Assembly: GCA_947561715.1 (NCBI GenBank)
Contig: OX387198.1
Span: 2,790,001 to 2,854,000, forward strand
Reading direction: 5' to 3'
Origin: Ascidia mentula
Taxonomy: Eukaryota > Chordata > Ascidiacea > Phlebobranchia > Ascidiidae
DNA length: 64,000 bases
This document shows, in pieces, positions 1-64,000 of this stretch (position 1 is the stretch's first letter; every line of letters starts with the position of its first letter). Under the pieces are notes generated by a model, which was given only the letters and a program-made list of their open reading frames with translations, ran no database searches and had not been told where the DNA came from. Position numbers and translations under genes: made by a program.

Positions 1-3000
1 TCAAGGATTATCCAATGTGAGGTCACAACAGTATGACTTGAATGCTGAAGAAATAGTGGAGCAACAGCCAGGTATTTTCAAAGATGTATACCCTTTGTAT
101 GTTTTGGGTTGGTTTTCTGAATGAAAGTTTAACACTTAACATCAAATACCTTACATTTTGATTTATGAAAGAATACCATTAAATTAGTTAAGGACCTATA
201 TGGGTATTAGATAGGAGAAATCCTGTGTTCAAGGCCCTCGGCTGTAATGCATCTAGCGACTGTTCCGCTTGTTTCCCAATGACCGTTGATGGGTCTTGTG
301 ACTTACATAGGGACCTGAAATTCTACAAAGTTGAAAAAAAAAATTGCTCCTGGATGAGACTGTATAGAGCAAGGACTTTTTGGGCCTCCTGGAAGATCAT
401 ATGACCAACAGGGGGGTATACTCAGCCCTTGGGGGAGGGCATTGACACATTTTCAGCAACTAAATTTGATTTTTCTGCAAAATCCAGTTCCATTTTTGGT
501 TGCTCTTTTAACCAAAATATTGAGTAACCAGGGGGGCAAATGGCCCTAGGGGGGTGGCTAAACCATTTTTTCGGAGACTAATTTTGATCAAAATTTGTAG
601 ATATGAAATGGATCTTTCATAAAATCACAAATGATTGGACACTTAAACGATTCATTTTGCCACAAACACAGCCTGATGTTTTTGCTCCATTTTCAACATA
701 AATTTCAGCAGCACCCACCAGCAAGTTACTACCTAATTGGAATAGCTCAAAACCACACTAAAACTGCCCCAAACACCTTAAAATTCGCCATGACAACACG
801 CACATGTGCGCTCATTCAACCGTAAATTTAACTTAATTGCGTCACTGCTTTGCTTGGTGATGCATGACTTTGCATTGTGACACAGGTCTACACGGTGGGC
901 ATTTCCCAGCACCAAAACTAATTTTCATAGAAATACCAATATGCGTCCTTAAGTTTTAAAGTAAAATATTGGTGCCATATTCCAGAAATCATACAAACCG
1001 GAAGGTCTCCAGAGAAAGTTCTCCAACCTTTGGCAGAAAATATACCAGCACAGCATGATAACAATGAATATATTGAGAGACAACTAGGTACTTAAAAATG
1101 CTGTTAAATTTGCTAATACAGGTTCCGAAACAGTGTATCAAAATGCACTAGTAGCAAACTGTATGACCTCTCAGCTGTTGCACTGCTGAAAAAATGAGTC
1201 ATTATATTACCAAGTGAATTAGTAACTAAAAAATATTCATCGCTATAAATAAAGGTATTACTATTACATTTTGTAACAAATAAAGGTATTCTCTTATGTT
1301 GAAGTTGGAAACCACATTGCCTAATGCAATATTACTCTTAAATAATTTCCCCCTCACAAACCCTCCTTACACATTCGCTCTGTTTACCATCATGGTAAAT
1401 TCTTTTTCATTGTCTATCTATGGACGAAAAGTATTTATTTAAAACACCTGGAACATTTGCCTTTTATCGAGACAAACCAGCTCTACAATTTGGCACCACC
1501 AAACAATCCATATAAAAATTCTCTCAAAAGCATATTTGTTAATTTTTATTTTTTGGCCTTCCAAAATGACAAAATTGAGTTTGTCTGTTACATGATGTTT
1601 GCAATAAAATAATAGTTGACTTTAGCAATCCATTCTCATTCAGCTTTGAAAAGAAAATCAAGCAATGACATTCCAAGCGCTTCCAGTGACAGCAAGAAAA
1701 TTAAAATAAATACAGAAGATGGAACATCACGAAAAGAACAAGCAGGTGAAAAAATAAAACTTACGACCTCCGTCATATATATTTTGATATTGTTAATGGA
1801 GGGCACCTGTTATGACATCACAAACTAGTGATTGTGATAAACATAATAAAAATAAATGTAAATTCATGTTATATCACTTCCAAGACACTGAACAGCATCC
1901 AACCACCTCTCATGATGAAACCCATGATCCTTTTTCAAGTGATGAACAAATAAATGCAGGAAAAGTTGTGCAGGGACGACAACAAACAGGTAACGCTATG
2001 TGTGTAACAATTTTTTACTGAAAACAATTTGAATAAACTTTATCTGTTGTTGGTATGCTACTGATAGTGGTAAACATTGCATTACAGTGAAGCAATTACT
2101 TTCGTAGGGTTTTAAGTTAAATTGATGTAAGACAAGACATTGGCAATCACTTTGTAAAGAAGCCTTTTTCCTTGCCAAGCTTTTTTCTTTTTATAGCCAA
2201 ATCTTTACAATTCAGCCACTCCAAAACCCCCAGGAACAGATTGCTAGCACCTCTATTTAAACCGCTATTTTTTAAAAGCTACTGGTGACGAAACCAGAAT
2301 AAATTGTTAAAATGTAGGAATACCATTTAACAAAAGGAGCTGTTGATGATACAGGAAATACAACTATTAAGAATTAAATACCATTGTATTTAAATATATC
2401 TGTTTAAACCAATAAGCAAGAAACAAAAATCTTTCCTAAAACTTTCGGGAAAAAATGAACATTTAGGACTTCCAAATATCACATATAGGTTTTTCAGCAC
2501 ATTTGTTGTTATATGACGTCACAAATAATAGCATTGACGTGTATATTCTGTGATTTTTCACTAAACCAAATCAAAATCCCTTTTCTGGTAAATTGTAAAA
2601 CATTAAAGTTAAAAATACCTGAAATATATTTATATGCCCCCTTTTTAAAAAATAAACGGTGAATGATCTCTAGCGCCACCAAAAAATTCCCCCGAAACAC
2701 TGACACTTTGAATAGACCGCCAGGGTATGTGATGGTGGGAGGTTGGATTTATTTGTGTTTAAATTAAATAAATTGTTTTTATTTCAGATGAAAACATCCA
2801 AACTTTTTGGATCCAAACTTACGTGAATTTGTTGGAAAAACATAAATATTTGGAAGCAAATGAAACAAGAAACCAACTTTTAAGGTCACTTGAAGGTTGT
2901 GGGAAAACTGCGGAAGATTTGGAAACAACTGGAGATATAAAGAGAAGAGAGGGAAAATGTTTGGAATCGATTTTATTTTTCGATGTTGCGTCTGAACTTT

Positions 3001-3547
3001 ATGTCAAACGTGGTGGATGGGAAGCGGGGAAAGGTGTGGGGATTGTGTTTGGGGTTTGAGTCTGACATGCGAAGATTTGATGAAAACATCGGATTTGAAT
3101 CAAAAACTTGAAAACAAACGAATAATTCGTGATCATGTGTTCCCACTCATGGAAACGATCAGACTCAAAGTGTATTATGTCAAAAACGTGGAAGAAGGAT
3201 TTAAATGCGACAATCAAGTGTGGTGTTTGCTCAGGATTGGGTTGAGTCAACGTTTAATCGGAGATTATTCGTCGAGTGAATCAACACTTAAACTTGGACT
3301 TGAAATGATGAGAAAACGGTTTGGTGAAAACTCAGCAAAGCATAAAGTGTTCGGAATTTTGTTAAACAACCTTGGTTTGGTTTGCATGAAAACAAATCGA
3401 CTGAATGAAAGTGTGGATTTTTATAAAAGAGCAATCCAAGCTTACAGAATGGCAACAGACATAACTGAAGAGGAAAGGGAGGAGTGGATTGAAATAAGTG
3501 AAAACAATTTAAGTGAAGTTGAATCAAAACTTGCACAAAGGAAATAA
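1..3547 (+). CDS. Gene A (partial): linker exons plus TPR last exon, frame-broken
   Basis: This is the 3' end of a gene whose start lies before the window. Exons I can place: 1-71, 986-1087, 1122-1160 (weak donor GTATGA), 1644-1745, 1885-1989 and the last exon 2788-3547. The internal exons are all phase 1 to phase 1 and match exons of gene D one for one, so the missing N-terminus was probably a kinase. The exon at 1885 resembles gene D exon 46267-46371, but what follows it resembles the intron in front of the TPR exon. The middle linker exons seen in the other genes are therefore missing, apparently by one internal deletion between two homologous exons. The last exon has lost one base near 3040 compared with the other three copies. 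Its frame stops at 3057, and the rest (3060-3547) is open only in another frame. It could make a shortened protein or be a pseudogene. Confidence 0.6.
192..948. mobile_element. Non-autonomous TTAA-target transposon (757 bp) in a gene A intron
   Basis: The element is flanked by TTAA at 188-191 and 949-952. Its ends are imperfect inverted repeats: GGACCTATATGGGTATT on the left, GGACGCATATTGGTATT as the reverse complement of the right end. The matching intron of gene D (around 45385-45388) is an empty site with a single TTAA, so both borders are known. There is no transposase frame inside. TTAA target duplication is typical of the piggyBac superfamily, but the termini alone do not prove that assignment. 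Confidence 0.8.
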
Positions 3548-3696
3548 TTATGACATCACAAACACAAAATGTGTCATGTTAAATATGTTTGAATTATGCA
3601 TTGTTTACGTAATTTGTATCAAAATGGAAGGTAGCTACCATGCACTTGAATGAATTTTGTGATTATTTTTTCATGCCGCTGATGATTTGTAGATAT

Positions 3697-3702
3697 AATA
3701 AA
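3697..3702 (+). promoter_or_regulatory. Poly(A) signal of gene A
   Basis: AATAAA about 150 bases after the stop codon of the TPR exon; a second AATAAA follows at 3706. The same signal lies at the same distance after genes B and C. Confidence 0.5.
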
Positions 3703-4446
3703 ACAAATAAAATGATATTGACTTCAAGACTAAGCTTTGGTAAATGCAAGGTTTTAGGCAAAAACACAGAATCTGTTGGATGTCAGGTTGGAAAAGATAC
3801 CAACTTTAGCCAAAGAAAGTAAGTGTCCTGCTTTTTTCTTTCATGAAAGTGGATGACATCGTAAAAAACTATTTAAGTATTGACAACGTCATTAAAATGT
3901 GCCATAATTTTAAGTGGCTCAATTCATATTGTTAGCTTATAGCACATGCATTGGGTGCAGCCAATAATAGGTACTAAAAAAAGAACTTTAAGACATTTTT
4001 AAATACTTTGCGAAGTAAAACAATAAAGTAGTCAACCTCCTGCCAAAGGGCCAAATGTAGTACATTAGGTCTTTGTATCTAGTCTGCTGGGAGTTTGTGC
4101 AAATTAGTGACATTTTAAAAACAAGGTTTGTGCTGCAGTTTGATGTTTGTACACGTCACTTACCTAGGCCATATTTTAAAGCATAATTATTGTAAATAGG
4201 TTATGGTGTAACTCTAATTGTCCACTTTATAATGGTTAAGAAATGTCAAATATTTGATGATTTTTGGACTGTCAATAGAAAAGTGTGCCCACCCCTTTCA
4301 GGGTAGAATAACCTTACCAACCATTCCACATGTGCAAGGTAAAAAACTTTTCTGTATGCTATGCTACCAATAGTTCCAAATTACAACTGGTTACTACAGT
4401 TGATTCCGCTACGAATGCATGTTGAATAAAATAATGCATTTCCATC

Positions 4447-4548
4447 ATGGGTACTGCATATCAACCCAACTTTTTGGAATGGGAATCTGTTAAAGATTTT
4501 GGTAATAAATCTAATGATATCTATCAGAGGCCTGTTGCTTCTGACTAA
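4447..4548 (+). pseudogene. Dead copy of the first exon seen intact at 38724
   Basis: The frame starts M-G-T-A-Y-Q-P-N-F-L-E-W like the intact exon at 38724-38931 but ends after 33 codons at TAA 4546-4548, where the intact copy has CGA. The bases after the stop still match for a short way, and no donor is left. It is a remnant of a gene start that lay directly downstream of gene A. Confidence 0.65.
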
Positions 4549-5808
4549 TTAATACAAATCTTGGTTGTGTTGGTTAAACAAATACCTTACTTTAAAGGTT
4601 AGAGGACATGCTCATCTATATTCTAGTAAGTTCCAGTGTTTACGTTCTAACAAGCCAATTTTCTCATTTTGGGATTTTGACATCCAGCACCATATTGGCA
4701 GTTTGCACCAGATGAAAGTCCTGAAACCTTCCAAAAAACTTAATACACATCTGAGACTTTTTTGGTGAATATATTGTGCATTGATACAGTACGATAAATC
4801 GAGCATACATTTGAGATGACAGCAGTGCAGAGTTAGTGAGATTGGCTTGGGTGAGAGTAAGGAGAAATTTCCATGTTTCTATTTCTACTGCTGGTCCTTG
4901 CTACAATTCCTTAATTGAAGTCAATTTATTTTACAAAGGTATAATTTGCACAACAATAAATGGCCAAAACGCAGCACAGTAAAACTTGATTTGCAGTGAC
5001 AATTCTGGTGTGACAAGTTTGTCTTTTTGTAAAACAGTTGCACGTTCTTGTTTTACAACTGCAAACGTCACTAAACCACAATGGCTCATGACGTCACTGT
5101 TTACATGTTACGGATGAGTAATTTTCTGTGCAGGGACCCGGGTTTGCAGAGAGAAAACAGGCCGTGTATCTGACTCCTATGACTTTTAAAAAAACACCTG
5201 CACGGGCTATCTTTACGAACTTTTATTTAGCTCAAAAACAAACGACAACACATACCTTAGATAACTACGCGTAAGCACTCAATGCAGCCTTCTCCCCACG
5301 ATTTTTCTTACAGAGCGCGTAACTTGGGCCTTTTCGCTCAGTTCTCTATATTCCTTCTGTGGCTTACGGCCATCGATATATATACGGTTATTGAGATTAC
5401 ATAAAATAATGAATTCGACAGGATCAATAAAAATGTCGATGAGAAATTAAAACCAAAACCGATTTGCACATATGTTAGAGATTAGCCGATATGTCGGATA
5501 GAAACGAAGCGATTAACCCAAAACAACATATGCGCACGTACGCGAACTAATCAAATTGCACAATTTAACAAAAAATGACGTTTAATCATAAAGTTTTGCT
5601 GCATCTGCACTTGACTAAGTTTTGCATTGCAAAGTAATTTTTTGTATGTTCCGCGTATCAGTGGTTGAAGATTTTTGGAAAACACGACTTTCAACCTGTT
5701 CAATTTCTTCTGTAATATTGCCAACAATGACAAAATATTCTCTGAATTGTCAATGTTCAATGCTCGCTGTTCGTAGTTTTCTATTTAACATTTGTATTTT
5801 AAAGGTAG

Positions 5809-5934
5809 ATGAAAGCGCTAATCCTACGTCGTACTCGGGTAACCAACTATTGAAACGTCACGAAGTTAACTCCTGGCGTATGCAAGTGTGTAGAATTATC
5901 GACTCGCGGCCAAAAATAATCAGAAAATCGACAG
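5809..5934 (+). other. Exon-like block, 126 nt, phase 1 to phase 1
   Basis: The block is bounded by AG at 5807-5808 and a GTAGGC donor after 5934. It is open in one frame, beginning D-E-S-A-N-P-T-S-Y and containing H-E-V-N-S-W-R-M-Q-V-C-R. Copies are at 23227-23352 (acceptor AG lost) and 57069-57194 (acceptor kept in a different upstream sequence). Its phase is the same as the linker exons of the family. It may be an old exon, and I do not recognise its product. Confidence 0.3.
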
Positions 5935-6880
5935 GTAGGCCAACAGACCGCATAAGAGAAACAAAAGAATGCAGTTTAATGAATAAACCCAACTACATTA
6001 TTTAATGAAAATTTAAACACTGTAACCGAAAAACAATAAAAAAACATTCAACTGCAACATGGAGAATTTTCCGAATGACAATAATTTATACCAAGCCCTG
6101 GCGCGCCAAATTAAAAAAAAAACGAACCAGGCATAGTCTTCGCTGTGGGTCACAAGTTTGCCAATATCCGAGATATACATTACGATTGCAACCGTCTTAT
6201 TTCAGTGTTATGTCCTCAGCGTTGAAACGTCATCATGGGTTAAAAAGCTCGCGAAAAAATGTTAGGCAGCGCGCGGAACCCATTGTGTCATCTTTGTTCA
6301 TTCTGCGACGGGATTTTGGCCGAAAACGTTACGGAAAAGGCTTTTATTTATTATCTATGACACCCAGTCTTAGTGTTGATCGAAAGCATCCTGTCGCAAT
6401 CACCTCGTAGACGAAGTTATGCCTCTTTGTAACGTAAATTCAAACTAAATCTGCAAGAAGTTGTGTTAGCTTTTCAGAAACATGCCAGGCACAGAATTTT
6501 TGCAGTTTTTCGCTGCTACGTTTTTTTAACCCTGAGAAATATCAGCGAAGAACCTCCGTCTATAGCCTACTGAGCTATCAAACATACATTGCGTTTTGTT
6601 CTCCAGTGAAAATTTTGTGTCCATTTCGTACAATACCATTTTTCACCTTTTCCTCCACCCTCGAAAAAAGCAACTTCAATTATCCTTTGCAAGGATATGC
6701 ATTGGAACCGCAGTTTCTATGAACGTAAAGTCCATCTCCGTGGCGCGATTTGTTGCAGTTTCCTGTTTAAAAAACCCTCGTCTTCCAGCAAGAGGCATCA
6801 GTATACCGCTGTGTGTAAACCTGCAAAATGCACATAAATAATTAAAACCCCAACCAATCCTGTCAGTGCGTGATAAATCA

Positions 6881-6954
6881 AGCTCTCGGTGAGGTTTGAA
6901 CTCACGACCCTGGGCTAACCAGGCCCAACGCTCTACCAACTGAGCTCTCAGTGG
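6881..6954 (-). repeat. tRNA-like sequence, probably SINE head or tRNA pseudogene
   Basis: On the minus strand it has a good A box (GAGCTCAGTTGG), a D arm GCTC/GAGC, an anticodon-like stem TGGGC/GCCCA with loop CTGGTTA (anticodon would be GGT, Thr), and a T arm GTGAG-TTCAAAC-CTCAC with a B box. The 3' strand CGAGAGC has no matching 5' acceptor strand, and position 37 of the loop is T, so it cannot be a normal tRNA. Homologous copies are at 24297-24370 and 58143-58216. Confidence 0.65.
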
Positions 6955-8150
6955 TTTCACGGGGTATATTGTGGCCAAAGTACACTGATGTGCAAGCGCA
7001 CAACTTGTCAGGCAACCTTCACATATACGTAGGGAAACCTGTGCAGTTGGGCAATCACGCCATTCAAATCTCACTCCGACTTTCCAGGAAAAGTTGCTGG
7101 AACATTAGCCTACTGCATTATATTATGCAATGATGGTTGAATATTAACATTAATTTGTTTGATTCTGGCATCGATTTTTGCCTTTTTCACCATTCTAAGT
7201 GTTCAAAATTTGACGCCACTGTTCGACACAGGCGGTGTAAAGAAGTGTTTAGTTACCGCGTTACCGGTATGCAGTACCACAAACATGCCAACTCTATTGT
7301 TATTAACCAAAGTCCATAAATTAAACTACTACTGTACATTCTTCTATACACAACACTTTTGAATTTATGGAGCCTAACATATCCGTTATACAAATCCCGC
7401 TTCTTCAACACCGATCTTCTCAGTTTTACTTTGTTTAAGGTTTAGCACCAATATGCTTAAATCGACCATTGTTTCCAAACATGGAGCATTGTTAACGAAC
7501 ACACGGTATTGTTACCGAACATTGCCCTCTTACGAAACTAATACCATTTTTCATTCAATCTGAAGAGATATAGCAGCAAGCTACTTTTTAATCTGTTTTT
7601 AATTTAACATGTATTTTAAACTTGTGTAGGACTATTATGAAGAAATATGCTATGTTTAAGTACAAGAAACGTATATCAAACGTTTTTGTAGCGCAAAAGA
7701 ACTTGCGATCACTTGTTGGCGTTTTCTTTCCAAGTTTCACGCTTTCGTTGTGTCACGTATTCTTTTACGCCACGTTCTTTTTCACCTTCTGTTTCTTCAC
7801 CTTCCACCTGCTTAGTTAAATGTTTTGTGTCAATTTATATTTTATTCACGAATTGTCTCGAACGCACCAGTCACCGCACGTTGATTTTATATCGCAGCGC
7901 TCCCTTCCTCTCACGTGACACGGCTGGACCAATGACTGGCGAGATAAAAGATAAAACCGGACTAACACGAGACGCTAAGAGAAATCGAGAGACGTTTTTA
8001 CAGGTTGTGATTCGACTGTGGTATTTTTAAAGTTTTTGTGAACAAGATTTTATCTAAACGGTTGTGCTGGAACAGACTTGTGGTTAGCCGTGAATGCAGC
8101 GTCCTGAGAACAAAGGAAAGCGTTTATTTAAGAAGCTTAACATTTTGGTT

Positions 8151-8680
8151 GAAAAATATGTCAGGCCTTTCGCATGCGTTAGTCACCAGACTTCGAGATT
8201 TTTTCTTTTCCTTCGAACTGAAATGGAAGAGGCAGATATTTCTCAGTCACAATCTCATAACTTTTCAAACTTTGGCAGTTTTGTGGCAGACACACTTAAA
8301 TCTATGCCCATTAGTTCTTCTTAGAAAGCAATGGCCGCAATATTACAGTGTTAAGGGGCTCATTGTATGAATACTGATAAAATTTCAGGTATGTAAGATT
8401 GTTTTTTATGAATATTGATAAAGAAGCACTTTGTATCAAACATCTCTATATGTAAGAGTGTTTTGTAAGTGTGTAACATTATACACTTTTTGCTACAATG
8501 TTATTAACAGCTTCAGTTATAGTTTATAGCAGTGTTTCCCACCCGGTGGCACGCGGCGGCATTCCAGGTGGTATGAAATTATTGAAAGCATTCAACATCC
8601 TTGGAATTACAATGGTCATGTTTTGCATGTCACTAAAGCACAGCAACGTGCACAAACCATACCACAGAAGCAACAAACAG
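8151..8680 (+). pseudogene. Remnant of a MADF-family gene: fused BESS exons and mini-exon
   Basis: From about 8220 the sequence matches exons 4 and 5 of gene B (E-M-E-E-A-D-I-S, then S-Q-S-Q-S-H-N-F-S-N-F-G), but the two exons are fused by a deletion and a stop follows. Its 3' end still reads into a donor near 8388. At 8639-8680 is a 42-nt mini-exon (phase 1 to 1, ending ...K-Q-Q-T-G) also found in gene D at 48052-48093. A stub of a hAT-type MITE (CAGTGTTTCCC...) sits between them at about 8530-8575. Confidence 0.6.
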
Positions 8681-9852
8681 GTATTTTGAAAGTTGAAAAT
8701 AGTATTGTAAAGTTGGCACCCTGTAAAATCATCTAAGTTTTGTTGACCTCCGGACGCTCATTTTGGAGGTGGATTTCAAAAGTTACCGATAAACTGTGGA
8801 TAAAATCTGCCATGCATATGGGAACAACAGTGTTTTGTGTCGGTCTGATATCGAGCCTCCTACTGGGCTGTGATTGCCCTGTAAGGAACTACGCAGTGGG
8901 GCGACCCTGTGTTGCAAAAGCATAAAACACTTCTGCGTCGTGACAGATAAGCCCAGATGTCAAGACTGTAAAAGCACTGCATGAATTTTTGCACGTGTAA
9001 GCTTACACAGATTTGGCTTCGTAAGCATTTAGACAGGCGCACGCACTCGGTCTGTTTTGGTTGGTCACTGCAACATGAACTATTTGAATTTAAATTTCAC
9101 GTATACTGCTTCATCAACGTGGTTCCTGGCGCAGCACTACCATTAAAAAATGTACGAATTGAAACAGTATGGGTCAACCAATAAATAATTTTTAATTAAC
9201 AAGAATTGTTCTTTTGACACTTAAGTTACGAGAGATTTTCATTGTCATCAACGATTCGTCCACCATCCGGTGAGACTTCCTCAAGGTTATGTCGCAACAA
9301 TAATGAATCAAACGTACAATAAAGTTTTAATGTCGAGATGTTGTTTTTCACGATATGTTGGAAGACGGTGAACTACGACACTTGCATGTTGATATATACG
9401 GTGAATGGAGGATGCTAGTTTTCAAAATACCTCTGTGCGCTGCATTGGTGACTATTATAGTTTAAACAGTATTTACAACAAACATGTCCGAAAACGCTGG
9501 TTCGGTGTACCAGCTCCATTTCAATGCAGCAGCGACATCATGCGGAAAATGATTCAATATGCACGGTATAGTAACGAAAACGAAATGTAAGGAATTTGAA
9601 GGACAACAGTTACAATGGGTTCGTAGATAAAGTTACTTCGCGCCACTTTTATCGTAAAAAAATCAATTCAACATCGGCGCGAAGTTGAAGTGCTTCAAAA
9701 GTATAACCAGATTCGAATAAAAAAGGTACAAAGAGCTTACGTAAAATATTTAAATCGAAGAGCACAGCTTTTTGGTTAACGTTACAGTTTTATAATGGTG
9801 ATTACGAGTAAAAAGCTGAAGAACTAATGACAAAGTTAGCATATGGATTTTG

Positions 9853-10068
9853 TTAGTTTAGTGGAGGAACTGTTGCCATGTTATAACCATCATCGTCAGT
9901 GTCCATATCAGATTCTGGGTTTGCAAGGGGATTCCCAGCGTATGTTGTAAGTTCGACGAAGGCGCGCAACTCCTCGTATCTGAAGACCAGACTTCCACGT
10001 TCGTCTCTAATATACACAACCAGATAGGTTTCTTGACCGCGAGCAACGTAATAAGTGTGTACAGGCAT
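9853..10068 (-). other. Unassigned small minus-strand frame, 71 codons
   Basis: The frame starts M-P-V-H-T-Y-Y-V-A-R-G, has balanced coding-like composition (V-F-R-Y-E-E-L-R-A-F-V-E-L) and ends after an acidic D-M-D-T-D-D-D-G stretch. Copies are at 27405-27590 (shortened to 61 codons) and 62101-62316 (71 codons). I do not recognise it. It may be a gene remnant or chance. Confidence 0.25.
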
Positions 10069-11489
10069 ATTAAAGCTTTGTTGTTACAGCGGTTTAAGAA
10101 CCTGAAAAAAGCGAAGTTTTACTTGTTGAATCTGGAAGGAATCACTCAAAGCTGGATATTGAGAGGTAAAAAGTTTCGTGCTTAGTGATTTTGAAAATTC
10201 CGTGACTTGGCATAACTTATGGGAATAATTCTGCATTATTCGACCTCCAGGAAAAGAATAAACAAACAATAGAAACAAGCCCTCGTAAACCACGTGACTT
10301 AAATAGCCAACCCCCTTACAATATTCTTGTATCCTAAACCGGTCGTAGAATTAGTGGCCAAAGCGAAACGTCCGACTGGCAATAATTGCCTTCAAATACC
10401 ACAAACCTATTTCATTCTCTGATATTTGCGTCATTAATTTCGTACTCTTTAACACATGCGCAGGAGGTGTTAAAATCATCCAACAGCGAAGAGCAAAGCG
10501 CTAGTTTGATCGTGACGTCATTAAGGGTACTATTCAACTCCAACAGTTCGCTTCGAAACGACTTCCTACAACATACAATAAAACTGAAAAATCTGCTGCC
10601 TTCTTGTGGAGAACTTTATGTCAACGAATTCACAATAAATAAATTTTACAATTAGCGACTCCTAAAGTTGTTTTGTTTCGTCTGCTCAAATAAAACACGT
10701 TCTTAAACTGCTACAGTTCTGTAGTAGCATATCCTTAACCGGCACCCATTATATACCAAGCGACTCAGCCCGGATTCCCTTTTTCGGTTTGTATCAAATA
10801 CGCGATGAGGCGAAATCCGCCAGTTAGCAAATTCGCGTCAAGCGTCGAAAGACACATTACTGAAACGTTTTTGGGTTCTGGTCCAACATGCAGGGCTCAA
10901 TTACAATTCTATACCACAATCTAACTATGAATTCAAAACATGTGCTGAAAGCAACTCCGTATCTAATTCGCTGCTGTAATCCACATTCAAACAATCTACC
11001 AGTAGTGGCGCAGTTACAAATCGCAAAGCATTTCAACAAGTGTTTCCCTATTGTTATTTCGTCAACTTGCTAATGCGTTACAACCCGACGACCGCAACAA
11101 TGAAATGTCTGCTATTTGATGCAGAACGTTACAACACCTCGCTTGTATATTAACAATAAATATCCTGGTGATAACAACTTAATTTAAGTTATTTCATCTA
11201 CACTCACAACACGCTGTTGGATAGTTTTGGTTCGCATCGAAAGCAGGCAGGTATATATGCACCGCCACAGCGCAGGTCGGCCTTCTTTTTGCGGTTTTCG
11301 CCAAACACAAGACACAGAGCGCTAAGCGTCAAGAGCGCGACTTCGTGTCGCAAATATCAGTTTCGCATGAACCTCACGACAAAGAGGCCAAACTTTCATC
11401 TCCTATTTTTTTGAATTTATTGATGAGGGTACTTGGAAGGAATTTGCGGCATTATGTATAAATATATGCAAAGTGTGTTTTTATTTTAG

Positions 11490-11548
11490 GTTCAGATCAC
11501 GGTTTACCACAGGACGTGCCGACAGACCTTACAATGCCGAAACCCATG
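11490..11548 (+). other. Exon-like 59-nt insert unique to unit 1
   Basis: The stretch is bounded by a strong acceptor (TTTTTATTTTAG) and a consensus donor (ATG|GTAAGT). All three frames are open, so the product cannot be told. Units 2 and 4 have unrelated sequence at this place (28912 onward and 63690 onward). Confidence 0.25.
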
Positions 11549-12070
11549 GTAAGTAAACACTTTCCGCTTTTTGTTCGGTGCGCTTCATTTCGTAAATGTC
11601 AGCGGCACGAGCGAGTCGATACAAACGTATGCGAGGCTGTAATCCAAACGCATGGCGTTTGACGCGTTGTTTCATGGTTTGTGTAATTTAGCGACCAACC
11701 AAGTCTACCGACGTTGAGTAAACACATTGATCACGTGACGTACTGGGGTGGAATACATCACACGGGGTCGTCGGTTATGTGCTCTTCCGTTATTTTTTAT
11801 TATTTTTAGATGTTTTGAGGTCTCGTGTTTGCAAGATTCTTTTCACTAAAGTTTGTAATGTTCTGCTTGTTTGTAGATGGGTTTTACCCGCTCAGTGTAT
11901 TTGGCCACTCATAACTGGAAGTTCAATTTGTCAAAAGTGAATGGAAAAACTTTCCAGGTCAAGTCCTTATTCAAGTGTTTCCAAAATTTCATGAGTAGTA
12001 TAAAATAACTTTGGACAGGTGTAGATTGCTGCAACTTCTTTTTCCAAGACGTCTGCTTTTCACCGTAAAT

Positions 12071-12306
12071 CAGTGATTCCCAACCTTTTTGTGGTTGCGT
12101 GCCACATGGAGGTAAACAACTTCGACGACGCGTATCACCTAATTGAGAAAGTAACCTAGGGGATGACGTAACAAACATTAAGTGATCCCTTACGGTTTTT
12201 TTTAAATTCAAACTATATCCGCTAAATACGGAAAGGTTGTCGCGTACCACCTGGAATGCCGTCGCATACCACTAGTAGTGCGCGTACCACCGGTTGGGAA
12301 ACACTG
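12071..12306. mobile_element. hAT-type MITE, 236 bp
   Basis: Terminal inverted repeats are CAGTGATTCCCAACC on the left and CAGTGTTTCCCAACC as the reverse complement of the right end. The 8-bp flanks CCGTAAAT (12063-12070) and CCATAAAT (12307-12314) are a target duplication with one change. There is no coding capacity. The same family occurs in several other places in this window. Confidence 0.8.
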
Positions 12307-13389
12307 CCATAAATCAAACCATTCCAAACCATATTCCTTGAGCTAATGCATTGCCGACTGTTACATCTCCAGACTATCACTGCACCTCCTTGACTGCGAC
12401 GCAACAATGGTCACTGTGCGTAATAATCCATTTGTCAAATCATTGTTGTGGTTGTTGCTAAGTTCTATTCATTTTCGTTCGCAACGTGAGAGTATGAGGT
12501 GATCAATGTGACTGAATGAAATTGTTGTATTTACACCTTAATGCAAAAAGGTATTTGATAAATTGTGAAAATAAAGAACTAATTCACAAAAGTAAACAAC
12601 ATTGTGGTTGTTAGAATACAATATTGTGGTTTTTGTGACCTTGATATACCGTGGTTAGGAATTGTTGAATAGGGCGGGACGGTTTGTTTTGACGAAATAT
12701 ATCCGTTACTATAGCCTTTAGCTCTTGTAGGCCTGGCGCATAAGAGTCTACACTTACGTATATAACTTAATGTGACATATATGGGTAATTGTTTTTTGAA
12801 GGCCACGAAAATAATGCTATCTGTAACGTTTGTGGGTACATAGATTTGGGCGATTCTGTTGTTTTGTGCCACGAATTTTTCACAAGACTTGTACAATCCA
12901 GCAGCAAGAAGTAAACTCCAATGTCGCAAGTTTAATTGCCGAGTAACACTTGACGTTCGACGCGGCGTACCGTGTGGTAATAGCAGGAAGAAATACAAAA
13001 TACCCGACCTTTGCTTCAGCTTCTATTGTTGTAAGCGGGGCGTGACGAAGCAACGGGCGAAGAACGCTGTCTGACCTGACATCATTTATAGGTGTTTGTA
13101 TTTGACTGCACGCAGTGCTGATGCCATTTTCCTTTCTTTGCAACACAAAACAATATTGTTACGTAAGTCACTGATAAAAAAAGAATCACATTGATGGGCA
13201 AAATTTTGTTGACAGCGATATGTTGCCGGAATGAAAAGATGATGTTGACTCAAATCGTTTTTATTTTGCATGAAACTTTAATGAAGTTACAAAAAGTTTC
13301 GGCATCAAAAATGTTGGTCTTTTGTACAAAATTAGAAAACCACCGGTAAGGAATGTATTCTCCACGTCGAGTGAACAATTGCCACGCCA

Positions 13390-13560
13390 TCACGTGTAAA
13401 ACAGTTTCCCAAGAAAGGCCCTGCGAGCGACGTCATTCCCGTTGGTTGGTTTGTGTGGCGTCAGAAGTCAACCTTGTGTAGAAGAAAACATGTCGCCAGA
13501 CGTTCGATTGCGAAATTCAAGGCACAACAACAAAACACTGGAAGGTAACAACAACAAAAA
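13390..13560 (+). promoter_or_regulatory. Possible promoter and leader exon of gene B
   Basis: The stretch contains CACGTG (E box), a CGACGTCA CRE-like site and an inverted CCAAC motif. It is followed by an ATG frame (13491, M-S-P-D-V-R-L-R) ending at a donor AAG|GTAACA at 13546. Joined to the next acceptor (13942) this frame would hit a stop, so it would be a 5' UTR with a short upstream frame, not the protein start. The identical arrangement stands before gene C. Confidence 0.25.
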
Positions 13561-13957
13561 ATGCCGAAAATATTCCGGACTTTTCCATTATGTACATTGA
13601 TCTGTTCCTAATAGTATAATGTGACAAATATCTAATGGTGACCATGCCAACCAAGCAAAGACCTCCTCTTTTTCGTGACATTCTTGTGTTTACCGTTTAG
13701 CTGTTTTACCTTAGGTTTCCTATCGGCTTAACACAAACATTTGCCTGACGTCAACCAAAGCTCGTGAGGTTTTAGGATGGAGACTTGGAGAGTTTCAGTT
13801 CCTTTGTGTAGTAAAACATATAGAGTGTGTTCAATATATCATTTGATTTGATACAGTTTTGTTTGCTATTACCGTCCATTTGTGCTTTTTATATTTTATA
13901 AAAATAGGCTACAGTATTTCAAATAACAAATTTTTTGTTTAGGCCAAGTTGTTTATA

Positions 13958-16900
13958 ATGGAGCTTGCTAAGGTATTGATACCAATGGTTCGCCGTGAGC
14001 CATGCTTGTATGATTCTAAACACAAAGATTACAAAGATAAGGAATTCAAAGAAAATGTATGGCTACGAATTAGTCAAAAAACGCATCAACCAGGTTAATT
14101 CTTTTGTTACATTGGCTACTGCTTTTGTGTTCCCAACAATTATGCAAGATGTCAATTTTTTAAAAAATATTCAGTGGATGACTGCAAGGAAAGGTGGAAA
14201 AGTCTGCGTGATCGATTTTCAAAAGTAAAAAAAGCTATGGATAGAAATAAAAAAAGTGCTAAAGGTAAAACAAGAGTTTGGAAGTACTACACAGATCTAC
14301 AGTTCTTACAGGGTCATTTACGACTACCAATGTAAGCTATTTAAAATTCCATTGTGTTTTGTGAGTGTATAAAATTATGTCTGTTTACAGTATTGTTGAT
14401 AACCCTGATTCAGACACAACTGAATTTCCTGAAAATGGTATGTTATATCATGTGTTCAGTGACCAGATTTCAATATTTTTGCTGTGCGACGCACACGATA
14501 ATTTTTCTCTCCATGTTCAATCGCAATTACAAAGCAACACCCTGTGCATAATATTAAAGATAATTTAATTACTTTTGAAATGTTTCGTAGAATCTCATGG
14601 AAATGAAATGGAAGAGGCAGATATTTCGTGTACATCAACTACTACAAACTCCTCACCGCTTTGTAAGAAACGAAAACTGTCAACCTCAGAGTCGCAGGTA
14701 AAAAAATTTTGCTTTATTTCATGTATGTATGTTTTTATTAAACTATTTGCCCTTTTACTAGGAAAACTTTGATCACAACAATACACATTCAAAGGAATCA
14801 AAAACTCAGTCACAATCTCATTATAACTTTTCAAACTTTGGCAATTTTGTGGCAGATACACTTCAATCTATGCCTCTTAATTCTGCCTATAAAGCAATGG
14901 CCACAATATTACAGTGTTTAGGTGCTCATTGTATGAATACTGATGAAGTTTCAGGTATGTAAGATTGTTTTTTTTTAATATTGATAAAGAAGCACTTTGT
15001 ATAAATTTCTCTGTATAAGAGTGTTTTGTAAATGTGTAACATAATACACTTTTTGGTACAATGTTATTAACAGCTTCAGTTAGTTTAGTGTTTCCCAACC
15101 GGTAGTACCACTAGTGATACGCAAAAGCATTCCAGGTCGTATGCGAGCGCCTTTCCGTAATTTGCAGATTTAGTTCCAATTTAAAAAATCGCAAGTGATC
15201 TAAAAATGTTTGTTACTTCATCCCCTAGGTTATTTTGTAATTTTGACAAAGCCAAACTTAAACGTTCAAGAAAAACATTAAAACATTAAACGTGTTTCTT
15301 GAGAGTTAAATTCGGCCCAAAAAAACGAACTTTATACGTTCATGAAAATGTTATGAGATACCAACAATAGCATGTGACATGTATTAATAATTTCCAATAC
15401 TTTGAAAGATGATAATATTTTGGGCGCAAATCTTTTCTTTTCCGTGTAATTGTGTATCACACAAATTTACAGTCTTAGCATGTACGCTCTCTAACAACAT
15501 AACCTTAAAGAAATGGAAGCGATGGTGTTCAATGAAGTATTATTGTATTACCCATGCCCGGTACAGGATCGTTAATATAACTTAAAAACTACCACAAAAA
15601 CTCCTGAATATTTGGTTTCGGCCAGAACCGAACTTAGGACGATTCTGTACATCACCAGTGTAGAATGTCAGATTAAGGGAATTTTTAATATTCTAATGCG
15701 TTTTTTTTGTTTAAGGAAACACAACATCCGCTGAGGTTAACACGGATGGTGCAAAAGAAGAACATGCAGCCACCAGACTCAATCAGCAACATTATGAAGG
15801 TACAAACAACATAAACACATATTTTCGTGACTAGTGTATAAAGATACTGATATATAAAGTTACAAAAATACTGTGCAACCCACAATAGCTTCAACATCCA
15901 CCTAAGACAACACAGAAATCATGTATTTTCTTTTAAATGGTAAGGTAGGACTGCTTGCAGCAAAGTCTTAAGTTTGGCGATTTAAAAAAATAAGCATGTT
16001 TAGTATAAAATAAGCTCTTTCTTATTTTTGTAAGACTTACTCACAAAACTAAACAAGTGTTTTTGATGATGGTAAATAAATGTGGTCGTCTGGCAATTTG
16101 TTTATATTAATGTAACTTGCCTAGGATCTTAAGTTCACAGTTCACTGAGATCTAGATAATTGTCATTTCTTAATTAGACTTTAAAGCTACTTTTGCAAAG
16201 CTTGGTTGTAACATAGATAACATTAATTTATAGGGCTCAGAAAATAATTTGCTTTGCCAAAAAAATTCGGATGCTGTATATGTTTTTTCTTTATATTTTT
16301 TGATTTTGTAATGTTTAGATTATTTGAATAATGGTGAAAGCATTCAACGTCCTTGGAATGACCTAGAATAATAGTTATGCAAGCGTTTCTTTTCTTATCA
16401 TAATCAATATAATAATTGTTGTTTAGTGTTAGTTTGCCTCTAAATATTTGTTTGTTGTATACTTTTGCCTCTAAATATTTGCTTCTCAAATGTAGACACT
16501 GCTTTGAACACTGGTAAACCTGAAAGTTACCATAATTTTGTCAGCAATGCTACAGAAAACTTCATGCCAGCAAATCAATCTTCAGTTAATGCTAATGTTT
16601 TACCACCACAAACAGGTATTTCACATTGCTACAGTTCTGTATGTACAGAAAGGACATTTTGTATCATAAGCCAAATTGAACAACGTTAAACCTTACAGTT
16701 GGTTAACATTGAAAATCATGCCAGCATAAACAAGACATGCAAACCGGCTCATTTCGATCTGTGCTTGTTTTTTTTTGTTTTTGTGTTCACACACACAGAT
16801 AATATTCCAAACAAGGAAATTAGCTTTTAGGTTTGTCTGCTATGTAATTTTTCTAAAGTGTAAGATTCATCTCGATGTTAAATTTGAGTTTTTTTTTTAT

Positions 16901-19900
16901 GTTTAATGCAGGTTTTACTTCAGTGGGCGGAAATTTAAATCTCTTGACTGGAAACGATGCCTTTACTGCAAACAACTCAACACAGCAACCACAACTTATG
17001 CAATTTCTTCCATCAACAACAGGTATTTCAAAAAAATCTTGGAAATTTGGCTAGGTGGTAGAAGAAGAAATGAACAATTAAGGCCCAATTTTTGCCTTTT
17101 TTGCCATTCTAAGTTTTCGATATGCGAAGCCACTGTCGACACGCGTGGCGTGAAACAATGTTGAGTTACCGATATTCAGTAACATGAACAGACCAATGCC
17201 ATTGTCTTTAAAGACCATAAATTGAATTACTTTAATAACTCAATTATCGGTCATGCCAATCTTGCAGCATTCACATCGATCTTACTAGATTTGTTTTTTC
17301 AATGATTGGCATATAGATGCTGGTGGCAAAGTGGTTCAAAAAAATTGGTGCCAGTAGAAGTCATTTAATTGCAAACTGCAAATGATTATTTCGGGAGAAA
17401 TTTGTATTTTGAGTCACTATTAAACATCAGTATGTAACTGAATGGTTATATAGTGTTGAAAACTTAATGCGGTCATCGTTTGCTATGCTGGGATCCTCAT
17501 CCAAATTAATTTTGTCTCTTTAGATGGCTAAGTAAGTGCAACCGCAAATAAATTTTTGAACAAAATCCATGCAAACATCAGCCAACACTTGCTTTAACGT
17601 TCAGCGAATAAGCGCGTTATGTTTAAAACTAACCATTTACCAAACACATGGCATGGTTGCCAAACATGTTGCTTTGTTTCGAAACAAAGACCGTTTTTTT
17701 GTTCAATTGGACCTATTTAAAGAGACATCTCAGCCTACAACATGCAGGTTATTCGTTTGTTTTGTCGCTATTTCAATGTATTTTATGTATTTTTGTATTT
17801 TAAACTTATGTAAGTACAAGAATCCTATAATGGAAATAAGCCTGGTCGTTCTCATACGTTAGTTACCAGACGACATTTTGCTATTCAACACGCACAACAA
17901 TAAAGAAAATAATCTGCATTATTCAAAGCCTTAACTTTCAAGTTCCTTGTCGCCAATTTAAACCACATGCTAGATATGTATATTTTTTGCGAGCCTCGTC
18001 AGAGCACTTAATCTACAAGTTAATTTTTTGGTAAAGCTTAAATTATGTCATTGTACACATATTGGAAGTGTTATAAATTTCTGTTTTGTGTAGATTCTAC
18101 TTTCTGTAATGGTGGAAGTTCCTATAATACTGTCACCAGTGTCCCACCCAGAAATGGTTCTTTGATTACCGCTAACCCAACACAACAACATCGGAATACG
18201 GTGCAAACTTTACAAACAGGTATTAACTTGAAATTAATAAGCTTTAAGCCAAAAGTCACACAGAAATGCAAGGAAGAAATTTTCTCCAAAATGGTAAAAT
18301 ATGCAGTGAATTCATTGCAACTTTGTGACATGAAAAAATCTTTATGTTAATTCATGTGTGCAACACCTTTTTCTCATGTCTTTTTTTCGTGTCATGCAAT
18401 GAGGCCATCAGTCCATCCTAGCAAATTTGTTAATATCAAAAACTACGCGAAGAGTATTGACATAGAAAGATGTTTTTAGTCCCTGTTCACCATCTTTTTT
18501 TATTTTGATATGATGTAACATTTATTATGTTTCCGAATACAGAATTCAGTGCAAACCATGTTGAAATTGCCAATAACCCAACAAGCTTTGGTGAATACAA
18601 AACAAGCGGTGATATTTCTACGAGGCAGTCAGATGCTGCAATAGTATTGATGCAACTTTCAGGTACGTTTTCTTGTAAATTAGTAAATTGACAAAATTTA
18701 ACGTTGTTTTTTTTTTTTTTGCACATGAATCTTTATGTGACCCTACCTAGGCCTAATTCTTTTCATTTTTTTTGAAAATCTGTAAAGTCTTGTACCGTAT
18801 TTACTTGATTGTAAGCCACAGCTTGTAAAGTTTTTGAACCTACTGTTTCTGCGGTGTTCAATCGAGGGCAGCTTATATTCGTGGGTGGCTGTGGCTCTCA
18901 GTTTCAATGAAATTCATGTTTAACTTGCTCTGCCTTACCAGTACGTTTTATCAAACACAGTTATCAGCGTACCTGACAATTTCAATGGACAGATTTGTTG
19001 ACAATTATTGTTATAGGGCACCTAAGGTTCCCTATGACATTTACATGTGGCTTAAATTCGAAGGCGGCTTATATTAACTTTTGAACACCGTCACAATTGA
19101 ATAAATAAGGTTGTACATTCTCAAGTTTATTTGCACTATTTTTTTCACAAAATCACCAACTTGCTTAACACTAACATGACAAAAGTATGAAAATATATTT
19201 TTGTAAAACCTATTCAAGGTATTGAAGAGCCTGCAACTACTCCTTATAGCCCAAGGTTCACTGAACTATTAAATAGTCAACGAGTATATACTGGGAATAT
19301 TATCCAGGGAGCAATACAACAAACAGGTAATTTCATTGTTTATTACAAGCCCATTGATTTACATAACACATATGCAAAGTTATATTTTTTAAAATTACAA
19401 AACATCACCAAAGGTGTAGCTTAGATTTAGTTTTGTTTAATCACTTTCAAGGCACTGAACAGCATCCAATCACCTCTTATGATGTAACCCATGATCCTTT
19501 TTCAAGTGATGAACAGATAAATGCAGGAAAACTTGTGCAGGAACAGCAGCAAACAGGTAATAAACACAATTTGAAAAAAACTGTATCTGTTGTTGGTAAC
19601 CCCTAGGAACAGACTGCTAGCACCCCCTTTTTGAAAACTACTAGTATTGAAACATGAATAAACTTTTATGTAAGAGGAATGTAGGAATACCATTTAACAG
19701 AAATGCAAGCAATGCAAATGCTTCAAAGAGAGCTGTTGATTATACAGTAAATACAACATTTCATAATTAAATACCACTGTATTGGGAAAGTTCGGGAAAA
19801 ATGAACATTTAGGACTTTCAAATATCACATATATCGTGACAAAAACATACATGGTTTTACAGCACATTTGTTGTTTTATGACATCACAAATAACGGCATT

Positions 19901-20923
19901 GACGTGTATATTCTGTGATTTTATACTAAACATAATCAAAATCCCTTTTCTGATAAATTGTAAAACATTAAAAGTACGAAACCTTGAATTTCTTTTTCCA
20001 ATATGTCCCCTTTTTTAAAAAAATACACGTTTACCACTCTTTAGCGCCACCAAAAAAAATCCCCCGAAACACTGACACTTTGAATAGACCGCCAGGGTAT
20101 GTGATGGTGGGAGGTTGGGTTTATTTATGTTTAAATTAAATAAATTGTTTTTATTTCAGATGAAATCATCGATTCAACTTTTTTGATCCAAACTTACGTG
20201 AATTTGTTGGAAAAACATAAATATTTTAAAGCAAATGAAACAAGAAATCAACTTTCAAGGTCGCTTGAAGGTTGTGGGAAAACTGCGGAAGATTTGGAAA
20301 CAACTGGAGATAAAAAGAGAAGAGAGGGAAAAGATTTGGAATCGATTTTATTTTACGATGTTGCGTCTGAACTTTATGTCAAACGTGATGGAGATGAGGC
20401 GGTGAAAGGTGTGAGGGAATGTGTTTGGGATTTGTGTCTGACATGCAGAGATTTGATGGAAACATCGGATTCGAATCAAAAACTTGAAAACAAACGAATA
20501 ATTAGTGATCATGTGATCCCACTGATGGAAACGATGAGACTCAAAATACAAAATATTAAAAACGTGGAAGAAGATATCAGATGTGAGAAGCAAGTGTGGT
20601 GTTTGCACGCGATTGAATTGAGTCAACTTTCAATCGAAGATTATTTGTCGAGGGAATCAACAATTAAACTTGGACTTGAAATGATGAGGAAACAGTTTGG
20701 TGAAAACTCAGCAAAGCATAAAGTGTTCGGATATTTGTTAAACAACCTTGGTGTTGTTTACGAGGAAACAAATCGACTGAATGAAAGCGTGGATTTTTAT
20801 AAAAAAGCAATCCAAGCTTTCAGAACCGCAACAGACATAACTGAAGAGAGAAGGGAGGAGTGGATTGAAAAAAGTGAAAACAATTTAAGTGAAGTTGAAT
20901 CAAAACTTGCACAAAGGAAATAA
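13958..20923 (+). CDS. Gene B: MADF-BESS protein with modular linker and C-terminal TPR domain
   Basis: Thirteen exons join in frame: 13958-14093, 14175-14331, 14391-14437, 14591-14697, 14762-14954, 15716-15799, 16496-16615, 16912-17022, 18094-18219, 18543-18662, 19219-19326, 19452-19556, 20160-20923; 725 codons plus stop. Residues 1-97 are a MADF (Myb/SANT-like) DNA-binding domain: V-R-R-E-P-C-L-Y-D, then W-L-R-I-S, then C-K-E-R-W-K-S-L-R-D-R-F and W-K-Y-Y. C-K-K-R-K-L near 138-143 is a likely nuclear signal. Residues 175-203 (F-G-N-F-V-A-D-T-L-Q-S-M) look like a BESS-type interaction motif. Residues 214-471 are Asn/Gln/Ser/Thr-rich linker from seven phase-1 symmetrical exons. The last exon encodes helical repeats, the best with L-G-V-V-Y and F-Y-K-K-A-I, like TPR. 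The ATG is the first in the MADF frame. A DNA-binding regulator with a protein-binding tail is likely. Confidence 0.75.
15086..15245. mobile_element. Truncated hAT-type MITE in gene B intron 5
   Basis: It begins TAGTGTTTCCCAACCGG and matches the reverse complement of the MITE at 12071-12306. The other end is lost, where another repeat (up to about 15650, ending ACATCACCAGTG) takes over. Same place in gene C: 32451 to about 32610; fuller copy in gene D at 46621-46827. Confidence 0.6.
18795..19110. mobile_element. MITE with CCGTATTTA / TAAATAAGG ends, 316 bp
   Basis: The element lies in the intron between exons 10 and 11 of gene B. Left end CCGTATTTACTTGATTG, reverse complement of the right end CCTTATTTATTCAATTG, flanked on both sides by TTGTA (18790-18794 and 19111-19115). 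It holds no coding frame. Copies are at 53184-53459 (gene D) and, internally deleted, 36094-36323 (gene C). All sit in the same intron, so there was one insertion before the genes were duplicated. Confidence 0.6.
20160..20923 (+). other. TPR module (last exon) of gene B
   Basis: Single exon, 254 codons, from D-E-I-I-D-S-T to A-Q-R-K. Three TPR-like hairpins are visible: L-E-T-T-G-D-K-K-R-R-E-G-K with F-Y-D-V-A; L-H-A-I-E-L-S-Q-L-S-I-E-D-Y; and L-L-N-N-L-G-V-V-Y-E-E-T-N with F-Y-K-K-A-I. Compared with genes C and D, most base differences in the first helices change the amino acid (see findings). Frame is intact. Confidence 0.75.
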
Positions 20924-21074
20924 TTATGACATCACAAACACAAAATGTGTTTTTGTTAAATATGTTTGAATTATGCATTGTTTAGGTAATTTACATGAAA
21001 ATGGAAGGTAGCTACCATGCAATGAATGACTTTTGTGATTATTATTTTCATGTCGTTAGTGATTTGTAGCCGAT

Positions 21075-21080
21075 AATAAA
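21075..21080 (+). promoter_or_regulatory. Poly(A) signal of gene B
   Basis: AATAAA about 150 bases past the stop, at the same place as in genes A and C. Confidence 0.5.
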
Positions 21081-21833
21081 ACAAATAAATGATATTGACT
21101 TTAAGACTAAGCTTTGGTAAATGCAAGGTTTTAGGCAAAAACACAGAATCTGTTGGATGTCAGGTTGGAAAAGATACCAACTTTAGCCAAAGAAAGTAAG
21201 TGTCCTGGTAGGACTTTGCTTTTTTCTTTTATGAAAGTGGATGACATCATAAAAAACTATTTAAGTATGGACAACGTCATTAAAATGTGCCATAATTTTA
21301 AGTGGCTCAATTCATATTGTTAGCTTATAGCACATGCATTGGGTGCAGCCAATAATAGGTACTATAAAAAGAACTTTAAGACATTTTTAAATACTTTGCG
21401 AAGTAAAACAATAAAGTAGTCAACCTCCTGCTAAAGGGCCAAATGTAGTACATTAGGTCTTTGTATCTAGTCTGCTGGGAGTTTGTGCAAATTAGTGACT
21501 TTTTAAAACAAGGTTTGTACTGCAGTTTGATGTTTGTACACGTCACTTACCTAGGCCACATTTTAAAGCATAATTATTGTAAATAGGTTATGGTGTAACT
21601 CTAATTGTCCACTTTATAATGGTTAAGAAATGTCAAATATTTGATGATTTTTGGACTGTCAATAGAAAAGTGTGCCCACCCCTTTCAGGGTAGAATAACC
21701 TTACCAACCATTCCACATGTGCAAGGTAAAAAACTTTTCTGTATGCTATGCAACCAATAGTTCCAAATTACAACTGGTTACTACAGTCGATTGCGCTACA
21801 AATGCATGTTGAATAAAATAATGCATTTTCATC

Positions 21834-21935
21834 ATGGGTACTGCATATCAACCCAACCTTTTGGAATGGGAAACTGTTAAAGATTTTGGTAACAAATCTA
21901 ATGATATCAATCAGAGGCCTGTTGCTTCTGACTAA
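21834..21935 (+). pseudogene. Dead first-exon copy, unit 2
   Basis: ATG followed by G-T-A-Y-Q-P-N, then the same TAA as in unit 1 after 33 codons. The shared stop shows the exon died before units 1 and 2 separated. Confidence 0.65.
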
Positions 21936-22707
21936 TTAATACAAATCTTGGTTGTGTTGGTTGAACAAATACCTGACAAAGGTTTGAGGAAATGGGCATC
22001 TCTATTGTAGAAAGTTCCAGTGTTTACGTTCTAACAAGCCAATTTTCTCATTTTGGGATTTTGACATCCAGCACCATATTTGCAGTTTGCACCAGAAGGT
22101 CCTGAAACCTTTCAAAAAACTTAATACACATCTTGAGACCTTTTTGGTGAATATATTGTGCATTGAATCAGTACGATAAATCGAGCATACATTTGAGATG
22201 ACAGCAGTGCAGAGTTAGTGAGATTGGCTTGGGTGAGAGTAAGGAGAAATTTCCATGTTTCTATTTCTACTGCTGGTCCTTGCTACAATTCCTTAATTGA
22301 AGTCAATTTATTTTACAAAGGTATAATTTGCACAACAATAAATGGCCAAAACGCAGCACAGTAAAACTTGATTTGCAGTGACAATTCTGGTGTGACAAGT
22401 TTGTCTTTTTTTGTAAAACAGTTGCACGTTCTTGTTTTACAACTGCAAACGTCACTAAACCACAATGGCTCATGACGTCACTGTTTACATGTTACGGATG
22501 AGTAATTTTCTGTGCAGGTACCCGGGTTTGCAGAGAGAAAAGACGCCGTGTATCTGACTCCTATGACTTTTAAAAAAAACACCCGCACGGGCTACCTTTA
22601 CGAACTTTTAATTAGCGCAAAAACAAACGACAACACATACCTTAGATAACTACGCGTAAGCACTCAATGGAGCCTTCTCCCCACGGTTTTTCTTACAGTG
22701 CGCGGGC

Positions 22708-22766
22708 TTACTTGGGCCTTTTCGCTCAGTTCTCTTTCTTACTTGGGCCTTTTCGCTCAGTTCTCT
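22708..22766. repeat. Short tandem duplication, period 31
   Basis: The phrase TTACTTGGGCCTTTTCGCTC... occurs twice in a row in unit 2 and once in unit 1 (near 5320-5346). Confidence 0.8.
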
Positions 22767-24296
22767 ATATTCCTTCTGTGGCTTACGGCCATCGATATAT
22801 ATACGGTTATTGAGATTACATAAAATAATGAATTCGACAGGATTAATAAAAATGTCGATGTGAAATTAAAACCAAAACCGATTTGCACATATGTTAGAGA
22901 TTAGCCGATATGTCGGATAGAAACGAAGCGATTAACCCAAAATAACATATGCGCACGTACGTGAACTAATCAAATTGCACAATTTAACACAAAATCACAT
23001 TTAACAATAAAGTTTTGCTGCATCTGCACTTGCCTGGGTTTTGCATTGCAAAGTAATTTTTTGTATGTTCCGCGTCTCAGTGGTTGAAGATTTTTGGAAA
23101 ACACGACTTTCGCCCTGTTCAAATTCTTCTGTAACATTGCCAACAATGACAAAATATTCTCTGAATTGTCAATGTTTAATGCTCGCTGTTCGTAGTTTTC
23201 TATTTAACATTTGTATTTTAAAGGTAAACGAAAGCGCCACTCCTACGTCGTACTCGGGTAACCAACTATTGAAACGTCACGAAGTTAACTCCTGGCGTAT
23301 GCAAGTGTGTAGAATTATCGACTCGCGGCCAAAAATAATCGAAAAATCGACAGGTAGGCCAACAGACCGCATAAGAGAAACAAAAGAATGCAGTTTAATG
23401 AATAAACCCAACTACATTATTTAATGAAAATTTAAACACTGTAACCGAAAAACAATATTAAAACATTCAACTGCAACATGGAGAATTTTCCGAATGACAA
23501 TAATTTATACCAAGCCCTGGCGCGCCAAATTAAAAAAAAAAAACGAACCAGGCATAGTCTTCGCTGTGGGTCACAAGTTTGCCAATATCTGAGATATACA
23601 TTACGATTGCAACCGTCTTATTTCAGTGTTATGTCCTCAGCGTTGAAACGTCATCATGGGTTAAGAAGCTCGCGAAAAAAAGTTAGGCAGTGCGCGGAAC
23701 CCATTGTGATGTAATCTTTGTACATTCTGCGATTTTGGCCGAAAACATTACGGAAAAGGCTTTTGTTTATTATCTATGACACCCAGTCTTAGTGTTGATC
23801 GAAAGCATCCTGTCGCAATCACCGGAGACGAAGTTATGCCTCTTTGTAACGAAAATTCAAACTAAATCTGCAAGAAGTTGTGTTAGCTTTTCAGAAACAT
23901 GCCGGGCACAGAATTATTGCAGTTTTTCCCTGCTACGTTTTTTTACCCTGAGAAAAATCAGCGAAGAACCGCGGTCTATAGCCTACTGAGATATCAAACA
24001 TACATTGCGTTTTGTTCTCCAGTGAAAATTTTGTGTCCATTTCGTACAATACCATTTTTCACCTTCTCCTCCACCCTCGAAAAAAGCAACTTCAATTATC
24101 CTTTGCAAGGATATGCATTGGAACCGCAGTTTCTATGAACGTAAAGTCCCTCTCCGTGGCGCGATTTGTTGCAGTTTCCTGTTTAAAAAACCCTCGTCTT
24201 CCAGCAAGAGGCATCAGTGTACCGCTGTGTGTAAACCGGCAAAATGCACATAAATAACTAAAACCCTAACCAATCCTGTCAATGCGTGATAAATCA

Positions 24297-24370
24297 AGCT
24301 CTCGGTAAGGTTTAAACTCACGACCCTGGGCTAACCAGGCCCAACGCTCTACCAACTGAGCTCTCAGTGG
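24297..24370 (-). repeat. tRNA-like repeat, unit 2 copy
   Basis: As at 6881-6954, with two changes in and next to the T arm that weaken the B box. It is at the same place in the unit, so it is inherited through duplication and not a new insertion. Confidence 0.65.
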
Positions 24371-25648
24371 TTTCACGGGGTATATTGTGGCCAAAGTACA
24401 CTGATGTGCAAGCGCACAACTTGTCAGGCAACCTTCACATATACGTAGGGAAACCTGTGCAGTTGGGCAATCACGCCATTCAAATCTCACTCCGACTTTC
24501 CAGGAAAAGTGGCTGGAACATTAGCCTACTGCATTATATTATGCAATGATGGTTGAATATTAACATTAATTTGTTTGATTCTGGCATCGATTTTTGCCTT
24601 TTTCACCATTCTAAGTGTTCAAAATTTGACGCCACTGTTCGACACAGGCGGTGTAAAGAAGTGTTTAGTTACCGCGCTACCGGTATGCAGTACCACAAAC
24701 ATGCCAACTCTATTGTTATTAACCAAAGTCCATAAATTAAACTACTACTGTATCTTCTACACAATAATTGTGAATTTATGGAGCCTAACATATCCGTTAT
24801 ACAAATCCTGCTTCTTCAACACCGATCTTCTCAGTTTGAATTTTTTTGAAGGTTTAGCACCAATATGCTTAAACTGACCATTGTTTCCAAACATGGAGCA
24901 TTGTTAACGAACACACGGAATTGTGACCGAACATTGCCCTCTTATGAAACTAATACCGTTTTTTATTCAATCTGAAGAGAAATAGCAAGCTACTTTTTTG
25001 TCTGTTTTTAATTTAACATGTATTCTAAACTTATGTAGGACTATTATGAAGAAATATACTATGTTTAAATACAAGAAACGTGTAATAAATAGTAGTATTA
25101 TTATTTATAGTCTACTTTTATCAAACGTTCTTGTAGCGCAAAAGAACTTGCGATCACTTGTTGGCGTTTCCTTTCCAAGTTTCACGCTTTCGTTGTGTCA
25201 CGTATTCATTTGCGCCACGTTCTTTTTTACCTTTTGTTTTTTCACCTTCCACCTGCTTAGTTAAATGTTTTGTGTCAATTTATATTTTTATTCACGAATT
25301 GTCTCGAACGCACCAGTCACAGCACGTTGATTTTATATCGCAGCGCTCCCTTCCTCTCACGTGACACGGTTGGGCCAATGACTGGCGAGATAAAAGATAA
25401 AACCGGACTAACACGAGACGCTAAGAGAAACCGAGAGACGTTTTTGCAGGTTGTGATTCGACTGTGGTATTTTTAAAGTTTTTATGAACAAGATTTTATC
25501 TAAACGGTTGTGCTGGAACAGATTTGTGGTTGGCCGTGAATGCAGCGTCCTGAGAACCGTTTATTTAAGAAGCTTAACATTTTGGTTGAAAAAAAATGTC
25601 AGGCCTTTCGCATGCGTTAGTCACCAGACTAGTTTTTCTTTTCCATAG

Positions 25649-26194
25649 AACTGAAATGGAAGAGGAAGCTATTTCGTGTATATCAACTACTACAAACTCC
25701 TCATCGCTTTGCAAGAAACGAAAACTGTCACCCTCCGTGTCTTAGGTAACAACATTTTGCTTTAATTTCATGTATGTATGTTATTAATCAACCCAATTTG
25801 CCCTGAGCCACAAAAGCATTGTCCACAACAATACACATCAAAGGGAATTAAAAGCTCAGTCACAATCTCATACTTTTTCAAACTTTGACAGTTTTGTGGC
25901 AGATACACTTAAATCTATGCCCATTTAAATATTGATAAAGAAGCACTTTGTATCAAATATCTCTGTAAAAGAGTGTTTTGTAAGTGTGTAACATAAACAC
26001 TTTTTGGTACAATGTTATTAACAGCTTCAGTTATAGTTTATAGCAGTGTTTCCCAACCGGTGGCACGCGGCGGCATTCCAGGTGGTATGAAATTATTGAA
26101 AGCATTCAACATCCTTGGAATGACAATGGTCATGTTTTGCATATCACTACAGCACAGCAATGTGCACAAACCATACCACAGAAGCAATAAACAG
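25649..26194 (+). pseudogene. Remnant of a MADF-family gene, unit 2
   Basis: 25649-25745 matches exon 4 of gene B (M-E-E-E-A-I-S-C, then C-K-K-R-K-L) but ends in TAG right at the donor. Exon 5 is present from about 25813 and is cut off around 25925. The mini-exon (26153-26194) has a stop (CAA to TAA). A hAT MITE stub is at about 26046. Confidence 0.6.
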
Positions 26195-29100
26195 GTACTT
26201 TAAAAGTTGAAAATAGTATTGTGAAGTTGGGACACTGTTAAATCATGTAAGGTTTGTTGACCTCCGGACGGTTATTTTGGGAGGTGGATTTCAAAAGTTA
26301 CCGATAAACTGTGGATAAAATCTGCCATACATTTGGGAACAACAGCAGTGTTTTGAGTCGATCCGATATCGAGCCTCCTACTGGGCTGTGATTGCCCTGT
26401 AAGGAACTACGCAGTGGGGCGACCCTGTGTTGCGAAAGCATGAAAAACTTCTTCGTCGTGACAGATGAGTCCAGATGTCATGGCTGTAAAAGCACTGCAT
26501 GAATCTTTGCACGTGTAAGCTTACACAGATTTGACTTCGTAAGCATTTAGACAGGCGCACGCACTCAGTCTGTTTTGGTCAGTCACTGCAACATGAACTA
26601 TTTGGATTTAAATTTCACAGATACTGCTTGATCAACATGGTTCCTGGCGCAGCACTACCATAGAAAATGTACGAATTGAAACAGGATGGGTCAACCAATA
26701 AATAATTTATAAATTAATAAGAATTGTTTTTTTGGCACTTAAGTTACGATAGATTTTTATTGTCATCAACGTTTCCTCCACCATCCGGTGAGACTTCCTC
26801 AGGGTTATGTCACAACAATAATGAATCAAACGTACAATAAAGTTTTAATGTCGAGATGTTGTTTTTCAGGATATGTTGGAAGACGGTGAACTATACGACA
26901 CTTGCATGTTGATATATACGGTGAATGGAGGATGCTAGTTTTCAAAATACCTTTGTGTGCTGCATTGTGGACTATTATAGTTTAAACGGTATTTACAACA
27001 AACATGTCCGAAAACGCTGGTTCGGCGTACCAGCTCCATTTCAATGCAGCAGCGACATCATGCGGAAAATGATCCACCATGCACGGTATAGTAATGAAAG
27101 ACGAAATGTAAGGAATTTTAAGGACAACAGTTACAATTGGTTCGTAGATGAAGTTACTTCAAGCCACTTTTATCGTAAAAATATCAATTCAACATCGGCG
27201 CGAAGTTGAAGTGCTTCAAAAGTATAACCAGATTCGAATAAAAAAAGGTACAATGGGCTTACGTAAAATAAATTTACATCGAAGAGCATAGCTTTTTGGT
27301 TAACGTTACAGTTTTACAATGGTGATTACGAGTAAAAAGTTGAAGAACTGTTGACAAAGTTTGTTTATGGATTTTGTTGGGTTAGTGTAGGAACTGTTGC
27401 CATGTTAGCCATCATCGTCAGTGTCCATATCAGATTCTGGGTGTGCAAGGGGATTCCCAGTGTATGTTGTGAGTTCGACGAAGGCGCGCAACTCCTTGTA
27501 TCTGAAGATCAGACTTCCATGTTCGTCTCTAATATCCACAACCAGATAGATTTCTTTACCGCGAGCAACGTAATAAGTCCGTACAGGCATATTAAAGCTT
27601 TGTTGTTACGCAGCGGTTTAACAACCTGGAAAAATCAAAGTTTTGCTTGACATAACTTATGGGAATAATTCTGCATTATTCCACCTCCAGGAAAAGAATA
27701 AACAAACAATAGAAACAAGCCCTCGTAAACCACGTGACTTAAATAGCCAACCCCCTTACAATATTCTTGTATCCTAAACCGGTCGTAGAATGAGTGGCCA
27801 AAGCGAAACGTCCGACTGGCAATAATTGCCTTCAAATACCACAAACCTATTTCATTCTCTGATATTTGCGTCATTAATTTCGTACTCTTTAACACATGCA
27901 CAGGGGGTGTTAAAATCATCCAACAGCGAAGAGCAAAGCGCTAGTTTGATCGTGACGTCATTAAGGGTACTATTCAACTCCAACAGTTCGCTTCGAAACG
28001 ACTTCCTACAACATACAATAAAACTGAAAAATCTGCTGCCTTCTTGTGGAGAACTTTATGTCAACGAATACACAATAAACAAATTTTACAATTAGCGACT
28101 CCTAAAGTTGCTTTGTTTCTTCTGCTCCAATAAAACACGTTCTTAAACTGCTACAGTTCTGTAGTAACATATCCTTAACCGGCACCCACTATATACTAAG
28201 CGACTCAGCCCGGATTCCCTTTTTCGGTTTATATTAAATACGCGATGCGGCGAAATCCGCCAGTTAGCAAATTCGCGTCAAGCGTCGAAAGATACATTAC
28301 TGAAACGTTTTTGGGTTCTGGTCCAACATGCAGGGCTCAATTACAACTCTATACCACAATCTAACTATGAATTCAAAACATGTGCTGAAAGCAACTCCGT
28401 ATCTAATTCGCTGCTGTAATCCACATTCAAACAATCTACCAGTAGTGGCGCAGTTACAAATCGCAAAGCATTTCAACAAGTGTTTCCCTATCGTTATTTC
28501 GTCAACTTGCTAATGCGTTACAACCCGACGACCGCAACAATAAAATGTCTGCTATTTGATGCAGAACGTTTCAACACCTCGCTTGTATATTAACAATAAA
28601 TATCCTGGTGATAACAACTTAATTTAAGTTATTTCATCTACACTCACAACACGCAGTTGGATAGTTTTGGTTCGCATCGAAAGCAGGCAGGTATAGCCTA
28701 TATACACCGCCACAGCGCAGGTCGGCCTTCTTTTTGCGGTTTTCGCCAAACACAAGACACAGAGCGCTAAGCGTCAAGAGCGCGACTTCGTGTCGCAAAT
28801 ATCAGTTTCGCATGAACCTCACGACAAAGAGGCCAAACTTTCATCTCCTATTTTTTTTGAATTTATTGATGAGGGTATACTGGGAAGGAATTTGCGGCAT
28901 TATGTATAAATATATGCACAAAACAGGTGTGATGCTGGACATAAAGCACACAGGACCCGGGTACGTTTCGAACAAGGTTCAAAAATGTCAGCGACACGAG
29001 CAGAGTCGATACGAGCATATGCGAGGCTGTAATCCAAACGCATGGCGTTTGACGCGTTGTTTCATGGTTAGTGTAATTCGGCGACCAAGTCTACCGACGT

Positions 29101-31323
29101 TGAGTAAACACATTGATCACGTGACGTACTGGGGTGGAATACATCACACGGGGTCGTCGGTTATGTGCTCTTCCGTTATTTTTTATTATTTTTAGATGTT
29201 TTGAGGTCTCGTGTTTGCAAGATTCTTTTCACTAAAGTTTGTAATGTTCTGCTTGTTTGTAGATGGGTTTTACCCGCTCAGTGTATTTGGCCACTCATAA
29301 CTGGAAGTTCAATTTGTCAAAAGTGAATGGAAAAACTTTCCAGGTCAAGTCCTTATGCAAGTGTTTCCAAAATTTCATGAGTAGTATAAAATAACTTTGG
29401 ACAGGTGTAGATTGCTGCAACTTCTTTTTCCAAGACGTTTGCTTTTCACCGTAAATCAGTGATTCCCAACCTTTTTGTGGTTGCGTGCCACATGGAGGTA
29501 AACAACTTCGACGACGCGTATCACCTAATTGAGAAAGTAACCTAGGGGATGACGTAACAAACATTAAGTGATCCCTTACGGTTTTTTAAAATTCAAACTA
29601 TATCCGCTAAATACGGAAAGGTTGTCGCGTACCACCTGGAATGCCGTCGCATACCACTAGTAGTGCGCGTACCACCGGTTGGGAAACACTGCCATAAATC
29701 AAACCATTCCAAACCATATTCCTTGAGCTAATGCATTGCCGACTGTTACGTCTCCAGACTATCACTGCACCTCCTTGACTGCGACGCAACAATGGTCACT
29801 GTGCGTAATAATCCATTTGTAAAATCATTGTTGTGGTTGTTGCTAAGTTCTGTTCTGTTCATTTTCGTTCGCAACGTGAGAGTATGAGGTGCTCATTGTG
29901 ACTGAATGAAATTGTTGTATTTACACCTTAATGCAAAAAGGTATTTGATAAATTGTGAAAATAAAGAACTAATTCACAAAAGTAAACAACATTGTGGTTG
30001 TTGTGACCTTGATATACCGTGGTTAGGAATTGTTGAATAGGGCGGGACGGTTTGTTTTGACGAAATATATCCGTTACTATAGCCTTTAGCTCTTGTAGGC
30101 CTGGCGCATAAGAGTCTACACTTACGTATATAACTTAATATGTGACATATATGGGTAATTGTTTTTTGAAGGCCACGAAAATAATGCTATCTGTAACGTT
30201 TGTGGGTACATAGATTTGGGCGATTCTGTTGTTTTGTGCCACGAATTTTTCGCAAGACTTGTACAATCCAGCAGCAAGAAGTAAACTCCAATGCCGCAAG
30301 TTTAATTGCCGAGTAGCAATTGACGTTCGACGCGGCGTACCATGTTGGTAATAGTAGGAAGAAATACAAATAATACCCGACCTTTGCTTCAGCTTCTATT
30401 GTTGTAAGCGGGGCGTGACGAAGCAACGGGCGATGAACGCTGTCTGACCTGACATCATTTATATGTGTTTGTATTTGACTGCACGCAGTGCTGATGCCAT
30501 TTTTTTTCTTGACAACACAATACAATATTGTTACGTAAGTCACTGATAAAAAAAGAATCACATTGATGGGCAAAATTTTGTTGACAGCGATATGTTGCCG
30601 GAATGAAAAGATGATGTTGACTCAAATCGTTTTTATTTTGCATGAAACTTTAATGAAGTTACAAAAATGTTTCGGCATCAAAAATGTTGGTCTTTTGTAC
30701 AAAATTAGAAAACCACCGGTAAGGAATGTATTCTCCACGTCGAGTGAACAATTGCCACGCCATCACGTGTAAAACAGTTTCCCAAGAAAGGCCCTGCGAG
30801 CGACGTCATTCCCGTTGGTTGGTTTGTGTGGCGTCAGAAGTCAACCTTGTGTAGAAGAAAACATGTCGCCAGACGTTCGATTGCGAAATTCAAGGCACAA
30901 CAACAAAACACTGGAAGGTAACAACAACAAAAAATGCCGAAAATATTCCGGACTTTTCCATTATGTACATTGATCTGTTCCTAATAGTATAATGTGACAA
31001 ATATCTAATGGTGACCATGCCAACCAAGCAAAGACCTCCTCTTTTTCGTGACATTCTTGTGTTTACCGTTTAGCTGTTTTACCTTAGGTTTCCTATCACA
31101 AACATTTGCCTGACGTCAACCAAAGCTCGTGAGGTTTTAGGATGGAGACTTGGGAGAGTTTCAGTTCCTTTGTGTAGTAAAACATATAGAGTGTGTTCAA
31201 TATATCATTTGATTTGATACAGTTTTGTTTGCTATTACCGTCCATTTGTGCTTTTTATATTTTATAAAAATAGGCTACAGTATTTCAAATAACAAAATTT
31301 TTGTTTAGGCCAAGTTGTTTATA
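26195..31323. other. Gene-poor part of unit 2 before gene C
   Basis: Counterpart of 8681-13957, with a hAT-type MITE at 29457-29691. The plus-strand frame at 26925-27209 (94 codons, M-E-D-A-S-F-Q-N) is longer here than in the other units but has no supported splice partners. The E-box/CRE-like stretch in front of gene C is at about 30758-30925. Confidence 0.45.
29457..29691. mobile_element. hAT-type MITE, unit 2 copy
   Basis: Same termini and the same 8-bp flanks (CCGTAAAT / CCATAAAT) as 12071-12306. It was inherited with the unit duplication. Confidence 0.8.
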
Positions 31324-34300
31324 ATGGAGCTTGCTAAGGTATTGATACCAATGGTTCGCCGTGAGCCATGCTTGTATGATTCTAAACACAAAGATTACAA
31401 AGATAAGGAATTCAAAGAAAATGTATGGCTACGAATTAGTCAAAAAACGCATCAACCAGGTTAATTCTTTTGTTACATTGGCTACTGCTTTTGTTTTCCC
31501 AACAATTATGCAAGATGTTAATTTTTTAAAAAATATTCAGTGGATGACTGCAAGGAAAGGTGGAAAAGTCTGCGTGATCGATTTTCAAAAGTAAAAAAAG
31601 CTATGGATAGAAATAAAAAAAGTGCTAAAGGTAAAACAAGAGTTTGGAAGTACTACACAGATCTACAGTTCTTACAGGGTCATTTACGACTACCAATGTA
31701 AGCTATTTAAAATTCTATTGTCTTTTGTGAGTGTATAAAATTATATCTGTTTACAGTATTGTTGATAACCCTGATTCAGACACAACTGAATTTCCTGAAA
31801 ATGGTATGTTATATCATGTGTTCAGTGACCAGATTTCGATATTTTTGCTGTCCGACGTACACGATAATTTTTCTCTCCATGTTCAATCGCAATTACAAAT
31901 CAACACCCTGTGCATAATATTAAAGATAATTTAATTACTTTTGAAATGTTTTGTAGAATCTCATGGAAATGAAATGGAAGAGGCAGATATTTCGTGTACA
32001 TCAACTACTACAAACTCCTCACCGCTTTGTAAGAAACGAAAACTGTCAACCTCAGAGTCGCAGGTAAAAAAATTTTGCTTTATTTCATGTATGTATGTTT
32101 TTATTAAACTATTTGCCCTTTTACTAGGAAAACTTTGATCACAACAATACACATTCAAAGGAATCAAAAACTCAGTCACAATCTCATTATAACTTTTCAA
32201 ACTTTGGCAATTTTGTGGCAGATACACTTCAATCTATGCCTCTTAATTCTGCCTAAAAGCAATGGCCACAATATTACAGTGTTTAGGTGCTCATTGTATG
32301 AATACTGATGAAGTTTCAGGTATGTAAGATTGTTTTTTTTTAATATTGATAAAGAAGCACTTCGTATAAATTTCTCTGTATAAGAGTGTTTTGTAAATGT
32401 GTAACATAATACACTTTTTGGTACAATGTTATTAACAGCTTCAGTTAGTTTAGTGTTTCCCAACCGGTAGTACCACTAGTGATACGCAAAAGCATTCCAG
32501 GTCGTATGCGAGCGCCTTTCCGTAATTTGCAGATTTAGTTCCAATTTAAAAAATCGCAAGTGATCTAAAAATGTTTGTTACTTCATCCCCTAGGTTACTT
32601 TGTAATTTTGACAAAGCCAAACTTAAACGTTCAAGAAAAACATTAAAACATTAAACGTTTTTCTTGAGAGTTAAATTCGGCCCAAAAAAACGAACTTTAT
32701 ACGTTCATGAAAATGTTATGAGATACCAACAATAGCATGTGACATGTATTAATAATTTCCAATACTTTGAAAGATGATAATATTTTGGGCGCAAATCTTT
32801 TCTTTTCCGTGTAATTGTGTATCACACAAATTTACAGTCTTAGCATGTACGCTCGCTAACAACATAACCTTAAAGAAATAGAAGCGATGGTGTTCAATGA
32901 AGTATTATTGTATTACCCATGCCCGGTACAGGATCGTTAATATAACTTAAAAACTACCACAAAAACTCCTGAATATTTGGTTTCGGCCAGAACCGAACTT
33001 AGGACGATTCTTTGCATCACTAGTGTAGAATGTCAGATTAAGGGAATTTTTAATATTCTAATGCGTTTTTTTTGTTTAAGGAAACACAACATCCGCTGAG
33101 GTTAACACGGATGGTGCAAAAGAAAAACATGCAGCCACCAGACTCAATCAGCAACATTATGAAGGTACAAACAACATAAACACATATTTTCATGACTAGT
33201 GTATGAAGATACTGATATATAAAGTTACAAAAATACTGTGCAACCCACAATAGCTTCAACATCCACCTAAGACAACACAGAAATCATGTATTTTCTTTTA
33301 AATGGTAAGGTAGGACTGCTTGCAGCAAAGTCTTAAGTTTGGCGATTTAAAAAAATAGCATGTTTAGTATAAAATAAGCTCTTTCTTATTTTTGTAAGAC
33401 TTACTCACAAAACTAAACAAGCGTTTTTGATGATGGTAAATAAATGTGGTCATCTGGCAATTTGTTTATATTAATGTAACTTGCCTAGGATCTTAAGTTC
33501 ACAGTTCACTGAGATCTAGATAATTGTCATTTCTTATTTAGACTTTAAAGCTACTTTTGCAAAGCTTGGTTGTAACATAGATATACATTAATTTATAGGG
33601 CTCAGAAAATAATTTGCTTTGCCAAAAAAATTCGGACGCTGTATAGGTTTTTTCATTATATTTTTTGATCTTGTAATGTTTAGATTATTTGAATAATGGT
33701 GAAAGCATTCAACGTCCTTGGAATGACCTAGAATAATAGTTATGCAAGCGTTTCTTTTCTTATCATAATCAATATAATAATTGTTGTTTAGTGTTAGTTT
33801 GCCTCTAAATATTTGTTTGTTGTATACTTTTGCCTCTAAATATTTGCTTTTCAAATGTAGACACTGCTTTGAACACTGGTAAACCTGAAAGTTACCAGAA
33901 TTTTGTCAGCAATGCTACAGAAAACTTCATGCCAGCAAATCAATCTTCAGTTAATGCTAATGTTTTACCACCACAAACAGGTATTTCACATTGCTACATT
34001 TCTATATGTACAGAAAGGACATTTTGTATCATAAGCCAAATTGAACAACGTTAAACCTTACAGTTGGTTAACATTGAAAATCATGCCAGCATAAACAAGA
34101 CATGCAAACCGGCTCATTTCGATCTGTGCTTGTTTTTTTTTGGTTTTGTGTTCACACACACAGATAATATTCCAAAAAAGGAAATTAGCTGATAAGTTTG
34201 TCTGCAAATACAGCTATGTAATTTTTCTAAAGTGTAAGATCCATCTTGATTTTAAATTTGAATTGTTTTTTTATTGATGTTTAATGCAGTTTTTACTTCA

Positions 34301-37300
34301 GTGGGCGGAAATTTAAATCTCTTGACTGGAAACGATGCCTTTACTGCAAACAACTTAACACAGCAACCACAACTTATGCAATTTCTTCCATCAACAACAG
34401 GTATTTTAAAAAATCTTGGAAATTTGGCTTGGTGGTAGAAGAAGAAATGAACAATTAAGGCTCAATTTTTGCCTTTTTCGCCATTCTAAGTTTTCGACAC
34501 AGGCGGCGGGAAACAATGTTGGGTTACCGATATTCAGTAACATGAACAGACCAATGCCATTGTCTTTAAGACCATAAATTGAATTACTTCAATAACTCAA
34601 TTATCAGTCATGCCAATCTTGCAGCATTCACATCGATCTTACTAGTTTTCTTTTTTCATTGGTGCCAGTAGAAGTCATTTAATTGCAAACTGCAAATAAT
34701 TATTTGGGGAGAAATTTGTATTTTGAGTAACTATTAAACAACAGTATTTAACTGAATAGTTATATAGTGTTGAAAACTTAATGCAGTCATCGTTTGCTAT
34801 GCTGGGATCCTCATCCAAATTAATTTTGTCTCTTTAGATGGCTAAGTAAGTGCAACCGCAAATAAATTTTTGAACAAAATCCATGTAAACATCAGCCAAC
34901 CCTTGCTTTAACGTTCAGCGAATAAGCGCGTTATGTTTAAAACTAACCATTTACCAAACACGTGGCATGGTTGCCAAACATGTTGCTTTGTTTCGAAACA
35001 AAGACCGTTTTTTGTTCAATTGGGCCTATTTAATGAGACATATCAGCCTACAACATGCAGGTTATTCTTTTGTTTTGTTGCTATTTCAACATGTATTTTA
35101 AACTTATGTAAGTACAAGAATCCTATAATGGAAATAAGCCTGGTCGTTCTCACGGCCTGAACAGTAAAGAAAAAAATCTGCATTATTCAAAGCCTTAACT
35201 TTCAAGTTCCTTATTGCCAATTTAAACCACATGCTAGATATGTATATTTTTGTGAGCCTCATCAGAGCACTTAATCTACAAGTTAATTTTTGGCAAAAGC
35301 TTAAATTATAGAAACTACTTCTATCCACATGTCATTGTATAATATTTGAAGAGTTATAAATTTCTTTTTTGTGTAGATTCTACTTTCTGTAATGGTGGAA
35401 GTTCCTATAATACTGTCACCAGTGTCCCACCCAGAAATGGTTCTTTGATTACCGCTATCCCAACACAACAACATCGGAATACTGTGCAACATCGGAATAC
35501 TGTGCAAACTTTACAAACAGGTATTAACTTGAAATTATTAAGCTTAAAGCCAAAAGTCACACAGAAATGCAAGGAAGAAATTTTCTCCAAAATGGTATAA
35601 AAATATGCAGGGAATTCATTGCAACTTTGTGACACGAAAAAAATGTTAATTCATTTGTGCAACACCTTTTTCTCATGTCTCTTTTTTCGTGTCATGCAAT
35701 GAGGCCATCAGTCCATCCTAGCAAATTTGATAATATCAAAAACTATGCGAAGAGTATTGACATAGAAAGATGTTTTTATTCCCTGTTCACCATCTTTTTT
35801 GTATTGATATGATGTAACATTTATATTGTTTCCAAATACAGAATTCAGTGCAAACCATGTTGAAATTGCCAATAACCCAACAAGCTTTAGTGAATACAAA
35901 ACAAGCAGTGATATTTCTACGAAGCAGTCGGATGCTGCAATGGTGTTGATGCAACTTTCCGGTAAGTTTTCTTGCAAATGTGACAAAATTTAACGTTCTT
36001 TTGTTTCTTTGTTTTTTTTGCACATGAATCTTTATGTGACCCTACCTAGGCCTAAATCTTTTCATTTTTTTTGAAAATCTGTAAAGTCTAGTACCGTATT
36101 TACTTGATTGTAAGCTACAACTTGTAAAGTTTTTTAACCTACTGTTTCTGCGGCGTTCAATCGAGGGCAGCTTATATTCGAGGGTGGAGGTGGCTCTGAG
36201 TTTCAATGAAATTCATGTTTAACTTGCTCTGCTTTACCAGTATGTTTTATCAAACACAGTTATCAGTGTACCTGACAATTTCAATATTAACTTTTTAACA
36301 CCGTCACAATCCAATAAATAAGGTTGTACATTTTCAAGTTTAGGGTGTAGCTTAGATTTAATTTTGTTTAATCACTTTCAAGGCACTGAGCAGCATCCAA
36401 CCACCCCTTATGATGTAACCCATAATCAGTTTTCAAGTGATGAACAGATAAATGCAGGGAAAGTTATGCAGGAACAGCAGCAAACAGGTAATAAAAACAA
36501 TTTGAAAAAACTGTATCTGTTGTTGGTAACCCCTAGGAACAGATTGCTAGCACCCCTTTTTTAAAACTACTAGTATTGAAACATGAATAAGTTGTTATGT
36601 GAGAGAAATGTAGGAATACCATTCAACAGAAATGCAAGCAATGTAAAATGCTTCAAAGAAAGCTGTTGATTATACAGTGGATACAACATTTTATAATTAA
36701 ATACCACTGTATCGGGAAAGTTCGGGAAAAATGAACATTTAGGACTTTCAAATATCACATATATCGTGACAAAAACATACATAGGTTTTACAGCACATTT
36801 GTTGTTTTATGACATCACAAATAACGGCATTGACGTGTATATTCTGTGATTTTTTACTAAACCAAATCAAATAAATTGTAAAACATTAAAAGTACGAAAT
36901 CTTAAATTTATTTTTCCAATATGTCCCCTTTTTTAAAAAAATACACGTTTACCACTCTTTAGCGCCACCCAAAAAATTCCCCCGAAACACTGACACTTTG
37001 AATAGACCGCCAGGGTATGTGATGGCGGGAGGTTGGATTTATTTATGTTTAAATTAAATAAATTGTTTTTATTTCAGATGAAAACATCGATTCAACTTTT
37101 TTGATCCAAACTTACGTGAATTTGTTGGAAAAACATAAATATTTTGAAGCAAATGAAACAAGAAACCAACTTTCAAGGTCGCTTGAAGGTCATGGGGAAA
37201 CTGCAGAAGATTTGAAAACAACTGGACATGAAAAGAGATGGGTGGGAAAATATTTGGAATCGATTTTATTTCACGATGTTGCGTCTGAACTTTATGTCAA

Positions 37301-37841
37301 ACGTGATGGATGGGAAGCGGTGAAAGGTGTGGAGGAATGTGTTGAGGGTTTGAGATGGACATGCAGAGATTTGATGAAAACATCGGATTCGAATCAAAAA
37401 CTTGAAAACAAACGAATAATTAGTGGTCATGTGATCCCACTGATGGAAACGATGAGACTCAAAATACAAAATATTCAAAACGTGGAAGAAGATATCAGAT
37501 GTGAGAAGCAAGTGTGGTGTTTGTTTGGGATTGGGTCGAGTCAACGTTCAATTGGAGATTATTCGTCGAGGGAATCAACAATTAAACTTGGACTTGAAAT
37601 GATGAGGAAACAGTTTGGTGAAAACTCAGCAAAGCATTATGTGTTCGGAAGTTTGTTACACAACCTTGGTTTTGTTTGCATGGAAACAAATCGACTGAAT
37701 GAAAGTGTGGATTTTTATAAAAAAGCAATCCAAGCTTTCAGAATGGCAACATACATAAGTGAAGATATAAGGGAGGTGTGGATTAAAATAAGTGAAAACA
37801 ATTTAAGTGAAGTTGAATCAAAACTTGCACAAAGGAAATAA
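31324..37841 (+). CDS. Gene C: second MADF-BESS-linker-TPR gene, one frame break in exon 5
   Basis: Twelve exons match gene B: 31324-31459, 31541-31697, 31757-31803, 31957-32063, 32128-32319, 33081-33164, 33861-33980, 34290-34400, 35377-35520, 35842-35961, 36383-36487, 37078-37841. The counterpart of gene B exon 19219-19326 is missing through an intron-to-intron deletion that keeps the frame. Exon 9 is 18 nt longer (in-frame direct repeat, 35472-35507). Exon 5 has lost one T, giving TAA at 32254-32256. As read, the protein stops inside the BESS-like motif after about 191 residues. The MADF domain is intact. The downstream exons, including the 254-codon TPR exon, are open with good splice sites, so the break may be recent, allelic or a sequence error. 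Confidence 0.65.
35472..35507 (+). repeat. 18-bp in-frame direct repeat in a linker exon
   Basis: CATCGGAATACTGTGCAA occurs twice in a row in gene C exon 35377-35520, adding six codons. Genes B and D have it once. Confidence 0.9.
36094..36323. mobile_element. Internally deleted copy of the CCGTATTTA MITE in gene C
   Basis: Counterpart of 18795-19110 with an internal loss. Directly after it the intron and the next exon of gene B are missing in gene C. Confidence 0.55.
37078..37841 (+). other. TPR module (last exon) of gene C
   Basis: 254 codons, frame intact. Differs from gene B at variable helix positions: L-F-G-I-G-S-S-Q-R-S-I-G-D-Y for L-H-A-I-E-L-S-Q-L-S-I-E-D-Y, and S-L-L-H-N-L-G-F-V-C-M-E for Y-L-L-N-N-L-G-V-V-Y-E-E. 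The flanking intron is nearly unchanged. Confidence 0.75.
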
Positions 37842-37995
37842 TTATGACATCACAAACACAAAATGTGTGTTTTTGTTATATATGTTTGAATTATGCATTG
37901 TTTACGTAATTTGTATCAAAATGGAAGTTAGCTTCCATGCACTTGAATTAATTTTGTGATTATTATTTTCATGTCACTAGTGATTTGTAGCTGAT

Positions 37996-38001
37996 AATAA
38001 A
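37996..38001 (+). promoter_or_regulatory. Poly(A) signal of gene C
   Basis: AATAAA about 155 bases after the stop. In gene D the same place reads AATCAA, so that signal has changed. Confidence 0.5.
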
Positions 38002-38723
38002 GAAACTAAATGATGTTGACTTCAAGATTAAGCTTCAGTAAAATCAATGCAAGGTTTTGGGTAAAAATGCAGAATCTGTTCCTTGTCAGCTTGAAGAGAA
38101 ACCAACTCTAGCCAAAGAAAGTTAGTGTCCTGGTAAGACTTCGCTTTTATCTTTAATGAAAGTAACACCATAAAAAAACTATTTGGGTATGAAAAACTTT
38201 TCAATATATTGAGTAGGAATTCTTTTTGACCTATGTCATTCAAATGTGCCATAGTTTTCAGTAGCTCATTTCATATTATTAACTTCTAGCACATGCATTT
38301 GGTGCACCCAATAATAGGTGTTATAAAAAAACTTCACAAAGTAATGAAATAAAATGGCAAACATCATGCTAAAGTGCCTATCTAACCTGCTGGAAGTTTG
38401 TGCAAATAAGTCACATTTTAAAAACAAGGTTTATACCACAAGTCGACCACATTTTAAGGCATAATTATTGTAAATAGGTTACCTTTTAATTGCCCACTTT
38501 GTAATGGTTAAAAAGGTGCATGCCAAATTTTTAATGATTTCTGGAATGTCAATGGAAAAGTGTGCCCACCCCTTCCAGGGCAGAATAACCTTACCCACCA
38601 TTCCACATGTGCAAGGTAAAAAACTTTTATGTGACCTATGCGGCCAATAGTTCCAAATTAAAGCTGGTTACTATAGTCGATTCCACTACGAATGCATGCT
38701 GATTAAAAGACTGCATTTCCATC

Positions 38724-38931
38724 ATGGGTACTGCATATCAACCCAACTTTTTGGAATGGGAAACTGTTGAAGAAGATTTTTGTAATAAATCTACTGATAT
38801 TAATCAGAGACCTGTTGCTTCTGATCGATTACTAGAGATATTATATGTGTTGGTTAAACAAATACCTTTACATGTTCTGTGCAAGTGTACACAGGATTTT
38901 CAGAGAATGTCAAAACGACGTAACTCTGCAG
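38724..38931 (+). CDS. Intact first exon of an unknown protein, possibly the start of gene D
   Basis: The ATG opens 69 codons (M-G-T-A-Y-Q-P-N-F-L-E-W ... S-K-R-R-N-S-A) ending in phase 1 at a consensus donor (GCAG|GTAAGT). It lies about 900 bp after gene C. The three other units have this exon only as dead copies. Phase fits the exon-like frame at 40314, and from there the kinase exon at 43330. A full gene D would then be 38724-55160 with about 1,242 residues. I do not recognise the sequence; it looks helical with a basic end. Whether it belongs to the kinase gene needs transcript data. Confidence 0.5.
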
Positions 38932-40313
38932 GTAAGTTTTGTTGACCCTTCGGATGCTCATGTTGGGAGGTGGATTTCAAAAGTTAACGATAAACTGTAG
39001 ATAAAATCTGTCATGCATTTGGGAACAACAGAGAAGTTTGAGCTAACTTAACTAAAACATTTTGAAAAGCTAATTCATCTACACTACGAGAATAATATTT
39101 ATTAGAATGATATGTACATTTGCTGCAGAATCCCTCAAAAACATTGACAATTCTATTTTTGTTGTAAAACTTGTTGTGACATCATTCTCGATCGTCCCAA
39201 ACTATACAAGTAACAATCAAAGCGTTTTTGAAATTTTCCACAATAAGCAAAATTATTACTTGTTTTAACTGATGGTTACATCGTATACACGGAGAAATAC
39301 AAACAGTATCTGCACACAGATGTTATAAAACTTGTTGCGTGACAACAACAACAGTAAACGACTGTTAATAAATTAACAAACATTTGGTCAATAAAAAGAA
39401 GGTTAAAATGAACACGAGAACAGTCTCAACTACAGCATGCATGTGAAAGCAAACACACAATTTGTTTGGTGGTGGTTCAAGAAAACAGAAAACTTATTTT
39501 GCGACTGATTTTAATGAAAACAAAAATCATGGGATTATTTTGAAGCAAAAATTTGAAAACACGAAGGGAAATCCAATTTGGCCCCAAAAAAATGATTTGG
39601 CAGGGTTCCTTAGGTCTTTAAAAAACTGCATTGATGCCAACTATGGCTGTTTTGTTGGAAGGCCTTGCTTATTTGCATACACCAAACTCAGTTAGGTTAT
39701 GTACAGATTTAGGTCAGCCATGGAAAAGTTGAACTGTTTGTCTAAAATTGTAATCAAAGTGCATTTCTGTAAAGCCCGGATTTCACAAGTGATCCAAGAT
39801 GTACAAGAATATAACGAGTATAAATACACAAATTATTCATTTCACTTTTTGTTGATTCTTTAGGAACCATTTCCTTTGATTGGACATAAGTTAAAAAAAT
39901 ACAATCTATTGCCAACATAGTTCATTAATTTTAAAAACATTTTTTTCAGGTTTCTTATTTTTTACACTAAATCATACTTTTATCAAGTTTTAATTGATAA
40001 ACATGAAAGTGGATATGACAGATACACACCCAACATATTTTAACATTTCTGTACACATTTGTGCAAAAAAATCAATGCTGATAAAATGAAGGTGTTTATG
40101 CAAATGTTATCAATTAAACATTATTTGTACATTGGGAAAAATTGCTGTTTAAAAATGGTATTTCAAAGTTAGTGATATATGACAGGAAAATTGTGATTCA
40201 TGAATAACCAGCATCACAATATTTCCTGCTCCACTTAAACACAAGCATTGGTTGATACAACTCCATGCATCGAGTTTGGACCAACCTCTACCTAATATTT
40301 AATTTTCTTTCAG
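38932..40313. other. Probable intron, no gene seen
   Basis: The first 120 bases match the start of the gene-poor stretch in the other units (8738, 26240, 60985). Two frames, 39130-39268 (after AG at 39129) and 39462-39695, are open but have no supporting partner exon. The rest is AT-rich without structure that I can see. Confidence 0.4.
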
Positions 40314-40465
40314 TTAAGCTGCAAAGAGCCAGGACCATTGACTACACATACATATTGGAATATATGTCTACACAAAATCAAAGAGTATTTACAAATAAAA
40401 TTGCACAGTTTCGTCAGATGAGAAAGGTCTCTATTATTGCAGAAAGATGTAATCCATGGATACTG
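40314..40465 (+). CDS. Candidate second exon
   Basis: It has a strong acceptor (TTTAATTTTCTTTCAG) and a frame V-K-L-Q-R-A-R-T-I-D-Y-T-Y-I-L-E-Y continuing to C-N-P-W-I-L, with a possible donor CTG|GTGAAA after 40465. It enters in phase 1, as the exon at 38724-38931 needs, and leaves in phase 0, as the kinase exon at 43330 needs. Without that donor the frame runs to a stop at 40534. The antisense SNAP-25 fragment begins just downstream. No family recognised. Confidence 0.35.
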
Positions 40466-40560
40466 GTGAAATTAACACTGTATGTCAGAGTGTTGAAGTC
40501 ACATATTGTTACCATTGTGTACAATTGTATATGAACTGAGCAAGTCAAAGGTGAAGAGTG

Positions 40561-41575
40561 TCAATTTTTCAGAATTTTGGTCGTGCGTTCGTTGGCTTGA
40601 CTAATTCTCATGTTGTTCGATTCAGCCTGCATTAAAAATAAAGATATTGTTGTAGGACAGAAGTGCATTTTGAATGTGACTGCTGCAGACGATTCAATAA
40701 AAGACATACAATCAATGTGACAGTAGTTGGGCATATAAGGGATGCTGTGCTGTTACAAATGCTTGCACAACACAGACAGAAATGCCTTTTTAAACTGCCA
40801 GACCAAACACATAATACAAATCCTACACACATTTATCAACACTTTATGCAAAACCAAACAACCATTTGCCCCTGAATACAATTATATCCTGTATAGAAAA
40901 CCAAACAAACAATTATATCAAAGTGATCGTAATCAAAAAAAAAGAAAAAAGTATGCAGATTATTTGTATAAGAAGTGCCAGAAAAATAGGAACCTTAATA
41001 TTTAAATCAGAAGGGAAAAACCAAACACCTACCTTAGTGTTTATTCTGTCAATCTGTTGGTTCTGAGAGTTAATTTCGTTGCCCATGTCGATAGCCATGT
41101 GTTTGAGATTTCCAAGGACTCCGGCAACTTGGCCGAGGTTTTCTTCCATCTCATCTTCTCTTGCATCGTTGGTGACTCTGCATTCATCGCATATCATATT
41201 GATGAATGTTCATAACCAGCAAACCAGGTATAAATTTTTTTAAACATTTATACCTACAGGTTGGATCATTTTGTATACGGGTGAAAGTTTACACAAAAAG
41301 TTTATGTGAAAATGAGTAGGGAATAGTTAGTAGCTGAGGATATTGTCACTATGTATATATTTCAGCCATTCCTGAATTCGGTGCAGGAGTTTCAAAGGTG
41401 ATTAAGACCAGTTTTAAGGCAATAATTATATTTTTACCTCTGTATGTAAGCGCCCCCAACTTGTGCTTGTTCTCGTGGGTCTTGTACACGTTGAGGTTGG
41501 TTGCTAACCACCTTTCCATCTTCGTTCGATTGCCACGTTTTCTTGTATTCGTCACCTTTCTCAAAGTTCTTTGCC
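40561..41575 (-). CDS. SNAP-25/23 C-terminal half (three exons), N-terminus not found
   Basis: On the minus strand the exons are 41575-41438, 41177-41033 and 40626-40561, all with GT-AG borders and matching phases. They read [13 protein letters not shown], then [14 protein letters not shown] and [15 protein letters not shown], then [15 protein letters not shown] and a stop. This is the C-terminal Qc-type SNARE helix of the SNAP-25 family, which forms the four-helix bundle with syntaxin and synaptobrevin in membrane fusion; the zero-layer glutamine lies in the Q-N-Q-Q-I stretch. Nothing like the N-terminal SNARE helix or the cysteine-rich membrane anchor is found between 41576 and 43330. It is either a partial duplicate or its first exons lie elsewhere. 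It sits antisense inside the presumed first introns of gene D. Confidence 0.8.
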
Positions 41576-41858
41576 CTTACAAAAATGTATTACTTTTAGG
41601 CTTGTTGATGTACAACTGTAGCAAAATATTGGGAAGCCAAGACACATTAATTAGCATGGGTTGGATTTTTTGAGTTGCCTTCTTCTATGGTGGACATTTA
41701 AAGAACCTTGGTTATATTTTAAGTAAGGGTCAACAGACTTGTCGATTTTATAAAAGGAGTAGGTGACCATTAAAAGATTGGAGAACACAGGCCCTACTTA
41801 TACTTGTAAGGCTCAGTTAACTTCTATCAAGCAGACAACTTTTATTAGTTTTTAGTGG

Positions 41859-41907
41859 GCTGCAGACAGGGGCACTGTTTCGACCTAATAGTTCTCATCA
41901 GTGCAGC
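41859..41907 (-). ncRNA. Type I hammerhead ribozyme
   Basis: Minus strand, 49 nt: stem I GCTGCA / TGCAGC; core CTGATGA; stem II of four pairs with one A-G mismatch and an ATT loop (GAACT/AGGTC); GAA; stem III ACAG / CTGT with loop TGCCC; then C at the cleavage position (41865, complement strand), directly before stem I. Every conserved core base of a hammerhead is present. A short stem III with an open stem I is the form known from Penelope-like elements and retrozymes in animals. I see no second copy or reverse transcriptase nearby. Confidence 0.8.
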
Positions 41908-42414
41908 TATTTTCATTTGGACTGCTGCCGTACGTTTCAGCCATCTTAGTAAAAGATTGTTTACCTGATTGGTGTTGAATATACGGAGTTTACAGAAGAA
42001 CACGCATTACACGCAACAGTATCAACAGCAAGAACACGCAAGCATCAGACTTATCTTCAGCACTGCAGGGTGCAGGCGGCCGAAATGATTTGGTACGCTG
42101 CAGCGTTTACCACCTTTTTTAATTTCTTTTCGACTTCTTCACTGAACGATTAATTTTATTTATAAATGTTCCAATGTGTTATGCAGCAAATAATGCCTAA
42201 AGTGCCCACACAGCGAAGTACAAACTCAGCTAGTAGAAATCATTGGCAGCACTGACGCACAACAATAGATTTGACAACCGCTTTTCAAGTTACGGGTTAT
42301 AGTATAGCGTGTAACCCGCACCATGCTTCTTCTGCAAATTTTAGCAAAAACAAACGTAAAGTATAATTCTGCTGAATATCTGTCTTACCCGCAATTTTTT
42401 TCGCGGATGCGAAG

Positions 42415-42938
42415 CAGGGTTGCCATTTGGCCGTCTTCACAGCCAAATTCCAGAAATTTGGCCGTTTGTGAATCGGCCTGGCCGCGAAAAAATCGTTTGG
42501 CCGTAAGGCAGATATTTGGCCGAATTTGGCCGAATTTCACTTGGTACTATATAAGTCCAAAAAGGCATTGCTGGTTTCAGGTTATCAACAGATTTGTGGA
42601 CGATTGTGTTGTCATAAATATGTCTCCGAAAAATTGTTACGTCATAAACTAATCTTGACTGAGTTGGTAAAGAATTATGCTGCAATCGTAATGCTTTAGC
42701 AACATAACCGGTTTTGAAACCACTGAAAGCATATAGATAACAGTGTTTTAAACATACAATTTACGAATTTATTTCCGGCTATGTAGTCGTTTTTGTAGAA
42801 ATCATCAAACTTATGACGTGATTTGGCCGAATTTTGGCCGTAAGAGAAAAAAAATATCAAAAACGTGATTTGGCCGAATTTTGGCCGTAAGAGAAAAAAA
42901 AATTGGCCGTCAAGTGTTTTGACCATCTGGCAGCCCTG
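42415..42938. mobile_element. hAT-type MITE, 524 bp, with perfect 8-bp target duplication
   Basis: The ends are CAGGGTTGCCA and TGGCAGCCCTG (inverted, one mismatch). The flanks ATGCGAAG at 42407-42414 and 42939-42946 are identical. Inside, the phrase TTGGCCG or its variants is repeated many times, with a near-perfect direct repeat of about 47 bp at its right side (42820-42900). No transposase. CAGGG termini and 8-bp target duplications are the mark of hAT elements. The perfect duplication suggests a recent insertion. Confidence 0.9.
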
Positions 42939-43329
42939 ATGCGAAGGACATTTGGTTACCCTTGAGCGATGGCGCGGGTGGAATCACCCCAAGCAACTCT
43001 GTTTGTTGACTTTGTTGGGGTTCCTCCTTTTATCCTTTGTTTGGTTCCTGTTCGAAACCACCAGCGCCATTTTGAAAAGGGGAAACAAAGAGAAACAGTT
43101 CTTGTGGAATTCGTTTGCAGGTGTCCTTTCTGTCCTGATTATATAGTGGTAATATGTCTTCTGTGGAAGAGGTATGTGGAGTTTTACATTCTAATCATAC
43201 TAGTATTTTCCATAAAATTTACTATGCGCCCTTTTCAAAACGTTACCAGGTTAGCCTTCCCCACATATCCTCATGTTTTTGATCAGCAATATTGGTAATA
43301 GTAACCATCTGTTTATATATGTTTTGTAG

Positions 43330-44467
43330 TTTCATTTCATCAAAGCCGAGGATATTTTATGTGACCAATGGAATTTTGTTGCTGGAAGTGGTGGATTCAG
43401 TGATGTAATAATTGGTTACCATGTTGGTTGGAAGCAATTTGTTGCCGTCAAAGTAATCAAAGCTGGTGGCCGACACAGTGAAGAACTCTTTAAAAAAACG
43501 TAAATCCAGCATTCATGATACACTACTGTAACTGTTTTTATTTAAATAACTTTAATGTTGTAGAATTGGTGAAGAGCTGGAAAACCTGCAAAAACTAGAT
43601 CATATCAACATAGTGAGTGTTTATGGTTGGACTAAATGGCCCTTTGCCATTGGGATTGTCATGGAGTTCTGTGAAGGGGGAAACCTATTGGAACTGCTGC
43701 TGAATACCTCGATCATTTTGGGATTCCCTTTGCGTGTCCGGTTTTTACTGGATGCTGCAGAAGGTCTCAAAGCTTGCCATGGTTTACCTCTGAAGAGAAT
43801 GGTTCATGGAGATGTCAAGCCGGAAAATTGGTTGCTTACCAAAATTCTGCGCCTTAAATTGTGCGACTTTGGAAATGCAGAACTCGCAACTTTAACTGGA
43901 TTGACAACAAAGGATCCTTCAGCAAGAAGCAAGAAGGAAAGACCTCAATACACACCGATGTACACGGCACCTGAAAAACTAAAAGATCCCACCATGAAAC
44001 CCACCAAAGAACTTGATGTTTATGCTTTCGGTGTGATGGTCTTTACTCTCGTGGTGAGGGCATTGCCATATCCGACCGACAACCTGAAAGCTTTACAGGA
44101 CTCCATCAAGGAAGGAAGAAGACCAGATTGTTCCATGATAAACCAAATAAAGTCTCTTCTCAGTTACAGTGACAGAGCAATCGTTGAAAACCTGGAGCAA
44201 CTGATGAAGCTGTGTTGGGATCAAGATCCATCTGTTCGACCAAACATGATCGAAATCTGTGAGAGATTGCAGCAACTTCTTGACCAGCAAAGTCCAGAAG
44301 TTATCAAGCAACAATTGGAAGATGTTGTCAGGCAGATGGACATGAAAGATCCCTTTCTTGTCAACAATGCGACGCTGGTTTCCCTTCAATCATTTTGCAC
44401 AAATACCCGAAGATTCCAAGGTTTGTTCTCAAATTTATACAAACTAGCAAAAATTTCCGATCATTAA
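43330..44467 (+). CDS. RIPK-like serine/threonine kinase module of gene D
   Basis: Two exons (43330-43499 and 43564-44420) encode a full kinase domain. Glycine loop G-S-G-G-F-S-D-V; a tryptophan before V-A-V-K as in RIP kinases (catalytic Lys at 43450-43452); helix C Glu in G-E-E-L-E-N-L; gatekeeper region V-M-E-F-C-E-G-G-N-L; catalytic loop V-H-G-D-V-K-P-E-N; D-F-G at 43865-43873; A-P-E at 43967-43975; a C-lobe ending C-W-D-Q-D-P-S-V-R-P. All catalytic residues are present, so it should be active. The HGD in place of HRD is seen in IRAK/RIP relatives. The second exon ends in phase 1 at CCAAG|GTTTGT; unspliced it would stop at 44465-44467, with a poly(A) signal AATAAA at 44737. A short kinase-only form is therefore possible. 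Entry into the first exon is in phase 0. Confidence 0.85.
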
Positions 44468-47400
44468 CTGTGACTGTAGAAAAATTGACCCAAATTAGCT
44501 TGCTTGTCTCTGTTGTGATATACGATCCTTCTGCCAAGTACACAATCCTCCAACCTATAATGATGCCAGAAAAGATCATTCATAGCACCAGCAATTACTA
44601 AACCTTTAACAAGTTTTTCTTCAATGCATAAAAATGTGTGAATGAGAGTATATTCAACTAATACTTCTTAGAAATGATATGTAGTGTATTATGTTGTTTG
44701 TAGCAATCATGTATAAATAGAATTCATTGTAGACATAATAAATATAGCACTGTGGTAAATACAGATGCCATAGCTCAGAGCTCGGCAACCTTTTGAATGC
44801 TACGGTCAGTTTACAATTTATGTTTAAACTTTGATGACTTCATGTGCCAACCTATATGTGTACACAAAAGTATGTTGGCCTTTTTTTAACCATTTTCTGC
44901 ATAGTGACTGATCATATGGGAATATATGAAGAACTTGTAAAGCACTTTGCACTTAAAAGAAAACTAAATCCTTTAAACATTATTTAGTTCGTTCTTCTGC
45001 ACTTGGGGATGTCACCCGAACTCATTCTTCCACTGATTCAACTGAAGACCAAGTGGTTTCTGGACGAGCAGGTAGTGTTGGAAGCTGATGTATGCAGAGA
45101 TTATGTCTTTATATAATGCAAACATAAAATACTGATCACTTTAGTTAAAAACCCATCTTCACTTTAAAGTGCTGATCCCAAAATTTTTTAAAGCAGGTCA
45201 AGGATTATCCAATGTGAGGTCACAACAGCATGACTTGAATGCTGAAGAAATAGTGGAGCAACAGCCAGGTATTTTCAAAGATGTATACCCTTTGTATGTT
45301 TTGGGTTGGTTTTCTGAATGAAAGTTTAACACTTAACATCAAATACCTTACATTTTGACTTATGAAAGAATACCATCAAATTAGTTAAGTTTTAAAGTAA
45401 AATATTGTTGCCATATTCCAGAAATCATACAAACCGGAAGATCTCCAGAGAAAGTTCTCCAACCTTTGGCAGAAAATATACCAGCACAGCATGATAACAA
45501 TGAATATATTGAGAAACAACTAGGTACTTAAAAATGCTGTTAAATTTGCTAATACAGGTTCCAAAACAGTGTGTCAAAATGCACTAGTAGCAAACTGTAT
45601 GACCTCTCAGCTGTTGCAGTGCTGAAAAAACGAGTCATTATATTACCAAGTGAATTAGTAACTAAAAAATATTCATCGCTGTAAATAAAGGTATTACTAT
45701 TACATTTTGCAACAAATAAAGGTATTCTCTTATGTTGAAGTTGGAAGCCACATTGCCTAATGCAAAATTACTCTTAAATAATTTCCCCCTCACAAACCCT
45801 CCTTACACATTCGCTCTGTTTACCATCATGGTAAATTCTTTTTCATTGTCTATCTATGGATGAAAAGTATTTATTTAAAACACCTGGAACATTTGCCTTT
45901 TATTGAGACAAACCAGCTCTACAATTTGGCACTACCAAACAATCCATATAAAAATTCTCTCAAAAGCATTTTTATTAATATTTATTTTTTGGCCTTTCAA
46001 AATGACAAAATTGAGTTTATCTGTTATATGATGTTTGCAATAAAATAATAGTTGACTTTAGCAATCCATTCTCATTCAGCTTTGAAAAGAAAATCAAGCA
46101 ATGACATTCCAAGCGCTTCCAGTGACAGCAAGAAAATTAAACTTACGACCTCCGTCATATATATTTTGATATTGTTAATGGAGGGCACTTGTTATGACGT
46201 CACAAACTAGTGATTGTGGTAAACATAATAAAAATAAATGTAAATTCATGTTATATCACTTCCAAGACACTGAACAGCATCCAACCACCTCTCATGATGA
46301 AACCCATGATCATTTTTCAAGTTATGAACAGATAAATGCAGGAAAAGTTGTGCAGGGACGACAACAAACAGGTAACGCTATGTGTGTAAAAGGTTTTTTA
46401 CTGAAAACAATTTGAATAAACTGTATCTGCTGTTGGTATGCTACTGATAGTGGTAAACATTGCATTACAGTGAAGCAATTACTTTCCTAAGGTTTTAAGT
46501 TAAATTTATGTAAGACAATACATTGGCAATCACTTTTGAAAGAAGCCTTTTTCCTTGCCAAGCCTTAAAAGCTACATAATACACTTTTTGGTACAATGTT
46601 ATTAACAGCTTCAGTTAGTTTAGTGTTTCCCAACCGGTAATACCACTAGTGGTACGCAAAAGCATTCCAGGTCGTACGCAAGTGCCTTTCCGTAATTTGC
46701 GGATATAGTTCAAATTAAAAAAATTGCAAGTGATCTAAAAATGTTTGTTGCTTCATCCCCTAGGATACTTTGTAAATTTGTTTTACCTCCAAGTGGTATG
46801 CAACCACAAAAATGTTGGGAATCACAGGTTTATGGTGCAGAGTAGTGATGTGGAGCTTCGGTTTGCAGAATTTATTTGGCCAAATCTGCGATTTTGATGA
46901 AGATTCAGTTTTGGCCGACTTATACGCTCATGAAAACGTTATGAGATACCAACAATAGCATGTGAACTGTATTAATAATTTCCAATACTTTGAAAGATGA
47001 TAATATTTTGGGCGCACATCTTATCTTTTCTGCGTAGTTGTGCATCACACAAATTTACGAACTGGTCTAAAACTAATGCAGAATCAACAACTCCTTTGTA
47101 TTGTTCAGTGACATGACAATAAAACTGTTACAGCGGCGGATTGCTATTGTGATACAAGTCTTAGCATGTACGCTCGCTAACAACATAACCTTTAAAAAAT
47201 GGGAGCGATGGTGTTCAATGAAATACTATCGTTGTGCCCATGCCTGGTACAGAATCGTTAATACAACTTGAAAACTACCGCAAAAACTGAATATTTGGTT
47301 TCAACCAAAACCGAATTTGGACGATTCCATGCATCACTAGTGTAGAATGTCAGATTATGGAAATTTTTAAAATTGTTATGTGTTTATTTTATTTAAGGAA

Positions 47401-50400
47401 ACACATCATCTGCTGAGGTTAACACGGATGGTGCAAAAGAAGAACATGCAGCCACCAGACACAATCAGCAACATTATGAAGGTACAAACAACATAAACAC
47501 ATATTTTCGTGACTAGTGTATAAAGATACTGATATCAAGTTGTAAAAATACTGTGCAACCCACAATAGCTTCAACATCCACCTAAGACAACACAGAAATC
47601 ATGTATATATACTTTAATTGTGGTAAGGTAGAATTGCTTGCGGCAAAGACTTCTGTTTGGCGATGTAAAAAATAAGCATGTTTAGTGTGAACTAAACAAG
47701 TGTTTTTGATGATGGCAAATAAATGTGGTCGCCTGGCAATTTGTTTGTATTAATGTAACTTGCCGAGGATCTTAAGTTCACACTTCACTGAGATCTATAA
47801 TTGTATTTCTTATTTAGACTTTTACAAAGCTTAGTTTTAGAATTTATATACAATGTATATATGTATATTATACATTGATTGATAGGGCCCAGAAAATAAT
47901 TTGCTTTGCCCCCAAAAATGGACACTGTATCGGTTTTTCCCATTATATTTTTTTGATCTTGTAATGTTTTGATCTTGTAATTGCTTGAATAATGGTGAAA
48001 GCCTTCAACGTCCTTGGAATAGGAATGGTCATGTTTTGCATGTCACTACAGCACAGCAATGTGCACAAACTATAACGCAGAAGCAACAAACAGGTATTTT
48101 TAAAGCTGAAAATACTATTGTGAAGTTGGCACACTGTTAAATTGTGTAAGTCTGTCCATTTAGCTGGAAACTGTGGGTAGTAGTTCAGTGTGGATGAGGC
48201 CTGTCGATCAAAAACTGTCACTTTCTGCAACTCAATTATCATAAGTGGTTGCATTACTTTTGTGCCTTACAATACGAGTTTTATTAAAATAGTAGTTATG
48301 CAAGTGTATTTCTTATCATAATCAATATAATAATTGTTGTTTAGTGTTAGTTTGCCTCTTAATATTTCTTTGTTGTATACTTTTGCCTCTAAATATTTGC
48401 TTCTCAAATGTAGACTCTGCTTTGAACACTGGTGAACCTGAAAGTTACCACAATCCTGTCAGCAATACTACAGAAAACTTCATGCCAGCAAATCAATCTT
48501 CAGTTAATGCTAATGATTTACCACCACAAACAGGTATTTCACATTGCTGCATTTCTATATGTACAGAAAGGACATTTTGTATCATAAGCCAAATTGAACA
48601 ACGTTAAACCTTACAGTTGGTTAACATTAAAATTCATGCCGGCATAAACAAGACATGCAAACCGGCTCATTTCGATCTGTGTTTGTTTTTTGTTCTTTTG
48701 TGTTCACACACACAGATAATATTCCAAAAAAGGAAATTAGCTTTTAGGTTTGTCTGCAAATACAGCTATGTAATTTTTCTAAAGTGTAAGATCCATGTCG
48801 ATGTTAAATTTGAGTTGTTTTTTTATTGATGTTTAATGCAGGTTTTACTTCAGTGGGCGGAAATTTAAATCTCTTGACTGGAAATAATGCCTTTACTGCA
48901 AACAACTCAACACAGCAACCTGAATTTGTGCAATTTCTTCCATCAACAACAGGTATTTCTTGGAATCTTGGAAATTTGGCCAGGTGGTAGAAGAAGAAAT
49001 AATCAATTAAGGCTCAATTTTTGCCTTTTTCGCCATTCTAAGTTTTCGATATGCAAAGCCACTGTTCGACACGGGCTACATGAAACAATGTTGAGTTACC
49101 GATATTCAGTAACATGAACAGACCAATGCCATTGTCTTTAAAGACCATAAATTGAATTACTTCAATAACTCCATTATCGGTCATGCCAATCTTGCAGCAT
49201 TCACATCAATCTTACTAGTTTTCTTTTTTCAATGATTGGCATATAGATGCTGGTGGAAAAGTGGTTCAAAAAAATTGGTGCCAGTAGAAGTCATTTAATT
49301 GCAAACTGCAAATAATTATTTGGGGAGAAATTTGTATTTTTAGTCACTATTAAACAACAGCATTTACCTGAATGGTTACGTAGTGTTGAAAACTTAATGG
49401 CAACATTGTTTGCTATGCTGGGATCCTCATCCAAATTAATTTTGTCTCTTTAGATGGCTAAATAAATTCAACCGCAATAAATTCTTGAACAAAATCCATG
49501 CAAACACCAGCCAGCACTTGCTTTACGTTCAGTGAATAAGCGCGTTATGTTTAAAACTAACCATTTACCAAACACATGGCATGGTTGCCAAACATGTTGC
49601 TTTGTTTCGAAACAAGTACTGTTTTTTGTTCAATTGGACCTATTTAATGAGACATATCAGCTACAACATGCAGGTTATTCTTTTGTTTTGTTGCTATTTC
49701 AACATGTATTTTAAACTTTAATATGAACAGAATAGTATTGATAATGGTTGTAGAAACAATCGAAACGTTTACATGAAGTTTTCGAGCACTGTATTGGCTA
49801 TTCTGTTCATATTAAAGATCTACAAAACCGTTAGTTATGTTCCTAAATATTCTAAACTTATGTAAGTACAAGAATCCTATAATGGAAATAAGCCTGGTTG
49901 TTCTCATACGTTAGTTACCACATACAACATTTTTACTATTCAAGACGCAGAAAAATTTTTCTTGAGATGTTTGACACGCATTAAAAATTACGCCCTGAAC
50001 AATAAAGAAATTAATCTGCATTATTCAAAGCCTTAACTTTCAAGTTCCTTATCGCCAATTTTAACCACATGCTAGATATGGATATTTTTTGCGAGCCTCA
50101 TCAGAGCACTTAATCTACAAAGTTAATTTTTGGTAAAGCTTAAATTATAGAAACTGCTTCTATCCACATGTCATTGTATACATATTTGAAGAGTTATAAA
50201 TTTCTTTTTTCTGTAGATTCTACTTTTTGTAATGGTGGAAGTTCCTATAATACTGTCACCAGTGTCCCACCCGGAAATGGTTCTTTGATTACCGCTAACC
50301 CAACACAGGAACATCGGAATACTATGCCAACTTTACAAACAGGTATTAACTTGAAATTAATAAGCTTTAAGCAAAAGTCACACAGAAATGCAAGGAAGAG

Positions 50401-53400
50401 ATTTTCTCCAAAATGGTATAAAATCATGCAGTGAATTCATTGCAACTTTGTGACACGAAAAAATCTTTGTGTTAATTCATTTGTGCAACACCTTTTTCTC
50501 ATGTCTCTTTTTTCGTGTCGTGCAATGAGGCCATCAGTCCATCCTAACAAATTTGTTAATATCAAAAACTACACGAAGAGTATTGACATAGAAAGATGTT
50601 TTTAGTCCCTGTTCACCATCTTTTTAGTTTGCCTCTAAATATTTGCCTTTCAAATGTAGACACTGCTGTGAACACTGGTGAACCTGAAAGTTACCACAAT
50701 CCTGTCAGCAATACTACAGAAAACTTCATGCCAGCAAATCAATCTTCAGTTAATGGTAGTGTTTTACCACCAGAAACAGGTATTTCACATTGCTGCATTT
50801 CCATATGTACAGAAAGGACATTTTGTATCATAAGCCAAATTGAACAATTAAACCTTACAGTTGGTTAACATTGAAAATCATGCCAGCATAAACAAGACAT
50901 GCAAACCGGCTCATTTCGATCTGTGCTTGTTTTTTTTATTTTTGTGTTCACACACACAGATAATATTCTAAAAAAGGAAATTAGTTTTTAGGTTTGTCTG
51001 CAAATACAGCTATGTAATTTTTCTAAAGTGTAAGATCCATGTCGATGTTAAATTTAAATTGTTTTTTATTGATGTTTAATGCAGGTTTTACTTCAGTGGG
51101 CGGAAATTTAAATCTCTTGACTGGAAACGATGCCTTTCCTGCAAACAACTCAACACAGCAACCTGAATTTGTGCAATTTCTTCCATCAACAACAGGTATT
51201 TCTTGGAATCTTGGAAATTTGGCTAGGTGGTAGAAGAAGAAATAATCAATTAAGGCTCAATTTTTGCCTTTTTCGCCATTCTAAGTTTTCGATATGCAAA
51301 GCCACTGTTCGACATGGGCGACATGAAACAATGTTGAGTTACCGATATTCAGTAACATGAACAGACCAATGCCATTGTCTTTAAAGACCATAAATTGAAT
51401 TACTTCAATAACTCCATTATCGGTCATGCCAATCTTGCAGAATTCACACCGATCTTACTAGTTTTCTTTTTTCAATGATTGGCATATAGATGCTGGTGGC
51501 AAAGTGGTTCAAAAAAATTGGTGTCAGTAGAAGTCATTTAATTGCAAACTGCAAATAATTATTTGGGGAGAAATTTGTATTTTGTGTCACTATTAAACAA
51601 CAGCATTTACCAGAATGGTTACGTAGTGTTGAAAACTTAATGGCAACATTGTTTGCTATGCTGGGATCCTCATCCAAATTGATTTTGTCTCTTTAGATGG
51701 CTAAATAAATTCAACCGCAATAAATTCTTGAACAAAATCCATGCAAACACCAGCCAGCACTTGCTTTACGTTCAGTGAATAAGCGCGTTATGTTTAAAAC
51801 TTACCATTTACCAAACACGTGGCATGGTTGCCAAACATGTTGCATTGTTACGAAACAAGTACCGTTTTTCGTTCAATTGGACCTATTTAATGAAACATCT
51901 CAGCCTACAACATGCAGGTTATTGTTTTGTTTTGTTGCTATTTCAACATGTATTTTAAACTTTAATATGAACAGAATAGTATTGATAATGGTTGTAGAAA
52001 CAATCGAAACGTTTACATGAAGTTTTCGAGCACTGTATTGGCTATTCTGTTCACATTAAAGATCTACAAAACCGTTAGTTATGTTCCTAAATATTCTAAA
52101 CTTATGTAAGTACAAGAATCCTATAATGGAAATAAGCCTGGTCGTTCTCATACGTTAGTTACCACATACAACATTTTTACTATTCAAGACGCAGAAAAAT
52201 TTTTCTTGAGATGTTTGACACGCATTAAAAATTACGCCCTGAACAATAAAGAAATTAATCTGCATTATTAAAAGCCTTAACTTTCAAGTTCCTTATCACC
52301 AATTTTAACCACATGCTAGATATGGATATTTTTTGCGAGCCTCATCAGAGCACTTAATCTACAAAGTTAATTTTTGGTAAAGCTTAAATTATAGAAACTG
52401 CTTCTATCCACATGTCATTGTATACATATTTGAAGAGTTATAAATTTCTTTTTTCTGTAGATTCTACTTTCTGTAATGGTGGAAGTTCCTATAATACTGT
52501 CACCAGTGTCCCACCCGGAAATGGTTCTTTGATTACCGCTAACCCAACACAGGAACATCGGAATACTATGCCAACTTTACAAACAGGTATTAACTTGAAA
52601 TTAATAAGCTTTAAGCAAAAGTCACACAGAAATGCAAGGAAGAGATTTTCTCCAAAATGGTATAAAATCATGCAGTGAATTCATTGCAACTTTGTGACAC
52701 GAAAAAATCTTTGTGTTAATTCATTTGTGCAACACCTTTTTCTCATGTCTCTTTTTTCGTGTCGTGCAATGAGGCCATCAGTCCATCCTAACAAATTTGT
52801 TAATATCAAAAACTACACGAAGAGTATTGACATAGAAAGATGTTTTTAGTCCCTGTTCACCATCTTTTTTTATATTGATATGATGCAACATTTATTATGT
52901 TTCCAAAATCAGAATTCAGTGGACACCAGGTTCAAATTGCCAATAACCCAACAAGCTTTGGTGAATACAAAACAAGCAGTGATATTTCTACAAGGCAGTC
53001 GGATGCTGCAATGGTGTTGATGCAACTTTCCGGTAAGTTTTCTTGCAAACAAACACTGATTAGTAAATGTGACAAAATTTAACGTTCTTTTGTTTCTTTG
53101 TTTTTTTTGCACATGAATCGCTATGTGACCCTACCTAGGCCTAAATCTTTCCATTTTTTTCGAAAATCTGTAAAGTCTTGTACCGTATTTACTTGATTGT
53201 AAGCCACAGCTTGTAAAGTTTTTTAACCTACTGTTTCTGCGGCTTTCAATCGAGGGCAGCTTATATTCGAGGGTGGCTCTGCCTTACCAGTACTTTTTAT
53301 CAAACACAGTTATCAGCGTACCCGACAATTTCAATGGACGGATTTGTTGACAATTATTGTTATAGGGCACCTAAGGTTGCCTATGACATTTACATGTGGC

Positions 53401-55160
53401 TTAAATTCGAAGGCGGCTTATATTAACTTTTTAACACCGTCACAATTGAATAAATAAGGTTGTACATTCTCAAGTTCATTTGGACTAGTTTTTTCAAAAA
53501 TCACCAACTTGCTTAACACTAACATGACAAAAGTATGAAAATATATTTTTGTAAAACCTATTCAAGGTATTGAAGAGCCTGCAACTACTCCCTATAGCCC
53601 AAGGTTCACTGAACTATTAAATAGTCAACAAGTATATACTGGGAATATTATCCAGGGAGCAATACAACAAACAGGTAATTTCATTGTTTATTACAAGCCC
53701 ATTGATTTACATAACACATATGCAAAGTTATATTTTTTAAAATTACAAAACATCACCAAGGGTGTAGCTTAGATTTATTTTTGTTTAATCACTTTCAAGG
53801 CACTGAACAGCATCCAACCACCCCTTATGATGTAACCCATGATCCTTTTTCAAGTGATGAACAGATAAATGCAGGAAAAGTTATGCAGGGACGACAGCAG
53901 CAAACAGGTAATAAAAACAATTTGAAAAAACTATCTGTTGTTGGTAATCCCTAGGAACAAACTGCTATCACCCCTTTTTTGAAAACTACTAGTATTGAAA
54001 CATGAATAAGTTGTTATGCAAGAGGAATGTAGGAACACCATTTAACAGAAATGCAAGCAATGTAAAATGCTTCGAAGAAAGCTGTTGATTATACAGTGGA
54101 TACAACATTTCGTTTTATGACTGCAAATAACGGCATTGACGTGTATATTCTGTGATTTTTTACTAAACATCATCAAAATCCCTTTTCTGATAAATTGTAA
54201 AACATTAAAAGTACGAAATCTTAAATTTATTTTTCCAATTTGTCCCCTTTTTAAAAAAAATACACGTTTACCACTCTTTAGCGCCACCAAAAAAATTCCC
54301 CCGAAACACTGACACTTTGAATAGACCGCCAGGGTATGTGATGGTGGGAGGTTGGGTTTATTTATGTTTAAATTAAATAAATTGTTTTTATTTCAGACAA
54401 AAACATCGATACAACTTTTTGGATCCAAACTTACGTGAATTTGTTGAAAAAACATGAATATTTTGAAGCAAATGAAACAAGAAACCAACTTTCAAGGTCC
54501 CTTGAAGGTCGTGGGAAAACTGCGGAAGATTTGAGAACAACTGGACGTGAAAAGAGAAGAGAGGGAAAATATTTGGAATCGATTTTATTTTACGATGTTG
54601 CGTCTGAACTTTATGTCAAACGTGATGGAGATGAAGCGGTGGAAGGTGTGAAGGGATGTGTTTGGGGTTTGAGTTGGACATGCAGAGATTTGATGAAAAC
54701 ATCGGATTCGAATCAAAAACTTGAAAACAAACGAATAATTCGTGATCATGTGATCCCACTCATGGAAACGATGAGACTCAAAATACAAAATATGAAAAAC
54801 GTGGAAGAAGATATCAGATGTGAGAAGCAAGTGTGGTGTTTGCACGCGATTGAATGGAGTCAACTTTCAATCGAAGATTATTTGTCGAGGGAATCAACAA
54901 TTAAACTTGGACTTGAAATGATGAGGGAACAGTTTGGTGAAAACTCAGCAAAGCATGCAGTGTTCGGAATTTTGTTAAACGACCTTGGTTTGGTTTGCAA
55001 GAAAACAAATCGACTGAATGAAAGCGTGGATTTTTATAAAAAAGCAATCCAAGCTTTCAGAACGGCAACATGCATACCTGAAGAGAAAAGAAAGGAGTGG
55101 ATTGAAAATAGTAAAAACAATTTAAGTGTTGTTGAATCAAAACTTGCACAAAAGAAATAA
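43330..55160 (+). CDS. Gene D: RIPK-like kinase, long modular linker, C-terminal TPR domain
   Basis: After the kinase exons the phase-1 chain goes on: 44988-45071, 45197-45268, 45422-45523, 45558-45596 (weak donor), 46267-46371, 47398-47481, 48052-48093, 48414-48533, 48842-48952, 50217-50342, 50660-50779, 51085-51195, 52461-52586, 52913-53032, 53567-53674, 53800-53907, 54397-55160. Joined, they stay open over 1,122 codons from 43330. The exon expected at 46080 has lost its 3' end and donor and is probably skipped. Exons 48414-50342 are repeated as 50660-52586. The linker is rich in Asn, Gln, Ser and Thr and probably unstructured. The TPR exon is intact. Role inferred: a cytosolic signalling kinase whose TPR tail binds a partner or ligand. 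The kinase and linker could be two genes, but the phase match argues for one. Confidence 0.65.
44468..44987. other. Intron or 3' flank of the kinase module
   Basis: Holds AATAAA at 44737-44742. From about 44775 the phrase CAGAGCTCGGCAACC resembles a hAT-type terminal repeat, but I could not find its partner end. Confidence 0.35.
46080..46139 (+). pseudogene. Linker exon of gene D with lost 3' end
   Basis: Begins like gene A exon 1644-1745 (L-K-R-K-S-S-N-D-I-P-S-A-S-S-D-S-K-K-I) but about 50 bases containing the rest of the exon and its donor are missing, between two AAAATTAAA/AAAATAAA-like stretches. Skipping it keeps the reading frame. Confidence 0.6.
46621..46827. mobile_element. hAT-type MITE, full-length copy in gene D intron
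   Basis: Starts TAGTGTTTCCCAACCGG, ends TTGGGAATCACAG. Reverse orientation to 12071-12306. A second repeat with TAGTGATG / CATCACTA ends follows from about 46848 to 47342 and recurs at 60105-60514. Confidence 0.65.
48382..52870 (+). repeat. 2.24-kb tandem duplication of three linker exons in gene D
   Basis: Copy one runs from about 48382 to 50625, copy two from about 50628 to 52870, offset about 2,244 bp. They are nearly identical, introns included. Each holds three phase-1 exons (120, 111 and 126 nt), so the protein gains 119 residues without a frame change. The junction near 50626 joins intron sequence that normally precedes exon 52913 to intron sequence that precedes exon 48414. Confidence 0.9.
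49718..49859. mobile_element. Small hairpin insertion in a gene D intron
   Basis: An 18-bp inverted repeat (TTAATATGAACAGAATAG) closes 49718-49815. The whole insert is flanked by TATTTTAAACTT and TATTCTAAACTT, which occur once in genes B and C. The same insert is at 51962-52103 in the second tandem copy, so it came in before that duplication. Confidence 0.65.
53184..53459. mobile_element. CCGTATTTA MITE copy in gene D
   Basis: Counterpart of 18795-19110 in the same intron, with the same TTGTA flanks (53179-53183 and 53460-53464). Confidence 0.6.
54397..55160 (+). other. TPR module (last exon) of gene D
   Basis: 254 codons, frame intact. The middle helix (L-H-A-I-E-W-S-Q-L-S-I-E-D-Y-L-S) is almost that of gene B, whereas other parts are private (A-V-F-G-I-L-L-N-D-L-G-L-V-C-K-K). 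The mix of shared and private blocks points to exchange between copies. Confidence 0.75.
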
Positions 55161-56106
55161 TTATGACATCACAAACACAAAATGTGTTTTTGTTAAATAT
55201 GTTTGAATTATGCATTGTTTACGTAATTTGTATCAAAATGGAAGTTAGCTACCATGCACGTAATGAATTTTGATTATTATTTTCATGTCGCTAGTGATTT
55301 GTAGCTGATAATCAAGTAAATAAGTGATGTTGACTTTAAGATTAAGCTTTGGTAAAGTCAATGCAAGGTTTTGGGTAAAAATGCAGAATATTATATTTCA
55401 GCTTAAAAGAGAAACCAACTTTAGCCAAAGAAAATTAGTGTCCTGGTAAGAGTTTGCTTTTATCTTTAATGAAAGTGCGTAACACCAGAAAAAAAAACTA
55501 TTAAAGTATGAAAAACTTACCAATATATTGGGTAATTCTGTTTGATAAATACGTCATTCGCATGTGCCATAGTTTTTAGCTAGCTTATTTCACATTACTA
55601 GCTTTTAGGACATGCATTTGATGCACCCAATAATAGGTATTATAAAAAAAAACTTTAAACAGTGCTAAAAACTGTGCAAAGCAATACAATGGCTAACCTC
55701 CTGCAAAGGACCAAATGTGGCACATTAGGTCTTTGTATCTGGCCTGCTAGGAGTTTGTACAAATGAGACACTTTACAAACAAGGTTTATACTGCAGTTTG
55801 ATGTAATTTTTGTACACGTCACTTACCTAGGCCACATTTTAAAGCATTGTTGTAAACAGGTTATAGTTTACCTCTAATTGTCCACTTTGAAATGGTTAAA
55901 ATATGTCAAATATTTGATGATTTTTGGACTGTCAATAGAAAAGTGTGCCCAACCCTACCAGGGCAGAATAACCTTACCCACCATTCCACATGTGCAAGGT
56001 AAAAAAATTTTCTGCATGCTATGCAACCAATAGTTCCAAATTACAACTGGTTACTATAGTCGATTCCGCTACGAATGCATGTTGATTAAAAGAATGCATT
56101 TCCATC

Positions 56107-56210
56107 ATGGGTATTGCATATAACAACCCAACTTTTTGGAATGGGAAACTGTTGAAGATTTTTGTAATAAATCTACTGATATCAATCAGAGGCCTTTTGC
56201 TTCTGACTAA
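56107..56210 (+). pseudogene. Dead first-exon copy downstream of gene D
   Basis: Begins like 38724 but shifts frame within the first ten codons and later reads TAA where the intact exon has CGA. Confidence 0.55.
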
Positions 56211-59200
56211 TTAATACAAATCTTGGTTGTGTTGGTTAAACAAATACCTGACAAAGATTTGAGGACATGGTCATCTATATTCTAGTAAGTTCCAGTGTTT
56301 ACATACTAACAAGTCAATTTTCTCATTTTGGGATTTCGACACCAGATGAAAGTCCTGAAACCTTTCAAAAAACTTAATACACATATGAGATTTTTTTGGT
56401 GAATATATTGTGCATTGAATCAGTACGATAAATCGAGCACACATTTGAGATGACAGCAGTGCAGAGTTGGTGAGATTCGCTGGGGTGAGAGTAAGGAAAT
56501 TTTCATGTTTCTATTTCTACTGCTGGCCCTTGCTACAATTCCTTAATTGAAGTCAATTTTTTTTACAAAGGTATAATTTGCACAACAATAAATGGCCAAA
56601 ACGCAGCACAGTAAAACTTGATTTGCAGTGACAATTCTGGTGTGACAAGTTTGTCTTTTTTGAAAAACAGTTGCACGTTCTTGTTTTGCAACTGCAAACG
56701 TCACTAAACCACAATGGCCCATGACGTCACTGTTTACATGTTACGGATGAGTAATTTTCCCACTTGCCTGGGTTTTGCATTCCAAAGTAATTTTTTGTAT
56801 GTTCGGCGTCTCAGTGGTTGAAGATTTTTGGAAAATGGGATTTTCTCCCTGTTCAAATTCTTCTATAACATTGCCAACAATGACAAAATATTCTCTGAAT
56901 TGTCAATGTTTAATGCTCGCTGTTCGTAGTTTTCAAATTATAAGCATTCATATTTTAAAGGTAATTTAGCAAGCGTTCCAATCAGAACAGGCACCAGTTT
57001 AGGTGACAACTAGTATATTCGGCCAATTGTGTCGACTGTAGCTTGTCTATATTTTTTGGAGACTTTAGACGAAAGCGCTATTCCTACGTCGTACCAGGGT
57101 AACCAACTATTGAAACGTCATGAAGTTAACTCCTGGCGTATGCAAGTGTGTAGAATTATCGACTCGCGGCCAAAAATAATCGAAAAATCGACAGGTAGGC
57201 CAACAGACCGCATAAGAAAAACAAACGAATGCAGTTTAATGAATCAACCCAACTACATTATTTAATGAAAATTTAAACACTGTAACCGAAAAACAATAAA
57301 AAAACATTCAACTGCAGCATGGAGAATTTTCCCAATGACAATAATTTATACCAAGCCCTGGCGCGCCAAATTAAAAAAAAACGAACCAGGCATAGTCTTC
57401 GCTGTGGGTCACACGTTTGCCAATATCTGAGATATACATTACGATTGCAATTAACCGTCTTATTTCAGTGTTATGTCCTCAGCGTTGAAACGTCATCATG
57501 GGTTAAGAAGCTCGCGAAAAAAAGTTAGGCAGCGCGCGAAACCCATTGTGTCATCTTTGTTCATTCTGCGATGGGATTTTGGCCGAAAACATGACGGAAA
57601 AGGCTTTTGTTTATTATCTTTGACACCCAGTCTTAGTGTTGATCGAAAGCATCCTGTCGCAATCACCGTAGACGAAGTAATGCCTCTTTGTAACGAAAAT
57701 TCAAACTATATCTGCAAGAAGTTGTGTTAGCTTTTCAGAAACATGCCAGGCACAGAATTATTGCAGTTTTTCGCTGCTACGTTTTTTTAACCCTGAGAAA
57801 AATTAGCGAAGAACCGCGGTCTATAGCCTACTGAGCTATCAAACATACATTGCGTTTTGTTCTCCAGTGAAAATTTTGTGTCCATTTCGTACAATACCAT
57901 TTTTCACCTTCTCCTCCACCCTCGAAAAAAGCAACTTTAAATTATCCTTTGCAAGGATATGCATTGGAACCGCAGTTTCTATGAACGTAAAGTCCATCTC
58001 CGTGGCGCGATTTGTTGCAGTTTCCTGTTTAAAAAACCCTCGCCTTCCAGCAAGGGGCATCAGTATACCGCTGTGTGTAAACCTGCAAAATGCACATAAA
58101 TAATTAAAACCCCAACCAATCCTGTCAGTGCGTGATAAATGAAGCTCTCGGTGAGGTTTGAACTCACGACCCTGGGCTAACCAGGCCCAACGCTCTACCA
58201 ACTGAGCTCTCAGTGGTTTCACGGGGTATATTGTGGCCAAAGTACACTGATGTGCAAGCGCACAACTTGTCAGGCGACCTTCACATATACGTAGGGAAAC
58301 CTGTGCAGTGGGCAATCACGCCATTCAAATCTCACTCCGACTTTCCAGGAAAAGTTGCTGAAACATTAGCCTACTGCATTATATTATGCAATGATGGTTG
58401 AATAGTAACATTAATTTGTTTGATTCTTATAATGCGGGCGTCGATTTTTGCCTTTTTCACCATTCTAAGTGTTCAAAATTTGACGCCACTGTTCGACGCA
58501 GGCGGTGTAAAGAAGTGTTTCGTTACCGCGTTACCGGTATGCAGTACCACAAACATGCCAACTCTATTGTTATTAACCAAAGTCCATTAATTGAACTACT
58601 ACTGTACATTCTTCTACACAATAATTGTGAATTTATGGAGCCTAACATATCCGTTATACAAATCCCGCTTCTTCAACACCGATCTTCTCAGTTTTACTTT
58701 GTTTAAGGTTTAGCACCAATATGCTTAAATTGACCATTGTTTCCAAACATGGAGCATTGTTAACGAACATTGCCCTGTTACGAAACTAACACCATTTTTC
58801 ATTCAATCTGAAGAGATATAGCAGAGGCTACTTTTTTGTCTGTTTTAATTTAACATGTATTCTAAACTTGTGTAGGACTATTATGAAGAAATATACTATG
58901 TTTAAGTACAAAAAACGTGTAATAAATAGTAGTATTATTATTTATCTACTTTTATCAAACGTTTTTGTAGCGCAAAAGAACTTGCGATCACTTGTTGGCG
59001 TTTCCTTTCCAAGTTTCACGCTTTCGTTGTGTCACGTATTCTTTTACGCCACGTTCTTTTTTACCTTTTGTTTTTTCACCTTCCACCTGCTTAGTTAAAT
59101 GTTTTGTGTGAATTTATATTTTTATTCACGAATTGTCTCGAATGCACCAGTCACCGCGCACGTTGATTTTATATCGCAGCGCTCCCTTCCTCTCACGTGA

Positions 59201-59498
59201 CACGGTTGGGCCAATGACTGGCGAGATAAAAGATAAAACCGGACTAACACGCGACGCTAAGAGAAATCGAGAGACGTTTTTGCAGGTTGTGATTCGTCTG
59301 TGGTATTTTTAAAGTTTTTATGAACAAGATATTATCTAAACGGTTGTGCTGGAACAGACTTGGGGTTAGCCGTGAATGCAGCGTCCTGAGAACCAAGGAA
59401 AGCGTTTATTTACGAAGCTTGAACATTTTGGTTGAAAAATATGTCAGGCCTTTCGCATGCGTTAGTCACCAGACTTCGAGATTTTTTCTTTTCCATAG
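56211..59498. other. Gene-poor part of the last unit
   Basis: Counterpart of 4549-8150, with the exon-like block at 57069-57194 (here with acceptor AG), the A-homopolymer frame at 57319 and the tRNA-like repeat at 58143-58216. No gene called. Confidence 0.5.
58143..58216 (-). repeat. tRNA-like repeat, last-unit copy
   Basis: A box, B box, anticodon-like arm and T arm are as at 6881-6954; the 5' acceptor strand is again unpaired. Confidence 0.65.
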
Positions 59499-60925
59499 AA
59501 CTGAAATGGAAGAGGCAGATATTTCGTGTACATCAACATCTACAAACTCTTCATCGCTTTGCAAGAAACGAAAACTGTCACCCTCAGTGTCTTAGGTAAC
59601 AAAATTCTGCTTTAATTTCATGTACGTATGTTATTAATCAACTCAATTTGCCCTTTGCCAGGAAAGCATTGTCCACAACAATACACATTAAAAGGAATTA
59701 AAAACTCAGTCACAATCTCATAATTTTTCAAACTTTGGCAATTTTGTGGCAGATTACACTTAAATCTATGCCTCTTAATTCTGCCTATAAAGCAATGGCC
59801 ACAATATTACAGTGTTTAGGTGCTCATTGTATGAATACTGAGGAAGTTTCAGGTATGTAAGATTGTTTTTTTAAATATTGATAAAGAAGCACTTTGTTTC
59901 AAATATCCCTGTATTAGATTGTTTTGTAAGTGTGTAACATAATACACTTTTTGGTACAATGTTATTAACAGCTTCAGTTATAGTTTGTAGCAGTGTTTCC
60001 CCAACCGGTGGCACGCGACGGCATTCCAGGTGGTATGCAAGCGCCTTTAAATAATTTATGGATATATTTTAAGGTTGGGAATCATTGGTTTACAGTGTAT
60101 AGTAGTGATGTCATGAAGCTTCGGTTTACCAAATTTATTCGGACGAATCTGCGATTTTAATGAAGATTCGATTTTGGCCGTATAATTTGTTTTGATTCGC
60201 CAAAACTGCTCAAGGAAAACGTTCTGAGATACCAACAATAGCGTGTGTGTATTGTTCAGTGACATAACAATAAAACTGTTACAGCGGCGGATTGCTATTG
60301 TGATGCAAGTCTTAACATGTACGCTTACTAAGGACATAACCTTTGCCGTATAACCTAAAAAATGGGAGTGGTGTTCAATGAAGTATTATCGTTTTGCCCA
60401 CGCCCAATACAGGATCGTTATTACAACTAGAGAACTACCGCAAAAACTGCTAAATATTTGGTTTCGGCCAGAACCGAATTTGGACAATTCGGTATAGCCT
60501 ACATCACCAGTGCAGAGCGTTAAAATATATTTTTTTTAATATTCTAATGTGTTTATTTTATTTAAGGAAACACGACATCTGCTGAGGTTAACATGGATGG
60601 TGCAAAAGAAGAACATGCAGCCACCAGACACAATGAGCAATATCATGAAGGTACAAACAACAAAAACACAAATTTTTGTGACTAGTGTATGATCATACTG
60701 ATATCAAGTTGTGCAACCCACAATAGCTTCAACAACCAACTACGACAACACAGAAATCGTGTGTATATTGAGTTTTTTCCCATTGTATTTTTTTGATCTT
60801 GTAATGTTTACATTGCTTGAATAATAGTGAAAGCCTTCAACATCCTTTGAATGGGAATGGTCATGTTTTGCATATCACTACAGCACAGCAACGTGCACAA
60901 ACCATACCACAGAAGCAACAAACAG
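59499..60925 (+). pseudogene. Best-kept remnant of an older MADF-family gene
   Basis: Exon-4-like 59499-59595 (M-E-E-A-D-I-S-C ... C-K-K-R-K-L) ends in TAG at its donor. Exon-5-like 59662-59852 has small length changes that break the frame. A linker exon at 60567-60650 and the mini-exon at 60884-60925 are still open with good splice sites. A shortened hAT MITE (59991-60087) lies between. No MADF exons or TPR exon belong to it here. Units 1 and 2 keep less of the same remnant. Confidence 0.65.
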
Positions 60926-63900
60926 GTATTTTAAAAGTTGAAAATACTATTGTGAAGTTGGGACACTGTTAAATCATGTAAGTTTTGTTGACCTCCGGAC
61001 GTTCATGTTGGGAGGTGGATTTCAAAAGTTACCGATAAACTGTGGATAAAATCTGCCATGCATTTGCATGGGAACAACAGTGTTTTGAGTCGGTCTGATA
61101 TCGAGCCTCCGACAGGGCTGTGATTGCCCTGTAAGGAACTACTCAGTGGGGCGACCCTGTGTTGCAAAAGCATGAAAAACTTCTTCGTCGTGACAGATAA
61201 GCCCAGATGTCAAGCCTGTAAAAGCACTGCATGAATCTTTGCACGTGTAAGCTTACACAGAATTGGCTTCGTAAGCATTTAGACAGGCGCACGCACTCGG
61301 TCTGTTTTGGTTGGTCACTGCAACATGAACTATTTGAATTTAAATCACAGATACTGCTTCATCAACATGGTTCCTGGCGCAGCACTACCATAAAAAATGT
61401 ACGAAGTGAAACAGGAAGGGTCAACCAATAAATAATTTTTAAATTAATAAGAATTGTTCTTTTGGCACTTAAGTTACGAGAGATTTTTATTGCCATCAAC
61501 GATTCGTCCACCATCCGGTGAGACTTCCTCAAGGTTATGTCACAACAATAATGAATCAAACTTACATTTAAGTTTTAATTTCGAGATGTTGTTTTTCATG
61601 ATATGTTGGAAGACGGTGAACTACGACACTTGCATGTTGATATATACGGTGAATGGAGGATGCTAGTTTTCAAAATACCTCTGTGCGCTGCATTGCTGAC
61701 TATTATAGTTTAAACAGTATTTACAACAAACATGTCCGAAAACGCTGGTTCGGTGTACCAGCTCCATTTCAATGCAGCAGCGACATCATGCGGAAAATGA
61801 TCCAATATGCACGGTATAGTATTAAAAAACAAATGTAAGGAATTTTAAGGACAACAGTTACAATGGGTTCGTAGATAAAGTTACTTCGCGCCACTTTTAT
61901 CGTAAAAAAATCAATTCAACATCGGCGCGAAGTTGAAGTGCTTCAAAAGTATAACCAGATTCGAATAAAAAAGGTACAAAGAGCTTACGTAAAATATTTA
62001 AATCGAAGAGCACAGCTTTTTGGTTAACGTTACAGTTTTATAATGGTGATTACGAGTAAAAAGCTGAAGAACTAATGACAAAGTTAGCATATGGATTTTG
62101 TTAGTTTAGTGGAGGAACTGTTGCCATGTTATAGCCATCATCGTCAGTGTCCATATCAGATTCTGGGTGTGCAAGGGGATTCCCAGCGTATGTTGTAAGT
62201 TCGACGAAGGCGCGCAACTCCTTGTATCTGAAGACCAGACTTCCACGTTCGTCTCTAATATGCACAACCAGATAGGTTTCTTGACCGCGAGCAACGTAGT
62301 TTGTGCATACAGGCATATTAAAGCTTTGTTGTTACAGCGGTTTAACAACCTGAAAAAAGCGAAGTTTTACTTGTTGAATCTGGAAGGAATCACTCAAAGC
62401 TGGATATTGAGAGGTAAAAAGTTTCGTGCTCAGTGATTTTGAAAATTCCGTGACTTGCGTTACTTAATGGGAATAATTCTGCATTATTCCACCTCCAGGA
62501 AAAGAATAAACAAACAATAGAAACAAGCCCTCGTAAACCACGTGACTTAAATAGCCAACCCCCTTACAATATTCTTGTATCCTAAACCGGTCGTAGAATT
62601 AGTGGCCAAAGCGAAACGTCCGACTGGCAATAATTTCATTCAAATACCACAAACCTATTTCATTCTCTCATATTTGCGTCATTAATTTCGTACTCTTTAA
62701 CACATGCACAGGGGGTGTTAAAATCATCCAACAGCGAAGAGCAAAGCGCTAGTTTGATCGTGACGTCATTAAGGGTACTATTCAACTCCAACAGTTCGCT
62801 TCGAAACGACTTCCTACAACATACAATAAAACTGAAAAATCTGCTGCCTTCTTGTGCACAACTTTATGTCAACGAATAAACAATAAATAAATTTTACAAT
62901 TAGCGACTCCTAAAGTTGCTTTGTTTCGTCTGCTCAAATAAAACACGTTCTTAAACTGCTACAGTTCTGTAGTAACATATCCTTAACCGGCACCCACTAT
63001 ATACTAAGCGACTCAGCCCGGATTCCCTTTTTCGGTTTCTATCAAATACGCGATGCGGCGAAATCCGCCAGTTAGCAAATTCGCGTCAAGCGTCGAAAGA
63101 TACATTACTGAAACGTTTTTGGGTTCTGGTCCAACATGCAGGGCTCAATTACAACTCTATACCACAATCTAACTATGAATTCAAAACATGTGCTGAAAGC
63201 AACTCCGTATCTATTTCGCTGCTGTAATCCACATTCAAACAATCTACCAGTAGTGGCGCAGTTACAAATCGCAAAGCATTTCAACAAGTGTTTCCCTATC
63301 GTTATTTCGTCAACTTGCTAATGCGTTACAACCCGACGACCGCAACAATAAAATGTCTGCTATTTGATGCAGAACGTTACAACACCTCGCTTGTATATTA
63401 ACAATAAATATCCTGGTCATAACAACTCAATTAAGTTATTTCATCTACACTCACAACAAGCCGTTGGTTGGTTTTGGTTCACATCGAAAGCAGGCAGGTA
63501 TATATACACCGCCACAGCGCGGGTCTGCCTTCTTTGGTAGTTTTCGCCAAACACAAGACACAGAGCGCTAAGCGTCAAGAGCGCGACTTCGTCTAATTTT
63601 TTTTTATAATTTTTTTTTAATTTTTTTAATTTATTGATGTGATACCAGGGTACTTGGAAGGAATTTGCGGCATTATGTATAAATATATGCACAAAACAGG
63701 TGTGATGCTGGACATAAAGCACACAGGACCCAGGCACGTTTCGAATGAGGTTAAATAATGTCAGAGACACGAGCAGAGTCAATACGAATAGGCGCATGGC
63801 GTTTGAGGCGTGGTTTGTGTAATTCGGCGACCAACCAAGTCTGCCGCGACGTATAGTACACACACTGATCACGTGACTTCAGGTGTGAGTGGTGTCTGGT

Positions 63901-64000
63901 GGGGTCAATAAATTTGCGTAAGCTGCTGGGAATGGTAAATCACATGGGGTCGTCGGTTATTTTTTAGTATTTTTAGATGTTTTGGGGTCTCGTGTTTGCA
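60926..64000. other. Gene-poor end of the window
   Basis: Counterpart of 8681-11900. Small unassigned frames at 61653-61838 (plus) and 62101-62316 (minus) match those of unit 1. No gene called. Confidence 0.45.

Follow-up and report, generated by a model that had tools for sequence, protein, structure and literature searches.

Four related units lie about 17 kb apart in the window (the whole 64-kb stretch of ascidian DNA analysed here), each ending in a terminal exon of 760 to 764 bases with an identical acceptor sequence in front, and the question is what drives the amino acid differences among the TPR-like protein ends that these exons encode. The sequence-only reading of this DNA had identified four homologous last exons, which we call A to D (Table 1), and had proposed that they differ mainly at ligand-binding positions, as expected if selection favored new binding specificities of the kind found in recognition receptors. 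We find the four exons where they had been placed, joined by a common acceptor sequence, and our analysis of the larger array to which they belong supports the interpretation that selection has acted on binding specificity. That array was needed, and the finding is stronger than four genes could show.

The four exons and the wider family

The residues read from the last TPR helix are as had been reported. With motif position 1 set at residue 190 of exon B (Pfam TPR_1 positions 3 to 29 align to residues 192 to 218), they are, in the order B/C/D/A, Y/S/I/I at position 2, N/H/N/N at 5, N/N/D/N at 6, V/F/L/L at 9, Y/C/C/C at 11, E/M/K/M at 12, and E/E/K/K at 13. The claim that this helix holds no silent difference among B, C, and D also stands: across codons 190 to 202 the B-C, B-D, and C-D comparisons have 7, 7.5, and 6 replacements and 0, 0.5, and 0 silent differences, the value of 0.5 being a product of averaging over mutational paths. 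Other parts of the earlier description need revision. The four paralogs had been treated alike, yet exon A carries a frameshift and is therefore not an intact fourth paralog. The flanking introns had been called almost unchanged, which is true of B and C (3.3% divergence over the last 320 bp) but not of the other five pairs, whose introns differ by 10 to 21%, compared with 7 to 11% for the exon. The proposed excess of replacements is clear in 22 copies of the array but not in B, C, and D by themselves, where ω is 1.69 and not significantly different from 1 (2ΔlnL = 3.2, p = 0.07), so that four genes alone are insufficient as proof.

Table 1. Positions of exons and predicted helices in the window
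Feature	Position	Strand	Remarks
TPR exon A	2788..3547	+	1-nt frameshift inside; broken or mis-assembled; excluded from every codon model
TPR exon B	20160..20923	+	terminal coding exon, phase-1 acceptor, 253 full codons plus stop; intact
TPR exon C	37078..37841	+	intact
TPR exon D	54397..55160	+	intact; upstream kinase exon, no TPR exon in between
Kinase N-lobe exon	43346..43499	+	GSGGFSDV loop, VAVK lysine; start approximate, by eye
Main kinase exon	43564..44420	+	HGDVKPEN, DFG, and APE motifs; RIPK1-like; phase-1 donor; borders by eye, frame checked
Candidate linker exon past kinase exon	44988..45071	+	phase 1-1
Candidate linker exon, unit B	19219..19326	+	phase 1-1; IEEPATTPYSP...IQQT
Candidate linker exon, unit B	19452..19556	+	phase 1-1; TEQHPITSYDV...QQQT
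Candidate linker exon, unit C	36383..36487	+	phase 1-1; TEQHPTTPYDV...QQQT
First predicted A helix	20393..20464	+	B codons 78-101; selected 85, 86, 89, 92, 93, 96
Second predicted A helix and loop after it	20570..20632	+	B codons 137-157; selected 143, 149, 150, 153, 156, 157
Third predicted A helix	20720..20767	+	B codons 187-202; selected 187, 191, 194, 198, 200, 201
Predicted capping helix	20843..20917	+	B codons 228-252; selected 230, 233, 234, 237, 244

The genome's single COX1 match (contig C79), read with the ascidian mitochondrial code, aligns glycines encoded by AGA and AGG with glycines conserved in mammalian COX1 and has TGA as a tryptophan codon, which identifies the host as an ascidian tunicate. 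Exon B as query against this genome (195.8-Mb assembly) gave at least 150 scored matches from 290 candidates, and 19 more places, counted by hand, emerged with a distant member as query; the family thus occupies 169 or more places spread over several contigs, a lower bound in which fragments and broken copies are counted. Among the matches listed, 27 TPR places, 22 of them intact, belong to the window's array (C2:2.27-3.05 Mb); the others are exon A, one copy with a single TAA (L024), and three partial places, two of them with a stop. We fetched TPR exons from 90 of the 150 listed places and modelled 85 of these 90 in four sets: 22 copies from the window's array (G1), 26 from C2:0.19-1.40 Mb (G2), 10 from C69 (G3), and 27 from C2:2.23-2.73 Mb (G4). 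The rows left out were A and L024 in G1, L037 in G2, L064 and L065 in G3, and L071, which lies outside every group. Tandem duplication is also visible on a smaller scale upstream of exon D, where 48382-50625 and 50628-52869 form a 2.2-kb duplication with 97.6% identity; a matching stretch is present as a single copy upstream of B and as a single copy upstream of C.

The window holds a single kinase exon (43564-44420) with an N-lobe exon before it, and a further kinase match lies just before the window. This exon matches Pkinase with an E value of 1.9e-32, and its best PDB chains are those of RIPK1 (E = 6e-25). Among the matches listed, a kinase exon directly precedes all 17 TPR exons at C2:0.98-1.41 Mb, and in the C69 array a TPR exon directly follows all 23 kinase exons, with a kinase directly before 23 of the 29 TPR exons. 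In the window's array, again among the matches listed, 8 of 27 TPR exons have a kinase exon directly upstream and 19 do not; a preceding kinase was sought at 73 TPR places in total and found at 48, counts that refer to 130 scored kinases of 364 candidates at E 1e-30 and that further kinases could alter. Stops occur in 4 of the 8 kinase matches that directly precede TPR exons in the window's array, and 7 of the 17 at C2:0.98-1.41 Mb are stop-bearing or in pieces. Because the kinase is sparse or stop-bearing in the former and interrupted or fragmented in the latter, many copies may be nonfunctional as kinase-TPR genes. Splicing phase is compatible all the same: two kinase donors (that of the window and that of L099), the four linker exons checked, and the array's TPR acceptors are all in phase 1 (the acceptor listing covered one phase only, so that its phase is no independent finding; the acceptor sequence is conserved within the window's array). 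Exon linkage in the arrays together with this phase compatibility makes it likely that kinase and TPR form one protein, the TPR exon probably being the last exon of RIPK1-like kinase genes.

A profile scan of the terminal exon recovered no death-fold family and only weak TPR matches. No NACHT or NB-ARC domain was found in the four exons scanned or in 10 of the 52 open frames on the plus strand between B and C, and these 10 frames likewise contained no other N-terminal domain for the kinase-less units. Related kinase exons with 37 to 46% identity form additional clusters at C1:2.0-3.0 Mb, C70:6.77-6.93 Mb, and C52:0.65-0.70 Mb.

Selection on the TPR exon

Codon models were fitted with our own likelihood program (F3x4 frequencies, FastTree topology, NEB posteriors), with branch lengths fitted under M0 and afterwards scaled only. 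Pairwise comparison of the 22 intact exons from the window's array gives a mean dN of 0.111 and a mean dS of 0.068, with dN the larger in 228 of 231 pairs. M0 gives an ω of 2.02 for the whole exon, with a lnL 23.5 higher than that for ω = 1; M2a places 15% of codons at ω of ∼8 (2ΔlnL = 499 over M1a), and M8 gains 511 over M7 and 468 over M8a. Sites with a posterior above 0.95 number 34 of 253 in M8 and 31 in M2a, and 101 of the 253 columns are invariant in residue. The dN/dS comparison with further paralogs that had been suggested as a check therefore finds replacement and silent rates to be unequal. A tree artefact arising through recombination was also considered and rejected, since fits to the three thirds of the exon, each with its own tree, kept the signal (2ΔlnL = 134, 171, and 118).

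Exon dS is near the local noncoding level, as mean divergence over the 22 copies is 9.4% in the last 300 bp of the adjacent intron and 6.4% in the 300 bp downstream. Whole-exon dN exceeds the distance in the longer introns, which align poorly, in only 116 of 231 pairs, and pN is 0.387 at the 34 selected sites versus 0.057 at the remaining 219 (where pN/pS is still 1.16), indicating that the excess lies in a minority of codons. At the 34 selected sites the replacement rate is well above that of noncoding DNA.

The other sets show the same signature to varying degrees, with an ω of 1.41 and a 2ΔlnL of 505 in G2, 1.20 and 112 in G3, and 0.58 and 32 in G4, where the signal is weak and limited to 3 sites. 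Selected sites recur between sets: G1 shares 20 with G2 (of 33 and 25 in common columns; p = 2e-16), 9 with G3 (of 34 and 14; p = 9e-6), and 2 with G4 (of 34 and 3; p = 0.05). As a control, the kinase exons of two of the arrays gave an ω of 0.40 (8 copies) and 0.39 (10 copies), with no significant gain under M2a (p = 0.38 and 0.09, respectively); one kinase site nevertheless passed a posterior of 0.95. Kinase exons unused in this control were 4 of 12 in the window's array, which bear stops, and 8 of 18 at C2:0.98-1.41 Mb, which bear stops or are fragments.

Replacements would also accumulate if constraint had been relaxed and surplus copies, many lacking a kinase, were drifting to pseudogenes. 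The window's array does include broken copies (A, L024, and three partial places of 27), and for 19 of its 27 copies no kinase exon stands directly upstream among the matches listed. Drift, however, should bring ω near 1 and not 2, and the 14 intact kinase-less copies of this array give an ω of 2.16 (2ΔlnL = 279) on their own, indicating that selection acts on these cassettes in the same way; the 7 kinase-preceded copies give 1.86 (2ΔlnL = 141), and L026, the first of the array, was placed in neither class for ω and tallied as kinase-less in the linkage counts. TPR exons without a kinase are intact at 15 of 19 places in the window's array versus 1 of 6 in the C69 array (p = 0.012), and invariance at 101 of 253 columns likewise speaks against decay. 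With ω well above 1 in kinase-less copies, we rejected relaxed constraint, which we regard as highly improbable.

A further alternative invokes mutation or gene conversion targeted to certain codons, with no selection on binding. Silent variation is approximately doubled at the selected codons (5.3% versus 2.7% of same-residue pairs), third-base heterozygosity is 0.18 there and 0.04 elsewhere, and incompatible site pairs within 60 bp are slightly fewer than in shuffles (0.57 versus 0.61, p = 0.012), a sign of recombination. A local contribution of mutation or conversion is therefore possible, given that silent variation is also raised at these codons. A process blind to codons should nevertheless affect the third base about as much as the others, whereas heterozygosity is 0.40 at base 1, 0.43 at base 2, and 0.18 at base 3, and no third-base variation occurs at 13 of the 34 selected sites. 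Many of the sites, moreover, recur on one helix face in sets that are 39 to 75% identical to B, and conversion moves variants without itself favoring replacements. We do not see how mutation or conversion alone would yield the replacement excess, and we judge this explanation improbable.

Selection acting on kinase-less copies bears on what these cassettes are: they may be free TPR proteins, or they may be alternative ends of an upstream kinase gene. Under the second possibility, which we consider rather unlikely, a single kinase exon set in the window's array would be shared by several TPR cassettes downstream, each used as an alternative terminal exon. The phase-1 compatibility of the kinase donors, linker exons, and TPR acceptors would permit this, and several kinase exons are indeed followed by intact kinase-less cassettes on which the same selection acts; among these are B and C, which come after the kinase match just before the window. 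If the arrangement were real, a RIPK-type kinase would possess a set of variable sensor ends, comparable to protocadherin.

Placement of selected sites on the predicted fold

Profile matches to exon B cover one repeat at about residues 192 to 220, with TPR_10, TPR_1, TPR_8, TPR_2, and TPR_12 at E values of 4e-5 to 1.2e-3 and TPR_7 at 0.05, all falling short of the curated cut-offs. An AlphaFold2 model built from three sequences (B, C, and D) is all-helical with a mean pLDDT of 71.8, better from about residue 71 and unreliable for residues 18 to 61, and its predicted helix pairs begin at residue 78. The predicted model resembles the TPRs of NASP and kinesin light chain (KLC), and also 14-3-3, in Foldseek searches, all weakly (best E = 1.8e-3).

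Selected sites in G1 fall in 16 of 58 residues of the predicted A helices versus 3 of 72 in the B helices (p = 0.0002), and the figures for G2 are nearly the same (15 of 58 versus 3 of 72, p = 0.0004); G3 and G4 show a nonsignificant trend in the same direction (p = 0.09 each). On the A helices and the capping helix (Table 1) these sites share a single face, which points roughly away from the conserved hydrophobic one. In joint permutations of this face test, 0 of 20,000 were as extreme in G1 and in G2, with p = 0.03 in G3; the helix at 137 to 154 taken alone in G1 gave p = 0.11. The variable sites are thus not scattered, as they would be had the proposed focus on ligand contacts been wrong: few fall in the B helices, and on the predicted A helices and the capping helix they favor a single face.

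Contact positions in HOP-type TPRs are 2, 5, 6, 9, 12, and 13, and the variable positions of TPRs are 2, 5, 9, 12, 13, 33, and 34, according to the available part of one account (PMC1261162). In the repeat whose register is sure, positions 2, 5, 9, 11, 12, 25, and 31 are selected in G1 (the first five being residues 191, 194, 198, 200, and 201 of B), so that 4 of the 6 contact positions and 3 of the 28 others are selected (p = 0.0096), in agreement with the sequence-only reading. The HOP-type pattern describes variation across unrelated TPR proteins, whereas the ascidian variation arises within recent gene arrays. Judging from helix order and motif register, the selected face of the predicted helices would be the concave one.

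A putative recognition family and its known relatives

We consider it probable that these exons belong to an intracellular kinase-TPR recognition family in which a groove binds a fast-changing partner, a kinase arm signals, and selection has diversified the groove. The TPR exons would encode the C-terminal TPR-like solenoid of RIPK1-like kinase-TPR proteins, presumably cytoplasmic, that form a large family in this ascidian. The groove would bind a pathogen product or a polymorphic self/non-self marker, and binding would regulate the kinase arm and through it a cell-death or inflammatory response. Tandem duplication would supply copies, and diversifying selection on groove residues would give them differing specificities while the kinase is conserved. 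A role as recognition receptors is a good inference, and the linkage to a RIPK1-like kinase exon fits it. Our confidence in this explanation is slightly lowered because several linked kinase matches carry stops and because B, C, and D alone do not reach significance.

The same selection signature would be expected if the groove diversified through intraspecific recognition, such as gamete or colony compatibility, or through intragenomic conflict and not through pathogen defense, and in the ascidian Botryllus a locus for self-recognition is highly polymorphic, as described in the accessible text of one study (PMC12065747). The fuhc proteins of that system are of other kinds, however, and the main text of the study, in the part available, does not mention "TPR" (PMC12065747). 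The occurrence of the ascidian family at 169 or more places on several contigs also seems to resemble a defense repertoire more than a single compatibility locus, and we regard intraspecific recognition or conflict as unlikely.

Among known systems, the nearest case to the putative kinase-TPR recognition family appears to be the positive selection on concave-face TPR positions in fungal NLRs, which carry TPR or ANK repeats and are discussed in connection with non-self recognition in Podospora (PMC4986451, in the portion available). The fungal proteins have an NB-ARC or NACHT domain, and their repeats are highly conserved and vary in number within one gene, whereas the ascidian family has a RIPK1-like kinase as its linked arm and is diverse between tandem genes. 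Tunicates have no RIPK1 homolog of the standard RHIM and death-domain make-up, according to the available part of one source (PMC12119088). Amphioxus has RIP kinases with LRR, death, and other domains, and the accessible main text of that study mentions neither TPR nor Ciona (PMC9573974). The likeness of the ascidian family to vertebrate RIPK1/RIPK3 lies in the kinase domain, for which RIPK1 chains are best among solved structures; RIPK1 carries a RHIM and a death domain, and the ascidian C-terminal exon is TPR-like instead. In plants, the brassinosteroid-signaling kinases (RLCK XII) have a kinase followed by a C-terminal TPR. Members of that family act in immunity, as far as the partial descriptions at hand go, and we liken the kinase-TPR layout by description only. 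We know of no account of these plant kinases as a hypervariable family.

To our knowledge, tunicates have no antibody-type immunity, and the putative kinase-TPR family may bear on how they recognize a broad range of microbes. Tunicates are the closest relatives of vertebrates, as stated in the accessible part of one source (PMC5882950). A family this large, with a conserved RIP-type kinase and a hypervariable helical groove, would give a chordate a candidate repertoire for intracellular recognition, and our analysis pinpoints individual residues for testing. We found no report of a tunicate kinase-TPR family in the open-access literature, a scope that leaves most subscription papers outside, and a 2026 review of animal immune diversification makes no mention, in its available part, of tunicate, ascidian, Ciona, TPR, or kinase (PMC13428168).

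Two further features of the window were observed. A candidate phase-1 exon at 1644-1745 reads LKRKSSNDIPSASSDSKKIKINTEDGTSRKEQA, which is basic and resembles a nuclear signal, and a shorter stretch near 46085-46140 resembles this exon. Matches to tRNA models with equal scores are present on the minus strand at 6889-6946 and 58151-58208, perhaps belonging to a tRNA-derived repeat.
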